NCBI GenBank assembly: GCA_945861435.1
Contig: CAMAUX010000017.1
Location: 1-64,000 of the forward strand
DNA length: 64,000 bases
From: Chthoniobacter flavus
Lineage (GTDB): Bacteria > Verrucomicrobiota > Verrucomicrobiia > Chthoniobacterales > Chthoniobacteraceae
Direction: 5' to 3'
In this document: positions 1 to 64,000 of the stretch, piece by piece
Layout of the letters: each line of letters begins with the position of its first letter
How positions within the stretch are numbered: position 1 is the stretch's first letter
The notes under the pieces: model-generated
What the model was told of the DNA's origin: nothing
The model's input: the letters and a program-made list of their open reading frames with translations, nothing else
Database searches by the model: none
Made by a program: the position numbers and the translations under genes

Positions 1-168
1 GCGGGCGGTGCTGCGGGCGGTGTTGCGGGCGGTGTTGCGGGCGGTGTTGCGGGCGGTGTTGCGGGCGGCGTGGCGGGCGGTGTTGCGGGCGGTGTTGCGG
101 GCGGTGTTGCGGGCGGTGTTGCGGGCGGTGTTGCGGGCGGTGTTGCGGACGGTGTGGCGGACGGCGTT
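1..168. repeat. 12-bp tandem repeat (coding minisatellite)
   Basis: Fourteen consecutive 12-bp units of the type GCGGGCGGTGTT fill bases 1-168. Most are identical, with variants at the first, sixth and last two units. Read on the minus strand in the frame of the GH75-like gene each unit encodes Thr-Pro-Pro-Ala, so changes in unit number keep the frame. The array continues past the window edge. No spacers are present, so it is not a CRISPR array. Confidence 0.95.
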
Positions 169-1406
169 GCGGGTGCAGCTTGAGGCAACACTGGAGGCGG
201 CTTCGGCTTCGTCACGTCCTCCCATGCAAAGAGGTCTCCGTCGTATCCGCCAATTTCCGAAAGCAGCTCCGAACAACGGCCCCACCAATGATCCAAATCC
301 GGCTGCCGCATCGGACGCTCACCGGATCCAGGAAAGACAAGATACGTCACCTTCAAGTCGTTCTCCGGGCGGAATGCAGTATTGGCCTTGGGATTGATCT
401 GTTTGCAAAGCCTCAGCGAACCCTCGCCACTTTTGTACGGAGGCCCCACATCCCCAACAATGGCCGGATAAAGCACGCCACCGTAAATCACCACGCAGTA
501 ATCGCCCACGCGGGGACTAAAAGGACCTTTCTTGCCCGTAAACATCGAGCCCGGCAGAACCACGTACGGATCCGCTGCGGCCACCAGGAAGCTGTACTTG
601 CGCAGGTCCGCAATCTCGTCCTTCAACCGCGTGATGGCGGCCTTCAACTCCACGGTCCGCGGCGCGCTCGCCCTGCCTCCCGCAAGCTCCTGCTCGTACT
701 GCCTGAGCTTCTGCTGACGGGGCGCAATGAAGCTGTTCTGCGCCTGCGAACGCTTCTCCCATCGATAACTCGTGCTGGGCTGGAATGTCGCCGAAGAGCC
801 ATCCACCTCGGGCACACGGTCCGCATCGGAGCCATCCTCATCGACATCCATGTCCGCCTGCACCAGCAGCACGCGACGCTTCGTGCCCGGATACTCCATC
901 TCCAACACCGTCTCCGTATCGTAAAAATTGTGACGCGAGAGCAGGTTGTCCAACCGGTTCAAACTCGCCCGCAGGCTGGCCACTTTCAACCGGTAGAGCT
1001 CCTCGAAAGAGGGGGAAACCTTCGCCGTCTCCAGCAACCCCGGCAACTCCGGCAGCACCTTGGGAAGGAGTTCATTCAGACGCGTCAACTCCCCCAGATC
1101 TTGGTGCGCCTTGGGCACCTTCACCCTCACCGCCACCTCCACCTGATAGCTATCCAGTTCCGCGCGGTCATTGCTCGCCGTCGTCCCGTACTCCGTCTCC
1201 AACACCGCGCGATACCGCATACCGTTGAAAACCTTCCCGACTTCCAGCTTCCGGTTCGGAACGAAGGGAGGCGGGGGCGGAGTGGGGGTCGGCACCGGCG
1301 TCGGTGCAGGCGTGGGCGTCGGCGGTGCGACTGGCTCAGGCGGGCGCGGGCAGCCACAGAGCACCATCGCCATCAGCACCACAGCCCACCGACCGGAAGC
1401 CGCCAT
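1..1406 (-). CDS. GH75 chitosanase-like lipoprotein, C-terminus cut by window edge
   Basis: The ATG at 1406 opens a hydrophobic leader ending in L-C-G-C (Cys19), a plausible lipobox. A Pro/Thr linker of about 28 residues follows. The body resembles the fungal-type chitosanase family GH75. It has an acidic stretch DMDVDEDGSD near residue 185, a PYVVLP segment, and GGVLYPAIVGDVG followed by GEGSLRL. The Asp of GDVG (about residue 319) and the Glu of GEGS (about 328) sit where the GH75 catalytic Asp and Glu are expected. The expected reaction is endo-hydrolysis of chitosan at the cell surface. The C-terminus turns into repeated Thr-Pro-Pro-Ala encoded by a 12-bp repeat and runs off the window, so its length is unknown. 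This frame is open from 1406 to base 1. The family call comes from remembered motifs, not a search. Confidence 0.72.
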   Translation of the reverse strand, partial: MAASGRWAVVLMAMVLCGCPRPPEPVAPPTPTPAPTPVPTPTPPPPPFVPNRKLEVGKVFNGMRYRAVLETEYGTTASNDRAELDSYQVEVAVRVKVPKAHQDLGELTRLNELLPKVLPELPGLLETAKVSPSFEELYRLKVASLRASLNRLDNLLSRHNFYDTETVLEMEYPGTKRRVLLVQADMDVDEDGSDADRVPEVDGSSATFQPSTSYRWEKRSQAQNSFIAPRQQKLRQYEQELAGGRASAPRTVELKAAITRLKDEIADLRKYSFLVAAADPYVVLPGSMFTGKKGPFSPRVGDYCVVIYGGVLYPAIVGDVGPPYKSGEGSLRLCKQINPKANTAFRPENDLKVTYLVFPGSGERPMRQPDLDHWWGRCSELLSEIGGYDGDLFAWEDVTKPKPPPVLPQAAPATPSATPSATPPATPPATPPATPPATPPATPPATPPATPPATPPATPPATPPAAPP

Positions 1407-1460
1407 GCTGTTTTTTGCGCGCATACGCGTGTGCCTGAATCGGCTCCGGTGGGATGCGAC

Positions 1461-1769
1461 CTATCCCTTCACCAAGCCCATCACGGCAAGCATCAGGCTC
1501 GCCAATCCCAGAAACCCGAGCACCCCGGCGGGCCAGATCGCCCGTCCCTTTTTGAAAAATGCGGGAACGAATTTGCCCGCCATTCCAAACGAACCCACCG
1601 CCACCAGCGCATAACCCAGCCCGGGCTGCGCGGCAGAAAGATAAGCACCGGCGAGCACCAACGTCCCGAGCAAGCCCCCCGCAATCAGCGAGGCCTTGCT
1701 GCCCGCCAGAAAACCCTGCACCGCACCCGCCAGCGTGAGCACTCCGAAGAGATAAAAGAAGAGTTGCAT
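1461..1769 (-). CDS. TMEM14/UPF0136-like small membrane protein
   Basis: The 102-residue product has four hydrophobic, Gly/Ala-rich segments: about 4-20, 28-46, 50-66 and 80-98. The pattern, with GGLLGTLVLAGAYLS in the second segment and a lysine-containing turn (FFKKGRA) before the last, matches the TMEM14 family of small four-helix inner membrane proteins, for which no bacterial function is established. It stands alone, 54 bp upstream of the GH75-like gene on the same strand. The family call is moderately sure; no function can be given. Confidence 0.7.
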   Translation of the reverse strand: MQLFFYLFGVLTLAGAVQGFLAGSKASLIAGGLLGTLVLAGAYLSAAQPGLGYALVAVGSFGMAGKFVPAFFKKGRAIWPAGVLGFLGLASLMLAVMGLVKG

Positions 1770-1907
1770 CCGCCCCCCTTAAAGCCCGGGAACCTTCTTG
1801 TCGAGAAAGCGCACCGCGTTTTCACCACGCACAACTTCGTACACTCGCCGCGGGCGCAACCAGATTGTCCCTCGACAACCCGCCCCCCGCAACGCCACAA
1901 GCGCCCG

Positions 1908-2261
1908 ATGACCGTCAACCAACTCCGCGACCAGGCCCCCTTCACCACCAAGGACGGATCCACCATCCGCAGCCTCCTCGACCTCACCAACGCGCCCGTC
2001 CTCCAACAAAGCCTCGCTGAAGCCTGCGTGCCGGCAGGAAGCGCCACCCAGCGCCATTACCACAAGATCTCCGAGGAGTTTTACTTCCTCCTCGAAGGAC
2101 ACGGCACCATGGAGATCAACGGCGAATCCCGTTCCGTGGGCCCCGGCGACGCCATCCTCATCCCGGCCGGCGCGTGGCACACCATCCAAGCCATCGAACC
2201 CCTGCGCTTCCTGTGCTGCTGCGCGCCGCCCTACGCGCACGAAGACACCTACTTTGCCTGA
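1908..2261 (+). CDS. Small single-domain cupin protein
   Basis: The start is the ATG at 1908; the same frame is open far upstream, but that part is antisense to other genes. The 117-residue product is one cupin barrel. Motif 1 is HYHKISEEFYFLLEGHG, with two His and a Glu as metal ligands. Motif 2 is GPGDAILIPAGAWH, with the last His ligand. Small cupins of this kind bind a divalent metal and act as isomerases, dioxygenases or sensors; the substrate cannot be read from sequence. The gene faces the end of ispG, whose stop is 31 bp beyond its own. Confidence 0.8.
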   Translation: MTVNQLRDQAPFTTKDGSTIRSLLDLTNAPVLQQSLAEACVPAGSATQRHYHKISEEFYFLLEGHGTMEINGESRSVGPGDAILIPAGAWHTIQAIEPLRFLCCCAPPYAHEDTYFA

Positions 2262-2292
2262 TCCGCACAGCGCACGGATTCGCGCAGACACC

Positions 2293-4083
2293 TCATGCCG
2301 GAACAGCCGCAGCCTCAGCCGGCGGCTCCACCCACCGCCCGTGCTCGCGGATCAAATCCTTGAGACGTTCCACCGCCTCCGCCTCCGGGATGTTGAACTT
2401 CACCGCCGTCTTTCCCACGTAAAGGTTCACCTTGCCCGGCGCACCGCCCACGTAACCAAAGTCCGCATCCGCCATCTCACCGGGCCCGTTCACGATGCAC
2501 CCCATGATCGCGATCTTCACCCCCTTGAGATGCGACGTCGCCTCCTTGATCCGCGCCGTGGTCGTCTGCAGGTTGAAGAGCGTCCGCCCGCAACTCGGAC
2601 ACGCCACGTAGTCGGTTTTGAAAATCCTGCTCCCGGCCGCCTGAAGGATGTTGTAGCTGAGCCTCAACGCCTGCCCGGGCGCCTCCTCCCCCTGCACCAG
2701 CACGGCATCGCCGATGCCATCGCAAAGCAACCCACCGAGGTGCGTTGAGGCCACAAGCAGCTTGTCCAAAAACTCCCCACCACAGCCACCCGGCTGCAGC
2801 GTGTCCTTGAGTAAAATCGGATGGTGCGGCGCAAGCTTGCACGCCAGCAGCCGGAAAGCGGCCACCACGGAGATTCCCAGCCCGCCGACCACCGTCACCA
2901 AACACCCCTCACCGCGCGCATTGATCGCCGCCATCGCCGCATCGTCCCTCGGATCCACCTCCACCACACCCGCATCCTCAAAGATGAACTCCGGCTGGTA
3001 ATCGCCCATCTGCGCCACCTTGTGCGCGATCTTCTCAAAACTCGCACGCCTCACCACCACCCGCACCAATTCCTCGCCCCCCACACGCACTTCGTCCGCC
3101 TTCGCGATCGTCTTCACCACCAAAGGCTGCGTCGCACGCCGCTGATACGTGAACGGATCCCATGGCAGCGCACCCGCGAAGCCCGGCGTCTCCTCCACTC
3201 CACTCCACCGAATCTGCGCAAGCGCACGCGCCACGGGAATCTCATGAATGCTGTCCTCCGTCAGCGACACCCGGATCGTGTCGCCAATCCCGTCCGCAAG
3301 CAGACTCCCAATCCCAATCGCACTCTTGATCCGCGCATCCTCGCCATCCCCAGCCTCTGTGACGCCGAGATGAATGGGATAATTCCAATCCGCCCCCTCC
3401 CCATCCAGACGCGCCACCAGCAACCGATACGCCTCGATCATCACCTTCGGATTCGAGGACTTCATCGAGAACACGAACTGGTGGTAATCCAGATCCCGTG
3501 CGATCCGCGCAAACTCCAGCGCGCTCTCCACCATCCCCAGCGGCGTGTCGCCATACCGGTTCATGATCCGGTCCGAAAGCGACCCGTGATTCGTCCCGAT
3601 CCGCATCGCCACCCCTCGCGCCTTGCACGCCTCCACCAACGGCGCAAACCGCTCCCGGATCCTCCGCAACTCCGCCTCGTACTGCTCATCGGTGTACTCC
3701 ACCACCTTGAACTTCTTCGAGTCCGCGTAATTGCCCGGGTTGATCCGCACCTTCTCCACCCACCGCACCGCCTCCATCGCCGCCTCGGGCTTGAAGTGAA
3801 TGTCAGCCACGATCGGCACCCCGCACCCCTGCGCACGCAACCCCGCCACGATGTGCTCCAAATTGGCGGCGTCCTTCACCGTCGGCGCCGTGATGCGCAC
3901 AATCTCGCAGCCCGCATCCGCCAGCGCCCGCGTCTGCGCAACGCTCGCCTCCGTGTCCATCGTGTCGCACGTGATCATCGACTGGACGCGAATGGGATGA
4001 TCCCCGCCAAGACCGACACCGCCCACAAACACCTCGCGACTCCGCCGCCGCGCATGCCTGAACACCGAGGCGCAGTAGCTCAT
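2293..4083 (-). CDS. ispG: 4-hydroxy-3-methylbut-2-enyl diphosphate synthase, long form
   Basis: IspG converts 2-C-methyl-D-erythritol 2,4-cyclodiphosphate to HMBPP in the MEP isoprenoid pathway, using a [4Fe-4S] cluster. The ATG at 4083 overlaps the rseP stop as ATGA. The 596-residue product begins with the TIM barrel (IRVQSMITCDTMDT, KVRINPGN, and GDTIRVSLTEDS at its end). The cluster ligands are Cys495 and Cys498 in CPSC and Cys529 in MGCIVNGPGE. Between barrel and cluster domain lies an extra domain of roughly 150-200 residues, absent from the approximately 370-residue E. coli enzyme. This is the three-domain form known from plants and chlamydiae. It is the last gene of the cdsA-dxr-rseP-ispG series. 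Confidence 0.96.
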   Translation of the reverse strand: MSYCASVFRHARRRSREVFVGGVGLGGDHPIRVQSMITCDTMDTEASVAQTRALADAGCEIVRITAPTVKDAANLEHIVAGLRAQGCGVPIVADIHFKPEAAMEAVRWVEKVRINPGNYADSKKFKVVEYTDEQYEAELRRIRERFAPLVEACKARGVAMRIGTNHGSLSDRIMNRYGDTPLGMVESALEFARIARDLDYHQFVFSMKSSNPKVMIEAYRLLVARLDGEGADWNYPIHLGVTEAGDGEDARIKSAIGIGSLLADGIGDTIRVSLTEDSIHEIPVARALAQIRWSGVEETPGFAGALPWDPFTYQRRATQPLVVKTIAKADEVRVGGEELVRVVVRRASFEKIAHKVAQMGDYQPEFIFEDAGVVEVDPRDDAAMAAINARGEGCLVTVVGGLGISVVAAFRLLACKLAPHHPILLKDTLQPGGCGGEFLDKLLVASTHLGGLLCDGIGDAVLVQGEEAPGQALRLSYNILQAAGSRIFKTDYVACPSCGRTLFNLQTTTARIKEATSHLKGVKIAIMGCIVNGPGEMADADFGYVGGAPGKVNLYVGKTAVKFNIPEAEAVERLKDLIREHGRWVEPPAEAAAVPA

Positions 4084-5741
4084 TTCTGCGCTTCGCTGGA
4101 GGCCGCCTTCGGACGCAGCTTCTTCTGCCCGGATCCCTGGAAAAGATCCTGCACGTCGAAGAAGAAGATGTAGACCATGAATCCGATGATCATCACGGCA
4201 CACCCCGTCTGCACCGCCTCCAAGATCCGCAGGCTCACAGGACGCCGCCGGATCCCCTCGATGATCGCCAGCACAATGTGCCCGCCGTCCAGCACCGGAA
4301 TCGGCAGCATGTTGAGCATCGCGAGGTTGATGTTCAGCACCACGCTGAACCAGAACGCCAGCCGCCATCCATCCGCGAAGTCCATCTGGAAGAAGCTGTA
4401 GTACACCCGCATCATCATCACCGGACCGCCCATGTGCTGAAGCTTCACGTCCGACTTCTTCGACGCCACGGCACCCACCGTGTCCACGATCGACATCCCG
4501 GCCTTGTAAAGCTGCTCCACCGGCCCCGGATGCACCAGCGCCGTCCGCCCACCCACGGTGAAGGCGATCCCAAGGTCATTGTCAAACTGCACCCCGATCA
4601 TCGGCCGCCCCTCGCCCTCCACCGGCGTCGGCGTCACCTTCACCTGCTGCTTCGCACCCGCGCGTTCCAACTCCAGGTTCAGCTCCATAGCGCCTGCAGC
4701 TCGGATCGCCTCCAGAACCTTCTGCGCCGAGTTCAAAGCCACACCGTTCACCGAAAGCACACGGTCTCCACGCTGGACCCCGGCCGCTTCCGCAGGCAGC
4801 CCCTTCACCACATCCCCCACCAGCGCGCCAAGGACCGACACAGGCCCCACCTCCAGCTTCTGCCCATGCCGATCCACCCCCAGCCGCAGCGGGGCACCGG
4901 CATTCGCCGAAAGCAGCTCGCCCAACTGGCTCGGATGCAGGATCCGCACGCCATTGACCTCCACCACCGCATCCCCGACCAGCAAGCCGGCGGCCGCCGC
5001 AGAGGAACCAGCACCCACCTCCCCAACCACCGCCGTTTCAGCCGGCAGAATCGGCAGCCTCCGCACACCCTTCCGACTCCAGCTCTTGGTCGTGGGCACA
5101 GTCGGCTTGGTCTGCACCTGCAGCCGCTGTGGCTGTCCGCCCACCATCCGCTCAAGCTCCAGGGCAACCTTCTCCCCTTCGCTGCGGATGATCCGCCATT
5201 CGACACTCTCGTTCCCCATCCCATGCCAGCGACTCACGGGAATCCCATCGATCGAAACAACCTTGTCCCCAGGCTGAAGACCATCCTTCTGGGCCCCCGA
5301 GTCGGGAAGCACATAGCCAATCACGGTGGTCGTCTCCGCCTCGCTCACCGGCCGCCCCACCCACCACACCGCCAGCGCAAACACGCACGCCAGCAGGAAA
5401 CTGAAGAGCGGTCCCGCAAACGCGACGATCACCTTGTCCAACGCGGAAATCGGCGGCAACTGGTTGCGGTCGCTCTTCACCTCACCCTCCATCACCTCCA
5501 TCGGCGCCAGTTGCGGCAGCGCCACAAACCCGCCGGCAGGAATCGATCCGAGGCTGTACACCACACCCCCGATCTCCTTCTCCCAAATCGGCTTCCCAAA
5601 CCAAACGCCGAACTTCTCGATCACCAACCCCCGCCACCGAGCGGCGAGGAAGTGCCCCAGTTCATGGACGATGATCATCAGGTTGAAGAGGACCACGACC
5701 TCCAAACAGATGAAGAGGAATTTTAAGACGTTGGCGACCAT
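4080..5741 (-). CDS. rseP: Site-2 intramembrane zinc metalloprotease RseP (M50)
   Basis: The 553-residue membrane protease has its zinc motif HELGH at residues 26-30 in the first membrane helix. The second active-site motif, NMLPIPVLDGGH, is near residue 480 in a late helix. Between them lie PDZ-type regions, with repeated GDxVxxxNG turns such as GDKVVSIDGIPV and GDRVLSVNGVAL. Family members cut transmembrane anti-sigma factors and leftover signal peptides. Two anti-sigma-like membrane proteins are encoded elsewhere in this window and could be substrates; that is inference. Its stop overlaps the ispG start (ATGA), which suggests translational coupling. A 182-bp gap with hairpins separates it from dxr upstream. 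Confidence 0.95.
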   Translation of the reverse strand: MVANVLKFLFICLEVVVLFNLMIIVHELGHFLAARWRGLVIEKFGVWFGKPIWEKEIGGVVYSLGSIPAGGFVALPQLAPMEVMEGEVKSDRNQLPPISALDKVIVAFAGPLFSFLLACVFALAVWWVGRPVSEAETTTVIGYVLPDSGAQKDGLQPGDKVVSIDGIPVSRWHGMGNESVEWRIIRSEGEKVALELERMVGGQPQRLQVQTKPTVPTTKSWSRKGVRRLPILPAETAVVGEVGAGSSAAAAGLLVGDAVVEVNGVRILHPSQLGELLSANAGAPLRLGVDRHGQKLEVGPVSVLGALVGDVVKGLPAEAAGVQRGDRVLSVNGVALNSAQKVLEAIRAAGAMELNLELERAGAKQQVKVTPTPVEGEGRPMIGVQFDNDLGIAFTVGGRTALVHPGPVEQLYKAGMSIVDTVGAVASKKSDVKLQHMGGPVMMMRVYYSFFQMDFADGWRLAFWFSVVLNINLAMLNMLPIPVLDGGHIVLAIIEGIRRRPVSLRILEAVQTGCAVMIIGFMVYIFFFDVQDLFQGSGQKKLRPKAASSEAQK

Positions 5742-5835
5742 AGGAAAAAGGCTGGGCTGGGGGCTCTTTGAAGCAGTTTCGGAAATGCGATTTGGGAGGC
5801 GTTACAGGGGACTGGAAAATCAGGCGGCAGGGCAA

Positions 5836-5859
5836 CCCCGGCCGGGGAGCGCACTCCCC
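5836..5859. other. Overlapping GC-rich palindromes between dxr and rseP
   Basis: CCCCGGCCGGGG (5836-5847) is a perfect 12-bp palindrome. It shares its last GGGG with GGGGAG-CGCA-CTCCCC (5844-5859), a 6-bp stem with a 4-base loop. The two foldings exclude each other. They lie about 65 nt after the dxr stop and about 95 nt before the rseP start on the minus strand. No T-run follows, so an ordinary intrinsic terminator is unlikely; a processing or attenuation site is possible. Confidence 0.5.
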
Positions 5860-5923
5860 AAAGCAGGGCGCGCATCAGGTGCGGGGCGGCTTCCATTCAG
5901 AGCTGCGATCGGGGCTGCAATCA

Positions 5924-7015
5924 TCATTGCGCAGCCCTTTCACGCGCCCATCGGTCCGCCCAGAGGATAGCATCCAGCGTGGGGTGCGCAACCGGGGCGT
6001 GCTCGCGCATCACCTTTTCCACTACCTCCCAGATCTGCGGAAACGCACAGCGCCCCTCCAGAAACCGGGCCACCGCCACCTCGTTGGCTGCATTCAAAAC
6101 CGCCGGCAAGGTCCCCCCCTCGCTTCCCGCCCATCGCGCAAGGTCCAGCGCCGGAAAATCCGCATACCGCGGCTCCTCAAACTCCAGCCTCCCCAGCGCC
6201 GCAAGATCCAACGGCCGCAGCGAGTTCGGCACCCGCTCCGGCCAGGTGACCGCGTACTGGATGGGAAAACACATGTCGCTCACCGAGAGCTGCGCCAGCA
6301 TGGAACGATCGATGAACTCCACCATCGAATGGATCACGCTCTGGGGATGCACCACCACCTCCACCTTCGCCATCTCCACCGAAAACAACCACCGCGCCTC
6401 AATCATCTCCAAGCCCTTGTTGAAGAGCGTCGCGGAGTCGATGGTGATCTTCGGACCCATGTTCCATGTCGGATGCTTGAGCGCCTGCTCCACCGTCACC
6501 CCCCCCAACGCCGCCGCCGGCAACTGCCGGAACGGCCCCCCGCTCGCCGTCAAAATCAGCCGCGACACACTCGCCGGATCCTGCCCCTGCAAACACTGGA
6601 AAATCGCATTGTGCTCGCTGTCCACCGGCAGCACCTGCACCCCCTTGCGCCGCGCCGCCTCCATCACCGCCTCCCCCGCCATCACAAGGATCTCCTTGGA
6701 CGCCACCGCCAGATCCTTGCCCGCCTCGATCGCAGCCAACGCCGGCCGCAACCCCCCAGTCCCCACGATCGCCACCAACACCATGTCCGCCTCCGGCATC
6801 GTCGCCAACTCCACAAGCTCCTCCTCCCGCCCGTCCCCGGAAAGACAGAGGCGCGCCCCCGGAAATTCCCGCCCCGCAGCCTCCAGCTTCTCCCGGTTGG
6901 AATGCGCCGACATCCCCACAATCTCCATCCGCTCGGGGATGTCGCGCGCCACCTTCCGGGCACTCTGGCCGATCGACCCCGTCGCCCCCAGCACCACCAC
7001 ACGCCGCCTTCTCAT
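5924..7015 (-). CDS. dxr: 1-deoxy-D-xylulose 5-phosphate reductoisomerase
   Basis: DXR makes 2-C-methyl-D-erythritol 4-phosphate from DXP with NADPH, the first committed step of the MEP pathway. The ATG at 7015 overlaps the cdsA stop (ATGA). The N-terminus RRVVVLGATGSIGQSARKVA is the NADPH-binding Rossmann motif. SGGPFRQ, HPTWNMGPKITIDSATLFNKGLE and VHPQSVIHSMVEF are the conserved substrate and metal-binding segments. At 363 residues it is slightly shorter than the usual 380-400. It lies between cdsA and rseP, a common bacterial order. Confidence 0.96.
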   Translation of the reverse strand: MRRRRVVVLGATGSIGQSARKVARDIPERMEIVGMSAHSNREKLEAAGREFPGARLCLSGDGREEELVELATMPEADMVLVAIVGTGGLRPALAAIEAGKDLAVASKEILVMAGEAVMEAARRKGVQVLPVDSEHNAIFQCLQGQDPASVSRLILTASGGPFRQLPAAALGGVTVEQALKHPTWNMGPKITIDSATLFNKGLEMIEARWLFSVEMAKVEVVVHPQSVIHSMVEFIDRSMLAQLSVSDMCFPIQYAVTWPERVPNSLRPLDLAALGRLEFEEPRYADFPALDLARWAGSEGGTLPAVLNAANEVAVARFLEGRCAFPQIWEVVEKVMREHAPVAHPTLDAILWADRWARERAAQ

Positions 7016-7926
7016 GCGCCGGAAACTTGAAGCCGCAGGTAAAAGAACAACAGCGGCGCGGTGAACAGGATCGAGTCGATCAAATCCAGCGCCCCGCCGA
7101 TTCCCGGAAGAAAGGCCCCGGAATCCTTCGCCCCCGCGCTGCGCTTGACGATCGATTCGGCGAGGTCGCCCACCACCGCCGCAAACCCCAGCACCAACCC
7201 CAACACCGCCGCACTCCCGGGCTGCAGGAAGGACAGCTTGTCCGGAATCAGCACCACCAACCCCCACGCTCCGCCGGTCGAAAACGCCAGCGCACCGAGG
7301 AATCCCTCCCATGTTTTCTTCGGCGAAATATGGGGCACCAGCAGATGCCGGCCGCAGAGCGATCCGGTGACGTACGCGCCCATGTCGCTGAACTTCGTCA
7401 CCAGCACCAGCCAGAGCACATAGAAATGCCCCGTCAGATGCCCCGCAGCATCGCGCGGCATCAGGTAAACCACCTTCCCCACAAATCCAAACAGCCAAGG
7501 CACATACATCAGCCCGAAGAAGGTGTACGCCATCGACTCCAGCGGCGCCCCATCCCGCGTCCCCTCAAACATCTGCCGCGAAAAGATCACCAGAAGCAGC
7601 CCCACCAGAGCCGCAGTCTCCACCACATACGATCCCTCCGGCCCGAACGTCTTCAGGCAGTAAAACGTGCCAATATTCAGCAGCGCCCCACACACCAACC
7701 CGATTCCCTTGAAATGCGGAAGCCCTCGGACCTCCAGCATCCGGAAATATTCCCAAAGCCCCACCATCGCGAGCCCCCCGATCAACCCCATGAACCCGAG
7801 CTCATACCCCGTCAGGATGATCGTGAGCGACACACCCCACAGAACCACCGAGCTGCCGAGTCGGCGCAGGAAGACAATCTGGTTGGGGGTCATGCGAGCG
7901 CGCGGAGAATCTGACAGGTGCTCCAC
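7012..7926 (-). CDS. cdsA: Phosphatidate cytidylyltransferase (CDP-diglyceride synthase)
   Basis: CdsA condenses CTP with phosphatidic acid to give CDP-diacylglycerol, the precursor of all bacterial phosphoglycerides, in the inner membrane. The 304-residue product has about seven hydrophobic helices. Near the C-terminus it carries the family signature SIVKRSAGAKDSGAFLPGIGG followed by ALDLID. The start at 7926 is an ATG; an internal ATG twelve codons in (7893) is also possible. Its stop overlaps the dxr start. uppS, often the upstream neighbour in this cluster, is not next to it; thiD ends 49 bp upstream instead. Confidence 0.93.
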   Translation of the reverse strand: MEHLSDSPRARMTPNQIVFLRRLGSSVVLWGVSLTIILTGYELGFMGLIGGLAMVGLWEYFRMLEVRGLPHFKGIGLVCGALLNIGTFYCLKTFGPEGSYVVETAALVGLLLVIFSRQMFEGTRDGAPLESMAYTFFGLMYVPWLFGFVGKVVYLMPRDAAGHLTGHFYVLWLVLVTKFSDMGAYVTGSLCGRHLLVPHISPKKTWEGFLGALAFSTGGAWGLVVLIPDKLSFLQPGSAAVLGLVLGFAAVVGDLAESIVKRSAGAKDSGAFLPGIGGALDLIDSILFTAPLLFFYLRLQVSGA

Positions 7927-7975
7927 CTTGGCAAGCCTCCCTTATCACCCCCTCCGGGTCTGCCGACCCCCTCCC

Positions 7976-8785
7976 TCAAACCCCATGGTGCAGCGCATCC
8001 GTGCTCCGCCCCCCGTGCTCCCAGCGCAGATACCCCCCAATCGCACGGCTCACATACCCCTTGGCCGCCCCCACCGCATCCACCAGCGGCAATCCGCACC
8101 CCAGCCCCGCTGCAATCGCCGCCGAATACGTGCACCCCGTCCCATGCGTCGACACCCCGGGCACATACGCCGACCGGAACTCGTGCACCTCCCCCCCCCT
8201 GCACAGCAAGTCCACCGCCTCACTCCCCTTCAGATGCCCCCCCTTGATCAAAAAGGCCGTCCCGTGCAGATGGGACAGCGCCGCGCCCGCCTCGCGCATC
8301 TCCCCTAGACTGGACACCGGCCGCCCCCAGAGCGCCCGCACCTCGTCGAGATTGGGCGTCACCACAGCCGCCAGCGGGAAAAGCTCGCTCTGGTAAAGGG
8401 CCACGGCGTTCTCGCTCACCAGCGCATCGCCACTGGTGGCCACCATCACGGGATCCACCACCAGCGGCGGCAGCCCCCCCTCCTCCCGAGCCAGATCCCG
8501 CAGCAACGCACAAACGCCTCGGATGACCTCCGCCGAATACAGCATCCCCGTCTTCATCGCCCCGATCGGGAACGCTCCAAAAAGCAGTCGCACCTGCTCG
8601 AGCACCACCTCCACCGGCACCGCGTGGATGGCGCTCACGCGGCCCGGCACCTCGGCCACCACACAAGTCACCGCCGTCACCCCGTACACCCCATTGGCAG
8701 AAAAAGTCTTCAAATCTGCCTGCACACCGGCACCCGCACTGTTGTCGGAACCGGCAATCGAGAGCACCACGGGAAGTTTCGCCAT
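7976..8785 (-). CDS. thiD: Hydroxymethylpyrimidine/phosphomethylpyrimidine kinase
   Basis: ThiD phosphorylates HMP and HMP-P to HMP-PP for thiamine synthesis. The ATG at 8785 gives 269 residues and the family N-terminus LPVVLSIAGSDNSAGAGVQ; a TTG three codons upstream is less likely. VVDPVMVATSGD and the C-terminal GTGCTYSAAIAAGLG, with the anion-hole Gly-Thr-Gly-Cys, are conserved in this ribokinase-fold family. It precedes cdsA on the same strand and may be cotranscribed with it. No TPP-riboswitch-like sequence is visible in the 69 bp shared with the divergent apaG. Confidence 0.94.
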   Translation of the reverse strand: MAKLPVVLSIAGSDNSAGAGVQADLKTFSANGVYGVTAVTCVVAEVPGRVSAIHAVPVEVVLEQVRLLFGAFPIGAMKTGMLYSAEVIRGVCALLRDLAREEGGLPPLVVDPVMVATSGDALVSENAVALYQSELFPLAAVVTPNLDEVRALWGRPVSSLGEMREAGAALSHLHGTAFLIKGGHLKGSEAVDLLCRGGEVHEFRSAYVPGVSTHGTGCTYSAAIAAGLGCGLPLVDAVGAAKGYVSRAIGGYLRWEHGGRSTDALHHGV

Positions 8786-8854
8786 CCGACACAAAGCAGG
8801 CTGGACGCGCCGCTAAATCAAGGATGAAGGTGGCCGCCATCTCCAGACCACCCC

Positions 8855-9235
8855 ATGACGCCACCCCTTGTTGAACTCGCAGGCCTCCGCGTCTCCGTCG
8901 ACCGCGTAGTCTACATGCCCCAGCTCGAAGCCCCCCCGGACCGCCCCCACCCCTTCGTCTATTTCATCACCATCCACAACGAATCCCCTCAAACCGTCAC
9001 CATCAAGGGACGCAAATGGATCGTCACCGACGAGGATCAGCGCTGCCTCGTCGTCGAGGGCGACGGGGTGGTTGGCAAATTCCCCCGCCTCGAGCCGGGT
9101 GAAAAGTTCTCCTATAACAGCTACCACACCGCCGCTGGTGACTGCGTCGCCGAGGGCGCATTCTTCGGACTCACCGAGGAGGGCGACGCCGTCTTCACCC
9201 GCATCCCGCAGTTCCCCATGCAGCCCCCCGCCTAG
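8855..9235 (+). CDS. apaG: ApaG domain protein
   Basis: The 126-residue product is a single ApaG/DUF525 beta-sandwich (fibronectin-III-like). The conserved core is visible: FVYFITIHNESPQTVTIKGR, WIVTDEDQ, VVGKFPRLEPGEKFSYNS and the GAFFGLTEEGD segment. ApaG-type proteins bind small ligands or act as interaction modules; in enterobacteria the gene is linked to diadenosine tetraphosphate hydrolase and metal resistance, but the molecular role is unsettled. It is divergent from thiD and convergent with the 5-formyl-THF cyclo-ligase gene, which ends 27 bp beyond its stop. Confidence 0.9.
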   Translation: MTPPLVELAGLRVSVDRVVYMPQLEAPPDRPHPFVYFITIHNESPQTVTIKGRKWIVTDEDQRCLVVEGDGVVGKFPRLEPGEKFSYNSYHTAAGDCVAEGAFFGLTEEGDAVFTRIPQFPMQPPA

Positions 9236-9262
9236 CGCGCAGTGGCAGTGGCGCGACCGACG

Positions 9263-9805
9263 TCAGTCCCGGTCCGTCACCACGCGCTCCACCCCTTGGT
9301 CATGCTCCTCCATGGGCAGGGCCTCCACGCGCTGGAACTCAAAACACACACCGATCCTCCGCGCCCGCAGTTCCGCACGCGCCAGCAGCCGGTCATAGAA
9401 TCCGCCCCCCCGCCCAAGTCGTTCGCCCGCACGCGTGAACGCCATCCCGGGCACCAACAGCAGATCCAAATCGCCAAGCGCCACCTCCGGAAGATGCGCC
9501 CCGGGTTCCCGCAACCCCCACCGCGATGCTTCCATGCCCGCAGGATCCTGCACCGCCCGGAATACCAACTCCTCCCCGCGCACAGCCGGATAACAAAGGC
9601 GCCGCCCCCCCACGCGAGACCAGAGCATCTCCACATCCGGCTCGCCCTGATGAGGTGCGAACACTCCCACCGTGCCGGCTCCCATCCACGCGGGATCCAG
9701 CAGCAAATTCGCACACAGCAGCGCTGAACGCCGCGCATGCAGCTCCGCCGACTGCTGCTGCAGCAACACACGCATCCGCCCACGCATTTCCGCCTTCGCA
9801 CTCAT
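9263..9805 (-). CDS. ygfA: 5-formyltetrahydrofolate cyclo-ligase
   Basis: This enzyme converts 5-formyl-THF to 5,10-methenyl-THF using ATP, recycling the folate store. The 180-residue length is typical. It has the N-terminal basic helix (KAEMRGRMRVLLQQQ), the substrate segment VGVFAPHQGEPDVEMLW, and the C-terminal LLLVPGMAFTRAGERLGRGG followed by GFYDRLLAR, which holds the ATP and Mg-binding residues. It starts 105 bp from the divergent metallo-hydrolase gene. Confidence 0.92.
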   Translation of the reverse strand: MSAKAEMRGRMRVLLQQQSAELHARRSALLCANLLLDPAWMGAGTVGVFAPHQGEPDVEMLWSRVGGRRLCYPAVRGEELVFRAVQDPAGMEASRWGLREPGAHLPEVALGDLDLLLVPGMAFTRAGERLGRGGGFYDRLLARAELRARRIGVCFEFQRVEALPMEEHDQGVERVVTDRD

Positions 9806-9910
9806 CCGCGTCCCTTACAAAACCAGCGCCCTGCACGCGAGGACCAATCCATCGCATCCGCAGCAGAGAAAGTTTTGCGCACCAACGTCATCCGACTGTA
9901 GGGTCAGATC

Positions 9911-10873
9911 GTGGCCAACCCCTTCGAAAGGCTCCGGAAGCCCAAGGCCCAGATTCAAAAGTCCCGAGCCGCCGAATCCGGCGAGCCTCTTGCCGTCCAG
10001 AAGATCAGCCTCAAGCCCAACCCGAACTGGCTCAAGCGCAACTTCCTCACGCAAGTCCTTATTCCGTCGCTATTTGCCAAGCGATCCGGAACCCTCGCCA
10101 GCCCGGACTTCCCCAAGCTCGAGGACGGCCAGATGGGCCTCACGTGGATCGGTCACGCCTCCTTCCTCCTCCAAGGCGCCGGGCACAACGTGCTCATCGA
10201 CCCCAACTGGGCCAAGTGGCTCAAGGGCATCAAACGCGTGCGCCACCCCGGCCTCCACCTGCGCGATCTTCCCTCCATCGATCTCGTCCTCGTCACCCAC
10301 GCCCACTTCGATCACCTCGACCGCTCCACCCTGCGCGAAGTCGCATCCGACCAACCCATCGTCGTCCCCTTCGAAGTCGGCAACCTCGTCCACGACCTCG
10401 GCTTCCGCAGCGTCCATGAACTCCACTATTGGGAGGCGTACGCCCTCGGCCCCCTCAAGATCACCCTCACCCCCTGCCACCACTGGGGCGCCCGCATGCT
10501 CCACGACTCCCACCGCGGCTTCGGCGGCTACATCGTCGAGGCAGGCGGCCGCACCATCTACCACTGCGGCGACACCGCCTACTTCGACGGCTTCAAGGAA
10601 ATCGGCCAGCGCCACCAGATCGACGTCGCCCTCCTGCCCATCGGCGCCTACGACCCTCCCAGCGGACGCGAGGTCCACATGAACCCCGAACAAGCCGTCC
10701 AAGCCTTCATCGAACTCGGCGCTCGCCGGCTCGTCCCCATGCACTACGGCAGCTTCCGCCTCAGCTACGAGCCTCCGGAAGAACCCCTCGAACGCCTCCT
10801 CGCCTGCGCACAAGCCCGCGGCATCGCGGACCGTGTCCAAGTGATGACCGAGGGCACTCCCCTCGTGTTCTAA
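9911..10873 (+). CDS. MBL-fold metallo-hydrolase, UlaG/NAPE-PLD-like
   Basis: The start is GTG at 9911. The 320-residue product carries the zinc motif HAHFDH at residues 130-135 (H130, H132, D134, H135). Further ligand segments are TLTPCHHWGARM, YHCGDTAYFDG, and a final PMHYGSF. The order and the segment TWIGHASFLLQGAGHNVLIDP match the branch containing NAPE-hydrolysing phospholipase D and UlaG lactonase. The substrate may be a phospholipid-like phosphodiester or a lactone; sequence alone does not decide. It converges with the cyclophilin gene. Confidence 0.85.
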   Translation: MANPFERLRKPKAQIQKSRAAESGEPLAVQKISLKPNPNWLKRNFLTQVLIPSLFAKRSGTLASPDFPKLEDGQMGLTWIGHASFLLQGAGHNVLIDPNWAKWLKGIKRVRHPGLHLRDLPSIDLVLVTHAHFDHLDRSTLREVASDQPIVVPFEVGNLVHDLGFRSVHELHYWEAYALGPLKITLTPCHHWGARMLHDSHRGFGGYIVEAGGRTIYHCGDTAYFDGFKEIGQRHQIDVALLPIGAYDPPSGREVHMNPEQAVQAFIELGARRLVPMHYGSFRLSYEPPEEPLERLLACAQARGIADRVQVMTEGTPLVF

Positions 10874-10914
10874 GCCAGCCCTCCAGTCTCCAGTCTCCAG
10901 ACGCCCCTGCGCCC

Positions 10915-11418
10915 TCAGCGCTTCTTGAGCTGCGCGTTCCAGGAGTCGATGTTCGTCTTCTGCGCGCTGAAAAGCTCGTCCACAGGATCCAAAATCTCGA
11001 TCCCCTCGATCGCGTCCCCCTGCTTCACCGTATCCACCACCATCTGGCCGGACGTCACATGCCCGAACACCGAGTGCTTCTTATCCAAATGCGGACACGG
11101 CACGTGCGTGATGAAGAACTGGCTCCCATTCGTCCGCGGCCCCGCATTCGCCATCGAAAAGACCCCGGCCTTGTCATGCCTGAGCGACGGCTCGAACTCG
11201 TCATCGAATCGGTACCCCGGGCCACCCGTGCCTGTCCCCGTCGGATCCCCGCCCTGAATCATGAAGGCCTTGATCACACGGTGAAAAGTCACCCCGTCGT
11301 AATAGCCCGTCTTCGCGAGGTTCAAGAAATTCGCCACCGTCATCGGCACCTTGCTGGCGAAGAGCGTCGCCTCGATGTTGCCCCTGCTGGTCTTCAAAAT
11401 CACACGGATGTCGTTCAT
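10915..11418 (-). CDS. Cytoplasmic cyclophilin-type peptidyl-prolyl isomerase
   Basis: The ATG at 11418 gives 167 residues starting [20 protein letters not shown], the usual N-terminus of a bacterial PpiB-like cyclophilin; the longer open frame upstream does not look like a signal peptide. Core motifs are [20 protein letters not shown] (with the catalytic Arg), [15 protein letters not shown] and [15 protein letters not shown]. It catalyses cis-trans isomerisation of Xaa-Pro bonds. A second, secreted cyclophilin is encoded at 59415. The 41-bp gap to the convergent neighbour contains three CTCCAG(T) direct repeats. Confidence 0.93.
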
Positions 11419-11692
11419 GGCTGTTTGGATAGTGTTGGGAGTTGCGAAATCGGCGCGCACTCTCTGCCAGCCCACCCCTTCAAACGCAAGCGCTGAACCT
11501 CCCCGCCAAACCCATTTCAAACCGGGTGCAGTGAATCCGCAGGACCACGACTTGCCCCTCTGAAGCCCGACCTGCGGACAATGTCAAAGCACCCGCCCGC
11601 TGAAGGATCATGGCACGATCAACGGCCGGAGCTTGAGCGACTGGATCAGCACAGAAACCGAATGGACCGCGGAACCTGATCGCACGGCATCC

Positions 11693-12808
11693 ATGAAAAC
11701 CACGGGCAGGTCACACACAGTGCCGCCATCTCCACTGCAATCCATCCCCGCTCCCCCCTTCTTCCCTGTGCCTAACATACCAAGAAATGTTCGCAGCTTT
11801 AGCTTGGTCGCAGCGACGACGGGCGGCGTTTACCTCTGCTACTTGATCGCCGCACCCTTCTTGTCAGCACTCACTTGGGCTCTGGCTCTCACCGTGCTGT
11901 TCTCCCCCTTTCAAGTCTGGCTTGAGTCAAAGCTGAAACACCCAAACCTAGCCGCCATGGTCGCCGTCCTGGTGATCGGCGCCATCGTGGTCGTCCCAAC
12001 CACTTTCGTTGTTCAGCACCTCGTTGGTCAGGCCGCCAAAGGAACTGAAATCATCGAGAAGAAAATCAGTTCGGGCGAGTGGCGGCGCGCCATTCAAGCG
12101 CAACCCCGCCTGGCCCCCATCGCTGACAAAATACAGCGGGATCTGGACCTTCAGGGAGCCGTGCAGACTCTCGCTTCCTGGCTCAGCACCACCGCTGGAT
12201 CCCTCGTCACAGGCTCAGTCTTTCAGGCGATCAATTTCTGCATCGTCTTCTATCTGCTGTTCTTTTTCCTCCGGGACCGACGCATCGCTCTGCACTCGTT
12301 TCTCATTCTCTCTCCACTTTCGAAGACCGAGATGGAAACCATGCTCGGACGCATCAGCGACACCATTCACGCCACTGCGTATGGCACGCTGGCGGTCTCC
12401 TCAGTCCAGGGGTTATTAGGCGGATTAATGTTTTGGTGGTTGGGTTTGCCCGCTCCGCTTCTGTGGGGCGTGGTGATGGCCTTCCTCGCCGTCATTCCAA
12501 TGCTTGGCGCTTTTGTCGTGTGGATTCCCGCCGTGGGATTTCTTGCTCTCGAAGGCAGTTGGGGCAAGGCGCTCACTCTTATCCTCTGGGGAATGTTCGT
12601 CGTAGGGACGGTCGATAATCTCCTGCGCCCCATCCTCGTCGGCAACCGCCTCAAAATGCACACCGTCCTCGCCTTCCTCTCCGTCGTCGGCGGATTGATG
12701 CTCTTCGGCCCCGCCGGCCTTATTTTAGGACCTGTGGCGCTCACCATCACCACCATGCTGCTCGAGATCTGGCGCGCTCGCTCCAACCACAGGCCGGGCC
12801 TTCCTTAA
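11693..12808 (+). CDS. AI-2E family transporter (PerM/YdiK-like)
   Basis: This 371-residue integral membrane protein has about eight hydrophobic segments. They include LVAATTGGVYLCYLIAAPFL, LAAMVAVLVIGAIVVVPTTF and INFCIVFYLLFFF. The C-terminal half carries family motifs: a G-x-x-G-rich SSVQGLLGGLMFWWLGLPAP, then VIPMLGAFVVWIPA and DNLLRPILVGNRLKMHTVLA. AI-2E proteins export small molecules or ions; AI-2 export holds for a few members only. The ATG at 11693 is chosen over an in-frame TTG at 11633. The start sits 274 bp from the divergent cyclophilin start. Confidence 0.87.
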   Translation: MKTTGRSHTVPPSPLQSIPAPPFFPVPNIPRNVRSFSLVAATTGGVYLCYLIAAPFLSALTWALALTVLFSPFQVWLESKLKHPNLAAMVAVLVIGAIVVVPTTFVVQHLVGQAAKGTEIIEKKISSGEWRRAIQAQPRLAPIADKIQRDLDLQGAVQTLASWLSTTAGSLVTGSVFQAINFCIVFYLLFFFLRDRRIALHSFLILSPLSKTEMETMLGRISDTIHATAYGTLAVSSVQGLLGGLMFWWLGLPAPLLWGVVMAFLAVIPMLGAFVVWIPAVGFLALEGSWGKALTLILWGMFVVGTVDNLLRPILVGNRLKMHTVLAFLSVVGGLMLFGPAGLILGPVALTITTMLLEIWRARSNHRPGLP

Positions 12809-13232
12809 AAGCGGACAGTGATCCCTTGAAACACGCACCGGATTGTCCGCCCCATGGCGCCATGAGGCACTCTTCCAGACGGCGCTGAACGCTGCGCTCG
12901 AAAAAGTCCGCGCAGATCGTCCACAGCACAGGGCGCACGGACGGGAAACCTCCCAGAAGCCGGGCCGCCGAGCTTCCCAGCCGATCCTCACATCGAGGCC
13001 GCGCAAGTTGGCACCCAGTATTGATGTTGAACGTGACCTCTCTCTCGAACCCCAGCCCCACCTCCCGCCGCCATCGCTAAACCTCACCAGATATTAGACG
13101 GAAAACGGCGTACCACCTGAAAAAAACAGCGTGGTGATGGATTCTCGTTACTTGAGATCACTACCAGCATGGCCATGATGTTCCGGGGTTCATCCCCGCT
13201 TCCCTCATCCGCAAAAGCTCACTGCCGAAAAC
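12809..13232. other. Intergenic region with a possible terminator stem
   Basis: No convincing gene is present. GCGGACA (12811-12817) and TGTCCGC (12844-12850) form a perfect 7-bp inverted repeat with a 26-base loop directly after the transporter stop; it could end that transcript, but no T-run follows. Short open frames on both strands (for example minus 12747-13061) match no family I recognise. The last 100 bp should hold the promoter of the DUF1592 gene at 13233; no clear -35/-10 pair is visible. Confidence 0.4.
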
Positions 13233-15677
13233 ATGAAGATCCGAAGCCGACTCGCTCAAACGCTCCTCTCCGCAAGCCTTGGCTTGGCCGCCGCCGCGCA
13301 CGCAGCCCAACCGTTTGAAGCATTCCTGGAAAAGCATTGCGTCCGCTGCCACGGTCCCGAGAAGGAAAAGGGGGATTTGCGCATCGACCGACTCTCGCGC
13401 GATTTCAAATTGGGCGCCGACACGCACCACTGGGCCGAGGTGATCGAACAGGTCAACTCCGGCGAGATGCCTCCAAAAAAGGAGAAAAAGCCGACGCAGG
13501 ACGAGATCGCCGCTTTTGTCACAGGCCTCGACTCCCTGATCAAAGAGGGCCGCGCAGCGCGGATGGCCGCCCGCCCGGCAGTCGCACACTACCGCCTCAG
13601 TCGTAAAGAGTATCAAAACACAGTCTATGACCTGCTCGGCGTGCGCTATGATCCCACAAAGCCGGGAGAACTGAACGAAGACACCCTCTGGCACGGAGTC
13701 GAGCGCATCGGCTCGCAACTGTCCCTCTCCCCCTCGCATGTGGACCGCTATTACCGCGCCGCGGAACTCGTGCTCGACCGCGCCTTCCCTGCCACCGCTT
13801 TGGGCGAGGCGCGCAAAGTCCTCAAAACCGCGGCCGAACTGCGCTACGGCGGCGGGAAGGACCAGCAGGTCGCCATGGACCGTTTCGGCATCAAGCGGCC
13901 GCTGCGCTATCTGCTGTTTCCCGGCACCACCCAGAACGCGCTCTCGTCCGGCTGGTTTGGGAAGTCGGGCCCGGAGCACAGCGGGCTCTACAAAGTCCGC
14001 CTCCAAGCCAGCGGCATCCGTCCGATCGGAGGCCAGCCTGCGCACCTGAGCATCGGCAAGCGAACCAGCGAGGAGACCGTGGACGGCCTCGTCGAATTCG
14101 ATGTCACGGCGCCGGAGGACAAGCCGCAGGTGTATGAGTTCGAGGTGTTCCTCGAAATGCCGGCTTCGCTCGACTTCTGCGTGGTGGCCACCGACGTGGT
14201 GGACCGCAGGGCGGGCGCGGCTTTCCGCGGTGCGCTCGGCAGCCGGAACGGTTACATCTTCACGCACAGCAGCGAGACTTTACTCCTGAATCCGAATGCG
14301 CCGCAGATGTTCGATGACAAAGGCAACGGTCTGTTCTCCACGGTGCTACTGGATTGGATCGAATGGGAGGGACCCCTGGTGTCCGAGGCGGAAAAATCGC
14401 GGCGCAAGGATGTGGTGCCGCCAGATGACGCCACGGCAGAGGTGGTGGCCGAACATTTGCAACGTTTCGCCGAGCGTACGTGGCGGCGGCCGGTGAAGCA
14501 GGAGGAACTCGCGGAATATCTGCAATCATTCCGCACGGAGCGCGAGGCGGGCGAGAAAATGGCCGATGCCTATCGCGTCGCATTGCAGGGCGTGCTGACC
14601 TCGCGGCATTTCATTTACATCGTCGAGGGCGCCCCGGTGACCCGCGAGCGTCTCACCGATTCGGAACTCGCCACGCGACTCTCGTTTTTCCTGTGGAGTT
14701 CGATGCCGGACGATGCGCTTTTCACCGCAGCCAAAGGAGGGAAGCTCAGCGGTGATGCACTCCAAAAGGAAGTGGACCGCATGCTCGCGGACAGCAAGGC
14801 CAGCCGCTTCATCGATGACTTCGCGCGACAGTGGATGCAACTGCACCGCGTGGGCATGTTCCCGCCGGACAAAAAACTCTACCCCAGTTACGACGCATGG
14901 CTCGAAGCCAGCATGCGCACGGAACCCGTGGAGTTCTTCCGCGAGATGTTCTCCAAAAACATCCCCATCGAGAGCTTCATCGATTCCGACTGGACCACAG
15001 CAAATCCGCGGCTCTGCGATTTCTACGGACTACCGGAGCCCACGAAGGGCGGATTCCAACGCGTGTCGCTCAAGCCCGAGAATCGTCGCGGCGGTCTGCT
15101 TACGATGGGCGCGGTGCTTGGGCTGACCTCGGACGGCACGCGGCATCGTCCGGTGCATCGCGGTGTCTGGCTCAGCGAAGTGGTTCTCGGCAAGACTCCA
15201 CCACCGCCACCGGCGAACGTACCCGCCATCGAACCCCCAACGCAGCAAAGCCCCAAAGCCACGCTGCGCCAAAAGATCGAGGCACACCGCGACAACGCGA
15301 ACTGCGCCGCCTGCCACGCGAAGATCGATCCGCTGGGCATCGCGTGGGACAACTACGATGCCATCGGCCAGTGGCGCACTCGTGAAAAAATCCCAGCGGG
15401 AACCGGCGAGGACCCCTTGATCAATCCCGCGGGTTCGATGCCCGATGGCCGCGCCTTCAAAGACGCCAACGAGTTCAAACAACGCCTCCTTGAAGACCGC
15501 GACAAGGTCGCCCACGCCTTCATCGAGCATCTCTGCACTTACGGCCTCCGCCGCCCCGTCGCCTTCGACGACCAGGAGGATCTCAAAGCCATCCAAGCCG
15601 AGGCGAAGAAGAACAGTTACCGGGTCAAAGACATCGTCCGCGCCGTGGCCCTGTCCGATCTCATGCGCAAACGCTGA
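13233..15677 (+). CDS. Exported DUF1592-family diheme cytochrome-like protein (set 1)
   Basis: The 814-residue product has a signal peptide ending near AHAAQ (about residue 25). A first c-type heme motif, CVRCH, is at residues 36-40. The DUF1587, DUF1595, DUF1592, DUF1588 and DUF1585 regions follow in order: [16 protein letters not shown] near 130, [16 protein letters not shown] near 415, [19 protein letters not shown] near 475, [20 protein letters not shown] near 635, and a second motif CAACH at 691-695 within [19 protein letters not shown]. These proteins are typical of Planctomycetes and Verrucomicrobia. They are thought to be periplasmic electron-transfer partners of DUF1552 proteins, but no reaction is known. 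The DUF1552 gene follows, separated by a small inserted gene. Confidence 0.88.
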
Positions 15678-15682
15678 CTCAT

Positions 15683-15769
15683 TGTTCGTGGTTCTTTGTT
15701 CGTGGTTCTTCGTTGCCCAGCGAGAAGCCAAAACTGCGAACCAACAACGAGGAACCAAGAACTAAGAAC
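15683..15769. repeat. Inverted heptamer-repeat arms before the S23-like gene
   Basis: The arm at 15683-15715 is made of GTTCNTNG-like heptamers (GTTCGTG, GTTCTTT, GTTCGTG, GTTCTTC). The arm at 15736-15769 is the reverse-complement type (GAACCAA, CAACGAG, GAACCAA, GAACTAA, GAAC). They can pair imperfectly into a hairpin with a loop of about 20 bases. It lies directly before the ATG at 15770. The same element recurs five more times down to 21655. Confidence 0.85.
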
Positions 15770-16144
15770 ATGAAAATATCACGCTTTGAAGACATTGAAG
15801 GCCGGCAGTTGGCACGGGAGCTAACGCGGCAGGTCTATGACGTTGCGATGCGCGGAGCGTTTGCGAAAGACTTTGGACTGCGAGATCAGATCACCCGTGC
15901 GTCGGGCTCGGCCATGCACAATATCGCCGAAGGATTCGACGGAGGGAGTAATGCCGAGTTCGTCAAGTTCCTGCGCTATTCCCAGCGTTCATGTTCGGAG
16001 GTTCAGAGCCAGCTCTACGTGGCTTCGGATCAGTCCTACATCTCTCAGGAGGAGTTTGATGGCATCTACAACCAATCCGCGCTCACCCATGCCAAAGTCG
16101 GCGGTTCTATCCGCTATCTCCTGACCACCCCCAATCCCCGCTGA
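15770..16144 (+). CDS. S23-type four-helix bundle protein
   Basis: The 124-residue product matches the four-helix bundle (S23/IVS-encoded) family. It has FEDIEGRQLARELTRQVYDV in helix 1, LRDQITRASGSAMHNIAEGF with the hallmark NIAEG turn in helix 2, NAEFVKFLRYSQRSCSEVQS in helix 3, and a C-terminal helix. Members are encoded in 23S rRNA intervening sequences of Leptospira and Coxiella and resemble the Avd accessory protein of diversity-generating retroelements. Their function is not established; nucleic-acid binding is suspected. Heptamer-repeat arrays lie on both sides, and the gene separates a DUF1592 gene from its DUF1552 partner, so it looks inserted. Choosing the ATG at 15770 gives the family N-terminus. 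Confidence 0.88.
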   Translation: MKISRFEDIEGRQLARELTRQVYDVAMRGAFAKDFGLRDQITRASGSAMHNIAEGFDGGSNAEFVKFLRYSQRSCSEVQSQLYVASDQSYISQEEFDGIYNQSALTHAKVGGSIRYLLTTPNPR

Positions 16145-16151
16145 CCCCTCT

Positions 16152-16170
16152 CCAACCAAGAACCAAGAAC
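16152..16170. repeat. Single heptamer-repeat arm
   Basis: Reverse-type units (AACCAAG twice, then AAC) lie between the S23-like stop and the DUF1552 start. Together with the array before the S23-like gene they frame it on both sides. Confidence 0.7.
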
Positions 16171-16174
16171 CCTC

Positions 16175-17551
16175 ATGAACTACCTCTCCCAATCCTGGCT
16201 CATCAACCGCCGCCACGCTCTCAAGGCCCTCGGCACTTTCATCTCACTGCCCATGCTCGAGTGCATGCTGCCGCTGCGCGCCGCGGAAAAAACCGCAGCC
16301 GCCACGCCCAAGCGCAGCGCCTTCATCTACCTCGCCAATGGCGTCCACTCGCTCAACTACCAGATCCTCAAGACGGGCAGGGATTACGAGTTCTCCCGAT
16401 CGCTGAAGCCGCTGGAGAAACATCGCGAGGTCATCACGCCCATCAGCGGACTGCATCACCCGGGCGCCCTCGGCCACCATCACAATTGCATCTCCGTCTG
16501 GCTCACCGGCGCCAAGATCGGGCCGTCGGATCGCAACACCATCTCCGTGGACCAGAAGATGGCCGAGCTCACCGCGCCGCATACGCGTTATAACTCAATG
16601 GAGGTCGCCCTCACGGGATCCTCGCTCGCATGGACGGCGGACGGCGTGCAGCTGCCCTCGCTGCGCCGTTGCAGCGAGATCTTCGCTTCGCTCTTCGAGG
16701 AACCGAAGGGCGGAAAAATGGCCCAGCGTCGCGCCTTGCGCCGGAAGGGCAGCGTGCTCGATGCCAACCTCGCGGAAGTCCGCCAACTCGAAAAAAAGAT
16801 GGGCGCAGAGGACAAGGGCCGCATGGAGCAATACCTCACCTCAGTGCGCGAGGCGGAAATCCGCACGCGACGCGCCGATGCATGGCTCGACACGCCGTTG
16901 CCCGTCGTCTCAGACGCCGACCGCAAGCGCACCAACCGCGACATCGCCGCCACCATGGCGGGCGATTATTTCCGCACCGTCTATGACCTCATGGTGCTCG
17001 CGTTTCAGACCGATGTGACCCGCGTCGCCACCTTCAGCCTCGGCGGCGAGGGCGATGCCTTTTCCATTCCTGAGATCGGCATCACCGAGTCGCGCCACCA
17101 GCTCAGCCATCACGGCGGCGATGCCGGCTACATGGAGAAGCTCACCAACTACGACACCTTCGCCATCGAGCAGTTCAGCTACTTCCTCACCCGCCTCTCG
17201 GAGACCAAGGACCTCGGAGGCAAGCCGCTCCTCGGCTCGACGATGGCACTCTTCGGCAGCGGCATGTGCTACGGCCACAGCCACGGCAACGCGAATCTCC
17301 CACTCGTGCTCGCCGGCGGCTCCGACCTCGGCCTGAAGCACGGCAGCCACATCGACTTCAACAAGGACGCCAAAGGCTTCGAAGGCTATGCGATCGGTGC
17401 CGACGGCGCGCTCACCTCCGCGCACTACCAAGTCTGCAGCCGCCCGGTGAACTCGGATGCCCGCATGAGCAACCTGCTGGCCCTCATGGCCCAGCGCATG
17501 GGCGTGGAAACCGACAAGTTCGGCGACAGCAATAAAGTCATCGCTCTGTAG
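16175..17551 (+). CDS. Tat-exported DUF1552 protein (set 1)
   Basis: The 458-residue product starts with a twin-arginine-type leader ([20 protein letters not shown]). The DUF1552 body follows: [73 protein letters not shown], and [20 protein letters not shown] leading to [11 protein letters not shown]1552 proteins are predicted to share the alkaline-phosphatase-like fold with DUF1501. They are nearly always encoded beside DUF1592 genes in Planctomycetes and Verrucomicrobia; their substrate is unknown. Tat export implies folding, perhaps with a metal, in the cytoplasm. The next gene, 11 bp on, is the first of four tandem paralogs of unknown function. Confidence 0.9.
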
Positions 17552-17555
17552 AAAC

Positions 17556-17684
17556 GTTCTTTGTGCCTGGTTCTTGGCTCTTGGTTCCCCGTTCGTGGTT
17601 CAGAGTGCTTGCGTGTTCGCTCGTCGTTCAAACGACTGCCTTCAGCGAACAACCAAGCACAAAGAACCAAGAACTAGGAACCAG
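17556..17684. repeat. Inverted heptamer-repeat arms at the start of paralog A
   Basis: The forward arm (17556-17602, units like GTTCTTT, GTTCTTG, GTTCCCC, GTTCGTG) and the reverse arm (17645-17684, units like GAACAAC, AAGCACA, AAGAACC, AAGAACT) flank about 40 bases. Nearly all of the element is translated as the signal peptide and linker of the gene starting at 17563. Confidence 0.75.
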
Positions 17685-18864
17685 CCTAGCCGAACCCTTC
17701 CGCCCCGAACCGGGCAAGTTCCCTCCCCTGGAAAAAGCGCATGCTTACCGAGGCGAACTCGTCTTCGTCGATCACGTCAACCGCCGCGGCAGCATCCGCG
17801 TGCAGGGAGGCGCCGAGGTGTTCTTTCAACATGTTCCGCAGCCCTTCGCAATGCTGCCTTATGGCGTTGTCCGCTATCACGGCGCACCCGCTGATCTGAG
17901 AAACATCCCGCTGGGGACCATGGTGCACGTCCGCGCCTTTCTCCCGCCGGACCCGGCGTTGTCCTCCGTGCCGATCGTCCAAAAACCCACGGTCGATCAG
18001 CCCGCCGAAAACCACGTCATTCTCCTCGAAGACGAGCCCAGCCACTGCCTGCGCGAGGGACTGCGTTGGAAGCTGAAGGAAGTGGATCTCGAGAAAGGCC
18101 AGACAAAGATCACAGCCACCCTCGAACCAAACGCCGGCGGCGACGGCAAGGCGGCCGAACACACCATCACCCTTGATGAAGGCACCCGCATCTGGCGGGG
18201 CCGCGAGTGTCTCGGAGTCGCCGACCTCATCGCCGAGGGCGCCTGGCCTGCGGACGGGAAAAAAGCGCTCGGCGGCCAGTCCGTCATTCTCGGACTCAGC
18301 TGGCTGCCAGCGGGCACATGGGAAAACCGGGTCGAGAACCAGTTTCACCTCACCGATCTCTGGCTCGATGACACTGCCATGCAGCGCTCCGCCAGCCAGC
18401 AGACGGGCATGCACAAATCCCTGATCCGCACCCGCCTCATGCCCGCCTGGGTGGATGCCGTCGAGTATGGAAAGTTCGGCCGGGCGACGGTGACGGCCAC
18501 CCTGTTCGGCGGCATGGACGAGTCTCTCTACGCGGATTTCAAAAAAGGGGTCGAGGGTGTGATGACTTCGGCGGAGAACACCTTGAAGCCTTGGTCTAGC
18601 ATCGTCAGTTCCTCGCACATCGCCTCGAAGGGCCGCATCCTCGAAGTCACCAAGACCGACACCGAGCCGCCCTTTGGAAGCAGCGGCATCCAGATCCGCT
18701 TCGAGACCGACCTCATCATCGAGGGCATCCGCCCCGGCAGGGTCGTCCGCGTCCGGCCCGCCACCTGGCCCCATGTGTCGGCCCCTCGGGAGGAATACCT
18801 CATCGACCATCGCTCCGGTCTCGATGACCGATTCCCGACCCCGGCCATTTTTCCGAAGTACTGA
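17563..18864 (+). CDS. Exported protein of unknown family, tandem paralog A
   Basis: No family is recognised. The 433-residue product starts at GTG 17563. Its N-terminal leader ([18 protein letters not shown]) and following polar linker are encoded by heptamer repeats. The conserved body begins [20 protein letters not shown]. It has blocks shared by all four copies: [99 protein letters not shown], and the terminal [10 protein letters not shown]. The pattern suggests repeated beta-rich domains exported to the periplasm or surface. This copy lacks the loop that paralogs B-D carry near residue 145. It lies 11 bp after the DUF1552 gene and probably shares its transcript. Confidence 0.8.
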
Positions 18865-18871
18865 TCCTCAC

Positions 18872-20263
18872 ATGAAACCGTTCTTCGTTCTTTGTTCTTT
18901 GTTCTTTGTTACTCGCTCTCGGTCTGTGCTCGGCCGGTCGTTGTTGGCCCTCGTTTTTTCGTTCGCCGTTCATCTGCCCGCCGCCAGCGAAGAACCAAAA
19001 ACGAAGAACCAAGAACAACGAACAACCAACCAAGAACAACGAACCAAGAACCAGGAACAACGAACCGAACCCTTCCACCCCGAACCCGGCAAGTTTCCGC
19101 CGTTGGAAAAAGCGCACGCCTACCGTGGTGAACTCGTCTTCGTGGATCACGCAAACCGCCGCGGCAGCCTTCGTGTGGAGGGCTCGGGCAAGTTTTATCG
19201 AAACGACCCGCACCCATTCGCCATGCTCCCGTATGGCATCGTGCGCTATCAAGGCGCCACCGCGGACCTGCGCGACATCCCGCTCGGTACGGTGATGCAT
19301 GCGCGGGCCTTCCTCCCGCCGGACCCGAAGACCTCCGCCGTCCCCGTCTTGCCAGTGGACAGCAAGTCGAAGGACGCCGGTCACTATCGCGGTACCGGCA
19401 TCTTCCCCGCCGAGAACCACGTGCTGCTGCTCGAGGACGAGCCCAGCCACTGCCTGCGCGAGGGACTCGTATGGAAGCTGCGCGAGGTGGTGATGAATCA
19501 GGGAGAGGGAACCATCACCGCCACCCGCGAACCCAAGCAAGGCGGCGACGCCAAGGCGCTCGAGGGCATGATGACCTTCGACTCCGCCACCCGCATCTGG
19601 CGCGGCAGCGAGCGCATCGGAGTTGCACGCATGATTGCCGAGGCAGCATGGCCCGCCAGTGGAAAGAAAAACCTCGGCGGGCAGCCCGTTCATCTCGGGA
19701 TCACTTGGAAACCTGCGCCGGGTGAAGGGTTGGGCGGTGCCTTCACCCGTTTTCACATCTCGGATATCTGGCTGGACGAGACCGCCATCGAACAGGCCGC
19801 CGAATTTCAGACCGAGACGCACAAAGCCTTCATCCGGGGCCGCTGGATGCCAGCCTGGGTGGATGCAGTCGAGTATGGCAAACTCGGTCGCGCCACCGTC
19901 ACCGCGACTCTTTTCGGCGGCATGGATCCCTCCCTTTACGCCGACTTCCAGAAAGGCGTGCAGGCACAAGCGAACGGAGCCGAGAACACCTTGAAGCATG
20001 CAGGCGGCCACTACGGCCCCGGCCACATCGCCTCCAGTGGCCAGATCACGGCCGTCACCAAGGCCGACGGGATAATCCCACTCGGCTCCAGCGGCATTCA
20101 GATCCAATTCGAGACCGACCTCATCATCGAAGGCATCCGGCCCACACGCGTCATCCGGGTCCGCCCGCAAAGCTGGCCCAGCAGGCAAGTGCCCCGCGAA
20201 GAATACGTCAACGACAGCCTCGCAGAGCGCTTCCCGACCCCGTCAATTTTTCCCAAATACTAA
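18872..20263 (+). CDS. Exported protein of unknown family, tandem paralog B
   Basis: The ATG at 18872, 7 bp after paralog A, is chosen; the longer open frame overlaps A. The signal peptide [13 protein letters not shown] with [20 protein letters not shown], and a long polar linker, are read from heptamer arrays. Three 21-bp repeats give three seven-residue units ([21 protein letters not shown]). The mature body from [20 protein letters not shown] matches A, C and D, with [37 protein letters not shown] and [10 protein letters not shown]. At 463 residues it is the longest copy, because of the linker and an added loop ([15 protein letters not shown]). Its C-terminal half resembles C and D closely. 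Function unknown. Confidence 0.82.
18881..19066. repeat. Inverted heptamer-repeat arms, fully translated, paralog B
   Basis: The forward arm at 18881-18912 (GTTCTTT repeated) encodes part of the signal peptide. The reverse arm at 18989-19066 (AAGAACC/AAGAACA units) encodes a repetitive Gln/Thr/Arg/Asn/Lys linker with a seven-residue period, as expected when 21 bp is three heptamers. The arms are complementary and could fold the 5' end of this message into a long hairpin. Confidence 0.85.
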
Positions 20264-20267
20264 TCCG

Positions 20268-21605
20268 ATGATGAAACCGTTCTCCGCTCTTTGTTCTTCG
20301 CTCTTGGTTACTCGCTCTCGGTCTGTGCTTGGCCCGTCGTTGTTAGCCCTCGTTTGTTCGTTCGCCATTCATCTGCCCGCCGCCAGCGAAGAACCAAAAA
20401 CCAAGAACCAGGAACAAGGAACCGAACCCTTCCGCCCCGAAGCCGGTAAGTTCCCCCCCTTGGAAAAAGCGCACTCCTACCGAGGCGAACTCGTTTTCGT
20501 GGACCATGCGACCCGCCGCGGCAGCATCCGCGTGCAAGGAGCGGGCACGTATTTCCGAAACTCCCCGCATCCTTTCACCATGCTCCCGTACGGCATGGTG
20601 CGCTACCACGGCGCACCGGCGGATCTTCGGGACATCCCTCTGGGCACCGTCATGCATGTCCGCGCCTTTCTCCCGCCGGACCCGAAGAACTCCTCCGTGC
20701 CGGTGTTGCCGGTCAACAACCGCGAGAAAACCGCGGGCTATAGTGGCTCCGGTATCGCGCCCGCCGAGAACCACGTCCTCCTTCTCGAAGACGAACCCAG
20801 CCATTGCCAGCGCGAGGGAACGGTCTGGAAGCTCAAGGAAGTGGACCTCAAAAACAACGCGGGGATGATCGTCGCCAGTCTCGAACCCAAGCAGGGCGCA
20901 GACGGCAAGGCCAGCGAGGAGAAGATGACCTTCGACGCCGCCACCCGCATCTGGCGCGGTCGCGAATGCCTCGAGATCGCGGACCTCATCACCGAGGGTG
21001 CATGGCCTGCGGAGGGAAAGAAATCCCTCGATGGCCAGACCGTCCTGCTCGGCATCACTTGGAGGCCCACTCCGGATGGCGTGTTTACTCGCTTCCACAT
21101 CTCGGACATCTGGCTCGATGAGGCCGCTTCGCAACGCGCCGCACACCTCCAAACCGAGGTGCACAAGGCTTTCATCCGCAGCCGCTGGATGCCCGCGTGG
21201 ATCGATGCCGTCGAGTATGGCAAGTTCGGCCGCGCAACGGTGACCGCGACTTTGTTCGGCGGCATGGATCCCGCCCTCTACGCAGATTTCAAAAAGGATG
21301 CCCCGGCCTTGATGAATGGAGCCGAGAGCACCTTGAAGCACACCCACGGCAGCTACGGCCCCGCACACATGGCCTCAAGGGGCTCTCTCTTGGATGCCAC
21401 GAAGTCGTCTGGAGAAGCGCCCATGGGCAGCAGCGGCATTCAGATCCGTTTTGAAACCGATCTCATCATCGAGGGCATCCGTCCCGGCAGAGTCGTCCGT
21501 GTGCGCCCCAAGGAATGGCCCCAGGTCGACCTGCCTCGTGAGGAATTCCTCGCAGACGCCCCTGAAGAACGTTTTCCAACTCCGGCCATCTTCCAGAAGT
21601 ACTGA
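20268..21605 (+). CDS. Exported protein of unknown family, tandem paralog C
   Basis: The 445-residue product starts at ATG 20268 (a second ATG follows directly), 4 bp after paralog B. The N-terminus ([20 protein letters not shown], then [20 protein letters not shown]) is almost the same as that of B but with fewer linker repeats. The mature body shows the blocks [73 protein letters not shown] and FPTPAIFQKY. Close similarity to B from the signal peptide onward points to a recent tandem duplication including the repeat element. No domain is recognised. Confidence 0.82.
   Translation: MMKPFSALCSSLLVTRSRSVLGPSLLALVCSFAIHLPAASEEPKTKNQEQGTEPFRPEAGKFPPLEKAHSYRGELVFVDHATRRGSIRVQGAGTYFRNSPHPFTMLPYGMVRYHGAPADLRDIPLGTVMHVRAFLPPDPKNSSVPVLPVNNREKTAGYSGSGIAPAENHVLLLEDEPSHCQREGTVWKLKEVDLKNNAGMIVASLEPKQGADGKASEEKMTFDAATRIWRGRECLEIADLITEGAWPAEGKKSLDGQTVLLGITWRPTPDGVFTRFHISDIWLDEAASQRAAHLQTEVHKAFIRSRWMPAWIDAVEYGKFGRATVTATLFGGMDPALYADFKKDAPALMNGAESTLKHTHGSYGPAHMASRGSLLDATKSSGEAPMGSSGIQIRFETDLIIEGIRPGRVVRVRPKEWPQVDLPREEFLADAPEERFPTPAIFQKY
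20286..20423. repeat. Inverted heptamer-repeat arms, paralog C
   Basis: The forward arm is 20286-20311 (CTCTTTG, TTCTTCG, CTCTTGG) and the reverse arm 20388-20423 (AAGAACC, AAAAACC, AAGAACC, AGGAACA, AGGAACC). It is a shorter and more degenerate version of the element in paralog B at the same place in the gene. Confidence 0.75.
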
Positions 21606-21620
21606 CGCGGGCTGAATTCT

Positions 21621-21655
21621 GTTCTTAGTTCTTAGTTCTTAGTTCTTGGTTCTTC
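21621..21655. repeat. Five perfect GTTCTTN heptamers
   Basis: Three GTTCTTA units, one GTTCTTG and one GTTCTTC run without interruption in the 148-bp gap between paralogs C and D. This is the cleanest array in the window and shows the basic 7-bp unit. No opposite arm is next to it, and it is not translated in an obvious gene. Confidence 0.92.
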
Positions 21656-21753
21656 GCCGACCCGCGAGACGTCGGGCAACCTGCGCGTCCTCATGCACAG
21701 CGCATCAGCGCGAAAATCGACCACTTCTGCGCCTGCAATAGATCCCTCCACCT

Positions 21754-23031
21754 ATGACACGCATCGCCTTTCCACTCTGGCTCGCGCCCCTGTGCCTCGG
21801 CCTTTCCCTTCTTGCCAATCCCGCCCCCGCTGCGGACGAACCGTTCCGACCCGAGACCGGAAAATTCCCCCCTTTGGAAAAGGCGCACTCTTACCGGGGT
21901 GAACTCGTGTTCGTCGACCATGCGAACCGCCGCGGCAGCATCCGCGTGGAGGGAAAGGGCCAGTTCCGTAGAAACAACCCGCACCCCTTCGTCCTGCTTC
22001 CCTACGGCATGGTCCGTTATCACGGCGCGCCGGCCGACCTCAGAGACGTTCCGCTCGGCACCATCATACGCGTCCATGCCTTTCTCCCGCCGGACCCCAA
22101 GACCTCCGCCGTGCCAGTGCTGCCGATCAACAACAAGACGAACACACAAGGCTTTCGCGACATCGGCACGGCACCCGCCGAGAACCACGTCCTCCTGATC
22201 GAGGACGAGCCCAGTCTCTGCCTGCGGGAGGGCAAAGTCTGGAAGCTCAGAGAGGTCGACCTCAAGAACCACGAAGGCCTGATCATCGCCAGCCGCGATC
22301 CGAACCAAGGCGGGACCGCCGAAGCGATCGAGGAAACGATGACCTTCGATGACGCCACCCGCATCTGGCGCGGCCGCGAATGCCTCGCAATCGAGGACCT
22401 GATCGCTGAGGGCGCCTGGCCCGCCAAGGACAAGAAATCCCTCGGCAACCAAGCCGTCCTGCTGGGACTCACGTGGAAGCCCACGCTGGGCGGTATTTTC
22501 AGCCGCTTCCACATCTCGGACATCTGGCTCGACGACGACGCCATGCAACGCTCCACCAACAACCAAACCAAGGCCCACAAAGCCTTCGTCCGCAGTCGCT
22601 GGATGCCCGCATGGATCGATGCCGTGGAGTATGGCAAGTTCGGGCGCGCCACCGTGACCGCGACCTTGTTCGGTGGAATGGCCCCCTCTCTCTATGCCGA
22701 TTTCAAGAAGGGCTCTCAGGCAATGGTCAACGGGGTCGAGAACACCTTGAAGCACACCGAGGGCGGCACCGCGGGCCCCTCACAAATGGCGGCACGTGGC
22801 CCCATCCTCGATGTCACCAAGACACCCGGCGAAGCCCCTCTCGGCAGCAGCGGCATCCAGATCCGTTTTGAGACCGACCTCATCACCGAGGGAATCCGCC
22901 CCACGCGAGTCGTCCGTATCCGTCCCGCGGACTGGCCCGACGTCCACGTGCCACGTGAGGAATACATCAACGGCGGCGGCTCCAGTATCGACGAACGATT
23001 CCCCTCCCCCGCCATCTTCCCAAAATATTGA
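21754..23031 (+). CDS. Exported protein of unknown family, tandem paralog D
   Basis: The 425-residue product starts at ATG 21754 with an ordinary signal peptide (IAFPLWLAPLCLGLSLLANP, cleavage after PAPAA). It goes straight into [20 protein letters not shown], with no repeat-encoded linker. It has all family blocks: [37 protein letters not shown] (with Leu for the His before Cys), [56 protein letters not shown] and FPSPAIFPKY. Because it lacks the heptamer linker it shows the likely ancestral gene form. It ends the array; the next gene is convergent. Confidence 0.82.
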   Translation: MTRIAFPLWLAPLCLGLSLLANPAPAADEPFRPETGKFPPLEKAHSYRGELVFVDHANRRGSIRVEGKGQFRRNNPHPFVLLPYGMVRYHGAPADLRDVPLGTIIRVHAFLPPDPKTSAVPVLPINNKTNTQGFRDIGTAPAENHVLLIEDEPSLCLREGKVWKLREVDLKNHEGLIIASRDPNQGGTAEAIEETMTFDDATRIWRGRECLAIEDLIAEGAWPAKDKKSLGNQAVLLGLTWKPTLGGIFSRFHISDIWLDDDAMQRSTNNQTKAHKAFVRSRWMPAWIDAVEYGKFGRATVTATLFGGMAPSLYADFKKGSQAMVNGVENTLKHTEGGTAGPSQMAARGPILDVTKTPGEAPLGSSGIQIRFETDLITEGIRPTRVVRIRPADWPDVHVPREEYINGGGSSIDERFPSPAIFPKY

Positions 23032-23128
23032 TACCGCGCCGGGAACCGTCTTCCGGCCGGGCATCTGCAACTGCAGCTGAATTCCCTGGGCCCACCGAAA
23101 ACCCTGCAAAAGGGAAATCGCTGTTCGG

Positions 23129-24094
23129 TCAGCTCGGCTTCACAAGAAACCCCGTCGGCACACCGCAGGCAGCTCCCAAGAGGCTTCCGACCACGGAACC
23201 TCGGTGGCAATTGTCGCCCCCGACCATGACGTTGGCGATGATTCCGGCGGTGAAATCCCGATGGTATTTCCAGACCAGATACAGAGCCGCAGGCATCGCA
23301 TCAGCAATGTAGCAGGCGGGACTGAACCGAGCTCCGACGACCTGCCCGTCTGGTTCATGCAGCCAAGAGTCGGACTTGTTTCCCGAGATCCAGTCCCCCG
23401 CCTCACTGCGAATCGCTTCGTGGACCGCCTCCCCTTCCGCCACCCTCCAGAGCAAGCGCACAAGCGTGTCGGCGGCTCTTAAAACGTGTTCATGGGCGTG
23501 GGTGAGCCCGACATGCTCCTTCACCACCGCCCGCAGTTCCGATAGCGACGCCCCCTCCAAGGCGGCACAAAGAGCCGGCACCGTGGCGAGCCCCCCAATG
23601 TGCTCATCGCTGATCCCGCACTTCCGCGGTCTCTTCCCCTGCGAGTACCGTGTGAAGAACGCCCGATGATACTCCTCCACATAAGTATCCGCATGCCATC
23701 CCGGCTCGAGCATCCGCGCAATATAACGCTCAAGCCATGCATCGGCGTCATAACCTCCACGCTCTTTCACAAAGGCGAAGAGCTCCCGGGCCAGCTTGAA
23801 GTTGAGCGTGTTCTCACCGGCCTTGAGGAACTGGTGATAATGAATCCCCCGCTGTCCCCAGTAACGCGCCTGCTCGCGGAGGATATCCCCTTGGGCGTTT
23901 AAGGCGTGGTATTCCGATCGCCACAGAATGCTTCCCGGGTGCGGATTCTTCGGCTCCAGAAAACGATCCACGATCCCGTAATCCCTTCGAAGGGCCGCCG
24001 TGTCGTAATACCAATGCACGGGCATCGCCAGCGCATCAGCGGCCAGCGAACCAAGGTACGCATCATTCCATCGCATGCTCGGATTCATATTCAT
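23129..24094 (-). CDS. ADP-ribosylglycohydrolase family protein
   Basis: The ATG at 24094 overlaps the stop of the ABC1 kinase gene (ATGA) and gives 321 residues; an ATG four codons further upstream is also possible. The all-helical ARH fold is suggested by the N-terminal YLGSLAADALAMPVHWYYD, corresponding to the GxxxGDALG region, and the C-terminal MVGGDNCHRGSVVGSLLGA, corresponding to the GGDTDT-type region. The second acidic metal ligand of the classic motif is replaced here (NCHRG), so the activity may differ from removal of ADP-ribose from proteins. It is the last gene of a TetR-ABC1-ARH operon. Confidence 0.83.
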   Translation of the reverse strand: MNMNPSMRWNDAYLGSLAADALAMPVHWYYDTAALRRDYGIVDRFLEPKNPHPGSILWRSEYHALNAQGDILREQARYWGQRGIHYHQFLKAGENTLNFKLARELFAFVKERGGYDADAWLERYIARMLEPGWHADTYVEEYHRAFFTRYSQGKRPRKCGISDEHIGGLATVPALCAALEGASLSELRAVVKEHVGLTHAHEHVLRAADTLVRLLWRVAEGEAVHEAIRSEAGDWISGNKSDSWLHEPDGQVVGARFSPACYIADAMPAALYLVWKYHRDFTAGIIANVMVGGDNCHRGSVVGSLLGAACGVPTGFLVKPS

Positions 24095-25479
24095 TCCGTG
24101 ATCCAAGCGGGGCGCTCCACCCGCACACGGGCGCGAAGCCGCCCAAGCAGGCTGTAGAGGCCGAAGAAGGCCCGGTTCACGTAAATGGTGTCGGGCGAGC
24201 CCCGCTGCCCCCGCATGGCGCGCAGATGATCCGCCCTCCGGTTCTCTTCCCCAAGCTCGTAGATCGCCTTGAGAAAGGAGGGATCTCCGAAGTCAAAAAT
24301 CCCCTCGCGAAATGGCCTGGCGAGCAACTCCAGCCAGACCCTGCAAAGACTCGTAACCATCGCAATCTGCTCCGAACTATCCTCGGGCAGGATCACATCC
24401 AAGTCGCGCAGAGCTTCCACCAACAAACCAGGATCCCGCTCCAATCGCGGATCGAGAAACCGGAACTGCTTCCGATAGAACTCCCGCGAGATCTTCTTGG
24501 TGCAACCGAAATCCAGAACCCAGAGCTCACCGTCTTTCACAAGAAAATTGCCGGGATGCGGATCGGCGTGAAAGACCAGCAGGTCGTGCACCTGATGGTG
24601 GTAGAAATCCCAAAGCGCCTGACCGATCCGGTCGCGCTCCTCCTGCGTAGCGTCCCCGTCGGCAAAGCGGTCGAGTGCCATTCCATCAATCCACTCGGAG
24701 GTGAGGATCTTCCCTGTGGAAAGGTCGGCGTGGTATTCCGGGAACCGCACTCCCTCGAGATGCGCGGACGCTTTCGTTAACTCCACCGACCTCGCAAACT
24801 CATGCCTGTAGTCCGTCTCCTCCAGCAGCCGCGTCTCGACCTCGCGAAAGTAGGAATCCACATCAGCCTCGCGCAGCCCGAGAATCCGGAGGGCGATCGG
24901 CTTCACAAGCCGAAGATCGCTTTTGAGGCTCTGCGCGACACCCGGATACTGCACCTTCACCGCATACTCACGCCCCTTGTGCCGCGCCCGGTGAACCTGC
25001 CCGATCGAGGCACCGTGGGACGCCTTTTTCTCGAAATGATCGAAGAGCGCCTCAGGCCCCTTGCCGAACTCTCGCTGAAATGTCCGCACCACCAGGGGGT
25101 AAGAAAGCGGCGGCACCGAGGACTGCGCCTGCGCGAACCGACGCGCGTAGGCGACCGGGAGCAGGTGCTTGTCGATGCTGAGCATCTGGGCAAGTTTGAG
25201 CGGCCCTCCCTTGAGTTGGCTGAAGGTGTCGTAGACCGTCTCCGCATTCTTCTCGTCCAGCTCCTCCCGCAGCTTGCGCCGACTCTCCGCATCCCTGCCC
25301 GCGACCATCGCACGGCCGTAGTGCTTCAGATAATTGATCCCGACGCGCGCTCCCGCCCCTCCGAGTGCGGCCATGCGGCCCAAAGCCCCGGCACGTATCT
25401 TCTCCTGATCTTTCTTCGTAATCCTGCGCGTGCCCTGTGACGCCCCCTCGCTTCCCTCACTCCCCTTGGCCTCCTTCAC
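24091..25479 (-). CDS. ABC1/UbiB-family atypical kinase
   Basis: The GTG at 25479, 4 bp after the TetR stop, is chosen (462 residues); the longer frame overlaps the regulator. The family core is present: an Ala-rich loop GASIGQVHRARHKGREYAVK with the ATP-binding Lys, then HADPHPGNFLVKDGELWVLD with the catalytic Asp and Asn, followed by FGCTKK. The N-terminal KxGQ-type motif reads KLAQMLSIDKHLLP, with Ala in the place of Gly. UbiB/COQ8 proteins are ATPases that support lipid-quinone synthesis. Whether this one does so is unknown; no ubi or men gene is near. It is coupled to the ARH gene downstream. Confidence 0.88.
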   Translation of the reverse strand: MKEAKGSEGSEGASQGTRRITKKDQEKIRAGALGRMAALGGAGARVGINYLKHYGRAMVAGRDAESRRKLREELDEKNAETVYDTFSQLKGGPLKLAQMLSIDKHLLPVAYARRFAQAQSSVPPLSYPLVVRTFQREFGKGPEALFDHFEKKASHGASIGQVHRARHKGREYAVKVQYPGVAQSLKSDLRLVKPIALRILGLREADVDSYFREVETRLLEETDYRHEFARSVELTKASAHLEGVRFPEYHADLSTGKILTSEWIDGMALDRFADGDATQEERDRIGQALWDFYHHQVHDLLVFHADPHPGNFLVKDGELWVLDFGCTKKISREFYRKQFRFLDPRLERDPGLLVEALRDLDVILPEDSSEQIAMVTSLCRVWLELLARPFREGIFDFGDPSFLKAIYELGEENRRADHLRAMRGQRGSPDTIYVNRAFFGLYSLLGRLRARVRVERPAWITE

Positions 25480-25483
25480 GGTG

Positions 25484-26230
25484 TCACTTGCCCTTCCCCA
25501 AGTGGGACCACCACGAATTGCCCGGGAGCAAGAAACGGAGCAAGTCCGCAGCGGAGTCGATCGCCTGCGTCCGGAAGAGATCGAAAGCAAGCGTCACGGT
25601 CTTCTCAATGAATGCATCCGTCCGCTCAAACTCCTCGCTCTCGTCCTTGAGATAATGGTCGATCACCCAGCGCAGGTGGGCGTAGAGGACTCCCGGATAA
25701 ACGTTCGTCAGACCGCGCCGTTCAGCGATCTCGCCCGACGCGATGCCCTGATCCACAAGCCTACGCGCGAACTCCAAAAACTCCGCCCGCACCCCTTCCA
25801 ACGCCGCGGGATTACCAAGGGGCGAGATCTCATGGAAACGCTCCAGCAGCAGCGAACGCCGCTCCGCCGCCGACTGTATAAGCGCAAAGAGGAAGGCCAG
25901 ATAGCGTTCCCTCGCCGTGAACTCCGCCCACTCCGCACCGCTCTCAACCGCCTCGATCACACCGGCGATCCAATGACGCCAGAAAGCTTTCTCCACCGCT
26001 TGGATCGACGGGAAATGCCTGTAGAAAACAACCTCCGTGATCCCGAGTTCCCTGCAGAACTTGGCCACCGAACGCGGTGCCTGCCCCTCCTCCGTCATGT
26101 GGGCAACGAACGCATCGAGGATTTTCACACGCAGTTCCGGATCCGCTCCCTTGTTGGTCGCAGAGCCCCCCGCGGAAGATCCCTTGGGCCGCGCAGCACT
26201 TTTGGTGGTCTTGGTCCCTTGAGTCGCCAT
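25484..26230 (-). CDS. TetR-family transcriptional regulator
   Basis: The 248-residue product has a basic, disordered first 30 residues. The TetR helix-turn-helix follows at about 32-80: ILDAFVAHMTEEGQAPRSVA, then FCRELGITEVVFYRHFPSIQ. The C-terminal part is an all-helical ligand-binding region of the broad TetR type. It heads the operon with the ABC1 kinase and ARH genes, so it probably controls that operon. The 169 bp to the divergent sigma gene would hold both promoters; no clear palindromic operator is visible there. Confidence 0.85.
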   Translation of the reverse strand: MATQGTKTTKSAARPKGSSAGGSATNKGADPELRVKILDAFVAHMTEEGQAPRSVAKFCRELGITEVVFYRHFPSIQAVEKAFWRHWIAGVIEAVESGAEWAEFTARERYLAFLFALIQSAAERRSLLLERFHEISPLGNPAALEGVRAEFLEFARRLVDQGIASGEIAERRGLTNVYPGVLYAHLRWVIDHYLKDESEEFERTDAFIEKTVTLAFDLFRTQAIDSAADLLRFLLPGNSWWSHLGKGK

Positions 26231-26399
26231 GCAAACAACCTAACCCCGCCGTCAACAAATGAAACCTCCAGACCAAAGGCACCTTCCCCACTCACGAAGC
26301 CCGACCGGTTCGCCGCAACCACACGGCTGCGTAAAAAGCCAAAAAGGGGCTGCTGATTTTTCCTGTTAACATTCCGCCGACTCGCGCGGCATATGCCGT

Positions 26400-26933
26400 G
26401 TGCACGATGAACATGAACTAGATACCCGCGAGCGCCTGACGCGACTTTGGCTCGCCGCGGAGCCGACAGTCAGCGCCTACGTCTTTGCGTCGGTCCGGAC
26501 GGTGCATGATGCCGAGGACGTGGTGCAGCAGGTGGCACTCACCATCGCGCGTCGCTTCGAGGAATACGATGGAACACGGCCCTTTGTGGCCTGGGCACTG
26601 TGGCTCGCCAAATCGCGCATCGCAGATCATTACCGGAAGCAGGGACGCGCCCGGTTGGTCTTTTCGGAGACCATGCTCGATCAACTCGCCGAGGCGCTGT
26701 CGCAACGCCAGCCACAACGCGGCGCACGCCAGGAGGCACTGGAACGTTGCCTCGAAAAGCTCCCCGAAAAATCGCGTCAATTACTCGAACGTCGCTACGA
26801 GGATGGCTCATCGATGGAGGTCGTCGCCGAAGCGCTGAACTCCACGGCCGCTTCGGTGCGCGTGATGTTATTTCGCATCCGTAATCTGCTCTCGGAGTGC
26901 ATCGCAACTGAACTCGCCAAGGAGAACCGATGA
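26400..26933 (+). CDS. ECF-type RNA polymerase sigma factor (module 1)
   Basis: The 177-residue product starts at GTG 26400. Region 2 spans about 20-90 (YVFASVRTVHDAEDVVQQVA, LWLAKSRIADHYRKQGRAR). Region 4 spans about 113-170 (LEKLPEKSRQLLERRYEDGS, MEVVAEALNSTAASVRVMLF, RIRNLLSEC). This is the standard two-domain layout of extracytoplasmic-function sigma factors. Its stop overlaps the start of the membrane protein gene (ATGA), the usual arrangement for a sigma factor and its anti-sigma. It heads a run continuing into DUF1552 and DUF1592 genes, which are its likely targets by position. Confidence 0.92.
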   Translation: MHDEHELDTRERLTRLWLAAEPTVSAYVFASVRTVHDAEDVVQQVALTIARRFEEYDGTRPFVAWALWLAKSRIADHYRKQGRARLVFSETMLDQLAEALSQRQPQRGARQEALERCLEKLPEKSRQLLERRYEDGSSMEVVAEALNSTAASVRVMLFRIRNLLSECIATELAKENR

Positions 26934-27892
26934 ACGAATCCGAACGCCAACTGGTGGACCTGTATCTCGACGGCGAACTGCCCGACGCCGAAAGCGTACC
27001 ATTACTCACACGTCTCGAGACGGATCCGCAGGCGATTTCTTACCTCGCGGAACGCGCCACCCTTCTCAGTGACCTGCGCCGCTCCCTGAAACGCCGTCAC
27101 TCACAGCAATGGGCGGTCGCTTCAACAGCGAAATCCTCCGAGTCGAGAGATGTCGCGCGCCCCCGCAATTCGCGTTGGTTTGCCTGGCCTCCGCTGGCGG
27201 CGGCAGCGGGCGTGGTGATCGGACTTTTCTGCGCTTCGGTCGCTTGGGCGGCAGCGTTGCCGTGGCTCTCGGAGGTGCGACAGTCCCTGAAGGTAGTCTT
27301 GAGCGAGAGCTTCGAGAAAGGCGTGGGCAAAACCATGCCGGGGTTGCCGCGCGTGGTGGGCGTGTGGAGTGGCGATGAGGCGGAGGCAGTAACTTCAACC
27401 CCCGCGATCAAGTCACAGAGTGGCGGCAAAATGCTGCGCTTTATCAGCGCCACTTATCCCGGTGAAGACTCACCGCGCAGCCAGTGGAGCGACGTGTATC
27501 GACTCGTGGATGTGCGCGGACTCGCGGGTGCAGGGCAGAGCGTGGCGCGGCTCTCGGCCAGCTTTCTTCAGGACACTCTGTCACCGGAGCAACGATTCGC
27601 CGGGCGTGCGGAAGCGCTCGCGATCGACAAGGAATTGAGCGCCCTCCCCTCGCCGCTGACCCTCGCATGGCTCGAGCAGAACAACAGTGCAATGGGCGCG
27701 CGCGGAGCCGTGCTGACAGCGGCCCGCACATGGCAACATGTGTCCGTCGAAGTGCCAATCACAAGGGAGACACGCTACATCATGCTCCACCTCGCCATGG
27801 TTCAAGAGCAGCCCAACATCCATTCCGGGGCAGTGCAGTTTGCTGGACACTTTATTGACGACGTGAAGATGGAAGTCGTTAGCCGCCCTTGA
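26930..27892 (+). CDS. Anti-sigma-like membrane protein with exported domain (module 1)
   Basis: The 320-residue product starts in the ATGA overlap with the sigma gene. Residues 1-60 form a cytoplasmic helical region (ERQLVDLYLDGELPDAESVP), like the N-terminus of FecR-type anti-sigma proteins, without a zinc-binding His/Cys cluster. A membrane helix lies near 82-105 (LAAAAGVVIGLFCASVAWAA). About 215 exported residues follow, with SGGKMLRFI and SDVYRLVDVRG. The exported part looks like a beta-sandwich sensor, possibly carbohydrate-binding. The protein encoded at 54216 shares the helix, the GGKMLRF block and the SDV-LVD block. RseP could cleave it; that is inference. Confidence 0.82.
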   Translation: MNESERQLVDLYLDGELPDAESVPLLTRLETDPQAISYLAERATLLSDLRRSLKRRHSQQWAVASTAKSSESRDVARPRNSRWFAWPPLAAAAGVVIGLFCASVAWAAALPWLSEVRQSLKVVLSESFEKGVGKTMPGLPRVVGVWSGDEAEAVTSTPAIKSQSGGKMLRFISATYPGEDSPRSQWSDVYRLVDVRGLAGAGQSVARLSASFLQDTLSPEQRFAGRAEALAIDKELSALPSPLTLAWLEQNNSAMGARGAVLTAARTWQHVSVEVPITRETRYIMLHLAMVQEQPNIHSGAVQFAGHFIDDVKMEVVSRP

Positions 27893-27971
27893 ATAAACTG
27901 ACCGCGACTCTGAGCGGTTCGAGATCCCGCACACCGCATCAACCTCTTTCCCCAGTCTCACCACCGAACGC

Positions 27972-29267
27972 ATGCACTCCCATCCCTCCTATTCACAGCC
28001 TCCGCTCAGTCGCCGCCAATTCCTCCGTGCGGGCTCGGCGGTGCTGGCTCTGCCATTTCTCGAAGCACTCGCGCCACGACTGGCTCGTGGTGCATCCGCG
28101 CCACCGCCAAAGCGCATGGTGTGCATCATGACGAACACCGGCCTGCTGGCGGACAACTTCTGGCCGAAGGAAACGGGGCGGAGCTACGCGCCGTCGCGCT
28201 ATCTCGCCCATCTGGAGCAGGTCCGCGGGCGTTATTCGGTGATGAATGGCCTCTCGCACCCGGATAATTCCGGCGGACATGTGGTGGAGAAAAGCTTCCT
28301 CACCGGCGCGCGGTTTCCGTCGTCCGCCGTTTTCAAAAACAGCATCTCGGTCGATCAGCTTGCGGCGGAATCGCTCGGTCATCACACGCGCTTTCCCTTC
28401 CTCGCACTCGGCGTGAACGGCCAGCACGACGGGCTGCTCTCAGTCTCGCGCGATGGCGTATTCATCCCGCCCGAGCTGAGCCCGGCCAAGGTGTATCAGC
28501 GCCTCTTCACCCCGGACACGGCAGCCGAAAGCGAGCAGCGAATGCGCGAGATCGGCCAGCGCGTGAGCACCCTCGACTTTGTGAATGACAAAGCGAAGCG
28601 CCTCTCGCAAAGCCTCGGCGAGGAGGACCGAGCGCGGCTCGACCAGTATCTCACCTCGGTGCGCGAGTTGGAGCAGCGCCTCGAGCAGGCGCGGGTGTGG
28701 CAGCAGCGAGAAAAGCCACGCGTCACCGTGCCTCAGCCGCAGGACATCTTGGACAACACGCAGGACGTGGATCGCGCACAGCTCATGTACGACATGACCC
28801 TGCTCGCCCTCCAGAGCGACAGCACGCGCATCGTCACGCTCTATCTGAATCCTCTCGAGATCCTCGTGAAACTGCCCGGTGTGAACGACCGCACGCACAC
28901 GCTCACGCATCACGGCAACGAGCCGGAGAAACTGGAACAACTCGCCAAAGTCGAAGAAGCAGGACTGAAGAATCTCGGCCGCTTCCTCGCGGGGCTCGCT
29001 GCGGTGAATGAAGGCGGAAGCAGCCTGCTCGAAGACACGGCGGTGCTCTTTGGCTCGAACATGTCGAACGGTAGCAACCACTCAAACGTAAACCTGCCGG
29101 TCGTCCTCGCAGGCGGACGCTTCAAGCACGGCCAGCACATCCAGTTCGACCTGAAAAACAACACACCGCTCTGCAATCTCTTCGTCTCCATGCTCCAGCA
29201 CATGGGCCTCGAGCGCGATGCCTTCTCCTCCAGCACGGGAACTCTTACCGGACTGGAAATGGCATGA
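27972..29267 (+). CDS. Tat-exported DUF1552 protein (module 1)
   Basis: The 431-residue product has a canonical twin-arginine leader (LSRRQFLRAGSAVLALPFLE). The DUF1552 body follows: KRMVCIMTNTGLLADNFWP, YSVMNGLSHPDNSGGHVVEK, SISVDQLAAESLG, YLTSVRELEQRLEQARVW, and LLEDTAVLFGSNMSNGSNHS leading to LPVVLAGG. It lies 79 bp after the anti-sigma-like gene, and its stop overlaps the DUF1592 gene start (ATGA). In this set DUF1552 comes first, the reverse of sets 1 and 3. Confidence 0.9.
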   Translation: MHSHPSYSQPPLSRRQFLRAGSAVLALPFLEALAPRLARGASAPPPKRMVCIMTNTGLLADNFWPKETGRSYAPSRYLAHLEQVRGRYSVMNGLSHPDNSGGHVVEKSFLTGARFPSSAVFKNSISVDQLAAESLGHHTRFPFLALGVNGQHDGLLSVSRDGVFIPPELSPAKVYQRLFTPDTAAESEQRMREIGQRVSTLDFVNDKAKRLSQSLGEEDRARLDQYLTSVRELEQRLEQARVWQQREKPRVTVPQPQDILDNTQDVDRAQLMYDMTLLALQSDSTRIVTLYLNPLEILVKLPGVNDRTHTLTHHGNEPEKLEQLAKVEEAGLKNLGRFLAGLAAVNEGGSSLLEDTAVLFGSNMSNGSNHSNVNLPVVLAGGRFKHGQHIQFDLKNNTPLCNLFVSMLQHMGLERDAFSSSTGTLTGLEMA

Positions 29268-31972
29268 GACGCGGTGTTGGCATCCTTCTGCTCCGCGCAC
29301 TTTTCATCTCACTCCCGGCCACGGTCAGTCCGGCCGCTGAGGAGCTGCGCGTTTATCTCGAAGCGCATTGTTTCGACTGCCATGACTCGACGACCAAGAA
29401 GGGCGGTCTCGATCTCGAAGCATTGCCGATGCAACTCGATGCGCGCGATCCATTCGCGAAATGGTCGCTCGTGCACGACCGCATCGCCGCAGGTGAAATG
29501 CCGCCGAAGTCGCGACGCGAGCGCCCTTCCGAAAAAGAAAACGCGGACGCGCTGAAGCTCCTCGACAACCGACTCCACGACGCCGATGCCGCGCACATTG
29601 CAAAGACCGGACGCGCGCTGTTCCGCCGCCTCTCCGCGCAAGAATACGAGAACGCGTTGCGTGACCTCCTGCATCTGCCCGGATTGCGGATCAAGCATCT
29701 GCTACCCGAGGACGAGCGTCGCCACGGCTACAACAAAATCGGCCAGGCGCTCGATCTCTCGAACGTGCATCTGAACCAGTTCATGGATGCGGCAGACCTC
29801 GCCCTCACCAGCGCCATCGCAACCCGCAGCACACCGCCGCCAGTGCGCCGCGTGCGATTCGGCGGAGCCGCGATCCCGGATGCGATGACCTGGATGGCGC
29901 ATGGCAGTGCCGTGCCGTTGAAGGATAAGCAATACGATCCCGTGGTGCCGCTGCCGTCTCCCGACGACGATCTCAATGCGAACCAGGAGTTGAAGAAATC
30001 GCGTTACGCCACGCTCGGCAGAGTGCTCCGCGATTACCCGCACGCCGGCGGATACTTCACCGGCGCGACACATCGCCCGATGATTTTTTCACTGGAATAC
30101 GCGCCCATCTACGCGGGCGAATATCGCATCCGCACCTCCGCGTGGGGCTTCTGGTGGGATCGCGGCAAGGTGGAGCCGCCGCATCGCGATGAATCCTTCG
30201 CGCTCACCGCGTGGCTGCCCTCCGACGGGCCGCGCTTCGTGCATTCGCCGTCGCGCTGGCTCGGGCTCTTTGATGTGTCGTCACTCGAAAGCCGCGTGCA
30301 TGAATTCACCGGCTGGTTCGATGTGAATGATGAACTGGTCTTCGACATCGGCACGCTGAACGGCCACGAAAAAACCACCGGTCGTTTCCCCGGCGACGCG
30401 AAGGGCGCATGCACCGTCTATTCTGGTCCGGGCATCGCGCTCGATTGGGTGGAAGCGGAAGGCCCCATCTTCGATCAATGGCCGCCGCGCAGTCACACAG
30501 CCATCTTCGGCGATCTGCCGATTCGCTCGCTGGAGAGGGATACCGACATCATCCCGCCGAAACGCACGCCCGTGCGGCAGCGCTCGCATTCGAGCATGGC
30601 TCGACCAACCAACGCTTCGATTCCCAAGGAAGAAAGCGAACCGCCGCTGGAGAGCGTCTTCACCGCACATCCGCAGGAGGACGCCACGCGCCTGCTCGCG
30701 CAGTTTTTGCCGCGCGCGTTTCGTCGTCCCACCACGGCGGATGAAGTGCAGGGTTATGTGCAGATCGTCACGCGCGAGTTGGAGCGCCACGCGTGCTTCG
30801 AGGACGCCATGAAAGAAGCCTGCAAGGCCGCACTGTGCTGCCCGGATTTCCTTTTTGTCGGTGGCGATACGATCGCCGATGCAATGACATCGCGCCCTCG
30901 ACTCACCGACCGCGCCCTCGCCGAGCGCCTCGCGCTTTGGTTTTGGAACAGCGTGCCCGACGAACAACTCCTTGCGCTCGCCAACGAAGGTCGCCTGCAT
31001 CTTCCCGAAACCCTCAAGCACCAGACCGATCGCCTCCTCGCCGATCCGCGATCGGATCGGTTCATCGCCGACTTTACCGACCAGTGGCTCGACCTGCGCA
31101 AGATCGACGCCACCCAGCCCGACCTGCGGATCTATCCCGAGGCCCGCGAGCACTTGAAGCACAGCATGATCGATGAGACGCGCGCTTATCTGCGCGAGTT
31201 GATCACGCACGATCTCAGCGTCACGCATCTCGTAAAATCGGACTTCGCAATGCTCAATCAAAGCCTCGCCATCCACTATGGCGTGCCCGGTGTCACCGGC
31301 TGCGGTCTCCGCCGCGTTCCCTTGCCTCACGACACTCCGCGCGGCGCGTTCATCACTCAGGCCGCTGTCTTGAAAGTCACTGCCAACGGCACCACCACGT
31401 CTCCCGTTACTCGCGGCGCGTGGATCAACGAGCGCATCCTCGGAAACATCATCCCACCACCTCCCGCCGGAGTGCCCGCGATCGATCCCGACACGCGCGG
31501 CGCGACGACCATTCGCGAGAGTTTGGAAAAGCACCGCGCAGACACGCGCTGCGCGGGTTGCCACGCCAAGATCGATCCGCCCGGCTTTGCATTGGAGAGC
31601 TTCGATGTCATCGGCGGCTTTCGGAATCGCTACCGCTCGCTCTTTACCGGCTCCCCGCTGATGGAGTTCCATTTCCCCACCGGCTGGGACCCACGCGTGC
31701 GGCTCAATCAATCAGTAGACCCTTCAGGCCAACTCCCGAGTGGCGAGCCCTTCCAAAACCTCACCGGCTTCCAATCGCTGGTCCTTCGCAATCCCGATGC
31801 TCTCGCTGCGAACATGGTCCGCCAGCTCCTCATGTATGCCACCGGCTCCGAGCCCCACTACTCCGACCGCCGCGACGTTGGCCGCATCCTCGCGCAAACA
31901 AAGCCGAAGAACCACGGCCTCCGCTCCCTCATCGACGCGATCGTGCAGAGCGAGCTGTTTCGCACGAAGTAA
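29264..31972 (+). CDS. Exported DUF1592-family diheme cytochrome-like protein (module 1, copy 1)
   Basis: The 902-residue product starts in the ATGA overlap. The signal peptide runs to about residue 25 (ALFISLPATVSPAAE). Heme motif CFDCH lies at 36-40 and a second motif, CAGCH, at 763-767 in CAGCHAKIDPPGFALESFD. DUF1587, DUF1592, DUF1588 and DUF1585 regions are recognisable (LSAQEYENALRDLLHLPGLR, LPRAFRRPTTADEVQGYVQI, LTDRALAERLALWFWNSVPD, TANGTTTSPVTRGAWINERI). A central stretch of about 250 residues after residue 190, containing RIRTSAWGFWWDRGKVEPP and VHEFTGWFDVNDELVFD, is an added domain seen in neither set 1 nor set 3. It has a close tandem copy 27 bp downstream. Confidence 0.9.
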   Translation: MRRGVGILLLRALFISLPATVSPAAEELRVYLEAHCFDCHDSTTKKGGLDLEALPMQLDARDPFAKWSLVHDRIAAGEMPPKSRRERPSEKENADALKLLDNRLHDADAAHIAKTGRALFRRLSAQEYENALRDLLHLPGLRIKHLLPEDERRHGYNKIGQALDLSNVHLNQFMDAADLALTSAIATRSTPPPVRRVRFGGAAIPDAMTWMAHGSAVPLKDKQYDPVVPLPSPDDDLNANQELKKSRYATLGRVLRDYPHAGGYFTGATHRPMIFSLEYAPIYAGEYRIRTSAWGFWWDRGKVEPPHRDESFALTAWLPSDGPRFVHSPSRWLGLFDVSSLESRVHEFTGWFDVNDELVFDIGTLNGHEKTTGRFPGDAKGACTVYSGPGIALDWVEAEGPIFDQWPPRSHTAIFGDLPIRSLERDTDIIPPKRTPVRQRSHSSMARPTNASIPKEESEPPLESVFTAHPQEDATRLLAQFLPRAFRRPTTADEVQGYVQIVTRELERHACFEDAMKEACKAALCCPDFLFVGGDTIADAMTSRPRLTDRALAERLALWFWNSVPDEQLLALANEGRLHLPETLKHQTDRLLADPRSDRFIADFTDQWLDLRKIDATQPDLRIYPEAREHLKHSMIDETRAYLRELITHDLSVTHLVKSDFAMLNQSLAIHYGVPGVTGCGLRRVPLPHDTPRGAFITQAAVLKVTANGTTTSPVTRGAWINERILGNIIPPPPAGVPAIDPDTRGATTIRESLEKHRADTRCAGCHAKIDPPGFALESFDVIGGFRNRYRSLFTGSPLMEFHFPTGWDPRVRLNQSVDPSGQLPSGEPFQNLTGFQSLVLRNPDALAANMVRQLLMYATGSEPHYSDRRDVGRILAQTKPKNHGLRSLIDAIVQSELFRTK

Positions 31973-31999
31973 GCTCTTATCCGTCCATCCTCCCCAACC

Positions 32000-34693
32000 A
32001 TGCGCATCGCGCTTCTCATTGTTCTCATGACCTCGACGCTCTGCGCAGCGAATGCGGACCTGCGCAGCTACCTCGAAGCACATTGTTTCGACTGCCATGA
32101 CTCCACTTCCAAGAAGGGCGGACTCGATCTCGAAGCATTGCCGACGCAACTCGATGCTCGCGATCCATTCGCGAAGTGGTCGCTCGTGCACGACCGCATC
32201 GCCGCAGGTGAAATGCCGCCGAAATCGCGACGCGAGCGTCCTTCCGAAAAGGAAAACACGGAGGCGCTCAAGATCCTCGACAACCGACTGCACGACGCCG
32301 ATGCCGCGCACATTGCAAAGACCGGACGCGCGTTGTTCCGTCGCCTCTCCGCGCAGGAATACGAGAATGCGTTGCGCGACCTGCTGCATCTGCCCGGATT
32401 GCGGATCAAGCATCTGCTACCCGAGGACGAGCGCCGCCACGGCTACAACAAAATCGGCCAGGCGCTCGATCTCTCGAACGTGCATCTGAGCCAGTTCATG
32501 GACGCGGCAGACCTCGCCCTCACCAGCGCCGTCGCCACCCGCAGCACACCACCGCCAGTTCTGCGGAAGCATTATGGCGGAACCAGCGGCTCAGAGAACT
32601 GGAACTGGATCGCGCGGGGAGACGCGGTGCTTTTGAAGAACAAGCAGTTCGATCCTCTGCTGCCGCTACCCGCGCCCGATCAGGATCTCTGGGGCGCGAA
32701 GGGCTCGGCCGATGTAAAACAGCGCAACGAATCACTCGGGACCAAGCTCCGCGACTACGAGGGAGCCATCGGCTTCTTCACCGGTCCCATCGAGCGCACG
32801 TTCAACATGACCATGCAGTTCTCGCCGGTTTATCCCGGGACATATCGCATCCGAACCTCCGCGTGGGGCTTCTGGTGGGATCAGGGCAAGGTGGAGCCGC
32901 CGCAGCGCAACGAGTCCTTCATGCTCTCCGTTTGGCTTCCCTCGGACGGCCCTCGCTTCATTCATTCACCCTCGCGCCGGCTCGGCATGTTTGATGTTCC
33001 CGGCCTGCAAAGCCGCGTCCACGAATTCACCGGCTGGTTTGATGTGAACGAGGAACTCCTCTTCGAAATGGGCACGCCGAACGGTTACGAGAAAAACACC
33101 GGACGCTGGGCATCGCAGTCGCCGGGATCGTGCGCCGTCTATTCCGGCCCCGGCATCGCGCTCGACTGGTTTGAGGTGGAAGGTCCGATCTTCGAACAAT
33201 GGCCGCCGCGCAGCCACACCGCGATCTTTGCCGATCTGCCCATCCGCCCGCTCGAGAACGACAGCGGCATCATCAAGCCGAAGCGCGAGCCTGTGCGGCA
33301 GCGCTCACGCAACAATGGAACCCGCCCCAGCAACAGCGAACTCACCAAGGGTGAAAAACAGCCGCCGATGGAAAGTGTCTTCAGCGAGCATCCGCAGGAG
33401 GACGCAACGCAGCTGCTCGAGCAGCTGCTTCCGCGCGCCTTTCGTCGTCCTGTACCTCCCGAAGAGGTGCGTGGCTACGTGGAAATCGTCACGCGGGAGC
33501 TGAAGGAACACGCGTGCTTCGAGGACGCGATGAAGGAGGCGTACAAGGCCGCGCTTTGCTCCCCGGACTTCCTTTTCATCGGCCACACAATCTTGGCGGA
33601 GAACGACGCGCCGCGCATCCGGCTCAGTGACCGCGCTCTCGCCGAACGGCTCGCTCTTTGGTTTTGGAACAGCATCCCCGATGCGGAACTCCTCGCGATT
33701 GCGAACGAGGCTCACCTGCACCTGCCCGAAAACCTCAAGCGGCAAACCGACCGCCTCCTCGCCGATCCACGCTCGGATCGGTTCGTCGCCGACTTCACCG
33801 ACCAATGGCTCGACCTCCGGAAAATCGACGCCACCCAGCCCGAGACCAAGCTGTATCCGGAAGCGCGCGAGCACCTGAAGCACAGCATGATCGCGGAAAC
33901 GCGCGCCTTCCTCCGCGAGCTGATCACGAAAGACCTCAGCATCACGCACGTCGTGAGATCCGACTTCGCGATGCTCAATCAAAGTCTCGCCGATCACTAC
34001 GGCATCGCGGGCGTCTCCGGCTGTGACTTTCGGCGCGTTCCTTTGCCGCCGGGCAGCCCACGCGGTGCGTTCCTCACGCAGGCTGCCGTGTTGAAGGTCA
34101 CCGCCAACGGCACCACCACCTCGCCCGTCACTCGCGGCGTATGGATCAACGAACGCATTCTCGGCAATCACATCCCTCCCCCGCCGGCCGGCGTGCCCGC
34201 GATTGATCCCGACACCCGTGGCGCAAAGACCATCCGCGAGCAGTTGGAAAAGCATCGCTCCGACGCGCGCTGCGCCGGATGTCACGCGAAGATCGATCCA
34301 CCCGGCTTTGCTCTGGAGAGCTTCGATGTCATCGGCGGCTTTCGCGAACGTTACCGCTCGCTCACCACCGGCGACACGCAGGCCACGTTTCATTTCGCCT
34401 CCGGCTTTGCACCGAGGATCCGTCTCCATCTGCCCGTGGATCCCTCCGGTCAGCTCCCCACCGGCGAGCCCTTCAAAACCCTCACCGACTTCCAAGAGCT
34501 CGTCCTTCGCAACCCCGATGCTCTCGCCACAAACATGATCCACCAGCTCCTCATGTATGCCACGGGCTCCGAGCCCCACTACTCCGACCGCCGCGAAGTC
34601 ACACGCATCCTCTCCCAAACGAAACCCAGCCACCACGGCTTCCGCTCCCTGATCGACGCCATTGTGCAAAGCGAACTGTTCCTCACGAAGTAG
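32000..34693 (+). CDS. Exported DUF1592-family diheme cytochrome-like protein (module 1, copy 2)
   Basis: The 897-residue product is a tandem duplicate of the preceding gene. The signal peptide is short (IALLIVLMTSTLCAANA); heme motif CFDCH is at 29-33 and a second, CAGCH, lies near residue 760. From about residue 24 to 181 it is nearly identical to copy 1. The next roughly 100 residues are clearly diverged (LRKHYGGTSGSENWNWIARG here against RRVRFGGAAIPDAMTWMAHG there). The two then become similar again through RIRTSAWGFWWDQGKVEPP to the end. This mosaic suggests gene conversion or selected divergence of one surface. Confidence 0.9.
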   Translation: MRIALLIVLMTSTLCAANADLRSYLEAHCFDCHDSTSKKGGLDLEALPTQLDARDPFAKWSLVHDRIAAGEMPPKSRRERPSEKENTEALKILDNRLHDADAAHIAKTGRALFRRLSAQEYENALRDLLHLPGLRIKHLLPEDERRHGYNKIGQALDLSNVHLSQFMDAADLALTSAVATRSTPPPVLRKHYGGTSGSENWNWIARGDAVLLKNKQFDPLLPLPAPDQDLWGAKGSADVKQRNESLGTKLRDYEGAIGFFTGPIERTFNMTMQFSPVYPGTYRIRTSAWGFWWDQGKVEPPQRNESFMLSVWLPSDGPRFIHSPSRRLGMFDVPGLQSRVHEFTGWFDVNEELLFEMGTPNGYEKNTGRWASQSPGSCAVYSGPGIALDWFEVEGPIFEQWPPRSHTAIFADLPIRPLENDSGIIKPKREPVRQRSRNNGTRPSNSELTKGEKQPPMESVFSEHPQEDATQLLEQLLPRAFRRPVPPEEVRGYVEIVTRELKEHACFEDAMKEAYKAALCSPDFLFIGHTILAENDAPRIRLSDRALAERLALWFWNSIPDAELLAIANEAHLHLPENLKRQTDRLLADPRSDRFVADFTDQWLDLRKIDATQPETKLYPEAREHLKHSMIAETRAFLRELITKDLSITHVVRSDFAMLNQSLADHYGIAGVSGCDFRRVPLPPGSPRGAFLTQAAVLKVTANGTTTSPVTRGVWINERILGNHIPPPPAGVPAIDPDTRGAKTIREQLEKHRSDARCAGCHAKIDPPGFALESFDVIGGFRERYRSLTTGDTQATFHFASGFAPRIRLHLPVDPSGQLPTGEPFKTLTDFQELVLRNPDALATNMIHQLLMYATGSEPHYSDRREVTRILSQTKPSHHGFRSLIDAIVQSELFLTK

Positions 34694-34716
34694 GAGCGCG
34701 GACCTGTTGCCTTTGA

Positions 34717-34738
34717 GAGGCTTCCCCCTCGAAGCCTC
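34717..34738. terminator. Stem-loop between convergent genes
   Basis: GAGGCTTC (34717-34724) and GAAGCCTC (34731-34738) form a perfect 8-bp stem with a 6-base loop in the 71-bp gap between two convergent genes. A CCGTTTTAGG stretch follows about 13 bases later. It could stop transcription from both sides, but the T-run is short and distant. Confidence 0.45.
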
Positions 34739-34764
34739 GCCCCACAGCCGTTTTAGGTTGAGGA

Positions 34765-36162
34765 CTAGACCCGGCTCAGACTCCCGGTGTACCCACCAAA
34801 GGAGTCCGTCTCCACGCCCAACCTCTGCAAGATGGTGACGAATAAGTTCGAGAGCGGAAGCTCCTCCACCTCCACTTTCCCGGTCCATCCCGCGTCAGAA
34901 TCAATTCCCGCACCGGCCTGGTTGTCCTCGTTGCCTTTGCCGAATTTCAGATAGCGACCGTTGCTGAAGCCCAGATTTTTCCCACCGGCGGAAATGATCG
35001 GATAATTGCGAGAGAGATGGAAACTACTGGATGCAGAACCGTGCATGGCAAAGGTGTTGTCCAGCATGTTGCCATTCCCAGCGGGTTCGGCCGTTTCCTT
35101 GAGTCGCTGCACGAACCGACCAAACTCTTCCGCCTGATAGCGATTATACGTCCCTAGGTTCTGCCAGCCGCCGGGCTTCTTGACCGCATGCGTCAAACCA
35201 TGGGCACCTGGAAGCCCCACCGCCATGGATAGCAGGTCGTGCGGTCCCTCTCCGTTTTCCCGCCCCAGCTGGAACGTCGCCACGCGCGTGGTGTCGCTCA
35301 GAAATGCGAGGTAGATCAGCTCATACATCGTCTGGAAGTAGATCCGCGCCTCTTTGGGATCCGCATCCAGATTCAGATTCCGCGTATCCACCTGGGGAAT
35401 CGGCATGTCGATCCAGCGCTGCGCCTTCGCCAGCTTCACCTCCGTGTCCCGCACCGCATCGAGATAATGCTGGAGCGTCTCCTGATCGCGTTTGGAGAGC
35501 TGGCGCCGGAGCGAGCGCGTGTTCTCAATCAACAGGTCCAGAGCGCTCTTGCTTCGCGCCAACCGCTCGGCCGCCTCTCTACCGCTCGTGACAAAAAGCA
35601 TCTCAAAAATCTGACGAGGTTTGTTCATCGCGGGAATCGGACGTCCCTCACGGTTGAAGGATTGCGTTTGCGCGCCGCGCGGACCGCCCGTGCCCCCGTT
35701 GGTCGACATCACCACCGAGGCGTGCCGTGTGAAATCCCCCATGTGCTCGGCACAAACTTGATCCAACGAGATCGTGTTCTGATAAGGCCCGTTCCCGCCA
35801 ATGGCCGCCCCGGTCAGGTACTGGTCAGCATTCGAATGCCCGTGCACCCGCCTCGCCGCTGGATGCGACAGCCCTGAGTAAATCGTGATGTCACTCCGCA
35901 GTGGATCCAGCACGTCGAGCACCTTCGTCAGTACGAAGTCTTTTTCGCCACCCCGTGGAAACCAGCTCCAATCCTCCCAAGCTGGATCCGACTTCAGCGG
36001 CAACCCCACGCCATCGGGGTGATAGACACTCAGGAACCGCTTAGGTGTGGAGTCTTTGGGGGAAACACTCGCCGCGAAAGTTTCGAACCATGGCAATGCC
36101 AAGGCCAACCCGGTGCCACGAAGAAACGCTCGCCGACTTAGTGGTAGTGTTTTCCCATTCAT
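34765..36162 (-). CDS. Tat-exported DUF1552 protein (set 3)
   Basis: The 465-residue product has a twin-arginine leader (PLSRRAFLRGTGLALALPWF). The DUF1552 body follows: KRFLSVYHPDGVGLPLKSD, SDITIYSGLSHPAARRVHGH, NTISLDQVCAEHMGDF, YLDAVRDTEVKLAKAQRWID, and MLDNTFAMHGSASSSFHLSR leading to YPIISAGG. It differs from the other two DUF1552 proteins in the metal-site-like final region (FHLSRNYP in place of HSHGNANLP), so the set may have its own substrate. It is transcribed after the DUF1592 gene at 36200-38836, 37 bp apart. Confidence 0.9.
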   Translation of the reverse strand: MNGKTLPLSRRAFLRGTGLALALPWFETFAASVSPKDSTPKRFLSVYHPDGVGLPLKSDPAWEDWSWFPRGGEKDFVLTKVLDVLDPLRSDITIYSGLSHPAARRVHGHSNADQYLTGAAIGGNGPYQNTISLDQVCAEHMGDFTRHASVVMSTNGGTGGPRGAQTQSFNREGRPIPAMNKPRQIFEMLFVTSGREAAERLARSKSALDLLIENTRSLRRQLSKRDQETLQHYLDAVRDTEVKLAKAQRWIDMPIPQVDTRNLNLDADPKEARIYFQTMYELIYLAFLSDTTRVATFQLGRENGEGPHDLLSMAVGLPGAHGLTHAVKKPGGWQNLGTYNRYQAEEFGRFVQRLKETAEPAGNGNMLDNTFAMHGSASSSFHLSRNYPIISAGGKNLGFSNGRYLKFGKGNEDNQAGAGIDSDAGWTGKVEVEELPLSNLFVTILQRLGVETDSFGGYTGSLSRV

Positions 36163-36199
36163 AAAATATTTCGGTAAATGAGTTCGCCGGGGGATTACC

Positions 36200-38836
36200 C
36201 TAATTCTTGGAACTGAAAATGTCGCTGCTGACGATGAGTTGTATCAAGTCACAGAGCCGGTCGTTCCGCTGCCGCAACTGAGCGGTCAACCTCTCGATGT
36301 CCGGGCGGTCGCCCAGTGTAAGTGGTCTGCCAAGGGCATAGGCCGTCAGTTTGTGCACCATGGCCTGTGCAAACTGATCCTGCCTCTCGGTCAGTAGATA
36401 ACTTTTGAGTCCCTCCACCCCAGCCAGCTTCTGCCGGTTGAACAACACAGACGTCGCATCCACCGGCCGGTCCTTGATTTGCGCGCGATAAGCACCCAAG
36501 GCATCGTAGTTCTCAAACGCGATTCCCCACGGATCAATCCGCGCATGACACGACGCACAAGCCGGCTGGTCGCGGTGATTCTCAATCCGCTCTTTCAATG
36601 TCATCTTTAAGATCCTCGGATCGGTAAGATCCACTTGCGGGACATTCGGCGGCGGCGGTGGCGGCGGGTCGTGAAGCATCCGCTGCAGCAGCCAGACCCC
36701 TCGCTTCACGGGATGCGAATCCTTGCCGTCCGAATTAATCGCCAACATCGCGGCGCATGTGAGTAATCCGCCCCGATTCGCCACGCGCTCGATGGAAACC
36801 TTGCGGAAGTCAGGTCCGTAAACCTTGGGGATTCGGTAATGCGCCGCCAGCTTCTCGTTGAGCATCACATAGTCGCAGTCAATGAAGTCCATGAGACTGC
36901 CGCCCGTCCTCAGCACCTCTTCAAAAAGCGCAACGGGCTCCGCCAGCATCGCCTCTCGCAGCGCGATGTCAGTCAGGTGCGAGGCACCGTTGATCCGCTC
37001 CAAGCCCAGCCATTGATCCACGAATTGCTGCACGAATCGTTTCGAACGCGGATCCGCCAGCATCCGCTGGATCTGAGCCGACAAAACCCCGGAATCCCTC
37101 AGCTTCCCAGCCTCCGCCAGCTTCATTAGTTCTTCGTCCGGAAGACTGGCCCATAAGAAAACAGACATCCGGCTGGCCAATGCGAATTCGTCTATCCGCG
37201 GCTGGGGCGTGCCGCCTCCCTCAGGAGACTGTCGCGGAATCAAGTAAAGGAACTCCGGCGAGGCGAGGGCAGTCGCCATGACCTCCACCATCGCATCCTC
37301 GAAACTCGGGAGGTCCGTTCGGTATTTTGCGAATAAGGCCATGAACGGCTCCACTTCCTCCGCCTTGACGGGCCGCCGCCACACCCGCCTGAGAAATCGC
37401 CCGAGCACCTCACGCCCATAGAGTTGTTCATCGCCTCGATGCGCACTCGCGAAAAAGAGATCCGTGTGCGACTTCGGAGGCCATTGTTCGTAAAACGGCG
37501 CACTGATTTCCAGAAAGTCGATGTGCACCGCGAGCGGATCCTCCCCGCCAGCAGCATTGGAGATGTTCTTGATGTGCAGAAACTCATCGCGCCGCGGAAA
37601 TGGAGTCGTGAGCTTTCGGAACGGATTGCGCTGAATGTCATTCAACGGGATGTCGAAATGAATGAACTCCGGGGCGTCACTTGAAGCCGTCACCGGAATA
37701 TCCCGGGCGCTGATGGTCTGGGAAAAATTGGCGTTGTTGCTGGTGTGCGCGCTGAAAACCAAACGCAGACTCGCATACTCGTCCGGCTTCATACTGGAAC
37801 GCCCGACGCGAATCCGAACGCGCATCACCCCTTCGTCAGGCAGGAATCGGTCCAAGTTGAGCTTCAACTCGCCGGACTGCGGAAGCACCCATACCACGGG
37901 AGAAATGGGCGGCGTCTGCCCAAACAGAGCATTGTCCCGGGGCAACGCTTTTGGGTTGGGTTCCTGAACGCCTTTGCCGGTCTCGCGGTCCAGCAAATGC
38001 GGTTGGCTCCTATACTTTTTGTAACTCCCGTCCTCTTTATCAAACGACTTGGGAGCCTTGGCGGAGGCCGCAGCCTCCATGTGTTCCCGCATCGAGATCT
38101 GATAAGTCACCGGCTGCGGTTGCGGTCCTCTCACCGTGACTCGCCTGAGCGCATTGAACGCGATCTCACGGTAGCTCTGAAACTGCATCGCAGACATCTG
38201 CAGCAAGTCCGACCGATTCTTAAAACCGTCCTCAGACGCCGTTTCCGGCGGCAGCTTGTTTGCAAACGCGAAGTCCACGCCCAGGAGATCCTGTAATGCG
38301 TAGTTGTATTCATCCTTCGTAAGACGGCGGAACGACGACTGCTCCTTGGTCGCCCGCTGAATCAGAGAAGCCTTGTGAATCTCTTCGCCAAGCCACTGCA
38401 CAATGCTGCCGCGATCTCCCTCGGTCAGTTTTTCCTCCGAATCTTCCGGGGGCATTTCCGCCTTGGTGAGGGCGTCGTAAACCTCACGCCACCGCTCCAC
38501 GTCAGAACCATTGAGCAAGTCTGCATTCAGTCGATCCACACGCAGCCTGCCCTCCGCCTTCTTCGGACCGTGACAACCAAGACAGCTCTTGGTGAGTACG
38601 GGCCCCACGAACTTCTGAAAGTCCGCGACATTAGCCACCGAGATTCCGTCGTTCGCCTTCACCGCCACCGAGGGCTCTTTCAAGAATCGCGACTTCTGCC
38701 GTCCTACCTCCCTGGCCGCCTCCAATGAACCCGGTTTCTCCTGCCCCTCAGGCGCAGCAACCGCGCACAAGCTCCCTAAAAGAAGCAACGCCGGAAGCAT
38801 CAAAACTCTCACGCGAAGTGGATCATTAGCCGCCAT
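36200..38836 (-). CDS. Exported DUF1592-family diheme cytochrome-like protein (set 3)
   Basis: The ATG at 38836 gives 878 residues and a proper signal peptide (RVRVLMLPALLLLGSLCAVA). Heme motif CLGCH is at 85-89. A second motif, CASCH, lies near residue 760 in CASCHARIDPWGIAFENYD. The DUF1587 (LTKDEYNYALQDLLGVDFAF), DUF1592 (FALASRMSVFLWASLPDEEL), DUF1588 and DUF1585 regions follow. About 55 Lys/Glu-rich residues separate the signal peptide from the first heme domain, more than in the other copies. The partner DUF1552 gene lies directly downstream. No sigma gene heads this set; upstream lie two toxin-antitoxin pairs on the same strand. Confidence 0.9.
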   Translation of the reverse strand: MAANDPLRVRVLMLPALLLLGSLCAVAAPEGQEKPGSLEAAREVGRQKSRFLKEPSVAVKANDGISVANVADFQKFVGPVLTKSCLGCHGPKKAEGRLRVDRLNADLLNGSDVERWREVYDALTKAEMPPEDSEEKLTEGDRGSIVQWLGEEIHKASLIQRATKEQSSFRRLTKDEYNYALQDLLGVDFAFANKLPPETASEDGFKNRSDLLQMSAMQFQSYREIAFNALRRVTVRGPQPQPVTYQISMREHMEAAASAKAPKSFDKEDGSYKKYRSQPHLLDRETGKGVQEPNPKALPRDNALFGQTPPISPVVWVLPQSGELKLNLDRFLPDEGVMRVRIRVGRSSMKPDEYASLRLVFSAHTSNNANFSQTISARDIPVTASSDAPEFIHFDIPLNDIQRNPFRKLTTPFPRRDEFLHIKNISNAAGGEDPLAVHIDFLEISAPFYEQWPPKSHTDLFFASAHRGDEQLYGREVLGRFLRRVWRRPVKAEEVEPFMALFAKYRTDLPSFEDAMVEVMATALASPEFLYLIPRQSPEGGGTPQPRIDEFALASRMSVFLWASLPDEELMKLAEAGKLRDSGVLSAQIQRMLADPRSKRFVQQFVDQWLGLERINGASHLTDIALREAMLAEPVALFEEVLRTGGSLMDFIDCDYVMLNEKLAAHYRIPKVYGPDFRKVSIERVANRGGLLTCAAMLAINSDGKDSHPVKRGVWLLQRMLHDPPPPPPPNVPQVDLTDPRILKMTLKERIENHRDQPACASCHARIDPWGIAFENYDALGAYRAQIKDRPVDATSVLFNRQKLAGVEGLKSYLLTERQDQFAQAMVHKLTAYALGRPLTLGDRPDIERLTAQLRQRNDRLCDLIQLIVSSDIFSSKN

Positions 38837-39218
38837 TTTTACGGGACCCAATTGCCCCGCCTCTGTTTGCCGTCGCTTACGCAGCAGAGTTGCGCTGTCG
38901 CGAAGCGCGCAGGAGGGATTATTGATTTTTGCCGAGCGGAACATGGGGCGGTCGTCGCCAGACTCACCCCGCGTCCATCCAAAACTTAGGCTCAACGGTG
39001 ATAAACTAATTCCATTTCATTCCCCGCTTCTCGTACGCGACACCCGACGGCGCGCCCACCGGCAGCACCGTTTCGCCGCGGCTCAACTTTTCCTCCAAGT
39101 CGGCGCCTTACAGCAGACGTTGGAAACTTCCGATTTCCCAAAACCGTCAGATTCCGTGCCGGTGCGTTCTGGGGTCTCAACACGCGCCGTTCAGAACCGA
39201 GTCTTTCCCGCTCCCGGA
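38837..39218. other. Intergenic region upstream of DUF1592 set 3
   Basis: No gene, repeat or RNA is recognised. It lies between the toxin stop and the DUF1592 start on the minus strand and should contain the promoter of set 3. I see no clear promoter elements or palindrome. Confidence 0.3.
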
Positions 39219-39500
39219 TTACTCGGCGAGGCGGCTCTGAAAAACCTCATAGACCCAGCGCCGCGCGCCCGCAAACACACAGGTGATCGTCCTTTTACCC
39301 CGGATCATTTCGTACTCGAAAAGCACACGGTGGGAACCGACTCGCAGTCTGTGAAAGCCCTCAAGCTCGTCGGTCAACGGCCTGAGATCGCCCCGCTCGC
39401 GAGCAAGCCCCTTGATGGCGACGCACAGCGCATGACGTGGCTGCGGAGGAAGCCGCCGCAGATACCCCAGCACCTCCTCGGTGATGCGCACCGCAATCAC
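39219..39500 (-). CDS. RelE/ParE-family toxin
   Basis: The 93-residue product starts at GTG 39500, inside the antitoxin stop (GTGA). The fold is recognisable from VRITEEVLGYLRRLPPQPRH, LTDELEGFHRLRVGSHRVLF and the C-terminal YEVFQSRL. RelE/ParE toxins are mRNA endonucleases or gyrase inhibitors. The L-x-G-x-x-R-L-R-V-G-x-x-R core is shared by both groups, so the target is not decided. It forms an operon with the Phd/YefM-like gene just upstream. Confidence 0.88.
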   Translation of the reverse strand: MIAVRITEEVLGYLRRLPPQPRHALCVAIKGLARERGDLRPLTDELEGFHRLRVGSHRVLFEYEMIRGKRTITCVFAGARRWVYEVFQSRLAE

Positions 39501-39745
39501 AGCGAGTCGAGAGCGGATAATGAATGATATGCGGCCCGCCCTTCCCGATGCCGTCGGATCGCAGCCATCGCCTTCGGATCCGCAAGCACCTCCATGGTCT
39601 CCGCAATCGCCTCCATCCGCTCAATCGACACTAAAACCGCCACCGCACGCCCCTGCCTCGTGATGGTCACCGGATGATCCTCCGCCTCCTGGACGAGAGC
39701 CGAAAACCGCTGCTGCGCTGTCTTAATCGTATAAGAATCGGCCAT
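39497..39745 (-). CDS. Phd/YefM-family antitoxin
   Basis: The 82-residue product has the Phd/YefM DNA-binding N-terminus: YTIKTAQQRFSALVQEAEDH, then PVTITRQGRAVAVLVSIERM. A short C-terminal tail should wrap the toxin. Antitoxins of this family neutralise the toxin and repress their own promoter. Its stop overlaps the toxin start by the GTGA arrangement. Confidence 0.88.
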   Translation of the reverse strand: MADSYTIKTAQQRFSALVQEAEDHPVTITRQGRAVAVLVSIERMEAIAETMEVLADPKAMAAIRRHREGRAAYHSLSALDSL

Positions 39746-39943
39746 GAAAAAACGGTATCCCTTTTTTTGAGAAAAGAAAGGACCACGCTCCCCTCGTTAC
39801 CGGCGCATCCTCACAGAGCGCGCCCATGGAAAAGCCCCAAGGAAGACCCATCGACCCCTTGCAGTTCGGTTCGATGCTGTCCATGCCGACCCATCCTCAT
39901 CCCCGCCCCAACCCTCCCGCCGCGGCCCAAACAAAAGTCACGC

Positions 39944-40381
39944 TCAGACGCTCTGCCGCAACGGGTTCTTCCAGCGAAGCGAGGGGAACCGTGCGAAGTC
40001 ATGATCGGCCGAATACAGCGTGCAATGATGTCCGACCGCCAGTGCTGCCAGATGCGCATCGGAGATCAAATTACCCGCGGTTTGTGCCTCCTCCATCAGC
40101 GTTGCGATAATCTGCCAGTGGGCATCGGTTTTACGAATAATGCGCACGCAGGGTCGACGGAGCCAGCGATCCACACGGTCAACCGCCTGTTCACGCGAGA
40201 GCGCATTGGTCATCGCCCGCGGATTGGTCGTGATGCGAAGGAACGCGGTAATCACCTGCCAGCAGAGACAGACTTCCTCCGTGCCGGAGAGTTGCGCGTT
40301 CCACCACGCCCGGGCCCGTTCGTGATGCTTCGAAAGCCGATCCTCCGCGCAGAGGATGAGGTTCGCGTCGACGAGCATCAT
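39944..40381 (-). CDS. vapC: VapC-type PIN-domain toxin
   Basis: The ATG at 40381 overlaps the antitoxin stop (ATGA), giving 145 residues. The PIN-domain acidic sites are visible: LVDANLIL near the start, EEVCLCWQVITAFLRITTNP in the middle, and SDAHLAALAVGHHCTLYSAD followed by HDFARFP at the end. VapC toxins are Mg-dependent ribonucleases that cut tRNA or rRNA. The lengthened LSKHHERARAWW helix 2 fits the branch with the NPRAMTNALS loop. Confidence 0.9.
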   Translation of the reverse strand: MMLVDANLILCAEDRLSKHHERARAWWNAQLSGTEEVCLCWQVITAFLRITTNPRAMTNALSREQAVDRVDRWLRRPCVRIIRKTDAHWQIIATLMEEAQTAGNLISDAHLAALAVGHHCTLYSADHDFARFPSLRWKNPLRQSV

Positions 40382-40626
40382 CGACAATCGTCCCCTCCAA
40401 CCCGCGCGAGGAGATCAGCCGCGTCGTCGTAGGAAAGCCCTGCACGGAGGCCCAGATCGGAGGGTTCCGTCCGATAGGCAACCGCGGTGGCAGGCCGCGC
40501 CTTGAGAGCATCGACTCCGAGTCGAAGTGCCTCGTTGACCACGACCTTGAACGGTTTGTCAAGGGCAGCGGCATCCTCCTTTGCCCGCTCCGCGACATCG
40601 GCATCAAGCGTCAATGGGGTTCTCAC
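40378..40626 (-). CDS. vapB: VapB-like ribbon-helix-helix antitoxin
   Basis: The GTG at 40626 is chosen because it yields an N-terminus reading (M)RTPLTLDADVAERAKEDAAA, the usual start of a ribbon-helix-helix VapB; an upstream in-frame extension to 40779 looks non-coding. The product has 82 residues. The ribbon and helices (LDKPFKVVVNEALRLGVDAL) bind operator DNA as a dimer, and the C-terminal tail (LSYDDAADLLARVGGDD) should block VapC. The stop overlaps the vapC start. Confidence 0.75.
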   Translation of the reverse strand: MRTPLTLDADVAERAKEDAAALDKPFKVVVNEALRLGVDALKARPATAVAYRTEPSDLGLRAGLSYDDAADLLARVGGDDCR

Positions 40627-41039
40627 AAAGACATCTCGATGCCTGTACTGGGCCGCGTCAAGTTGCACCCCAATCGCTAGGCGGGACACGGCGGCAGGAC
40701 GGGAACGACCCGTTGTGGCACTCTCAATGGCACTTGCCTCAGGGCACCGGTGCATCCCTTGTCGAGGAGGCACGAGCACGCGAGATACTCATTCGGGCAA
40801 CGGAGTCTCACGCACAATGGCAAAGACAGCCTAAGTTTTGGTAACAAAAGCGATTAGAGAGCAGTGAGGACATGAGATAAATCGCCCCATGCCCCGTGTC
40901 TTAGAATGCCCTTTCCCATTGAGCGCATCCCACTGCGACAACCCTCGCGCCAACTGCGGAACGGGGCAAATTGCGGAATTTCATCACTAGATAGCAGCGG
41001 AGTCGTGTGCTGCGTGCATGACAGCACCAATCGCATTCG
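40627..41039. other. Divergent promoter region between vapB and the DUF1549/1553 gene
   Basis: No gene is supported here. The stretch must carry the minus-strand promoter and operator of vapBC and the plus-strand promoter of the gene at 41040. I see no clear inverted repeat or -35/-10 pair. Confidence 0.3.
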
Positions 41040-43586
41040 ATGAAATTCTTCGCCCCCGCAGTCACCGCCCTCCCCGCCCTGCTGCTTGCCACGCTGCATG
41101 CCGCGGAGCCGACATCCGACCAACTCGCGTTCTTTGAAAACAAGATCCGCCCGCTCCTCGTAGAGCGATGCTACGAATGCCACAGCGCGGAGACCAAGCA
41201 GAAGGGCGGGCTCGTTCTCGACACGAAGGCGGGCATTCTGAAGGGCGGCGAAACGGGGCCGGCGCTGGTCACGGGCGATCCGGCGAAATCGCTGCTCATC
41301 ACGGCGGTGAAGTGGACCGACAAGGACCTGCAGATGCCACCGAAGAAACAGCTCGGCAAGGAGCAGATCGCGGATCTCGAAGCATGGGTAAAGATGGGCG
41401 CGCCCGATCCGCGCGAGGGCGCGGCCCCGGTGGCAAAGAAGCGCGGGATGAGCATCGAGGACGGACGGGCGTTTTGGTCGCTGATTCCTCCCAAAAATCT
41501 GCCATCGCCCGCGGTCGCTGATCGCAGCTGGCCTTTGGATGATATCGATCGCTTCGTGCGCGAGAAACAGGAGGAGCAGCAGATCGCGCCGGCGGCCGAG
41601 GCAGACGCACAGAGCCTCGTGCGGCGGTTGCACTTTGATCTCATCGGCCTGCCGCCCACGCCGGAGGAAGTCGTGGCGTTTGTCCGCGCAGCGGAGCGCG
41701 ACCGGCAATCCGCCATCGAGTCGCTCGTGGATCATCTGCTCGCTTCGCCGCATTTCGGCGAGCGCTGGGGACGTCACTGGCTGGATGCGGCGCGGTATGC
41801 GGAGAGCAACGGGCGCGACCGGAACATCGTGAATCACCACGCGTGGCGGTATCGCGACTACGTCATCCACTCGTTCCAAGACGACAAGCCGTATGACCAG
41901 TTCATCCGCGAACAGATCGCGGGGGACCTGCTCCCCGCGGGGGATCCGAAACAGCGTGATTCGCAACGGATCGCCACGGGCTTTCTCGCGATGGGTGCGA
42001 AGGCGCTCGAGGAACAGAGCGCGGAGATTTTCCGGATGGATGTGATCGATGAGCAGATCGAGGTAATCAGTCGCAGCGTGCTCGGCCTCTCGGTCTCCTG
42101 TGCGCGGTGCCACGATCACAAGTTCGATCCCATTCCCACGGCGGATTACTACGCGCTGGCCGGCATCCTGCGCAGCACGCAGCCGCTGTATGGCTGGGGC
42201 ACGCGCGGTATCAAGGCGACAGCTCATCATCACACGGAATGGCAGGCCATCGGACCCGATGCGGACGCGCTCGCTCCCGCAGCGCTGGAATATTACCGCA
42301 AGCTCGATGCCGACACGCTGACGATCTCAACCTCGCGTTCCTCTCGCTACCGCATCGTGCGCAGCATTTCCGCGGCCAAGATAGAGATCGAAAAACCGGG
42401 CGCCGACAAAGCGAAGCTCACCGAGGACATCACGCGCATGGAGGCAGAGGTGAAGGATTGGGATGGCAGAATCACCGAGATGCAAAAGGCACTCGACGCC
42501 CTGACCGACACCGCGCCCCCCGAGCCGGGCTGGGCCATGGCGGCGCGAGAGCGGGACAAATGCGAGGACTGCCGCATCCACATCCGCGGCGACACGAATC
42601 ATCTCGGCGACACGGTGCCTCGCGGCATGCTGCAGGTCATCGCGCTCAAAGACGTGCCCGCGCCCGCCGCCGCAGAGAGCGGCCGTCTGCAACTCGCTCA
42701 GTGGCTCACGCACCGCGAAAATCCGCTCACGGCACGCGTCTTCGTGAACCGCGTGTGGCAGCGGCTTTTCGGTCGTGCACTGGTCACCACGCCGGATGAT
42801 TTCGGCGTAAATGGAGCGAGGCCTTCGCATCCGGAACTGCTCGATCATCTCGCATGCCGCTTCATGGATCGAGGATGGTCGGTGAAGCGCTTGCTCCGCG
42901 ACCTCGTCCTCACGCGCGCCTACCGACTGAGCACCGATGCAGTCGCGAAAAATATCGAGCGCGATCCGGACAATATCCTCCTCTGGCGCATGGCGCCGCG
43001 CCGCCTGGAGGCGGAGTGTCTGCGCGATTCAATCCTCTCGGTGAGCGGCCAGCTCGAGCTCTCTCCGCCGGAGAAGCCATTTCTCAGCCGATTCCATCCG
43101 CGACGCGATGCGGAGCTGATGACCTTCAAGCCGTTCGTCACCACTGCGGATTTCACCGGCAGTCATCGCAGCGTCTATTTGCCCGTATTGCGCGGGACGC
43201 TGCCCGAGGTCTTTTCGCTCTTCGATTTCGCGCCGCCGGAGCGCCCGATCGCGCAGCGCGATGAAAGCGTGGTCCCCGCGCAGTCGCTCTTTTTCATGAA
43301 CAACACATGGGTCCTCGAGCAGTCGCGACACGCCGCGCGGCGCCTGCTCGACGATACCAGTTTGGGCGACGCACAGCGCGTGGCGACGCTCTATCAACTC
43401 GCCTTCGCTCGCATACCCACTGATGCAGAATCTGCACGCGCGGAGAGCTTCCTCGCAGGCTCGGACGAATTACTACCCGACCCAAAATCCAAGACATCTC
43501 CGGATGCCGCGCAACTCCGCGAAGCCCGCTGGGCCAGTCTTTGTCAGGCCTTCTTTGCGTCCGCCGAGTTCCGGATATTAAGATAG
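41040..43586 (+). CDS. Exported DUF1549/DUF1553 (PSCyt1/PSCyt2/PSD1) cytochrome-like protein
   Basis: The 848-residue product has a signal peptide (AVTALPALLLATLHAAEP). A PSCyt1 domain holds heme motif CYECH (44-48). DUF1549 covers about 160-380 with a second motif, CARCH (354-358), in CARCHDHKFDPIPTADYYAL. DUF1553 spans about 540-840 (LAQWLTHRENPLTARVFVNR, VWQRLFGRALVTTPDDFG, RRLEAECLRDSILSVSGQL). The family is PVC-specific and found beside DUF1501 genes, often near sulfatases. It is presumed to be a periplasmic oxidoreductase or electron carrier; no activity is proven. The DUF1501 gene follows by 12 bp. Confidence 0.92.
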   Translation: MKFFAPAVTALPALLLATLHAAEPTSDQLAFFENKIRPLLVERCYECHSAETKQKGGLVLDTKAGILKGGETGPALVTGDPAKSLLITAVKWTDKDLQMPPKKQLGKEQIADLEAWVKMGAPDPREGAAPVAKKRGMSIEDGRAFWSLIPPKNLPSPAVADRSWPLDDIDRFVREKQEEQQIAPAAEADAQSLVRRLHFDLIGLPPTPEEVVAFVRAAERDRQSAIESLVDHLLASPHFGERWGRHWLDAARYAESNGRDRNIVNHHAWRYRDYVIHSFQDDKPYDQFIREQIAGDLLPAGDPKQRDSQRIATGFLAMGAKALEEQSAEIFRMDVIDEQIEVISRSVLGLSVSCARCHDHKFDPIPTADYYALAGILRSTQPLYGWGTRGIKATAHHHTEWQAIGPDADALAPAALEYYRKLDADTLTISTSRSSRYRIVRSISAAKIEIEKPGADKAKLTEDITRMEAEVKDWDGRITEMQKALDALTDTAPPEPGWAMAARERDKCEDCRIHIRGDTNHLGDTVPRGMLQVIALKDVPAPAAAESGRLQLAQWLTHRENPLTARVFVNRVWQRLFGRALVTTPDDFGVNGARPSHPELLDHLACRFMDRGWSVKRLLRDLVLTRAYRLSTDAVAKNIERDPDNILLWRMAPRRLEAECLRDSILSVSGQLELSPPEKPFLSRFHPRRDAELMTFKPFVTTADFTGSHRSVYLPVLRGTLPEVFSLFDFAPPERPIAQRDESVVPAQSLFFMNNTWVLEQSRHAARRLLDDTSLGDAQRVATLYQLAFARIPTDAESARAESFLAGSDELLPDPKSKTSPDAAQLREARWASLCQAFFASAEFRILR

Positions 43587-43598
43587 ATCCGCATCGCC

Positions 43599-44972
43599 AT
43601 GAACATCCCCCCCTCCCCTTTTTCCCGCCGCGACTGGCTGCGCACCGCATCCGCCGGGTTTGGCTACATGGCCTTTGCCGGACTTGCGGCGCAAAGCACC
43701 GCACGCGCGAACGCCGGGCCCCTTTCGTTGAAGAGCCCCCATTTTACGCCGCGGGCAAAGCGCATCATTTTTCTGTGCATGCGCGGCGGTCCGTCGCACA
43801 TGGAGACATTCGACCCTAAGCCCGCACTCACCGCCGCGCACGGGCAGCAGGGCCGGCACGGGAAGAGCAAGCTGCTCGGCTCGCGATGGGGATTCAAAAC
43901 GCACGGGCAGAGCGGGACGGAGATTGTCGAACTGCTCCCGGAAATCGGCAGGCACGCCGACAAGCTCTGCGTGCTCCGAGGCATGCACACGGACAATGAA
44001 AATCATCCGCAGGCGCTCGAACAACTGCACACCGGCAGCTTCCAGTTCATCCGGCCCTCGATGGGCGCGTGGACGGTGTATGGTCTCGGCACGGAGAACC
44101 AGAGCCTGCCGGGTTTCATCTCCATCAATCCGCTCACCGCGCTCGGCGGACTGCGCTACTATTCCAGTTCCTTCCTGCCCGCGGCGTGCTCGGCAACGTT
44201 GCTCGGGAATGCGAGCGTGCCGCCGAAGGAACTGAAACTCGGCGATCTCACGAACTCGCGAATCACCGCTTCAAGCCAGCGCGCACAGCTCGATCTTTTG
44301 CAGGGAATGAATCGCGATTTGCTTGAGAAGACCGCTGATCCGCGCGTCGAGGGACTCATCGAATCCTACGAACTCGCATTCCGCATGCAGGGCGAAATGC
44401 CGGGCGTGATGAGCCTCGACGGCGAGAGCGCGAAAACGATGGAACTTTACGGCGCAGACAAGGGCGAGACGCAGACCTTCGGCAGGCAGTGCCTGCTCGC
44501 GCGCCGCTTTGCCGAGGCAGGCGTGCGCTTCATCGAAATCACGCACACGGATTGGGATCTCCACGGCTTCCTCACCGGTGGCATGACCAGAAACTGCCGC
44601 CAGATCGACAAACCGATCGCCGGCCTGCTGCAAGACCTCGACCAGCGCGGCCTGCTCGCCGATACGCTCGTGCTGTGGGGCGGTGAATTTGGCCGCACGC
44701 CCGAAGATCCAACCACGGACGGGCGCGGCCACAACAACAAGGGCTACTGCATGTGGATGGCCGGCGGCGGAGTGAAAGGCGGCCACATCCACGGCGCCAC
44801 CGACGACCTCGGATACGAGGCGGTCGATGGGAAAACCCACATCCACGACCTGCACGCGACAATGCTTCACCTCCTCGGTCTCGACCACGAAAAGCTGACG
44901 TATCGCCACGGCGGTCGCGATTTCCGGCTCACCGATGTGAAAGGCAATGTGGTCCGGGAGATTCTGGCCTGA
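43599..44972 (+). CDS. Tat-exported DUF1501 protein
   Basis: The 457-residue product begins with the twin-arginine leader FSRRDWLRTASAGFGYMAFA. The DUF1501 core (alkaline-phosphatase-like fold) follows. KRIIFLCMRGGPSHMETFDP gives the first metal-ligand segment; RFIEITHTDWDLHG, DTLVLWGGEFGRTPEDP, GRGHNNKGYCMWMAGGGVKG and HIHDLHATMLHLLGLDHEKL complete the conserved His/Asp positions. It probably carries out a hydrolytic or metal-dependent reaction in the periplasm together with the cytochrome encoded 12 bp upstream. Substrate unknown. Confidence 0.92.
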   Translation: MNIPPSPFSRRDWLRTASAGFGYMAFAGLAAQSTARANAGPLSLKSPHFTPRAKRIIFLCMRGGPSHMETFDPKPALTAAHGQQGRHGKSKLLGSRWGFKTHGQSGTEIVELLPEIGRHADKLCVLRGMHTDNENHPQALEQLHTGSFQFIRPSMGAWTVYGLGTENQSLPGFISINPLTALGGLRYYSSSFLPAACSATLLGNASVPPKELKLGDLTNSRITASSQRAQLDLLQGMNRDLLEKTADPRVEGLIESYELAFRMQGEMPGVMSLDGESAKTMELYGADKGETQTFGRQCLLARRFAEAGVRFIEITHTDWDLHGFLTGGMTRNCRQIDKPIAGLLQDLDQRGLLADTLVLWGGEFGRTPEDPTTDGRGHNNKGYCMWMAGGGVKGGHIHGATDDLGYEAVDGKTHIHDLHATMLHLLGLDHEKLTYRHGGRDFRLTDVKGNVVREILA

Positions 44973-45201
44973 AGCGATCCATGCTGCCCTGCCGAACCCC
45001 CAGCCTCCCGGCGCTCGCGGGGATTCCGTTCATCCCGCTGCATACCGACCCTGACTTCTGCAGTGCTCAATTCCCGTGGACGCGCCGCCGCCACGTCCCT
45101 TAAAGCTAACCCCCTCCCTGAACGCACGGCCCGTAAGCCGTCCGATCTCCCCCCAACCGCAAAATCCTCAAAAGGGAACTTCCCGTCCCTCTTTTCCAAT
45201 C

Positions 45202-48200
45202 ATGATTCGCAAAATCGCCCCGCCAATCCTCGCTCTGCTCGCGTCTATCCAAGGTCAACCCGCCATCGCGGCGCCACCGACCGTGAAGGACGGCACACCG
45301 GTGACGGTGACGGCGTCGAGCACGCAGCCGGGCAATGACACTTGGAAAGCCGTGGATGGAAGCGAGGGGACGCGTTGGTGTGCGAATGATGCGTCGAAGC
45401 CCCAGTGGCTCCAACTCGCACTCGACGCGCCGCGCACGCTGACAAGCGTCCGAATCGTGTGGGAGGCCAAGCACGCATACCAGCACACCGTCGAGAGTTC
45501 CGCCGACGGCAAGACATGGACGATGCTCGTGGACGCTACGAAGAACAAAAACGAGAGCGTCGATGAGCACGCGCTCAGCGCCAAGGGCGTCCGCTTTTTG
45601 AAGATCACCTGCACGGGTTGCGAAGGCGGCTGGGCGAGCATCCGAGAGGTCACATTGACGGGCGATGGAATCAAGGCTCTCGCACCGACGATGAGCCCGG
45701 ACCAGCTCGCAGCCGCAAAGAAAGGCGAGAACGATCCGAACGATCCCTTCAAGAACGAGGGCAACATCACGCCGAAAATCACGAAGCGCACGCCCCAGGA
45801 GGAGGCTGAGATTTTGAAAGATGCCCAAGCGGCGGAGGGATTCGACATGACGCTCTTCGCCGCACCGCCTGCGGTGAATTATCCCGTCTTCGTTTCCGCG
45901 GCACCAGACGGCACGCTCTACGTCTCCAGCGATGGAAACGGCTCCGTTGAACGCAAGCCGCATCGCGGCCGCATCATCCGCCTTCGCGACACGGACGGCG
46001 ACGGGCGCGCCGACGAGACCAAGGAATTTGTGAAGGACGTGGATTCACCGCGCGGCCTCGTGTGGGATCGCGACCGGCTTTATCTCATCCACCCGCCGGA
46101 CGTCAGCGTTTACATCGATAAGAACCACACCGGCATCGCAACCGAGGAAAAAACGCTCATCAAGGGCATCGCTTTTGGTTTTGCCGATCGTCCGGCGGAC
46201 CACACAACGAATGGCCTCGAGCTCGGCATCGATGGCTGGCTCTACATCGCCGGCGGCGACTTTGGATTCATGGACGCCAGCGGCACCGACGGAAGGCACT
46301 TGCAGCATCGCGGTGGCGGCGTGGTTCGTTTCCGCCCTGACGGCTCCGGGCTGGAACTCGTCTCGCACGGCACACGCAACATTCTCGAGGTCGCAGTCGG
46401 CCCGCTCATGGAAATGTTCGCTCGCGACAACACGAACGACGGCGACGGCTGGGACGTGCGTTTCCATCATTTCACCGGACTCGAAAACCACGGTTATCCC
46501 GTCCTGTACAAAAACTTCCCTGACGAGGAGATCAAACCACTGAACGACTACCGCGGAGGCTCAGGCACCGGCGCGGTCTTCGTCGACGAACCGGGTTTCG
46601 GCAAATGGAACAACGCCCCGCTCACGAACGATTGGGGCACCGGAGCCCTGTGGCATCACAGCGTGAAGCGGCAAGGCGCGACCTATACCGAAACGGAGAA
46701 GCCGGAGCCCTTCATCAAGATGACGCGCCCGACGGATGCCGATGTGGACGCGATGGGCCACGTTTTCGAAGCGAGCTGGAAAGGCGCGACCTTCGGCTGG
46801 GCCGGCCCGGATGTCGGTTACATCGTCCGCGTCACGCCGAAAGGTTTCAAAGCACCCGCCCTGCCGGACTTTGACAGGCTCGATGACGGCGCACTGGTGA
46901 AGCTGCTGGAATCCCCGAGCCACCGTACCCGGCTCGAAGCGCAACGCACGATCCTCAGTCGCGAGGACAAGGCCGCCACCCGCAGCCTTCTGCTCGCGCT
47001 CGCCGGCGATCCATCAAAGCCGCTCGCCACGCGTGTCGCCGCGCTCTACGGCGTCTCGCAGCGCAATGTGAGCGCGCCCGATGCGGCGAACATCAACGCC
47101 GTCGCAGCACTCGCGAGCGAGGCGTCGATTCAGCCCTTCATTCTGCTCGCACTCGGGGACTCCGGACTCGCTACGAAACAGCCGTCCACGTCCCTCGTGC
47201 CCGCCTCACTCTTCAGCGGGGGACTGAAAAGCAGCGATCCACAAACGCGCCTGAATGCCGTCATCGGCGCCACACGCCAGCGTATCACTGCACTCGCGCC
47301 TGAAATGGCGGCGCTGCTTGGCGACCGCGACGATGTGATCGTCCACACCGTCCAGCGCGCACTCGCGATGCTGAACACGCACGACGCCTGCTTCGCCATC
47401 GTGGACGATGCGAATGCGCAGACGCAAACCCGCGACAGTGCGCTGCGTTCGTTGCGCATGATGCATTCCATGCAAGTCGTGGACGGCCTGGTCAAACGGC
47501 TCGCCAGCACACAGAGCATCGAGGCTCGCATGGGCATCCTGAACGCACTCTGCCGACTCCATTTCACCGAGGGAAAATGGGAGGGGAATAGCTGGGGCAC
47601 CCGCCCGGACTACCGCGGGCCCTACTACCAGCCCGAAGCATGGAGCGAGACGGGCAAGATTGCGTCAGTGCTCAAGTCCACACTCGCCAGCGCTCCTCCG
47701 GAGGAAGCCGCGTTCCTTGTCAGCGAACTGAACCGCAACCGCATTCAGTTTAGCGAAGCACTCCAGCGCATCCTCGCGCTCGCGAAGTCGGATGCAAAAG
47801 CGATTCCGGATCTTGCCACGCAGCTCGCCGGCGCGGATGCGATTCCGGGTGAAGCCGTACCGCTGCTGATCCAGGCGGCACAGTCCAAGGAGTTCAACGC
47901 TGGCACGATTTCGCAAGCCATCACAGCGCTTGCGAAGGTGGACAGCGCCGAAGGAGCGCTCGCCTCACTGGAAGGAATCGCACGCCTTGCCGGCATGGCC
48001 GCCTCGGGCAAGGAGCGCGATGCCGGGCGCAACGCCTTTCTCAATACGCCGAAGCTGGAAAATCACCATCAAATGCTCGAAGGCATCGCTGAGAAAATGG
48101 AAGGAAAGCTCTCGGTCTGGGCGGACGCCGCGCTGCTCACACTCAGCGCCCGCAAGACCGGCGCACCCGAGCCGCGCGAACTTTCCGCCAAGGCCCTCGA

Positions 48201-48858
48201 CAGCGGCTGGCAGAATCCGAAGCGCCGCGCACAAATTCTCCGCGCTGCCGGTGAGATCAAACACAATGCCTACGCGGACAGGATCCTTGCGGCACTCGAC
48301 GATCCCGACAAAGCCGTCGCCGACGAGGCGAAGAGCGCCGCGGGCAAGATGAGGCTCGCAAAGCGCGCCAAGGATACCGGGCCGCTCATTGGCACCCTTC
48401 AGGTGAAGGACGTCATCGCGCAGGTTTTGCAAACCAAGGGCGACATCGCACTCGGCGAGCAACTTTTCTCACGGCAGACATGCGTCGCGTGCCACACCGC
48501 TTCGCAGGACCAGCCACAAAAGGGCCCGTACCTCGGCAACATCGCGCAGACCTACAAACGCGCCGATCTGGCGGAGAACATCCTCGACCCGAACAAGACC
48601 ATCGCGCAGGGATTCATCACGAACGTCTTCACGCTGAAGAACGGCGAGGCGACCATGGGGTTCGTCGTGCGCGAGGGCGCGGACAAGGTCACCATTCGCA
48701 ACGTCGCTGCTCAGGAGTCGACCCACGACATCAAGGACATCGTGAAACGCGAGACGCTGCCCACCTCCATCATGCCTCCCGGCCTCGTGAACAATCTCAC
48801 CGTCCGCGAGTTCTCGAGCCTGCTCGACTACCTCGAGGCGCTGGCTGCTAAGAAGTAG
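45202..48858 (+). CDS. PVC-type CxxCH heme protein with F5/8C, beta-propeller and HEAT repeats
   Basis: The ATG at 45202 gives 1218 residues and a signal peptide (KIAPPILALLASIQGQPAIA). In order: an F5/8-type-C (discoidin) carbohydrate-binding domain about 25-155 (VTVTASSTQPGNDTWKAVDG, WLQLALDAPRTLTSVRIVWE); a membrane-bound-dehydrogenase-like beta-propeller about 205-560 (FVSAAPDGTLYVSSDGNGSV, RGLVWDRDRLYLIHPPDV, NGLELGIDGWLYIAGGDFGF); a helical HEAT-repeat region to about 1070; and a C-terminal heme domain with CVACH (1094-1098), of the Pirellula/Verrucomicrobium type. Such proteins are thought to oxidise sugars and pass electrons to heme. It is 229 bp downstream of the DUF1501 gene, possibly under its own promoter. 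Confidence 0.9.
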   Translation: MIRKIAPPILALLASIQGQPAIAAPPTVKDGTPVTVTASSTQPGNDTWKAVDGSEGTRWCANDASKPQWLQLALDAPRTLTSVRIVWEAKHAYQHTVESSADGKTWTMLVDATKNKNESVDEHALSAKGVRFLKITCTGCEGGWASIREVTLTGDGIKALAPTMSPDQLAAAKKGENDPNDPFKNEGNITPKITKRTPQEEAEILKDAQAAEGFDMTLFAAPPAVNYPVFVSAAPDGTLYVSSDGNGSVERKPHRGRIIRLRDTDGDGRADETKEFVKDVDSPRGLVWDRDRLYLIHPPDVSVYIDKNHTGIATEEKTLIKGIAFGFADRPADHTTNGLELGIDGWLYIAGGDFGFMDASGTDGRHLQHRGGGVVRFRPDGSGLELVSHGTRNILEVAVGPLMEMFARDNTNDGDGWDVRFHHFTGLENHGYPVLYKNFPDEEIKPLNDYRGGSGTGAVFVDEPGFGKWNNAPLTNDWGTGALWHHSVKRQGATYTETEKPEPFIKMTRPTDADVDAMGHVFEASWKGATFGWAGPDVGYIVRVTPKGFKAPALPDFDRLDDGALVKLLESPSHRTRLEAQRTILSREDKAATRSLLLALAGDPSKPLATRVAALYGVSQRNVSAPDAANINAVAALASEASIQPFILLALGDSGLATKQPSTSLVPASLFSGGLKSSDPQTRLNAVIGATRQRITALAPEMAALLGDRDDVIVHTVQRALAMLNTHDACFAIVDDANAQTQTRDSALRSLRMMHSMQVVDGLVKRLASTQSIEARMGILNALCRLHFTEGKWEGNSWGTRPDYRGPYYQPEAWSETGKIASVLKSTLASAPPEEAAFLVSELNRNRIQFSEALQRILALAKSDAKAIPDLATQLAGADAIPGEAVPLLIQAAQSKEFNAGTISQAITALAKVDSAEGALASLEGIARLAGMAASGKERDAGRNAFLNTPKLENHHQMLEGIAEKMEGKLSVWADAALLTLSARKTGAPEPRELSAKALDSGWQNPKRRAQILRAAGEIKHNAYADRILAALDDPDKAVADEAKSAAGKMRLAKRAKDTGPLIGTLQVKDVIAQVLQTKGDIALGEQLFSRQTCVACHTASQDQPQKGPYLGNIAQTYKRADLAENILDPNKTIAQGFITNVFTLKNGEATMGFVVREGADKVTIRNVAAQESTHDIKDIVKRETLPTSIMPPGLVNNLTVREFSSLLDYLEALAAKK

Positions 48859-49315
48859 CGAAGATCATTCCTGTCCATTGCGGAGGTCTTGATCGACCAA
48901 CGGCCAATCGCATTGTCAGCAGGTGATGACCGCAGTCCGCAACGCGAGCGCAGGGAGCGACCGGATATCGTTTTCCACGCGGTGCGCCCCGGCATGGGGC
49001 GCGAAAACAACCACAATGACATGAAAGTTTCCAGAGCAGGGAGCGCCACGTGTCATAGCAACGCCCCATCCCATCAAACCGTGCAGTTGGTTTTTCGGCT
49101 CCTCGTTCAACTGGCTGAGTGAAAGCTCACATAGGAAAGTCTATGAAAGGGATCGATGAACAGCCCCCGCCCTCTCCAGGCTCCGGTCCGCTCTCCCTCC
49201 GTTCCCGGTGCACCCGACGAATAAGCAGCCAGATCTTGTTAAGATGGTTGGGCCGGACCGGGTGACATCGATTGACCCCATGAATGCGTTGAAGCAAGGC
49301 ATCCGCTGAACCCGC
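48859..49315. other. Intergenic region with one strong stem-loop
   Basis: No gene is recognised. GCGCCCC (48984-48990) and GGGGCGC (48996-49002) form a perfect 7-bp stem with a 5-base loop, about 125 bp after the heme-protein stop. The flanks are not T-rich on either strand, so it is a candidate transcript-end or processing structure rather than a classical terminator. The short open frames here match no family I know. Confidence 0.4.
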
Positions 49316-50479
49316 ATGGAAGATTTGAGGATTGTGCTTCACCCACCTACACAGGCCCGTCGCTTGAAAACGAAAGCACTTGGGAGCGTCCTTCCTCTCA
49401 TTTTTGCATGCGCCAGATTCACCGCTGGAGCGAGCCCGTTGATTGAGGTGAGTCCGGTTGTTGTTGCCGTGGAGCGAAAAGGGATCACCGGCGCGGGATG
49501 GGCGGTTCCGATGGGGGCACAGGAATCAGGGAGGATTGCGCTGTGCTATCCAAACCATCCGGATGATTTCGGCGCTTCCGCTGGCACTGGCGCCGCTCTT
49601 TCCTTCGACAATGGGCGCACGTGGACAGCCGAGAGAGATGACTGGCCCCTGCCCGGAATGGCGGACCTATGGATTGACCGTCTTCGCGATGGGAGACTCG
49701 TTGCCCTGGGGATCCGCTGGCTTCCAGATCCGAAGCGGCGCGGGGAAATCACATCCGCTGAAGTACCCCGGAATCCTTGGAAGACCGCCTTTTCGGACGA
49801 TGGCAAAAGCTGGAATGTCACGGAGTGTGCTGTGTCCTGTCCGCAAGAATACGGGGTCATCGCCCGACCGCTGCCCCGCATTTTCGAGGGCGCAGACGGC
49901 GCGCTTTACATGCCCGCCTACGCATGGGCGAAGACCGGCAACCGGTCTCTTTTGCTGCGCTCCGCGGACCATGGCAGGAGTTGGTTTGTTCGGTCGGTCA
50001 TCACCTCCGCCGCCGATATGGTGAAGGCTGGCGCAGTGGTGACAACGCCCTGGCTTGAGACGAGCGTTTCGCCGGCAGCCGATGGCTCGTGGGTTGCAGT
50101 GATCCGCACAGGAAGCAACGAGACCGCCAGCTTGGTGACTGCCCGATCTTCAGATGAAGGACTGACTTGGTCGTTGGCCGGAAAGGTTCTTGCAGGGCCG
50201 GCTCAAGAGCCAGTCACGGGAAAGTTACCGGGGTTGCTGCTCATGCCTGGCGGCCCTTTGGTTCTTCTGAGCGCGCACACGAAGCGCGGTTGCTTTTTGC
50301 ACCTGTCAATCGACGGCACGGGCAGGGAATGGACCGAGGGTCAACTCGTGACGCGTATCACGGGAGGCAACACGTCGATGCTCCCCCTCGAAGGCGACCG
50401 TCTTCTGGTGTTCACTCCAGCGAATGGGCGCATCAACTGCTGGGCTGTAAGGCTTCTTTCTGGCGGTCCGCGGCCCTGA
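49316..50479 (+). CDS. Exported BNR/Asp-box sialidase-like protein
   Basis: The 387-residue product starts at ATG 49316. A long basic N-region is followed by the hydrophobic GSVLPLIFACARFTAGAS. It contains four Asp-boxes of the S-x-D-x-G-x-T/S-W type: SFDNGRTW, SDDGKSW, SADHGRSW and SSDEGLTW, spaced as in six-bladed sialidase propellers. RIALCYPNHPDDFG, ARPLPRIFEGADGALYMP and GNTSMLPLEGDRLLVF resemble the exo-sialidase superfamily. Whether the arginine triad and the nucleophile of true sialidases are present is not certain, so the substrate is open. It converges on a DUF1501 gene. Confidence 0.8.
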   Translation: MEDLRIVLHPPTQARRLKTKALGSVLPLIFACARFTAGASPLIEVSPVVVAVERKGITGAGWAVPMGAQESGRIALCYPNHPDDFGASAGTGAALSFDNGRTWTAERDDWPLPGMADLWIDRLRDGRLVALGIRWLPDPKRRGEITSAEVPRNPWKTAFSDDGKSWNVTECAVSCPQEYGVIARPLPRIFEGADGALYMPAYAWAKTGNRSLLLRSADHGRSWFVRSVITSAADMVKAGAVVTTPWLETSVSPAADGSWVAVIRTGSNETASLVTARSSDEGLTWSLAGKVLAGPAQEPVTGKLPGLLLMPGGPLVLLSAHTKRGCFLHLSIDGTGREWTEGQLVTRITGGNTSMLPLEGDRLLVFTPANGRINCWAVRLLSGGPRP

Positions 50480-50511
50480 GGGCCTCACGGTCGCATTTGT
50501 GCGGCAAGGAC

Positions 50512-51789
50512 TCACGCAAACAACTCGACCACCGGCTTGCCCTTGTCCGCCACGGTGAAGGGCCGGCCGGAGGGGGAGTGTTCGATGTGCTGCAGGTCGA
50601 TGCCCATGGCTTGCGCGATGGTCGCGTTGCAGTCCTGCATGGTGACAGGCTTCTCCGCGACACGTTCGCCGATCTCGTCGGACTTACCGTGGACGTAGCC
50701 CCCCTTCATACCCGCCCCAGCGAGCCACCAGGTGAAGACACCGGGATGATGTCCGCGGCCCGCGGTGACGCTGCTGATTTGCGGTGTGCGCCCAAACTCG
50801 GTGGCCATGACGACGAGCGTGCTGGCGAGCAGGCCCCGCTGGTGCAGGTCTTCGAGCAGGGCCGCCATCGTCTGGTCCGTGGTGGGCACCATGTTCTCCA
50901 TCGATTTGATCTGATCGTTGTGCGTGTCCCAGTTGTGCGCGTCCTCGACTTCGATGAATCGCACGCCGCTTTCCACGAGCCGCCGCGCGAGGAGGCAGCC
51001 TTTGCCAAACGTGTGCGTGCCATAAGCCGCCTGCGTCTTTTTGTCCTCCCGCGAAATGTCGAACACCTTCAGGTCCTCGCTCTTCATCAGCGCGGCGGCG
51101 TCCCGCTGCACTTTCAAATAAGCGGCGGCATCGCGATGCGGAGTCTGCTGCACGAACCGCCCGCCCACCGACTCCGCAAGAGCGATGCGCCGCGCGAAGT
51201 CCGACTCCGCGACCTTCGCAGGTAACGCGGAATTCTGCAGGCCCGCTCCAGGATCCATGATGGGCAGTGGCGCGAGGTGCGTGGGCATGTAGCCGCTGCG
51301 CGGATGCTGCGGACTGCCGTTGATAAGAATGTTTCCCGGCAGCACGGCATTTCCGGAACCGAGCAGTTTCACCGCCCACGCTCCGAGCGACGGATGCGTG
51401 ATGGTCGGTGTCATGAAGTAATTCGTGTGCGCGAGATAAGTGCCGCGATCATGGATGCCCTGCGTGGAACTCATCGAGCGCACGAGCGAGACGTGGTGCA
51501 TCTGCTTCGCCATGCGCGGAAACCACTCTGAAACCTGCACGCCATCCGCGCTGGTCGCGATCGCCTGCACGCCCCCCATCTCGGGCTTTCCGGGCTTCGG
51601 ATCGAAGGTGTCGATGTGCGAGATTCCGCCGCGCATGTAGAGGAAGATCACGCTCTTCGCCTTGCCGCCGACTTTGCCCTCGGCCGCGTGCAGTCTGCCA
51701 GACCCAGGCAGCAAACTGACGCCGAAAACAGCCTTCGAAAAGCGCTCCAAGAACGCTCGCCGGCCGATGTCTTTGAGGATCGATTTCAT
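50512..51789 (-). CDS. Exported DUF1501 protein (module 2)
   Basis: The 425-residue product has a twin-arginine leader (IGRRAFLERFSKAVFGVSLL). DUF1501 segments follow: KSVIFLYMRGGISHIDTFDP, QVSEWFPRMAKQMHHVSLVR, GVRFIEVEDAHNWDTHNDQI, STLVVMATEFGRTPQISS and AGRGHHPGVFTWWLAGAGMK, ending with a variable tail that includes MQDCNATIAQAMGIDLQHIE. Metal-type His and Asp positions match the copy at 43599 in order. It is transcribed last in the run sigma, anti-sigma-like protein, DUF1549/DUF1553, DUF1501, starting 19 bp after the cytochrome stop. Confidence 0.92.
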   Translation of the reverse strand: MKSILKDIGRRAFLERFSKAVFGVSLLPGSGRLHAAEGKVGGKAKSVIFLYMRGGISHIDTFDPKPGKPEMGGVQAIATSADGVQVSEWFPRMAKQMHHVSLVRSMSSTQGIHDRGTYLAHTNYFMTPTITHPSLGAWAVKLLGSGNAVLPGNILINGSPQHPRSGYMPTHLAPLPIMDPGAGLQNSALPAKVAESDFARRIALAESVGGRFVQQTPHRDAAAYLKVQRDAAALMKSEDLKVFDISREDKKTQAAYGTHTFGKGCLLARRLVESGVRFIEVEDAHNWDTHNDQIKSMENMVPTTDQTMAALLEDLHQRGLLASTLVVMATEFGRTPQISSVTAGRGHHPGVFTWWLAGAGMKGGYVHGKSDEIGERVAEKPVTMQDCNATIAQAMGIDLQHIEHSPSGRPFTVADKGKPVVELFA

Positions 51790-51808
51790 GGGGTGATGGA
51801 AGGTGGGT

Positions 51809-54172
51809 TCACTGATTGAAAAGAAACTCCGGCGAGTTCAGCAGGGCCCAGAGGAGGTCTGGCTCGGGAGTCGCACTCCCTTTCGTCAACATCGCCGCCT
51901 CCGCGACTTCCTCCGCCGTCGCCGAGCGGACAAGGATCGCCCGGTAAATGAGCTGCGTGCGCTGTTCGCCCGCCGCCTTGGTCTCGGAGAGCTCATGACG
52001 CAGAAACGAATCCTCCCCCAGCACGTGGGCTGTCAGCTCGCCGTTCATCAGCGCGAGCGAGTGCGTGGTGTTCGGGTCCCGGTTGAACGCGTCGATCTCA
52101 CGCCGATCCGACTGGCCGAACTGACGCAGAAAATGCCCCTGCGGCAATGGCAGCGGCGTCTCCGATGCGCGAATGAAAGTGCGCGGCAGTGATTTCCAGC
52201 GCGGATCGGTTTCCTTGGTCTCGGCATCCCCATCGGCTTGCAGATCCATCCCCTTCATGTCGGAGCCGGGGATTTCCTTGTTCTGCTTCGCATGCAACGC
52301 CAGCAGCCGCTTCACCTCTTTTTCGTCGCCTCCAGCCTTGGCCGCGGCCAGTTCCTTTTGCTGCTCCGCACGGCGCAGACTGAGTTCCCGCCCCCGGGTG
52401 TGTTCGGCAAGGTCGATGCGAGCCTGCGCGATGATTTCGTCCGCAGTCATCACTGTGAGCTTCTTCAGGCGCTTTGGATCCAGCTTGCCTCCATAACGAA
52501 ATCCGGACTTTCGTTCATCAACGTCCTTTGCGAGCAGGACGAGATGGGAATCCCAGATCTGCTCCGCCGACAGGCGCCGCAGTTGCGGCCCGCGCAGCGC
52601 AAATGCCGCTGCAGGCTCGGGTGTCGCGCGCACGGACTCGCTCTGATACAGGCGCGTGTGCAGCAGCACCGCCATGAAAGAGCGCTCATCAAAACGCAGC
52701 CGGATCATCATCTGCGTGAGGAAGTCCATGAGCTCCGCGTGCTCCGGATTGGGCAGCGCCGAGAGACTGTCCACGGGCTCGATCAATCCCATGCCCATGA
52801 CGCGCTTCCACAAACGGTTCGCGATGGTCGTAGCGAACCGGGGATTGCGGGGTGAGGTCATCCATTCCGCGAACGCCTTGCGGCGATTGTCGTCGTGCAT
52901 GCTGGCCTCGTCGCCAAAGAGTGTGCGCGGCTCCACTGATTCACCGCGGAGCGCCGGATCGTAGGCGTAGGTCTCGGGAAACTTCAGTTGCTTGTCCGTG
53001 TCTACTGTCACCCGCTTCAAGGGAGCAATCGTCCCACTCACGCTATCGGCCAGTGCCTTGTCTTTTGGCATCGCGGCCATCTTCTCCTGGATCTCGGAAT
53101 ACTGCCTCACGTTGTAAGGCGAATACCCGCCGGGGTTGCCCAGATTGCTCACGCCAAAGGTGAACGCCACCATCTGGTAGAAATCCTTCTGCGTGATAGG
53201 CTCCAGTGGATGATCGTGGCACTGCGCGCACTCGATCCGCGTGCCCAGAAAAACCCGCGTCATGTTCGACATGTGATCCAGCGGCATCCCGAGATCGCGC
53301 ACATAAAAACCGACCGCGCCGTTTTCCCACAGGCGGCCGCTTGCGGTGACCAACTGCCGCACAAACTCATCATAGGGCATGTGCGAGCGAATCGCGTCTT
53401 TCACCCAGTCGTCGTAGAGTTTGCCCGGCTGGCCGGGGGCAAGTCCGCGCGAGTTGAGGCGGAGCAGGTCGGCCTTCCAGTTGAACATGTGGCTCACGTA
53501 ACCCTCGCTGCCCAGCAGTTCATCGATCAGCTTCCCGCGCTTATCCGCGGCTTTGCTATCAAGGAAGCGCGCGCTCTCTTCCAAGCTCGGGATGCGGCCC
53601 ACGACATCGAGATACACGCGGCGCAGAAATGTCTCATCGCTCGCCGGCGCGTTCAGCTTCGTGCCTTTGGCCACGTGAGATTGATCCACCCGCTTCTGAA
53701 CTTCCGCGCTCAACTGGCGCACATCCGCGCCGGCAAGCGACGCATCGGTCGCCGGCAAAGTCCCCCCGCGATGGTCGAATTGAACCCACGATCCCAGCTT
53801 CGCCCCATCCGCGATCCATTGCCGCAGCATCGCGCGCTCCGCGTCATTCAAAGGCTGCGCACCGCCTTTCAGCGGCGGCATCGTGTCCTCGTCGGTATGC
53901 GGCAGCGACACCCGCTTCAGCAACTCGCTCTCGTCCGGCTTCCCCGGAACGATCACTTCGCCGACGCGGATCCCTTCCGCTGTATCAAGCCGCAGCCTGC
54001 CCTTCGGCTTCGCCTGCTTCTCGCTGTGGCAGCCAAAGCAGTGGTGGTAGAGCACCGGTAGAATGTCTTTGTCGAAACTCGGGGAATCCGCCGCCACGAG
54101 AAGCTGCGCAGCATTGGTCAGCAGCGCGACGACGACGCCGAGACGTGCGGCGGATGGAGGCCTTGCGATCAT
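51809..54172 (-). CDS. Exported DUF1549/DUF1553 cytochrome-like protein (module 2)
   Basis: The 787-residue product has a signal peptide (LGVVVALLTNAAQLLVAAD). A PSCyt1 domain holds CFGCH (45-49). DUF1549 carries a second motif, CAQCH (315-319), in GTRIECAQCHDHPLEPITQK. DUF1553 runs to the end (EWMTSPRNPRFATTIANRLW, KRVMGMGLIEPVDSLSALPN, RLSAEQIWDSHLVLLAKDVD). A charged helical insert near residues 580-640, rich in Lys, Glu and Arg (LRRAEQQKELAAAKAGGDEK), interrupts DUF1553 and is absent from the copy at 41040. It starts 43 bp after the anti-sigma-like gene. Confidence 0.9.
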   Translation of the reverse strand: MIARPPSAARLGVVVALLTNAAQLLVAADSPSFDKDILPVLYHHCFGCHSEKQAKPKGRLRLDTAEGIRVGEVIVPGKPDESELLKRVSLPHTDEDTMPPLKGGAQPLNDAERAMLRQWIADGAKLGSWVQFDHRGGTLPATDASLAGADVRQLSAEVQKRVDQSHVAKGTKLNAPASDETFLRRVYLDVVGRIPSLEESARFLDSKAADKRGKLIDELLGSEGYVSHMFNWKADLLRLNSRGLAPGQPGKLYDDWVKDAIRSHMPYDEFVRQLVTASGRLWENGAVGFYVRDLGMPLDHMSNMTRVFLGTRIECAQCHDHPLEPITQKDFYQMVAFTFGVSNLGNPGGYSPYNVRQYSEIQEKMAAMPKDKALADSVSGTIAPLKRVTVDTDKQLKFPETYAYDPALRGESVEPRTLFGDEASMHDDNRRKAFAEWMTSPRNPRFATTIANRLWKRVMGMGLIEPVDSLSALPNPEHAELMDFLTQMMIRLRFDERSFMAVLLHTRLYQSESVRATPEPAAAFALRGPQLRRLSAEQIWDSHLVLLAKDVDERKSGFRYGGKLDPKRLKKLTVMTADEIIAQARIDLAEHTRGRELSLRRAEQQKELAAAKAGGDEKEVKRLLALHAKQNKEIPGSDMKGMDLQADGDAETKETDPRWKSLPRTFIRASETPLPLPQGHFLRQFGQSDRREIDAFNRDPNTTHSLALMNGELTAHVLGEDSFLRHELSETKAAGEQRTQLIYRAILVRSATAEEVAEAAMLTKGSATPEPDLLWALLNSPEFLFNQ

Positions 54173-54215
54173 GCAGTAATCTGGGGTTTCATATTCTGCC
54201 CAAAGGTTCCTTTGT

Positions 54216-55175
54216 TCACGGTGCAGAAATCTCGGGCCGCCGTGCGATCACGAGCTGCACCTTGTCCGCAAAGTGTCCCACGAAACTATCCCGGCGCTTG
54301 TCCGGCAACTTCGTATCATTCGACATCCCGAGGCGGATCATTAGGTAATCCGTATCCGAAGGCAGCCGCAGTTCATTGCGCACTTTCTGCCAGGTGGCCG
54401 GATCCCGATCCATCAACACCTTGCTGCTGCGTGAGAAAGCGAGCGATTCCGTCGAGAGCACATTGTCCACCTTCACCGTCCCATCGGTCACAACACTCCC
54501 ATCCAGCGCGAAGATCGTCAGCGTGGCACTAAAGCTCTCATCCGCGGGAAACGACACTGCATTGAAAAGAGCCGTCAACTGCACCACCGCGCCGCCGTCC
54601 GCGAACTCACTGCGAATCGGCCGCAGATCCACCAAGTGGAAAACATCGCTGCTGTGGCTCAAGGGAATGCTTTTCCCCTCAGAGTCGCCCCGGAGAAACC
54701 GCAGCATTTTCCCCCCGTCCGCGGGCTGGATTCCCTGCTGCTCGCCCACGATCTCACTGTAGTCTCCGCTCCACCTACCCGCCTCGGTTGGCACACCAAC
54801 CACCAAGGGTGCAGGCCCTGACTCAAAGCCTTCCTGCAAGAGCGTGATCGCCTTCGCCAGTGAAGGCGCGACATACGCCCACGCCACCGATACGCAGAAC
54901 AAACCGAGCACCAACGCCGCCGCGGCCGCGCTGAGAGGACGCCACGAAAGCCAGCCCAGCCACGGCGGCCACATCCGACCCGTCTTGCGCACCGCCTCGG
55001 AATGGATCTGTGCGTACTCGCGTGCCGCGACACCTTGCGTGAGGATTTCCGCGAGCAGGTCGCACGCCTCCGCGTCATGCTCCAGTTGCGCCGAGAGCTC
55101 TCGCACTTCCTGCGGGGTGCAATCGCCCGCCACATAACGGGTGAGCATTTCGCTCAGATGAGTTTCGTCGGTCAT
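54216..55175 (-). CDS. Anti-sigma-like membrane protein with exported domain (module 2)
   Basis: The ATG at 55175 overlaps the sigma stop (ATGA), giving 319 residues; an ATG two codons upstream is possible. A cytoplasmic helical region (HLSEMLTRYVAGDCTPQEVR) precedes one membrane helix (SAAAAALVLGLFCVSVAWAY, near 75-100). An exported domain follows with DGGKMLRFLRGDSEG and SDVFHLVDLRPIR. Helix and blocks match the protein encoded at 26930 (GLFC-SVAWA, GGKMLRF, SDV--LVD-R). No zinc-finger motif is present. It probably holds the ECF sigma inactive until the exported domain binds a signal. Confidence 0.82.
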   Translation of the reverse strand: MTDETHLSEMLTRYVAGDCTPQEVRELSAQLEHDAEACDLLAEILTQGVAAREYAQIHSEAVRKTGRMWPPWLGWLSWRPLSAAAAALVLGLFCVSVAWAYVAPSLAKAITLLQEGFESGPAPLVVGVPTEAGRWSGDYSEIVGEQQGIQPADGGKMLRFLRGDSEGKSIPLSHSSDVFHLVDLRPIRSEFADGGAVVQLTALFNAVSFPADESFSATLTIFALDGSVVTDGTVKVDNVLSTESLAFSRSSKVLMDRDPATWQKVRNELRLPSDTDYLMIRLGMSNDTKLPDKRRDSFVGHFADKVQLVIARRPEISAP

Positions 55176-55696
55176 GGCCATGCAATCTCCTGCGCGGCGA
55201 GCCGCCGGTTGATGCACTGACGCAGCGCCTGATGCAGTCGTGACAGTGCCTTGTAAATCGCAGCTTCATTGCGGCGCAGCAGCCGCGAAAGCTCCGCCCC
55301 CTTCCGCCCCTCATCATAGCGCATCCGCAGCAGGAGCCGGGATTCAACCGTCAGCCCTTCCAAACACACCCGCATCGCCTCCGCCCGCTGCCCGTGCGAG
55401 TCGGCGATGTCCTCCAGGCGTGCATCCAGAGCGTCCAGCGCCAGCTCGCTCAAAATCTCATCGAGCCGTCCTGCGCGCCGCACTTGATCAATGCCCAGAT
55501 TACGCGCCGTCACACGCGCCCAAGCCAGCACTCCGCCTTCGTCCGAAAAACTCTCACGCAGCCGCAACGCCCGCACGAGAACCTCCTGAAAAACATCCTC
55601 GGCCGCGTGCGCATCACGCACCACCGCGAATGCCCCTGCCACTAATCGCGGCCTGGCATCGAGGAGGGTTTTAACGAGCAGTTCTTCGGTCATCAT
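55172..55696 (-). CDS. ECF-type RNA polymerase sigma factor (module 2)
   Basis: The 174-residue product has region 2 at about 18-80 (GAFAVVRDAHAAEDVFQEVL, WARVTARNLGIDQVRRAGR) and region 4 at about 110-165 (LEGLTVESRLLLRMRYDEGR, KGAELSRLLRRNEAAIYKAL). A start at the first of two ATGs (55696) is assumed. It belongs to a different lineage from the sigma at 26400, judging by its region 4 (RRNEAAIYKALSRLHQALRQ against NSTAASVRVMLFRIRNLLSE). It is coupled to the membrane protein gene and heads the DUF1549/DUF1553-DUF1501 run. Confidence 0.92.
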   Translation of the reverse strand: MMTEELLVKTLLDARPRLVAGAFAVVRDAHAAEDVFQEVLVRALRLRESFSDEGGVLAWARVTARNLGIDQVRRAGRLDEILSELALDALDARLEDIADSHGQRAEAMRVCLEGLTVESRLLLRMRYDEGRKGAELSRLLRRNEAAIYKALSRLHQALRQCINRRLAAQEIAWP

Positions 55697-55792
55697 GAGA
55701 GGGACGAATAACCCGCGAAAGTCTGACTAACAAAATTGAGAGAGGAAGACACTCGCCTTCCTCCCGCCTTATTCCTGGCAGCTTCCCTCCTA

Positions 55793-56045
55793 TTACCGGC
55801 TTCTCCCGCGTGCGATGTCCGCCTTCAGCACAGCGAGGAGCTCCTTCGCTTTGCCGGGCTCTTCGGTGAAGGGATTCGTGGCCTCACCGGGATCGGCGCG
55901 GAGATTGTAGAGTGGGAACTTCGCGTTGGGCCCCCTGCCACTGGTCGCGAGGATCTTGATCTGGTGTGAAGATGCCGTCCTGCACTTCATAGACTCCCGA
56001 TGGAAGGGTGAGATCCCGATCACCTTCGCGGCTGGCGAGACAGGG
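55793..56045 (-). pseudogene. 3' remnant of an arylsulfatase gene
   Basis: The minus strand encodes a typical sulfatase C-terminus, GRGPNAKFPLYNLRADPGEA followed by TNPFTEEPGKAKELLAVLK and a final GRSR. Just upstream, in another frame, LASREGDRDLTLPSGVYEVQ then DGIFTPDQ continues the homology, where the usual sulfatase text would be like REGDWKLTLPSG. A frameshift near 55967 therefore splits the remnant, and the catalytic N-terminal domain with its Cys/Ser-x-Pro-x-Arg site is missing. It is a decayed fragment next to the module 2 sigma gene. Confidence 0.7.
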
Positions 56046-56093
56046 CCTCACAGAACAGGCAGAGGTGGCACTGAACCTAAAAACGTGAATCGA

Positions 56094-56196
56094 CGGCCCA
56101 CGGAATCCACGGACCGCACGGAAGGAATTGAAGGGAATGAGGAGGCTGAGAGTCTGTTGCGTGGTCCGTGCGTTCAGTGCGTTCCGTGGGCCATTG
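56094..56196. repeat. Imperfect palindrome built of CACGGAA-like units
   Basis: The left arm (56094-56125) reads GGCCCACGGAATCCACGGAC and continues with CGCACGGAAGG. The right arm (56161-56196) is its approximate reverse complement (GTCCGTGCG, TTCAGTGCG, TTCCGTGGG, CC). Each arm repeats a core of about 9 bp. The outermost ten bases pair perfectly. The 35 bases between the arms are purine-rich. Confidence 0.75.
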
Positions 56197-56610
56197 GGAA
56201 CTCTCCGGGTTCAGGCGACTGCTGAGTCCTCTCAGTGCCTGGGTAATTGAGGGTAACAGCCATGTCGTTACCGACTTTAAAGATCGCTCAAAGAGACGCA
56301 CCCAACATGTGAGACGGAAACGGGGTGATTTTAAGCTGCAAATTCCGGTTCCACAGAAACTCCCATCAGATCCGACAAGTTTTCATCGCCGCATTGAGGT
56401 TTAATTGAGAGTGAAGGGCATCGAGTGAACCTCGGTGATCCTCCCGACCCATAATCAGGCACCTCCCAATGCCCTTAACTCAGTGCCATTCGGGACAGGC
56501 ACGCCTTCAGCCGGCCCGGCCGAGGTGCCCGCGGCGGCGTACGGCCGGTGGCTCTGAGGGGCCGCACGAGGCAGTTGATCAAAGACCCAGACAGCCGCGG
56601 CGCTGCACGG

Positions 56611-58263
56611 TCATTCCAGCGAGGACCAGCGCACCGATGCAGCCACGCGGCTCATGAGCAGATAGACGACGGCCGCGATCAGTGCCTCACCCAGAAGAAA
56701 CCACACAAACCAGCCCGTGGAAAACGCCCAGAGAGAGACTCCGCCCAACGCCAGAGACACGAACATGACCACAAGCTGGCGGAGACCGCGCCCTGCCGCA
56801 TTGACCCCCTCCGGAGGCTGCGAGATCGGCACCGCATGGCCGCGCAGGCATGGAATGAGCGCATAAACCGGCAGCAGGATCAACCCCGGCAGCATCAGGG
56901 CGAATTGCTTGGCACCGATGCCCACCAGCCACAAAATCACGCCGTAGAGCAGAAGCGCTGGCAGCACGAGCAGGCACATCACGGCCACCCGCGCGCCATG
57001 GCAAAGCGATGCAGGGCCGGGCGTCGGAGCAGCACGGAAAATTTCGGCAGCGCGCCATTGCTGCGAAGTTTCCAGGAGGCCCAAAGCGACAAGAGGCAGG
57101 ATTCCGAGATAACAACTCGAGAAGGGCACCAATATGGACAAGCCGGAGAATGCCCCACCGTTATCACTGGCACTGAAGAAAGGGATCAGCGGCATGACGA
57201 GCATCGGCGCGAGACCCGGAAATACGCGCAGTTTGGTGTCGCGGTCCCGCATCAGATACGCGGTGGCGAGCAGGAACGAAGCGCGGGACACGGAGTCGCG
57301 CAGCCACCAGCGCAGCGGGGGCGCGTGGACGAGTTGTGAAAGCAGGCCCCGCCCGGACTTGCGTGGCCCGGGGGTGGATCCGGTGGCTTCATTAACGGCC
57401 TGCAGGCCTGCGCCATAGGTCTGGGCGAGTTTGCCGAAAGCGAGCCAAAGCACCAACACCGTGAGCAACACGCCCGCGACGGCCATGGCCCAAGACCCTT
57501 TGCCATGGCTGCCCGCGAGCGCGTCATCCAGTCCGGCAAACCATGCGGGCGGGAGAAGCCACATCCACCACGCATCGGGCTGCACATGCATCTGACGGCC
57601 GAAACGAGCGATGAGTTGGGGCGCCACCTGGCTGCCGACCACAAAGCCCACGGTCATCAAGACCTGTGCCGCTGTCATCACCGTGTCGAGCCGTTCACGC
57701 CCAAACCAGCGCAGGCAGAGCTGATACACCAGCACCACGCTGCCGGTGCAAAAAAGCGCCTGCAAAACGGTCGAGAATGCATGGGAAACGGGGAAGAACC
57801 ACCCGCCGTCCGAGGCAGCCACACCGACGAAAAATCCGACGAGGTTGAACGCCCCGGCCATCCAGAGCGACATGCGGAGCAGCACTTGAATTTTCGCACG
57901 CAGCAGTGCTTTTGATGTCACCGGACGATGCCCGAGGATGTCCGCCTCCTCCTTGTTGAAGAGCATCTCGCCCGCCGAAGAGGCAATGTAGGTGCCCAGA
58001 AAAAGGAGCGTCATCGCGTGGAGATAAATCGCGAGCGTGAAGACCGGCTGCGACAGGGAGGTCAGCGCCATACAGCCGGCGAACGCATAGAAGCCGAGGA
58101 TGAGCTTGAGCTTCCAGCCCACGGACTTCGGAACACCCGCCTTCTTCAAGCCCCGCACCGCGCGCCCACGCAGGAAGAGGGTCAGGAAAAGTTTACCCAA
58201 AGCGCGTTCCGGTGTCGGAGCACGCGAGGGCAGCAGCGGCGAAGATGGCGAAGGCGCGCTCAT
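56611..58263 (-). CDS. ABC transporter permease-like membrane protein
   Basis: The 550-residue product has about twelve hydrophobic segments and a cytoplasmic stretch near 290-325 (GSTPGPRKSGRGLLSQLVHA). Helices include KLILGFYAFAGCMALTSLSQ, YLHAMTLLFLGTYIASSAGE, VAGVLLTVLVLWLAFGKLAQ and LLVLPALLLYGVILWLVGIG. Its start overlaps the stop of an ABC ATPase gene (ATGA), so it is the membrane half of that exporter. No family with known substrate is recognised; the layout is of the ABC-2 kind. Confidence 0.82.
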   Translation of the reverse strand: MSAPSPSSPLLPSRAPTPERALGKLFLTLFLRGRAVRGLKKAGVPKSVGWKLKLILGFYAFAGCMALTSLSQPVFTLAIYLHAMTLLFLGTYIASSAGEMLFNKEEADILGHRPVTSKALLRAKIQVLLRMSLWMAGAFNLVGFFVGVAASDGGWFFPVSHAFSTVLQALFCTGSVVLVYQLCLRWFGRERLDTVMTAAQVLMTVGFVVGSQVAPQLIARFGRQMHVQPDAWWMWLLPPAWFAGLDDALAGSHGKGSWAMAVAGVLLTVLVLWLAFGKLAQTYGAGLQAVNEATGSTPGPRKSGRGLLSQLVHAPPLRWWLRDSVSRASFLLATAYLMRDRDTKLRVFPGLAPMLVMPLIPFFSASDNGGAFSGLSILVPFSSCYLGILPLVALGLLETSQQWRAAEIFRAAPTPGPASLCHGARVAVMCLLVLPALLLYGVILWLVGIGAKQFALMLPGLILLPVYALIPCLRGHAVPISQPPEGVNAAGRGLRQLVVMFVSLALGGVSLWAFSTGWFVWFLLGEALIAAVVYLLMSRVAASVRWSSLE

Positions 58264-59030
58264 GAGCGGAAGGTCATCGCGAAATCTTTGGCCCGGCGTT
58301 CGAGCTCCGCGCCACCGGTCAGATCAGTGAAGAGCCGCTCCAGCGTTCCGGCGTTGCGCGCCGCGATCAATTCGTCCGGGCGTCCGTCCGCGAGCAAACG
58401 GCCCTTGTCGATGATGATCACGCGGTCGCATACCCGCTCCACGACATCGAGGATGTGCGAGCTGTACACGATGGTCTTGCCCTCGCGGGCGAGCGTTTGG
58501 ATGAGCGCCTTGAACCCCACCGCCGCATTGGCGTCGAGGCCGTCGAGTGGTTCGTCGAAAAAGACCACCGGCGGGTTGTGCAGCAGCGCGGCCGTGATGA
58601 CGACCTTGTGCTTCATCCCCTTCGAGTAGGCCCCGAGCAGTTTGTCCGTGAGCGTCTCGAAACTCAGATCAAAGAAGGCGATAAACTGGCGGATCCGCGC
58701 CACGGCGGCGTCCTCCGGAATGCCGTAAAGCGCAGCGATCATTACCAGATACTCCAGACCCGTGAGCGATTCAAAGACGGCGCCGGATTCCGGCACGAAG
58801 CCGATGTGCCGCTTCACTTCCAGCGTGTCGCGCCGGAGGTCGAAACCGCAGATCGTGGCCGTGCCATCCGTAGGCTCTACAATGCCGGTGAGCATCTTGA
58901 GCGTCGTGGATTTACCCGCACCGTTGGGGCCGAGAAATCCCACGATTTGCCCCGCCGGCACCACGAAGGAAAGGGCATCGACGGCGGTCTGGTATCCAAA
59001 TCGTTTGGTGAGGTTGTGTGCGGAGATCAT
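58260..59030 (-). CDS. ABC transporter ATP-binding protein
   Basis: The ATG at 59030 gives 256 residues and the usual N-terminus MISAHNLTKRFGYQTAVDAL. Walker A is GPNGAGKST, the Q-loop region lies near GFVPESGAVFESLTG, the signature is YSKGMKHKV (a YSxGM form common in ABC-2 exporters), and Walker B is VVFFDEPLDGLD. The switch His is in YSSHILDVVERVCDRV. It powers the permease encoded immediately downstream in an overlapping frame. Confidence 0.93.
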   Translation of the reverse strand: MISAHNLTKRFGYQTAVDALSFVVPAGQIVGFLGPNGAGKSTTLKMLTGIVEPTDGTATICGFDLRRDTLEVKRHIGFVPESGAVFESLTGLEYLVMIAALYGIPEDAAVARIRQFIAFFDLSFETLTDKLLGAYSKGMKHKVVITAALLHNPPVVFFDEPLDGLDANAAVGFKALIQTLAREGKTIVYSSHILDVVERVCDRVIIIDKGRLLADGRPDELIAARNAGTLERLFTDLTGGAELERRAKDFAMTFRS

Positions 59031-59414
59031 CGGGGTGTGAGAATGGTGCGGACTGACGACGTGGGAGAAGCCGGAACGGGAAAGCGTTGAACTCCACTGG
59101 ATCATCAAGGCCTCTGCCTTCCGGTGAAGCCTGACCGAGGAGAACCCGAAGCTGAAAGTATATCTCCGTTATGCGCGAGCCCCGATAAGCACCATCGGAC
59201 CTGCCCCAATCGGCTTGCCATCAACTCGACAAAAAACGAGGCGGACAAGTGCGCCTCTTCAAGCCTCCCTCGGTCCCTCCGAAAGATCTTTCCCATCAAG
59301 GCAACGCGTCCCATGCGCCCCCCGATGGACCCCCGACCGGAGCCGCGCGCCCCACCCGTCACCACACTCTCCGCGTGACAGAACCCGCTCCCCCATGGCA
59401 AACCTCCCACCCCT
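59031..59414. other. Divergent intergenic region
   Basis: No gene is supported. It lies between the divergent ABC ATPase and secreted cyclophilin starts and should hold both promoters. I see no strong palindrome or RNA structure. Confidence 0.3.
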
Positions 59415-60008
59415 ATGAAACTCCTTCTCGCCACAGTCCTTAGCCTCTCCATCGGTCTTCTCTCCGCCGCACACGCACAAGACGCGAAGCCCGATGCAAA
59501 AGCCGACGCCAAACTGGTCGCCGTTCTCAAAACCAACCTCGGCGAAATGGTGCTCGAGTTCTGGCCCGACGTCGCCCCCAAGCACGTCGAAAACTTCATC
59601 ACTCTCGCCAACAAGGGATTCTACGACGGCACCGCATTCCACCGCGTGATCAAAGGTTTCATGATCCAAGGCGGCGACCCGCTCACCAAGGATGAGAGCC
59701 AGTCCGCGCGCTGGGGCACCGGCGACCCCGGCTACAAGATCAAGGCGGAATTCAACAAGCGCCCACATGTCCGCGGCGTTCTCTCCATGGCACGCAGCCA
59801 AAACCCCGACTCCGCAGGCAGCCAGTTTTTCATCTGCCACGGCAGCCCCTCCTTCCTCGACGGCCAGTACACCGCCTTCGGCAAGCTGATCGAGGGCGAC
59901 GACGTCCTCGAAAAAATCGCCACCACACCCACCGCACCTGGCGATCGGCCGCTCACCCGCGTCACGCTCGAGAGCGTCAAGATCGTCCCGGCGGACTCGG
60001 CGAAGTAG
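59415..60008 (+). CDS. Secreted cyclophilin-type peptidyl-prolyl isomerase
   Basis: The 197-residue product has a signal peptide (LLLATVLSLSIGLLSAAHAQ, cleavage after AHA) and a short Lys/Asp/Ala linker. The cyclophilin fold follows: LKTNLGEMVLEFWPDVAPKH, FYDGTAFHRVIKGFMIQGGD (catalytic Arg), LSMARSQNPDSAGSQFFICH and YTAFGKLIEGDDVLEKIA. It should assist folding of exported proteins in the periplasm. A strong candidate terminator follows its stop. Confidence 0.94.
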   Translation: MKLLLATVLSLSIGLLSAAHAQDAKPDAKADAKLVAVLKTNLGEMVLEFWPDVAPKHVENFITLANKGFYDGTAFHRVIKGFMIQGGDPLTKDESQSARWGTGDPGYKIKAEFNKRPHVRGVLSMARSQNPDSAGSQFFICHGSPSFLDGQYTAFGKLIEGDDVLEKIATTPTAPGDRPLTRVTLESVKIVPADSAK

Positions 60009-60010
60009 CC

Positions 60011-60064
60011 GCGCTCCGGCGCAGGCAGCGGCGCAACACTGGCGCCACCGCGCTCGTTTTTTTT
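60011..60064 (+). terminator. Candidate intrinsic terminator after the secreted cyclophilin
   Basis: GCGCTCCGGCGC (60011-60022) can pair, with two mismatches, with GCGCCACCGCGC (about 60042-60053). An inner GGCGC/GCGCC stem lies within. Three bases later comes a run of eight T (60057-60064). Stem plus T-run directly after the stop fits a Rho-independent terminator. Confidence 0.6.
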
Positions 60065-60112
60065 GCTCGCCTCCCATGGGTAAACCCCGGAGGTTCCGAC
60101 CCCATTTTTCCC

Positions 60113-61003
60113 ATGGCTGCCCAACCCCACAAAGTGAAGCTCGGCCTCGTGCAGATGCGCTGCACCGCCGATCCGAAAGAGAACCTCGCCAACGCCCTGT
60201 CCAAGGCAGCGGAGGCCGCACAACGCGGCGCCCAGATCATCTGCCTGCAGGAGCTCTTCACCTCCCTCTACTTCTGCCAGATCGAGGACCACAAATACTT
60301 CCAGCTCGCTGAGGAAATCCCGGGACCCACCACGGACAAGCTCTGCGAGTTCGCGCGCGCACATCAGGTCGTCCTCGTCGCATCCCTCTTCGAACGCCGC
60401 AGCGCGGGCCTCTACCACAACACCGCCGCCATCATCGATGCCGACGGCTCCTACCTCGGCAAGTATCGCAAGATGCACATCCCGGACGACCCGTCCTTCT
60501 ACGAAAAATTCTACTTCACCCCGGGCGACCTCGGCTTCCGGTCATGGCAGACCCGCTACGCCAAAATCGGTGTCTGCATTTGCTGGGACCAATGGTACCC
60601 GGAAGCCGCGCGCCTCACTGCGCTTCACGGCGCGCAGATCCTCTTTTACCCGACCGCCATCGGCTGGCATCCCGCGGAGAAAGCCGAGTTCGGCCAGCGC
60701 CAGCATTCTTCATGGGAAACCATCCAGCGCGGCCACGCCATCGCCAACGGCTGCTACGTCGCCGTTCCCAACCGCGTCGGCCATGAAGCGCCGGACGGCG
60801 GCCCGGGCCTCGAGTTCTGGGGACAGAGCTTCGTCGCGGACCCCTCGGGAACCCTCATCGCCAAAGCCTCCCCGGACCAGGAGGAAATCATGATCGTGGA
60901 AGTCGACCTCGACGCCCTCGATACGCAGCGCACCCACTGGCCTTTCTTCCGCGACCGCCGCATCGACGCCTACGGCCAGATCCAGCAGCGCTTTATCGAC
61001 TAA
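60113..61003 (+). CDS. aguB: N-carbamoylputrescine amidase
   Basis: AguB hydrolyses N-carbamoylputrescine to putrescine, CO2 and ammonia. The 296-residue nitrilase-fold product shows the Glu-Lys-Cys triad: Glu47 in LQELFTSLYFCQ, Lys120 in KYRKMHIPDDPSFYEKFYF and Cys157 in IGVCICWDQWYPEAARL. The conserved FYPTAIGWHP and VAVPNRVGHE segments are typical of carbamoylputrescine amidases rather than general nitrilases. It is followed 3 bp later by aguA, giving the complete two-step agmatine route. Confidence 0.95.
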   Translation: MAAQPHKVKLGLVQMRCTADPKENLANALSKAAEAAQRGAQIICLQELFTSLYFCQIEDHKYFQLAEEIPGPTTDKLCEFARAHQVVLVASLFERRSAGLYHNTAAIIDADGSYLGKYRKMHIPDDPSFYEKFYFTPGDLGFRSWQTRYAKIGVCICWDQWYPEAARLTALHGAQILFYPTAIGWHPAEKAEFGQRQHSSWETIQRGHAIANGCYVAVPNRVGHEAPDGGPGLEFWGQSFVADPSGTLIAKASPDQEEIMIVEVDLDALDTQRTHWPFFRDRRIDAYGQIQQRFID

Positions 61004-61006
61004 TCC

Positions 61007-62077
61007 ATGACCAGCGTCTCCACCCTCCCCACCGGAACTCTTCCAACATCCCTCGGCTACCGCATGCCCGCCGAATGGGAAGCGCACACCGCCACATGGC
61101 TCTCATGGCCACGCCGCGACGGCATCAGCTTCCCAGGCGCCTACGACCGCATCCTGCCTGCGCTCGCCAAGATGGTCGATGCACTCGCCGATTCTGAACC
61201 CGTCCGGATCAACGTCTGCAGCCCGGAGCACGAGGCCGACGTCCGCAAGATCCTCGCTGGGGCACGCGCACGCACCGCCCACGTAGAGTTCTTCCACATC
61301 CCCACCAACGAACCCTGGTGCCGCGACCACGGCCCCATCTTCCTCACCCGCTCCGAGGAACCGCGCCTCCTCGCTCTCGACTGGGATTACAACGCATGGG
61401 GCTGGAAATACCCACCCTTCGACGACGACGACGTGGTTCCCACAAAAATCGCCGAGCACCTCGGCCTCCCCGTCCTCTCGCCGGGCATGATCCTCGAGGG
61501 CGGCTCCATCGACGTCAACGGACAGGGCACGCTGCTCACCACCAAGTCCTGCCTCCTCAATCCCAACCGCAACCCCGACCTCACCCAGGCACAGATCGAA
61601 GCCAGCCTGCGCGACCACCTTGGGATCGAGAAAATCCTCTGGCTCGGCGACGGCATTGAGGGAGACGACACGGACGGCCACATCGACGACCTCACCCGCT
61701 TCGTCAACCCCACGACCGTCGTCACCGTGGTCGAGGAGGACTCCAACGACTCCAACCACGAGCCCCTCCGACACAACCTCGAGCTCCTGCGCACCATGGA
61801 GACCGCGCGCGGCGAACCCCTCCGGATCCACACCCTGCCGATGCCCTCCAAGATCGTGCGCGAGGGTCAGCGTCTGCCCGCCAGCTACGCCAACTTTTAC
61901 ATCGCCAACAAGGTGGTCCTCCTGCCGACTTTCGCTGACAACAATGACCGCTGGGCCGTTTCCGTCTTGCAGGAACTTTTCTCCACTCGCAAAATAGTCC
62001 CGATCGACTGCCGCGAACTGATTTGGGGCCTCGGTGCCTTCCATTGCCTGACGCAGCAGCAACCAGCCACCCCCTGA
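61007..62077 (+). CDS. aguA: Agmatine deiminase
   Basis: AguA converts agmatine to N-carbamoylputrescine and ammonia, the step before AguB. The 356-residue product has the family pieces RMPAEWEAHTATWLSWPRRD, TNEPWCRDHGPIFL, EGGSIDVNGQGTLLTTKSCL, the Asp/His segment GDDTDGHIDDLTRFV, and the catalytic Cys347 in GLGAFHCLTQQQP. It is the usual 350-370 residues. With aubB-type coupling replaced here by a 3-bp gap, aguB and aguA should be one transcript. No speA or other arginine decarboxylase gene is in the window. Confidence 0.95.
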   Translation: MTSVSTLPTGTLPTSLGYRMPAEWEAHTATWLSWPRRDGISFPGAYDRILPALAKMVDALADSEPVRINVCSPEHEADVRKILAGARARTAHVEFFHIPTNEPWCRDHGPIFLTRSEEPRLLALDWDYNAWGWKYPPFDDDDVVPTKIAEHLGLPVLSPGMILEGGSIDVNGQGTLLTTKSCLLNPNRNPDLTQAQIEASLRDHLGIEKILWLGDGIEGDDTDGHIDDLTRFVNPTTVVTVVEEDSNDSNHEPLRHNLELLRTMETARGEPLRIHTLPMPSKIVREGQRLPASYANFYIANKVVLLPTFADNNDRWAVSVLQELFSTRKIVPIDCRELIWGLGAFHCLTQQQPATP

Positions 62078-62100
62078 ACCGCCCATGTGGGCGACCCACC

Positions 62101-63441
62101 ATGCATCGCCCATTCACCCACCGCCTCCTCGCACTGCTGTGCCTCTGCACGGCGCTCGCCACTGCCTCCCCACGGGCCCAAGCGCAGTCATCCTCCACTC
62201 AGTCCGGCGCCCACGAGTTCGACCGACTCCTCGACAACGCCGCGCTCTGGAACCTCACTCCTGACGAGTTCCAGTCCGCATCCGCCGGCCTTCCTTTCGC
62301 CTGGACCTCCAGCGCCAAGGACTCCGCACGCGCGAGCAAGGACTCCAAGCAGAGCATGTCTCTCTTTAGCGTCCCGGTCGTCGAATACCTCGCACGTTTC
62401 GAAGCCGGGAAGCTCAGCCAGATGACCGCCATCTTTTACGCAAGGGGCGATGCGGGCTCACTCACCAAAGACCAATACGAGGCTCTCGTGCGCAAATGCG
62501 TCGAATCCCTCACACAGAAAACCGCGGCCAAACCCGTCCCCCGCGGCAAAGACCCCACCAACGCCGTCAAGGCCGACGGCATCATGTGGCAGAACCCCAA
62601 AGGCTACTTTCTCCTCGAATACAGCGCCGTGCGCGAGGTGAAGACCCGCAATATCGACTTCCGCGCTGAGTTCGTGCGCCTCGAAATCACCTCCCCCCAG
62701 AAGAAAACCACCGGCTTCGCCACCGCTCCCACGCGGCCGCGCTTCACTGGCGCCCTCCACATCGAACGCAACCCCGCTTCCGGCGAGGTACGGATCAAGG
62801 ACGTGCCCATGGTCGACCAAGGCCAGAAGGGCTACTGCGTGGTCGCATCCACCGAGCGTGTCATGCGCTACTACGGCGCCGAGGTGGATGCCAACGAGCT
62901 CGCGCAAATCGCCAATTCCGATGCAGAACGCGGCACCAGCTCCGCCGCCATGCTCAGCGCACTCAAGAAGACCGCCTCCCGCCTCAAAGTCCGCGTCCGC
63001 GAACTCGAGGAGCAGGACGTGAAGGGCATCCTTGAACTGATCAAGGATTACAACCGCGCCGCCAAGCGCGCCAAGTCCCCGGAACTCCCGGATCCGGGCC
63101 GTATGATCGATGTCGGCGCGATCTACTCCCGAATGCAACTCCCCATCCTCAAGGATGCGCGCACCCACAACAAAGCCGACCTCGACCGCTTCCAACGCAA
63201 GGTGCAGACCCATGTCGACCAAGGCATCCCCCTCCTCTGGGGCGTCCAACTCGGCCTCGTATCAGAAAAAGGCGTGCCCCAGTCCGGAGGCGGCCACATG
63301 CGCCTGATCATCGGCTACAACACGAAGACGAAGGAAATCCTCTTCAGCGATAGCTGGGGCGCAGGGCACGAATGCAAATCCATGGCCATGGACGACGCAT
63401 GGACCATCACCACGGGCCTCACCGTGATCGAGCCCCTCTAA
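62101..63441 (+). CDS. Exported C39-like cysteine peptidase family protein
   Basis: The ATG at 62101, 23 bp after aguA, gives 446 residues and a signal peptide (HRLLALLCLCTALATASPRA). The N-terminal 220 residues form an unrecognised domain. From 235 on a C39-like papain fold is visible: VPMVDQGQKGYCVVASTERV with Cys246, GGGHMRLIIGYN with His399 and ILFSDSWGAGHE with Asp417, a plausible Cys-His-Asp triad. C39-like proteins process leader peptides or other periplasmic substrates; none can be named here. It lacks an ABC transporter fusion. Confidence 0.78.
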   Translation: MHRPFTHRLLALLCLCTALATASPRAQAQSSSTQSGAHEFDRLLDNAALWNLTPDEFQSASAGLPFAWTSSAKDSARASKDSKQSMSLFSVPVVEYLARFEAGKLSQMTAIFYARGDAGSLTKDQYEALVRKCVESLTQKTAAKPVPRGKDPTNAVKADGIMWQNPKGYFLLEYSAVREVKTRNIDFRAEFVRLEITSPQKKTTGFATAPTRPRFTGALHIERNPASGEVRIKDVPMVDQGQKGYCVVASTERVMRYYGAEVDANELAQIANSDAERGTSSAAMLSALKKTASRLKVRVRELEEQDVKGILELIKDYNRAAKRAKSPELPDPGRMIDVGAIYSRMQLPILKDARTHNKADLDRFQRKVQTHVDQGIPLLWGVQLGLVSEKGVPQSGGGHMRLIIGYNTKTKEILFSDSWGAGHECKSMAMDDAWTITTGLTVIEPL

Positions 63442-63643
63442 ACCCCGGCCGGCAAATACCGGACCGTCATCCCGTCTTTCTCAGCGGTGGCGGCCCGAGG
63501 GGAGGCAGATCGGAGGAAGGTTTTTGGGGGAAAAGAGAGCTTGTCGGGTGGCAATAAAGCCGCTTACCGGTCCGTAATCATTGCGTTCGCCGGGTTTGAC
63601 CTCGGGGCCCCCTCGACCCTACAATCGGGCCACATCCCGTACC

Positions 63644-64000
63644 TATGCTTACCCGCCGCCACCCCCTGCTTCCCGCGGCCTTCCTCACGGGCCTAGCGAT
63701 TTTGATTGCCTGCGCGCACACGGGCCAATCGGCCCCTCCGTCGAATCCTGCAAACCTCACCCGCTCCACCATCATCGAAGTGGTGGGGGATGTCACCATC
63801 ATCAACCCCACGGGCCAGACCAAGCGCACCCCGAAGGCAAACGACGTCTTCACGACCCCAGAGATCATGCGCACCGGCCCCAATTCCCGGGCAGAGTTGG
63901 TCGCCGAGGACAAAACCGTCACCCGCGTCGGCGCCAACACGGTCTTTTCCTTCGAGCCCAACAAACGCGAGATCAACCTCCAGCAGGGCAGCGTCCTCTT
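63644..64000 (+). CDS. FecR-domain exported protein, N-terminal part only
   Basis: The ATG at 63644 opens a frame that runs past the window end. A hydrophobic leader (LLPAAFLTGLAILIACAHTG), with a possible lipobox Cys, precedes a FecR-type domain: IIEVVGDVTIINPTGQTKRT, VFTTPEIMRTGPNSRAELVA and TRVGANTVFSFEPNKREINL, ending in QQGSV. FecR domains in this short exported form are often followed by repeat-rich regions; the rest is not visible. The 202-bp gap after the C39-like gene shows no clear signals. Confidence 0.8.

Follow-up and report, generated by a model that had tools for sequence, protein, structure and literature searches.

Four tandem paralogs in a DUF1592–DUF1552 operon

In the window (the whole 64,000-nucleotide stretch of the Chthoniobacter flavus contig analyzed here), four intact paralogous genes, A–D, lie on one strand downstream of a single DUF1592 gene and a single DUF1552 gene.

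13233–15677, + strand: DUF1592-type protein, 814 aa (Pfam: PSCyt1 cytochrome c, PSD3, PSD5, PSD4, PSCyt3, PSD2)
15770–16144, + strand: 23S_rRNA_IVP (four-helix-bundle) family gene, 124 aa (PF05635, E 4.8e-27)
16175–17551, + strand: DUF1552 (HXXSHH) protein, 458 aa (PF07586, E 1.7e-82)
17563–18864, + strand: copy A, 433 aa, GTG start within the 5' heptamer arm; mature from about 17689
18872–20263, + strand: copy B, 463 aa from the ATG at 18872; mature from about 19064
20268–21605, + strand: copy C, 445 aa; mature from about 20418
21754–23031, + strand: copy D, 425 aa, ordinary repeat-free signal peptide; mature from about 21832

The initial annotation described four genes of 425–463 codons; same-strand ORFs of 433, 463, 445, and 425 codons were found at these positions, and the Pfam domains of the upstream genes confirm its placement of A–D behind one DUF1592 and one DUF1552 gene. 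Copy A starts 12 bases beyond the DUF1552 stop codon, and the mechanical ORF of copy B begins further upstream, at 18674. The small 23S_rRNA_IVP-family gene between DUF1592 and DUF1552 is not mentioned in the initial annotation. An Rfam search over 13000–23300 returned nothing useful, and a scan for sigma-70 promoters and terminators gave no more than the shuffled level.

Copies A–C are 63–71% identical to D and alignable with it across the entire mature length. Among the blocks described earlier as exactly shared, [38 protein letters not shown] and FP-P-IF-KY are present in all four copies, and LLEDEPS is exact in three, D reading LIEDEPS. The export signals of A–D were recognized by motif. 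The description of an exported family with no known sequence domain is upheld by Pfam, NCBIfam, PDB-sequence, PHROGs, and PADLOC searches. Pfam and NCBIfam gave zero matches to A–D at E 10, and the Pfam matches of 111 family members were at chance level (E 0.18 or worse). PSCyt and PSD domains in particular were absent from A–D (E 10), with none credible in the 111 members. PHROGs returned a single non-significant match (E 0.3) and PADLOC none for the family. Comparison of PDB sequences with the family profile, DUF1552, and DUF1592 yielded nothing useful, the best match being a cytochrome c (E 0.018).

B and C had been regarded as the most recent duplicates. This does not hold for the mature parts, in which the core DNA identity of B–C (75.1%) is below that of C–D (77.6%), the closest pair; a recent B/C duplication is thus rejected there. 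Close similarity of B and C is confined to their leaders (91.8% DNA identity). Each copy has its closest relative in another genome rather than among its neighbors, at a protein identity of 88% (A), 91% (B), 82% (C), and 79% (D), which indicates that the four copies are old paralog lineages. The operon slot tracks the phylogenetic tree, requiring 18 changes compared with a mean of 44.8 with shuffled labels. A–D are thus not recent duplicates.

Association of the family with DUF1552 and DUF1592 genes

Relatives of A–D were collected without any use of operon linkage, and their clusters are found in Verrucomicrobiota and Planctomycetota. Among clusters with sufficient upstream sequence, a DUF1552 gene lies directly upstream in 60 of 65; in the five exceptional clusters, it is still present 0.9–2.5 kb upstream with another ORF intervening. 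The DUF1592–DUF1552 pair is upstream in 44 of 50 clusters. This linkage marks the family as genuine and old. Carriers in culture include Brevifollis gellanilyticus, Verrucomicrobium sp., and Limnoglobus roseus. The initial annotation proposed checking the neighbors of homologs elsewhere and named consistent absence of this linkage as evidence against it; these counts show the linkage to be consistent. Long two-unit relatives likewise come after DUF1552, and in one locus (L060), a core family member sits beside a divergent DUF1552 gene with no DUF1592 within view. Where a wide gap separates DUF1552 from the family genes (L022, L024, L025, L055, and L071), tblastn revealed no concealed remnants of broken copies.

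The start codon of the family gene overlaps the DUF1552 stop codon in frame (ATGA) in 39 of 60 clusters, an arrangement resembling that of translationally coupled subunits. Each operon carries one to five copies. Within this genome, where PSD3 gave 38 hits (a few being fragments of one gene), the family occurs at DUF1592 loci only in the window and at two sites on contig C3, and it is absent from 29 other fetched stretches containing DUF1592 loci. We propose that the family regularly supplies the third component in a particular subtype of the planctomycete-type DUF1592–DUF1552 operon.

Heptamer arrays encoding the leaders

Arrays of a heptamer unit flank or overlap several genes of the operon.

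15680–15773, + strand: heptamer hairpin 3' of the DUF1592 stop (GTTCTTG-type arm 15680–15714, CAAGAAC-type arm 15732–15773; array scan)
16154–16174, + strand: CAAGAAC array immediately 5' of the DUF1552 start (array scan)
17559–17685, + strand: leader hairpin of A (arms 17559–17600 and 17644–17685; RNA fold z = -6.9)
18876–19069, + strand: leader hairpin of B (arms 18876–18917 and 18986–19069; RNA fold z = -3.6)
20282–20426, + strand: leader hairpin of C (arms 20282–20316 and 20385–20426; RNA fold unremarkable, z = -0.8)
21617–21658, - strand: GTTCTTA/G array between C and D, a single arm

For the hairpin past the DUF1592 stop, the RNA fold of 15678–15775 has z = -4.8. The leader hairpin of A encodes its signal peptide and linker, and a repeat-spelled signal peptide occurs in many members, including three of the four window copies (A, B, and C). 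In the inverted arrays GTTCTTG...CAAGAAC, the 5' arm encodes a hydrophobic signal peptide and the 3' arm a hydrophilic linker, in any frame. The heptamer contains no stop codon in any frame, and seven is not a multiple of three, so that, whichever frame is used, GTTCTTG arrays are translated as (VLGSWFL)n and the complementary arrays as (QEPRTKN)n. The product of an inverted pair is for this reason invariably a hydrophobic export signal with a hydrophilic linker after it. An AxA-type cleavage site is predicted between the arms, in which case the mature chain would start with the 3' arm (EEPxTKNQEQ). Copy D is indeed the sole copy without a repeat-encoded linker, as noted earlier; the repeat had been credited with the linker only, and the signal peptide itself is also repeat-encoded, recurrently in the family.

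The 78 loci contain 122 arrays, of which 93 fall in family leaders, although these make up 3% of the bases. With an equally long segment from the mature part of each gene as the control, the leader score was at least 13 in 78 of 141 genes, whereas the control score was at most 12 in all 141. Reversed sequence gave 42 arrays versus 122 at an equal cut-off, a control that is invalid because CAAGAAC is identical when read backwards and the reversed sequence thus still includes the arrays. Individual arrays are short and imperfect (2–11 units), and inverted pairs, comparable to the terminal inverted repeats of MITE-type palindromes, were found in 30 of 141 distinct genes.

Of the eight IVP genes in the window and the 78 loci, five have heptamer arrays beside them; the other three, which are divergent (L022, L046, and L064), have none. 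Two other IVP genes of this genome lie on stretches L203 and L204, in which no heptamer array was seen. We make no claim that the 23S_rRNA_IVP gene belongs with the heptamer repeats to a single IVS-like element.

Predicted structure and conserved residues

The initial annotation suggested structure prediction of a mature copy. Run on copy D, AlphaFold gave a confident three-barrel model (pLDDT 87.4, pTM 0.88) with no significant fold match; a Foldseek search against the PDB with the whole model or the first two barrels returned no E value below 0.001. MHC-type Foldseek matches were wrong (TM about 0.1) and were discarded. The predicted fold comprises a CusF-like OB barrel, a second OB-like barrel, a flavin-reductase/riboflavin-synthase-like (RIFT) barrel, and a tail. 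The best solved matches of the first barrel are CusF and SilF, with a Foldseek probability of 0.96–0.99 for CusF, and SSB and cold-shock domains score close behind. VIA superposition gave Z 8.0 for the predicted first barrel on CusF (rmsd 2.9, 72 aligned residues) and, for the third barrel, Z 9.0 on Sen1 (rmsd 2.9, 96 aligned), Z 8.1 on sMMO reductase (rmsd 3.2, 92 aligned; tied with non-flavin barrels), and Z 7.8 on riboflavin synthase (rmsd 3.2, 81 aligned), all of them values that chance alone can produce between common barrels. The third barrel is followed by no NAD(P)-binding domain; about 30 low-confidence residues remain, ending in the disordered tail.

Conservation is spread along the entire chain (mean 0.81), and H30, H119, C130, H227, H249, and several Trp residues are near-invariant. 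No Met in the first barrel exceeds a conservation of 0.56 (M60) among 111 sequences. The C-terminal peptide RFPxPxIFPKY is disordered in the monomer model (pLDDT under 50) and is nevertheless conserved within the core subfamily, with a mean of 0.73 for the tail; it was found in none of the ten distant members inspected.

Discussion

The window operon carries genes for both a PSCyt1-3/PSD1-5 (DUF1592) protein and a DUF1552 protein, and the A–D family differs from these as a third component that lacks their domains and accompanies one operon subtype only. PSCyt2 and PSCyt3 genes usually adjoin two families of unknown genes, according to the available text of PMC5615132. The open papers searched contained no account of the A–D family or its signal-peptide repeat, and none treating DUF1552 together with DUF1592.

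With belief and doubt about evenly balanced, we propose that A–D are exported non-catalytic adaptor or scaffold subunits, of a three-barrel family, belonging to a single subtype of planctomycete cytochrome/DUF1552 system. They would act as a set outside the cytoplasm, the barrels packing against each other and against the DUF1552 and DUF1592 proteins, with RFPxPxIFPKY as a possible docking strand. The one to five old, diverged copies per operon would then be distinct subunits of a single complex, not a means of raising dosage. In many members, an inverted heptamer array pair builds the signal peptide and first mature residues. This proposal draws on the linkage, the ATGA overlaps, the subtype specificity, the slot-following lineages, the model with its barrel superpositions, the conserved tail, and the long two-unit relatives behind DUF1552; complex formation, a non-catalytic role, and tail docking are the parts that we infer. 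Several observations count against it: the superposition Z-scores lie within the chance range and no Foldseek match is significant, the near-invariant His/Cys/Trp set could equally belong to a catalytic or metal-binding site, the tail is conserved below the protein average, and L060 shows a family member beside a divergent DUF1552 with no DUF1592 in view.

The diversified tandem copies would also suit modules that bind a polysaccharide, or another substrate, on which the DUF1592–DUF1552 enzymes act, each copy differing in ligand. PSCyt genes are often near sulfatases, and some carry carbohydrate-binding modules, as stated in the accessible part of PMC5615132. However, no carbohydrate-binding family was matched in Pfam or NCBIfam, and conservation is chain-wide instead of variable at a ligand face, so we consider this reading rather unlikely.

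CusF binds copper through two Met, one His, and one Trp. A–D resemble the Cu/Ag chaperones CusF and SilF in export and in the predicted shape of the first barrel, and a cytochrome c protein in the operon, together with conserved His residues and one Cys, would fit periplasmic metal chaperones or buffers that supply or protect cytochrome partners. They have three barrels instead of one, though, and the CusF Met ligands have no conserved counterpart in the family. OB barrels moreover match each other widely, as the scores of SSB and cold-shock domains illustrate, and a chaperone function appears quite improbable.

In shape, the third barrel resembles that of riboflavin synthase and the barrels that bind FAD in sMMO reductase, flavohaemoglobin, and ferredoxin reductases, and it might hold a flavin in a flavin- or NAD(P)H-dependent oxidoreductase supplying electrons to the DUF1592 cytochrome. 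The Pfam and PDB-sequence searches showed no sequence similarity of the family to these proteins. Such an enzyme is very unlikely here: the chain stops without a nucleotide-binding domain, and Sen1 and riboflavin synthase fit the barrel equally well.

Phase-variable surface proteins, with heptamer slippage in the 5' coding region toggling copies as in neuO, would account for arrays of a unit not divisible by three at the start of several tandem paralogs, but the arrays are short and imperfect, and at the assembly level, which reveals the majority state only, all 23 testable array-bearing genes (those with the start fixed by the ATGA overlap with DUF1552) are in frame, which argues against NeuO-type switching and makes this explanation highly improbable. 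In the text available for PMC13001214, neuO of E. coli K1 likewise carries a heptanucleotide array in its 5' coding region, and 42 of 64 genomes have it out of frame, whereas the arrays here show no out-of-frame state and are often inverted pairs.

The leaders suggest, somewhat tentatively, that the hairpin is a self-renewing signal-peptide cassette, repeatedly gained, lost, and copied between paralogs (B and C) at one exact site in one family across two phyla, and possibly also forming intercistronic RNA hairpins. Literature searches combining heptanucleotide repeats with signal peptides found nothing related in open papers. The TAACTGA heptamer direct repeats, in the available part of MacGregor 2015 (PMC4679880), likewise form short arrays, often just 5' of start codons; the present arrays differ in sequence and hosts, occur as inverted pairs, and lie within the codons for the signal peptide of a single family. 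YPAL and Rickettsia palindromic elements also encode protein parts, including part of the signal peptide of YPO1552, and are described in the accessible text of Delihas (PMC2229807) as mobile elements of fixed sequence, each in a single gene; in the present family, by contrast, the leader is rebuilt from a simple heptamer in many genomes belonging to two phyla. PARCEL repeats, as presented in the available portion of PMC2996958, are a different coding palindrome.

The leaders show that a simple DNA repeat is able to supply a working export signal in any reading frame; for repeat-derived signal peptides, the earlier report found concerns a single case, YPO1552, in the available text of PMC2229807. 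Verrucomicrobiota and Planctomycetota hold many DUF1592/DUF1552 operons without an assigned function. A specific, structured third partner provides a handle on them, as one operon subtype can now be recognized, tagged, and purified.

Gene organization in the window

The four tandem genes of the family (A-D) are where the initial annotation had placed them; all are intact and lie on one strand. Upstream of them are a DUF1592-type gene, which includes a PSCyt1 cytochrome c domain, and a DUF1552 gene. The most likely starts of B and C are the ATG at 18872 and position 20268, respectively. The mature parts of the four proteins can be aligned end to end, and A, B and C are 63-71% identical to D. 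The sequence blocks named earlier as shared occur in all four copies, except that LLEDEPS is LIEDEPS in D.

Features of the window
1-173, 12-base tandem repeat GCGGGCGGTGTT, 14.4 copies, reaching the window edge
15770-16144, 23S_rRNA_IVP-family gene, 124 aa, between the DUF1592-type and DUF1552 genes, heptamer arrays on both flanks
17563-18864, plus strand, family gene A
18872-20263, plus strand, family gene B
20268-21605, plus strand, family gene C
21754-23031, plus strand, family gene D
23129-24106, opposite strand, ADP-ribosylglycohydrolase-family gene (PF03747), directly past D
27972-38995, region with a second DUF1552 gene, then two similar tandem DUF1592 genes (29264-31972, 32000-34693)
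34765-38995, minus strand, third DUF1552-DUF1592 pair

An IVP gene with flanking arrays also occupies the DUF1592-DUF1552 spacer in four related loci (L044, L058, L061 and L066), and the corresponding spacers of L022, L046 and L064 hold divergent IVP genes without arrays.

Distribution and linkage of the family

Relatives were sought in one genome per species with two peptide patterns taken from the family protein; neighboring genes had no part in finding the loci. The search found 269 relatives, the best 80 of which gave 78 loci (L009-L086), labeled mostly Verrucomicrobiota and Planctomycetota. Some labels of metagenome-assembled genomes (Klebsiella, Akkermansia muciniphila) are plainly doubtful, and the carriers include the isolates Verrucomicrobium sp., Brevifollis gellanilyticus, and Limnoglobus roseus. 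A family member is present in 17 of 57 genomes of the window's kin and in 7 of 288 from a wider draw of the phylum; the distribution is widespread and patchy.

The linkage suggested by gene position in the window recurs among these homologs. Where 1.7 kb or more of upstream sequence is available, DUF1552 directly precedes the first copy in 60 of 65 clusters; where 4.6 kb or more is available, DUF1592 is upstream as well in 44 of 50. In the five clusters without direct contact (L022, L024, L025, L055, and L071), another ORF intervenes and DUF1552 lies 0.9-2.5 kb upstream. The family start codon and the DUF1552 stop codon overlap, in frame, in 39 of 60 cases. Complete clusters (n = 59) hold one (17), two (34), three (6), four (1), or five (1) copies. 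Two long relatives downstream of DUF1552 (L216:3374-5545 and L218:3629-5440) show two matches each to the first and to the third barrel region; they are fused rather than tandem copies, with two units per chain.

A PSD3 search of the window's genome gave 38 matches. The family is carried there by the window and by two sites on another contig, whose copies are distant (34-35% identity), and is absent from 29 more stretches that surround the remaining DUF1592 genes examined; the family therefore marks a subtype of the operon.

Family identity and predicted structure

Pfam and NCBIfam contain no family matching A-D at E 10, and Pfam gave no credible family for any of 111 members. PADLOC gave no match, PHROGs a single meaningless one, and PDB sequences none (best E 0.6). 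None of the libraries searched has a name for the family.

The AlphaFold2 input comprised 111 sequences, drawn entirely from the window and its related loci. The model of mature D (pLDDT 87.4, pTM 0.88) has three predicted barrels, the first two of which were also modeled alone (pLDDT 88.9, pTM 0.85). Barrel 1 resembles CusF (Z 8.0, rmsd 2.9, 72 residues), barrel 2 in one row the second OB fold of D. radiodurans SSB (Z 6.2, rmsd 3.4, 78 residues), and barrel 3 the barrels of Sen1 (Z 9.0), sMMO reductase (Z 8.1), and riboflavin synthase (Z 7.8); for these predicted structures, the Z-scores indicate the type of barrel, neither descent nor function. The C-terminal tail (residues 382-399) has pLDDT mostly below 50, and the R, F, P, P, I, F, P, and Y of its motif RFPxPxIFPKY are conserved at or above 90%; the motif is absent from the 10 distant members inspected. 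Conserved tails that lack structure of their own are typical of docking segments, which we infer this one to be.

Heptamer leaders

Many family genes begin with a leader of inverted heptamer arrays: a 5' arm (GTTCTTG type), a loop, and a 3' arm (CAAGAAC type). All ten arrays of the window lie inside this operon. A looser pattern matched 23 times against 0.22 expected, 22 of these within 15688-21652, and 11 of 21 exact matches genome-wide are in the operon; the 29 other DUF1592 stretches have no array at cut-off 16. At this cut-off the 78 loci contain 122 arrays, with the near-copies L011 and L012 both counted. Of these, 93 fall within the 230-base stretches surrounding the mature start (33 kb altogether), 18 upstream of DUF1552 (69 kb), 5 after a family gene, and 6 in the remaining 1.01 Mb. 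Among 141 distinct genes, 30 leaders have both arms, 22 the 5' arm only, 5 the 3' arm only, and 84 none. Scores reached at least 13 in 78 of the 141 leaders and never exceeded 12 in the control inside mature genes. Of the 57 related genomes, 17 carry the family, and 11 of these contain an exact match, compared with 6 of the 40 that lack it; the arrays inspected outside the family are single and mostly intergenic. Array presence on the tree requires 43 changes against 44.9 with shuffled labels; this lack of phylogenetic signal indicates that arrays are gained and lost rapidly at one fixed site.

In other genomes, single CAAGAAC arrays stand right before the starts of genes unmatched to the family (L207:9890-9924 and L210:2416-2457). 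At the first-copy place of L071 (7601-8540), an ORF begins with a heptamer leader and is otherwise dissimilar to the family, perhaps a leader stranded after an insertion.

Whatever the frame, the heptamer is translated into a single stop-free heptapeptide, VLGSWFL in one orientation and QEPRTKN in the opposite one, so that the inverted pair supplies a putative signal peptide and linker in any frame. Of the 30 leaders with both arms, 25 were inspected; their 5' arms are hydrophobic (mean Kyte-Doolittle +0.5 to +2.3) and their 3' arms hydrophilic (-1.3 to -3.1). In 24 of these 25, a loose script placed a signal-peptidase-like A-x-A/S site immediately ahead of the 3' arm; by eye, the remaining leader (L056) has ATAVS there. 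All 23 array genes whose start is fixed by the DUF1552 stop are in frame, unlike E. coli K1 neuO with its heptanucleotide array, for which PMC13001214 gives 42 of 64 out of frame. As RNA, the leaders of A (z -6.9) and B (z -3.6) fold well and those of C (z -0.8) and D (z 0.25) do not, and z is -2.2 to -5.4 in five of five from other loci; a hairpin role in the mRNA is possible.

Age of the copies

The initial annotation regarded B and C as the youngest duplicates, which the core DNA does not support (B-C 75.1%, C-D 77.6%). That view rests on the leaders, which are 91.8% identical between B and C; given the contrast with the cores, the simplest reading is that, once B and C had diverged, the leader of one was copied to the other. 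The mature proteins are 66-72% identical among themselves, and each copy has its closest relative in another genome, at 88% (A), 91% (B), 82% (C), and 79% (D). When the operon slot (directly behind DUF1552, or behind a further copy) is mapped on the 141-gene tree, it changes 18 times, versus 44.8 with shuffled labels (minimum 37). By these comparisons A-D are old lineages that have been kept, as would be expected for different subunits.

Proposed pathway

We propose that synthesis of the DUF1592 cytochrome and the DUF1552 protein is followed by that of one to five barrel proteins; gene order and the stop-start overlap support such co-production. The barrel proteins would be exported, which their motifs support, probably by the Sec route, and the signal peptide would be removed between the arms. 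They may then assemble around the two large proteins, with the tail as a docking strand. The main rival is a substrate-binding role, since PMC5615132 ties PSCyt genes to carbohydrate use by neighborhood.

Precedents exist for a repeat supplying part of a signal peptide, in YPO1552 (PMC2229807), and for heptamers before start codons (PMC4679880). The family itself is an accessory to a type of operon that is known but unexplained. As far as searches of the open literature show, recurrent inverted heptamer leaders confined to one gene family across two phyla are undescribed.

Follow-up and report, generated by a model that had tools for sequence, protein, structure and literature searches.

A sigma factor and sensor gene pair ahead of secreted cytochrome and DUF1501 genes in Verrucomicrobiota appears to be a mosaic of exchangeable parts

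Few proteins of unknown function are as numerous in Planctomycetes and Verrucomicrobia as those of the PSCyt/PSD, DUF1501 and DUF1552 families. In the 64,000-nucleotide stretch of Chthoniobacter flavus DNA analysed here (the window), a cytochrome gene of this kind and a DUF1501 gene stand directly behind genes for an ECF sigma factor and a membrane protein. The locus raises the question of whether this layout is due to chance and, if not, which of the four parts belong together.

The block occupies positions 50512-55696 on the minus strand. Its first gene (55172-55696) encodes an ECF sigma factor of 174 aa, which is short and contains only sigma regions 2 and 4, as expected of the sigma-70 group IV. 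Pfam returned PF04542 (Sigma70_r2, 7.7e-13) and PF08281 (Sigma70_r4_2, 1.4e-4, under its gathering score), and TIGR02937 scored 57.9 bits against a cut-off of 42.9. TIGR02989 (Sig-70_gvs1) was the nearest NCBIfam, of which the protein is not a member since its 98.6 bits lie below the curated cut-off of 124.55. The ATG of the anti-sigma-like membrane protein gene (54216-55175, minus strand) overlaps the TGA of the ECF gene in the ATGA at 55175-55172. After 43 bp follows the gene for a secreted di-haem-type cytochrome (51809-54172, minus strand), composed of PSCyt1 (PF07635, E 7.4e-11), DUF1549/PSCyt2 (PF07583, 1.2e-41) and DUF1553/PSD1 (PF07587, 3.5e-30), with two CxxCH motifs at residues 45 and 315. 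After a further 19 bp the DUF1501 gene (50512-51789, minus strand; PF07394, 4.9e-108) begins, the product of which has the twin-arginine motif RRAFL at residue 10. PF07635, PF07583 and PF07587 adjoining PF07394 make this a PSCyt/PSD1 planctomycete-type cytochrome and DUF1501 pair. The first-pass annotation had given the coordinates, strand, gene order, ATGA overlap and both gaps correctly. The surroundings of the block were not found in any close relative. Upstream of the ECF gene, a frame of 76 aa (55793-56023) ends in a stretch resembling a sulfatase C-terminus (FPLYNLRADPGEATN) and is possibly a gene remnant; a Pfam search with this frame gave no match.

An AlphaFold2 model of the membrane protein, built from 27 aligned relatives, had a mean pLDDT of 84. 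Codons 1-74 (54954-55175, minus strand) are predicted to form a cytoplasmic anti-sigma head of three helices (residues 2-65), and codons 75-319 (54216-54953, minus strand) a transmembrane helix (80-105) followed by a periplasmic beta-sandwich of carbohydrate-binding type (109-312). PDB matches of the sandwich had Z of 11.5-13.6 and an rmsd of about 3-4 over 140-170 residues, with Fbs1 (Z 13.6), CBM22 (13.1; rmsd 3.1, 147 aligned), CBM61 (12.7), CBM4 (11.7) and CBM16 (11.6) among them, and residues 106-314 could be superposed on solved CBMs, as is characteristic of a jelly-roll CBM fold. Jelly-roll proteins without known sugar binding were matched too, so the fold supports glycan sensing but does not prove it. 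The helical head, the one transmembrane helix, the outer domain and the overlap with the ECF gene are features of Class I transmembrane anti-sigma factors, and on the model the protein appears to be an anti-sigma-like sensor. No Pfam family matched it at E up to 5, including anti-sigma domains and the FecR domain PF04773, and the RsgI N-terminal domain was not found.

Copies of the membrane protein nearly always follow an ECF. Among 40 genomes of the same family, 68 copies of the window-type membrane protein were found, 66 of them directly preceded by an ECF and the other two cut by contig ends; the exact 4-bp overlap was present in 50 of the 68. A PSD, DUF1501 or DUF1552 gene came directly after 36 copies and within 4.5 kb for 44. 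Where cytochromes were lacking, the neighbours checked included genes for GH2, GH95, GH28, GH63-like and sulfatase proteins, as well as sulfatase-modifying-type, GFO/IDH/MocA and repeat proteins. The partners of the sister ECFs in the host genome gave FecR (PF04773) matches in seven cases, most of them also with a LamG domain. Genomes G002 and G003 held 14 and 15 matches to the sensor-type anti-sigma and G001 of the same genus held none, which points to strong expansion or loss.

The layout is not due to chance. TIGR02989-like ECFs, defined as scoring above 90 bits, number 14 in the host genome (5.35 Mb, 105 contigs). For eight of these the same strand carried a PSD1 or PSD4 gene at most 5 kb further downstream, always accompanied by DUF1501 or DUF1552 within the run; C56, one of the 14, is at a contig end and its downstream side is missing from this count. 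Random placement predicts 4.1% (binomial tail for 8/14, 2e-8). A similar rate for unrelated ECF genes had been named in the first-pass annotation as the finding that would speak against its rule, and in the host genome it was not seen: none of the 15 other ECF-like matches lay upstream of such a pair (0/15 vs 8/14, Fisher p = 7e-4). The linkage of ECF, anti-sigma, cytochrome and DUF15xx genes is thus a real and repeated rule. The wider form of the proposal, that each such pair has a switch, is wrong because most of the roughly 53 PSD1 and 37 PSD4 loci in the host genome have no ECF, only eight of the 14 class ECFs being upstream of one.

Nor did the idea of a dedicated ECF hold. The same four-gene block, with gaps of 42-43 bp and 19 bp, was present at loci L112, L113 and L114, and in L115 it was cut by a contig end. 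Between the window and these four loci the sensor was 74-78% identical, the cytochrome 80-85% and DUF1501 91-92%, whereas the ECF was only 24-29% and the anti-sigma head 23-33% identical. Likewise, the heads of the five relatives were 21-36% identical and the rest 74-91%; L112-L115 among themselves had ECFs of 26-37% identity and common DNA of 87-92%. In DNA, the window resembled L112-L115 from nt ~215-227 of the anti-sigma gene, shortly ahead of the transmembrane segment, for about 4.46 kb at 82-84% identity to just past the DUF1501 stop (2.3 kb in L115, contig end); upstream of the transmembrane-coding start no DNA match between the window and these loci was detected. In an ECF tree, a clade of the five ECFs was rejected (770 log-likelihood units, p-AU 1e-86). 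Since the same sensor, cytochrome and DUF1501 DNA stands behind five unrelated ECFs in five genomes, the sensor is the dedicated part and the ECF the interchangeable one.

The front of the window block has its own relative elsewhere. In L158 (genome G008) the ECF was 82% identical to that of the window and the head matched up to the transmembrane start, the DNA similarity spanning 55736 to 54909. The sensor of L158 is a FecR protein (PF04773, E 3e-18) and its next gene is TIM-barrel isomerase-like; neither a cytochrome nor DUF1501 was found next to this ECF/anti-sigma pair. The DNA similarity boundaries place the exchange zone of the window at 54937-54975 (minus strand), where the transmembrane segment begins (WLSWRPLSAAAA), and the head travels with the ECF. 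By these comparisons the window block is a chimera, and its own combination of front and back was seen once.

A second block in the window, noted in the first-pass annotation as a parallel, was confirmed as a run of ECF, membrane protein, DUF1552 and two DUF1592-family genes on the plus strand. It comprises the ECF (26400-26933), which passes the TIGR02989 cut-off with 147.7 bits, the anti-sigma (26930-27892), DUF1552 (27972-29267) and a DUF1592-family cytochrome (29264-31972). The ECF was 73% identical to that of L131 and 67% to that of L063, both of which have different sensors, and the sensor and enzymes matched L088 and L091. The two blocks had been taken as independent cases; their membrane proteins (54216-55175 and 26930-27892) are homologous (32-34% identity) and both blocks are chimeras, so they do not count as such. 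The tandem DUF1592-family genes right after DUF1552 (29264-34693; 902 and 897 aa) look like a recent duplication.

How general the exchange is was seen from 98 non-redundant ECF/anti-sigma loci, nearly all from metagenome assemblies. Where sensors agreed to at least 70%, ECF identity was at least 70% in 22 pairs, 40-70% in 4 and below 40% in 57, the last being the swapped pairs; 15 swapped pairs were disjoint, and 21 loci had a front partner at one locus and a back partner at another. The pairs counted are not independent of one another. The head was kept (at least 45%) in all 61 pairs with ECFs at least 70% identical. In 57/57 swapped pairs the similarity started no more than 45 nt from the transmembrane start (median +3 nt); it stopped with the anti-sigma gene in 30 and extended more than 1 kb into the enzymes in 26. 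The similarity of fronts usually started about 40-80 bp upstream of the ECF. From the alignments, the operon consists of two exchangeable parts: a front of promoter-proximal DNA, ECF and head, and a back of transmembrane segment and sensor, to which the enzymes often belong. Recombination at the transmembrane start has joined fronts and backs anew many times, and the ECF serving a given sensor/enzyme pair is therefore not conserved.

Ordinary divergence, with a far higher rate of change in the ECF and head than in the sensor and enzymes and no exchange, could draw on the fact that anti-sigma heads are short and variable. We regard it as extremely improbable, because ECF identity is bimodal (at least 70% or below 40%) at equal sensor identity, the DNA similarity ends abruptly at one point, the lost fronts were found at 82-97% identity with other sensors (L158, L116, L123), and the trees reject a single history. 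In particular, the sensor data rejected a grouping of L115 with L116 (p-AU 2e-21) although their ECFs are 97% identical.

Two trios, L070/L071/L123 and L115/L113/L116, allowed junctions to be read at the nucleotide level. Over 3.87 kb the back half of L070 (G009:C237) was 97% identical to that of L071 (G015:C134), and its ECF and head were 95% and 94% identical to those of L123, so L070 is likely a nearly base-exact chimera from a recent exchange. Most loci being MAG contigs, and some front and back halves being up to 97% identical, the mosaics might instead be assembly artefacts in which wrong halves were joined at similar transmembrane-coding stretches. As a general cause this is very unlikely, because the reading frames are intact, the halves shared by the window and L112-L115 differ by 8-18%, which is beyond a k-mer misjoin, and some combinations recur in independent MAGs (L138/L141/L145 and L055/L122). 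Five different fronts from five assemblies, and the short exact runs at junctions between unrelated pairs (median 7 nt), also argue against it. The records of L113, L116, L118-L120, L126, L134, L140 and L147 are labelled Klebsiella pneumoniae, Akkermansia muciniphila, Planctomicrobium or Acidobacteria; these contigs carry Verrucomicrobial-looking genes and the MAG labels are probably wrong.

We do not claim a dedicated recombination site, because the junction codons barely exceed the codon-usage expectation (synonymous conservation ratio 1.16 vs 1.08 in the sensor) and those exact runs are short. On the contigs of L064, L145 and L118, two ECF/anti-sigma or cytochrome/DUF15xx blocks lie head to tail, an arrangement in which homologous transmembrane-coding stretches would be near each other for exchange.

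Enzymes travelled with the sensor in 33/57 swapped pairs vs 29/3187 unrelated pairs (tblastn), and in the other 24/57 the sensor had changed its neighbours. These changed neighbours, and the many PSD genes that have no ECF, are what one would expect if the ECF did not control the downstream enzymes and the genes merely accumulated in the same variable genome regions. Same-strand placement, gaps down to -4 bp, the difference between the two ECF groups of the host genome and the joint movement of enzymes and sensor speak against such accumulation, which we hold to be quite unlikely. We favour control of the enzymes by the module.

The best explanation, which we consider likely as a whole, is that the four genes make up a single operon carrying its own self-contained signalling module, in which an anti-sigma sensor controls secreted enzymes and the fronts and backs are mosaic. 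The anti-sigma head would hold the ECF at the inner membrane until a ligand, most likely a polysaccharide or a fragment of one, reaches the outer domain. Contact may then lead to cleavage of the anti-sigma, for example by an RseP-type M50 protease, and the freed ECF would transcribe from a promoter just upstream of itself, in the ~40-80 bp that travel with it. By read-through the cytochrome and DUF1501 genes would be expressed as well, and their secreted products would act on that substrate. M50/RseP-like proteases are present in the genome; one with PDZ domains, a candidate for the cleavage, is encoded in the window at 4080-5741. The occurrence of the same sensor and enzymes behind unrelated ECFs argues for read-through within the operon rather than for distant promoters. 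The candidate autoregulatory promoter is the ~40-bp stretch at 55697-55740 (minus strand) within the movable front, where ATTTTG.T.GTCAGA and TTCGTCC are among the blocks conserved within the front family; such conservation upstream of ECFs within front families hints at a promoter. An upstream alignment of the five block relatives revealed no shared promoter, as expected if their fronts differ.

The ECF pair could also sense envelope or oxidative stress, with the cytochrome and DUF1501 protein having a stress or respiratory function and not a glycan one. The two CxxCH motifs of the cytochrome would suit this, as would Rhodopirellula baltica RB10049, an ECF gene adjoining a PSD1/PSC2 gene, which was induced in all three stress conditions tested (PMC2754498). 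This reading is unlikely, though it deserves more weight than the alternatives above, given the carbohydrate-binding fold of the outer domain, the LamG domains in other partners of the same genome and the glycoside hydrolases and sulfatases adjoining homologous pairs.

Taking glycan sensing as the preferred reading, it is reasonably probable that the sigma/head and sensor/enzyme modules of Verrucomicrobiota act as a natural plug-in system, in which new sigma factors have repeatedly been joined to the same glycan sensor and enzymes. Such exchange would be tolerated because promoter, sigma factor and head move together as a self-contained circuit. A sensor with a carbohydrate-binding fold tied to PSCyt/PSD operons offers a direct and testable route to the substrates of these enzymes through the ligand of the sensor. 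The mosaic shows that sigma/anti-sigma heads are swapped as whole parts in nature. It bears on how numerous ECF circuits can be gained side by side in bacteria without cross-talk, and it suggests a joining point for synthetic anti-sigma chimeras.

The pairing of PSCyt genes with neighbour genes in Verrucomicrobia was noted previously, with function unknown (PMC5615132). The ECF-PSD1 link itself is not new either. The first-pass annotation knew of no described system of this form, but Studholme et al. (cited in PMC2754498) had already proposed that ECF RB10049 of R. baltica regulates the PSD1/PSC2 protein RB10051. There too, an ECF gene adjoins a DUF1549/DUF1553 cytochrome gene; the host is a planctomycete, and as cited in PMC2754498 the case includes neither an anti-sigma sensor nor an operon structure, nor are parts described as exchanged. 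The literature searched contained no paper on sigma/anti-sigma heads being exchanged in nature, which is weak evidence of novelty. As in ECF systems with a FecR-type anti-sigma (PF04773), the transmembrane anti-sigma gene follows and overlaps the ECF gene; unlike those, the window partner has a CBM-like domain in place of a FecR domain. By analogy, the pair would most likely work like RsgI/SigI of Clostridium thermocellum, in which outer carbohydrate-binding domains control sigma factors (PMC12203970, PMC4711584). Both combine a sigma-binding head in the cytoplasm and a single transmembrane helix with an outer sensor of carbohydrate-binding type (here predicted). In both, several pairs exist in parallel, with similar heads bearing different sensors and with degradative genes as likely targets. 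The resemblance is one of layout only, since the sigma and head families differ and the RsgI N-terminal domain is absent. Moreover, the host belongs to Verrucomicrobiota rather than Clostridia, the PSCyt/DUF1501 genes that are the likely targets lie in the operon itself and, unlike in SigI/RsgI, the comparisons show fronts and backs recombining across species.
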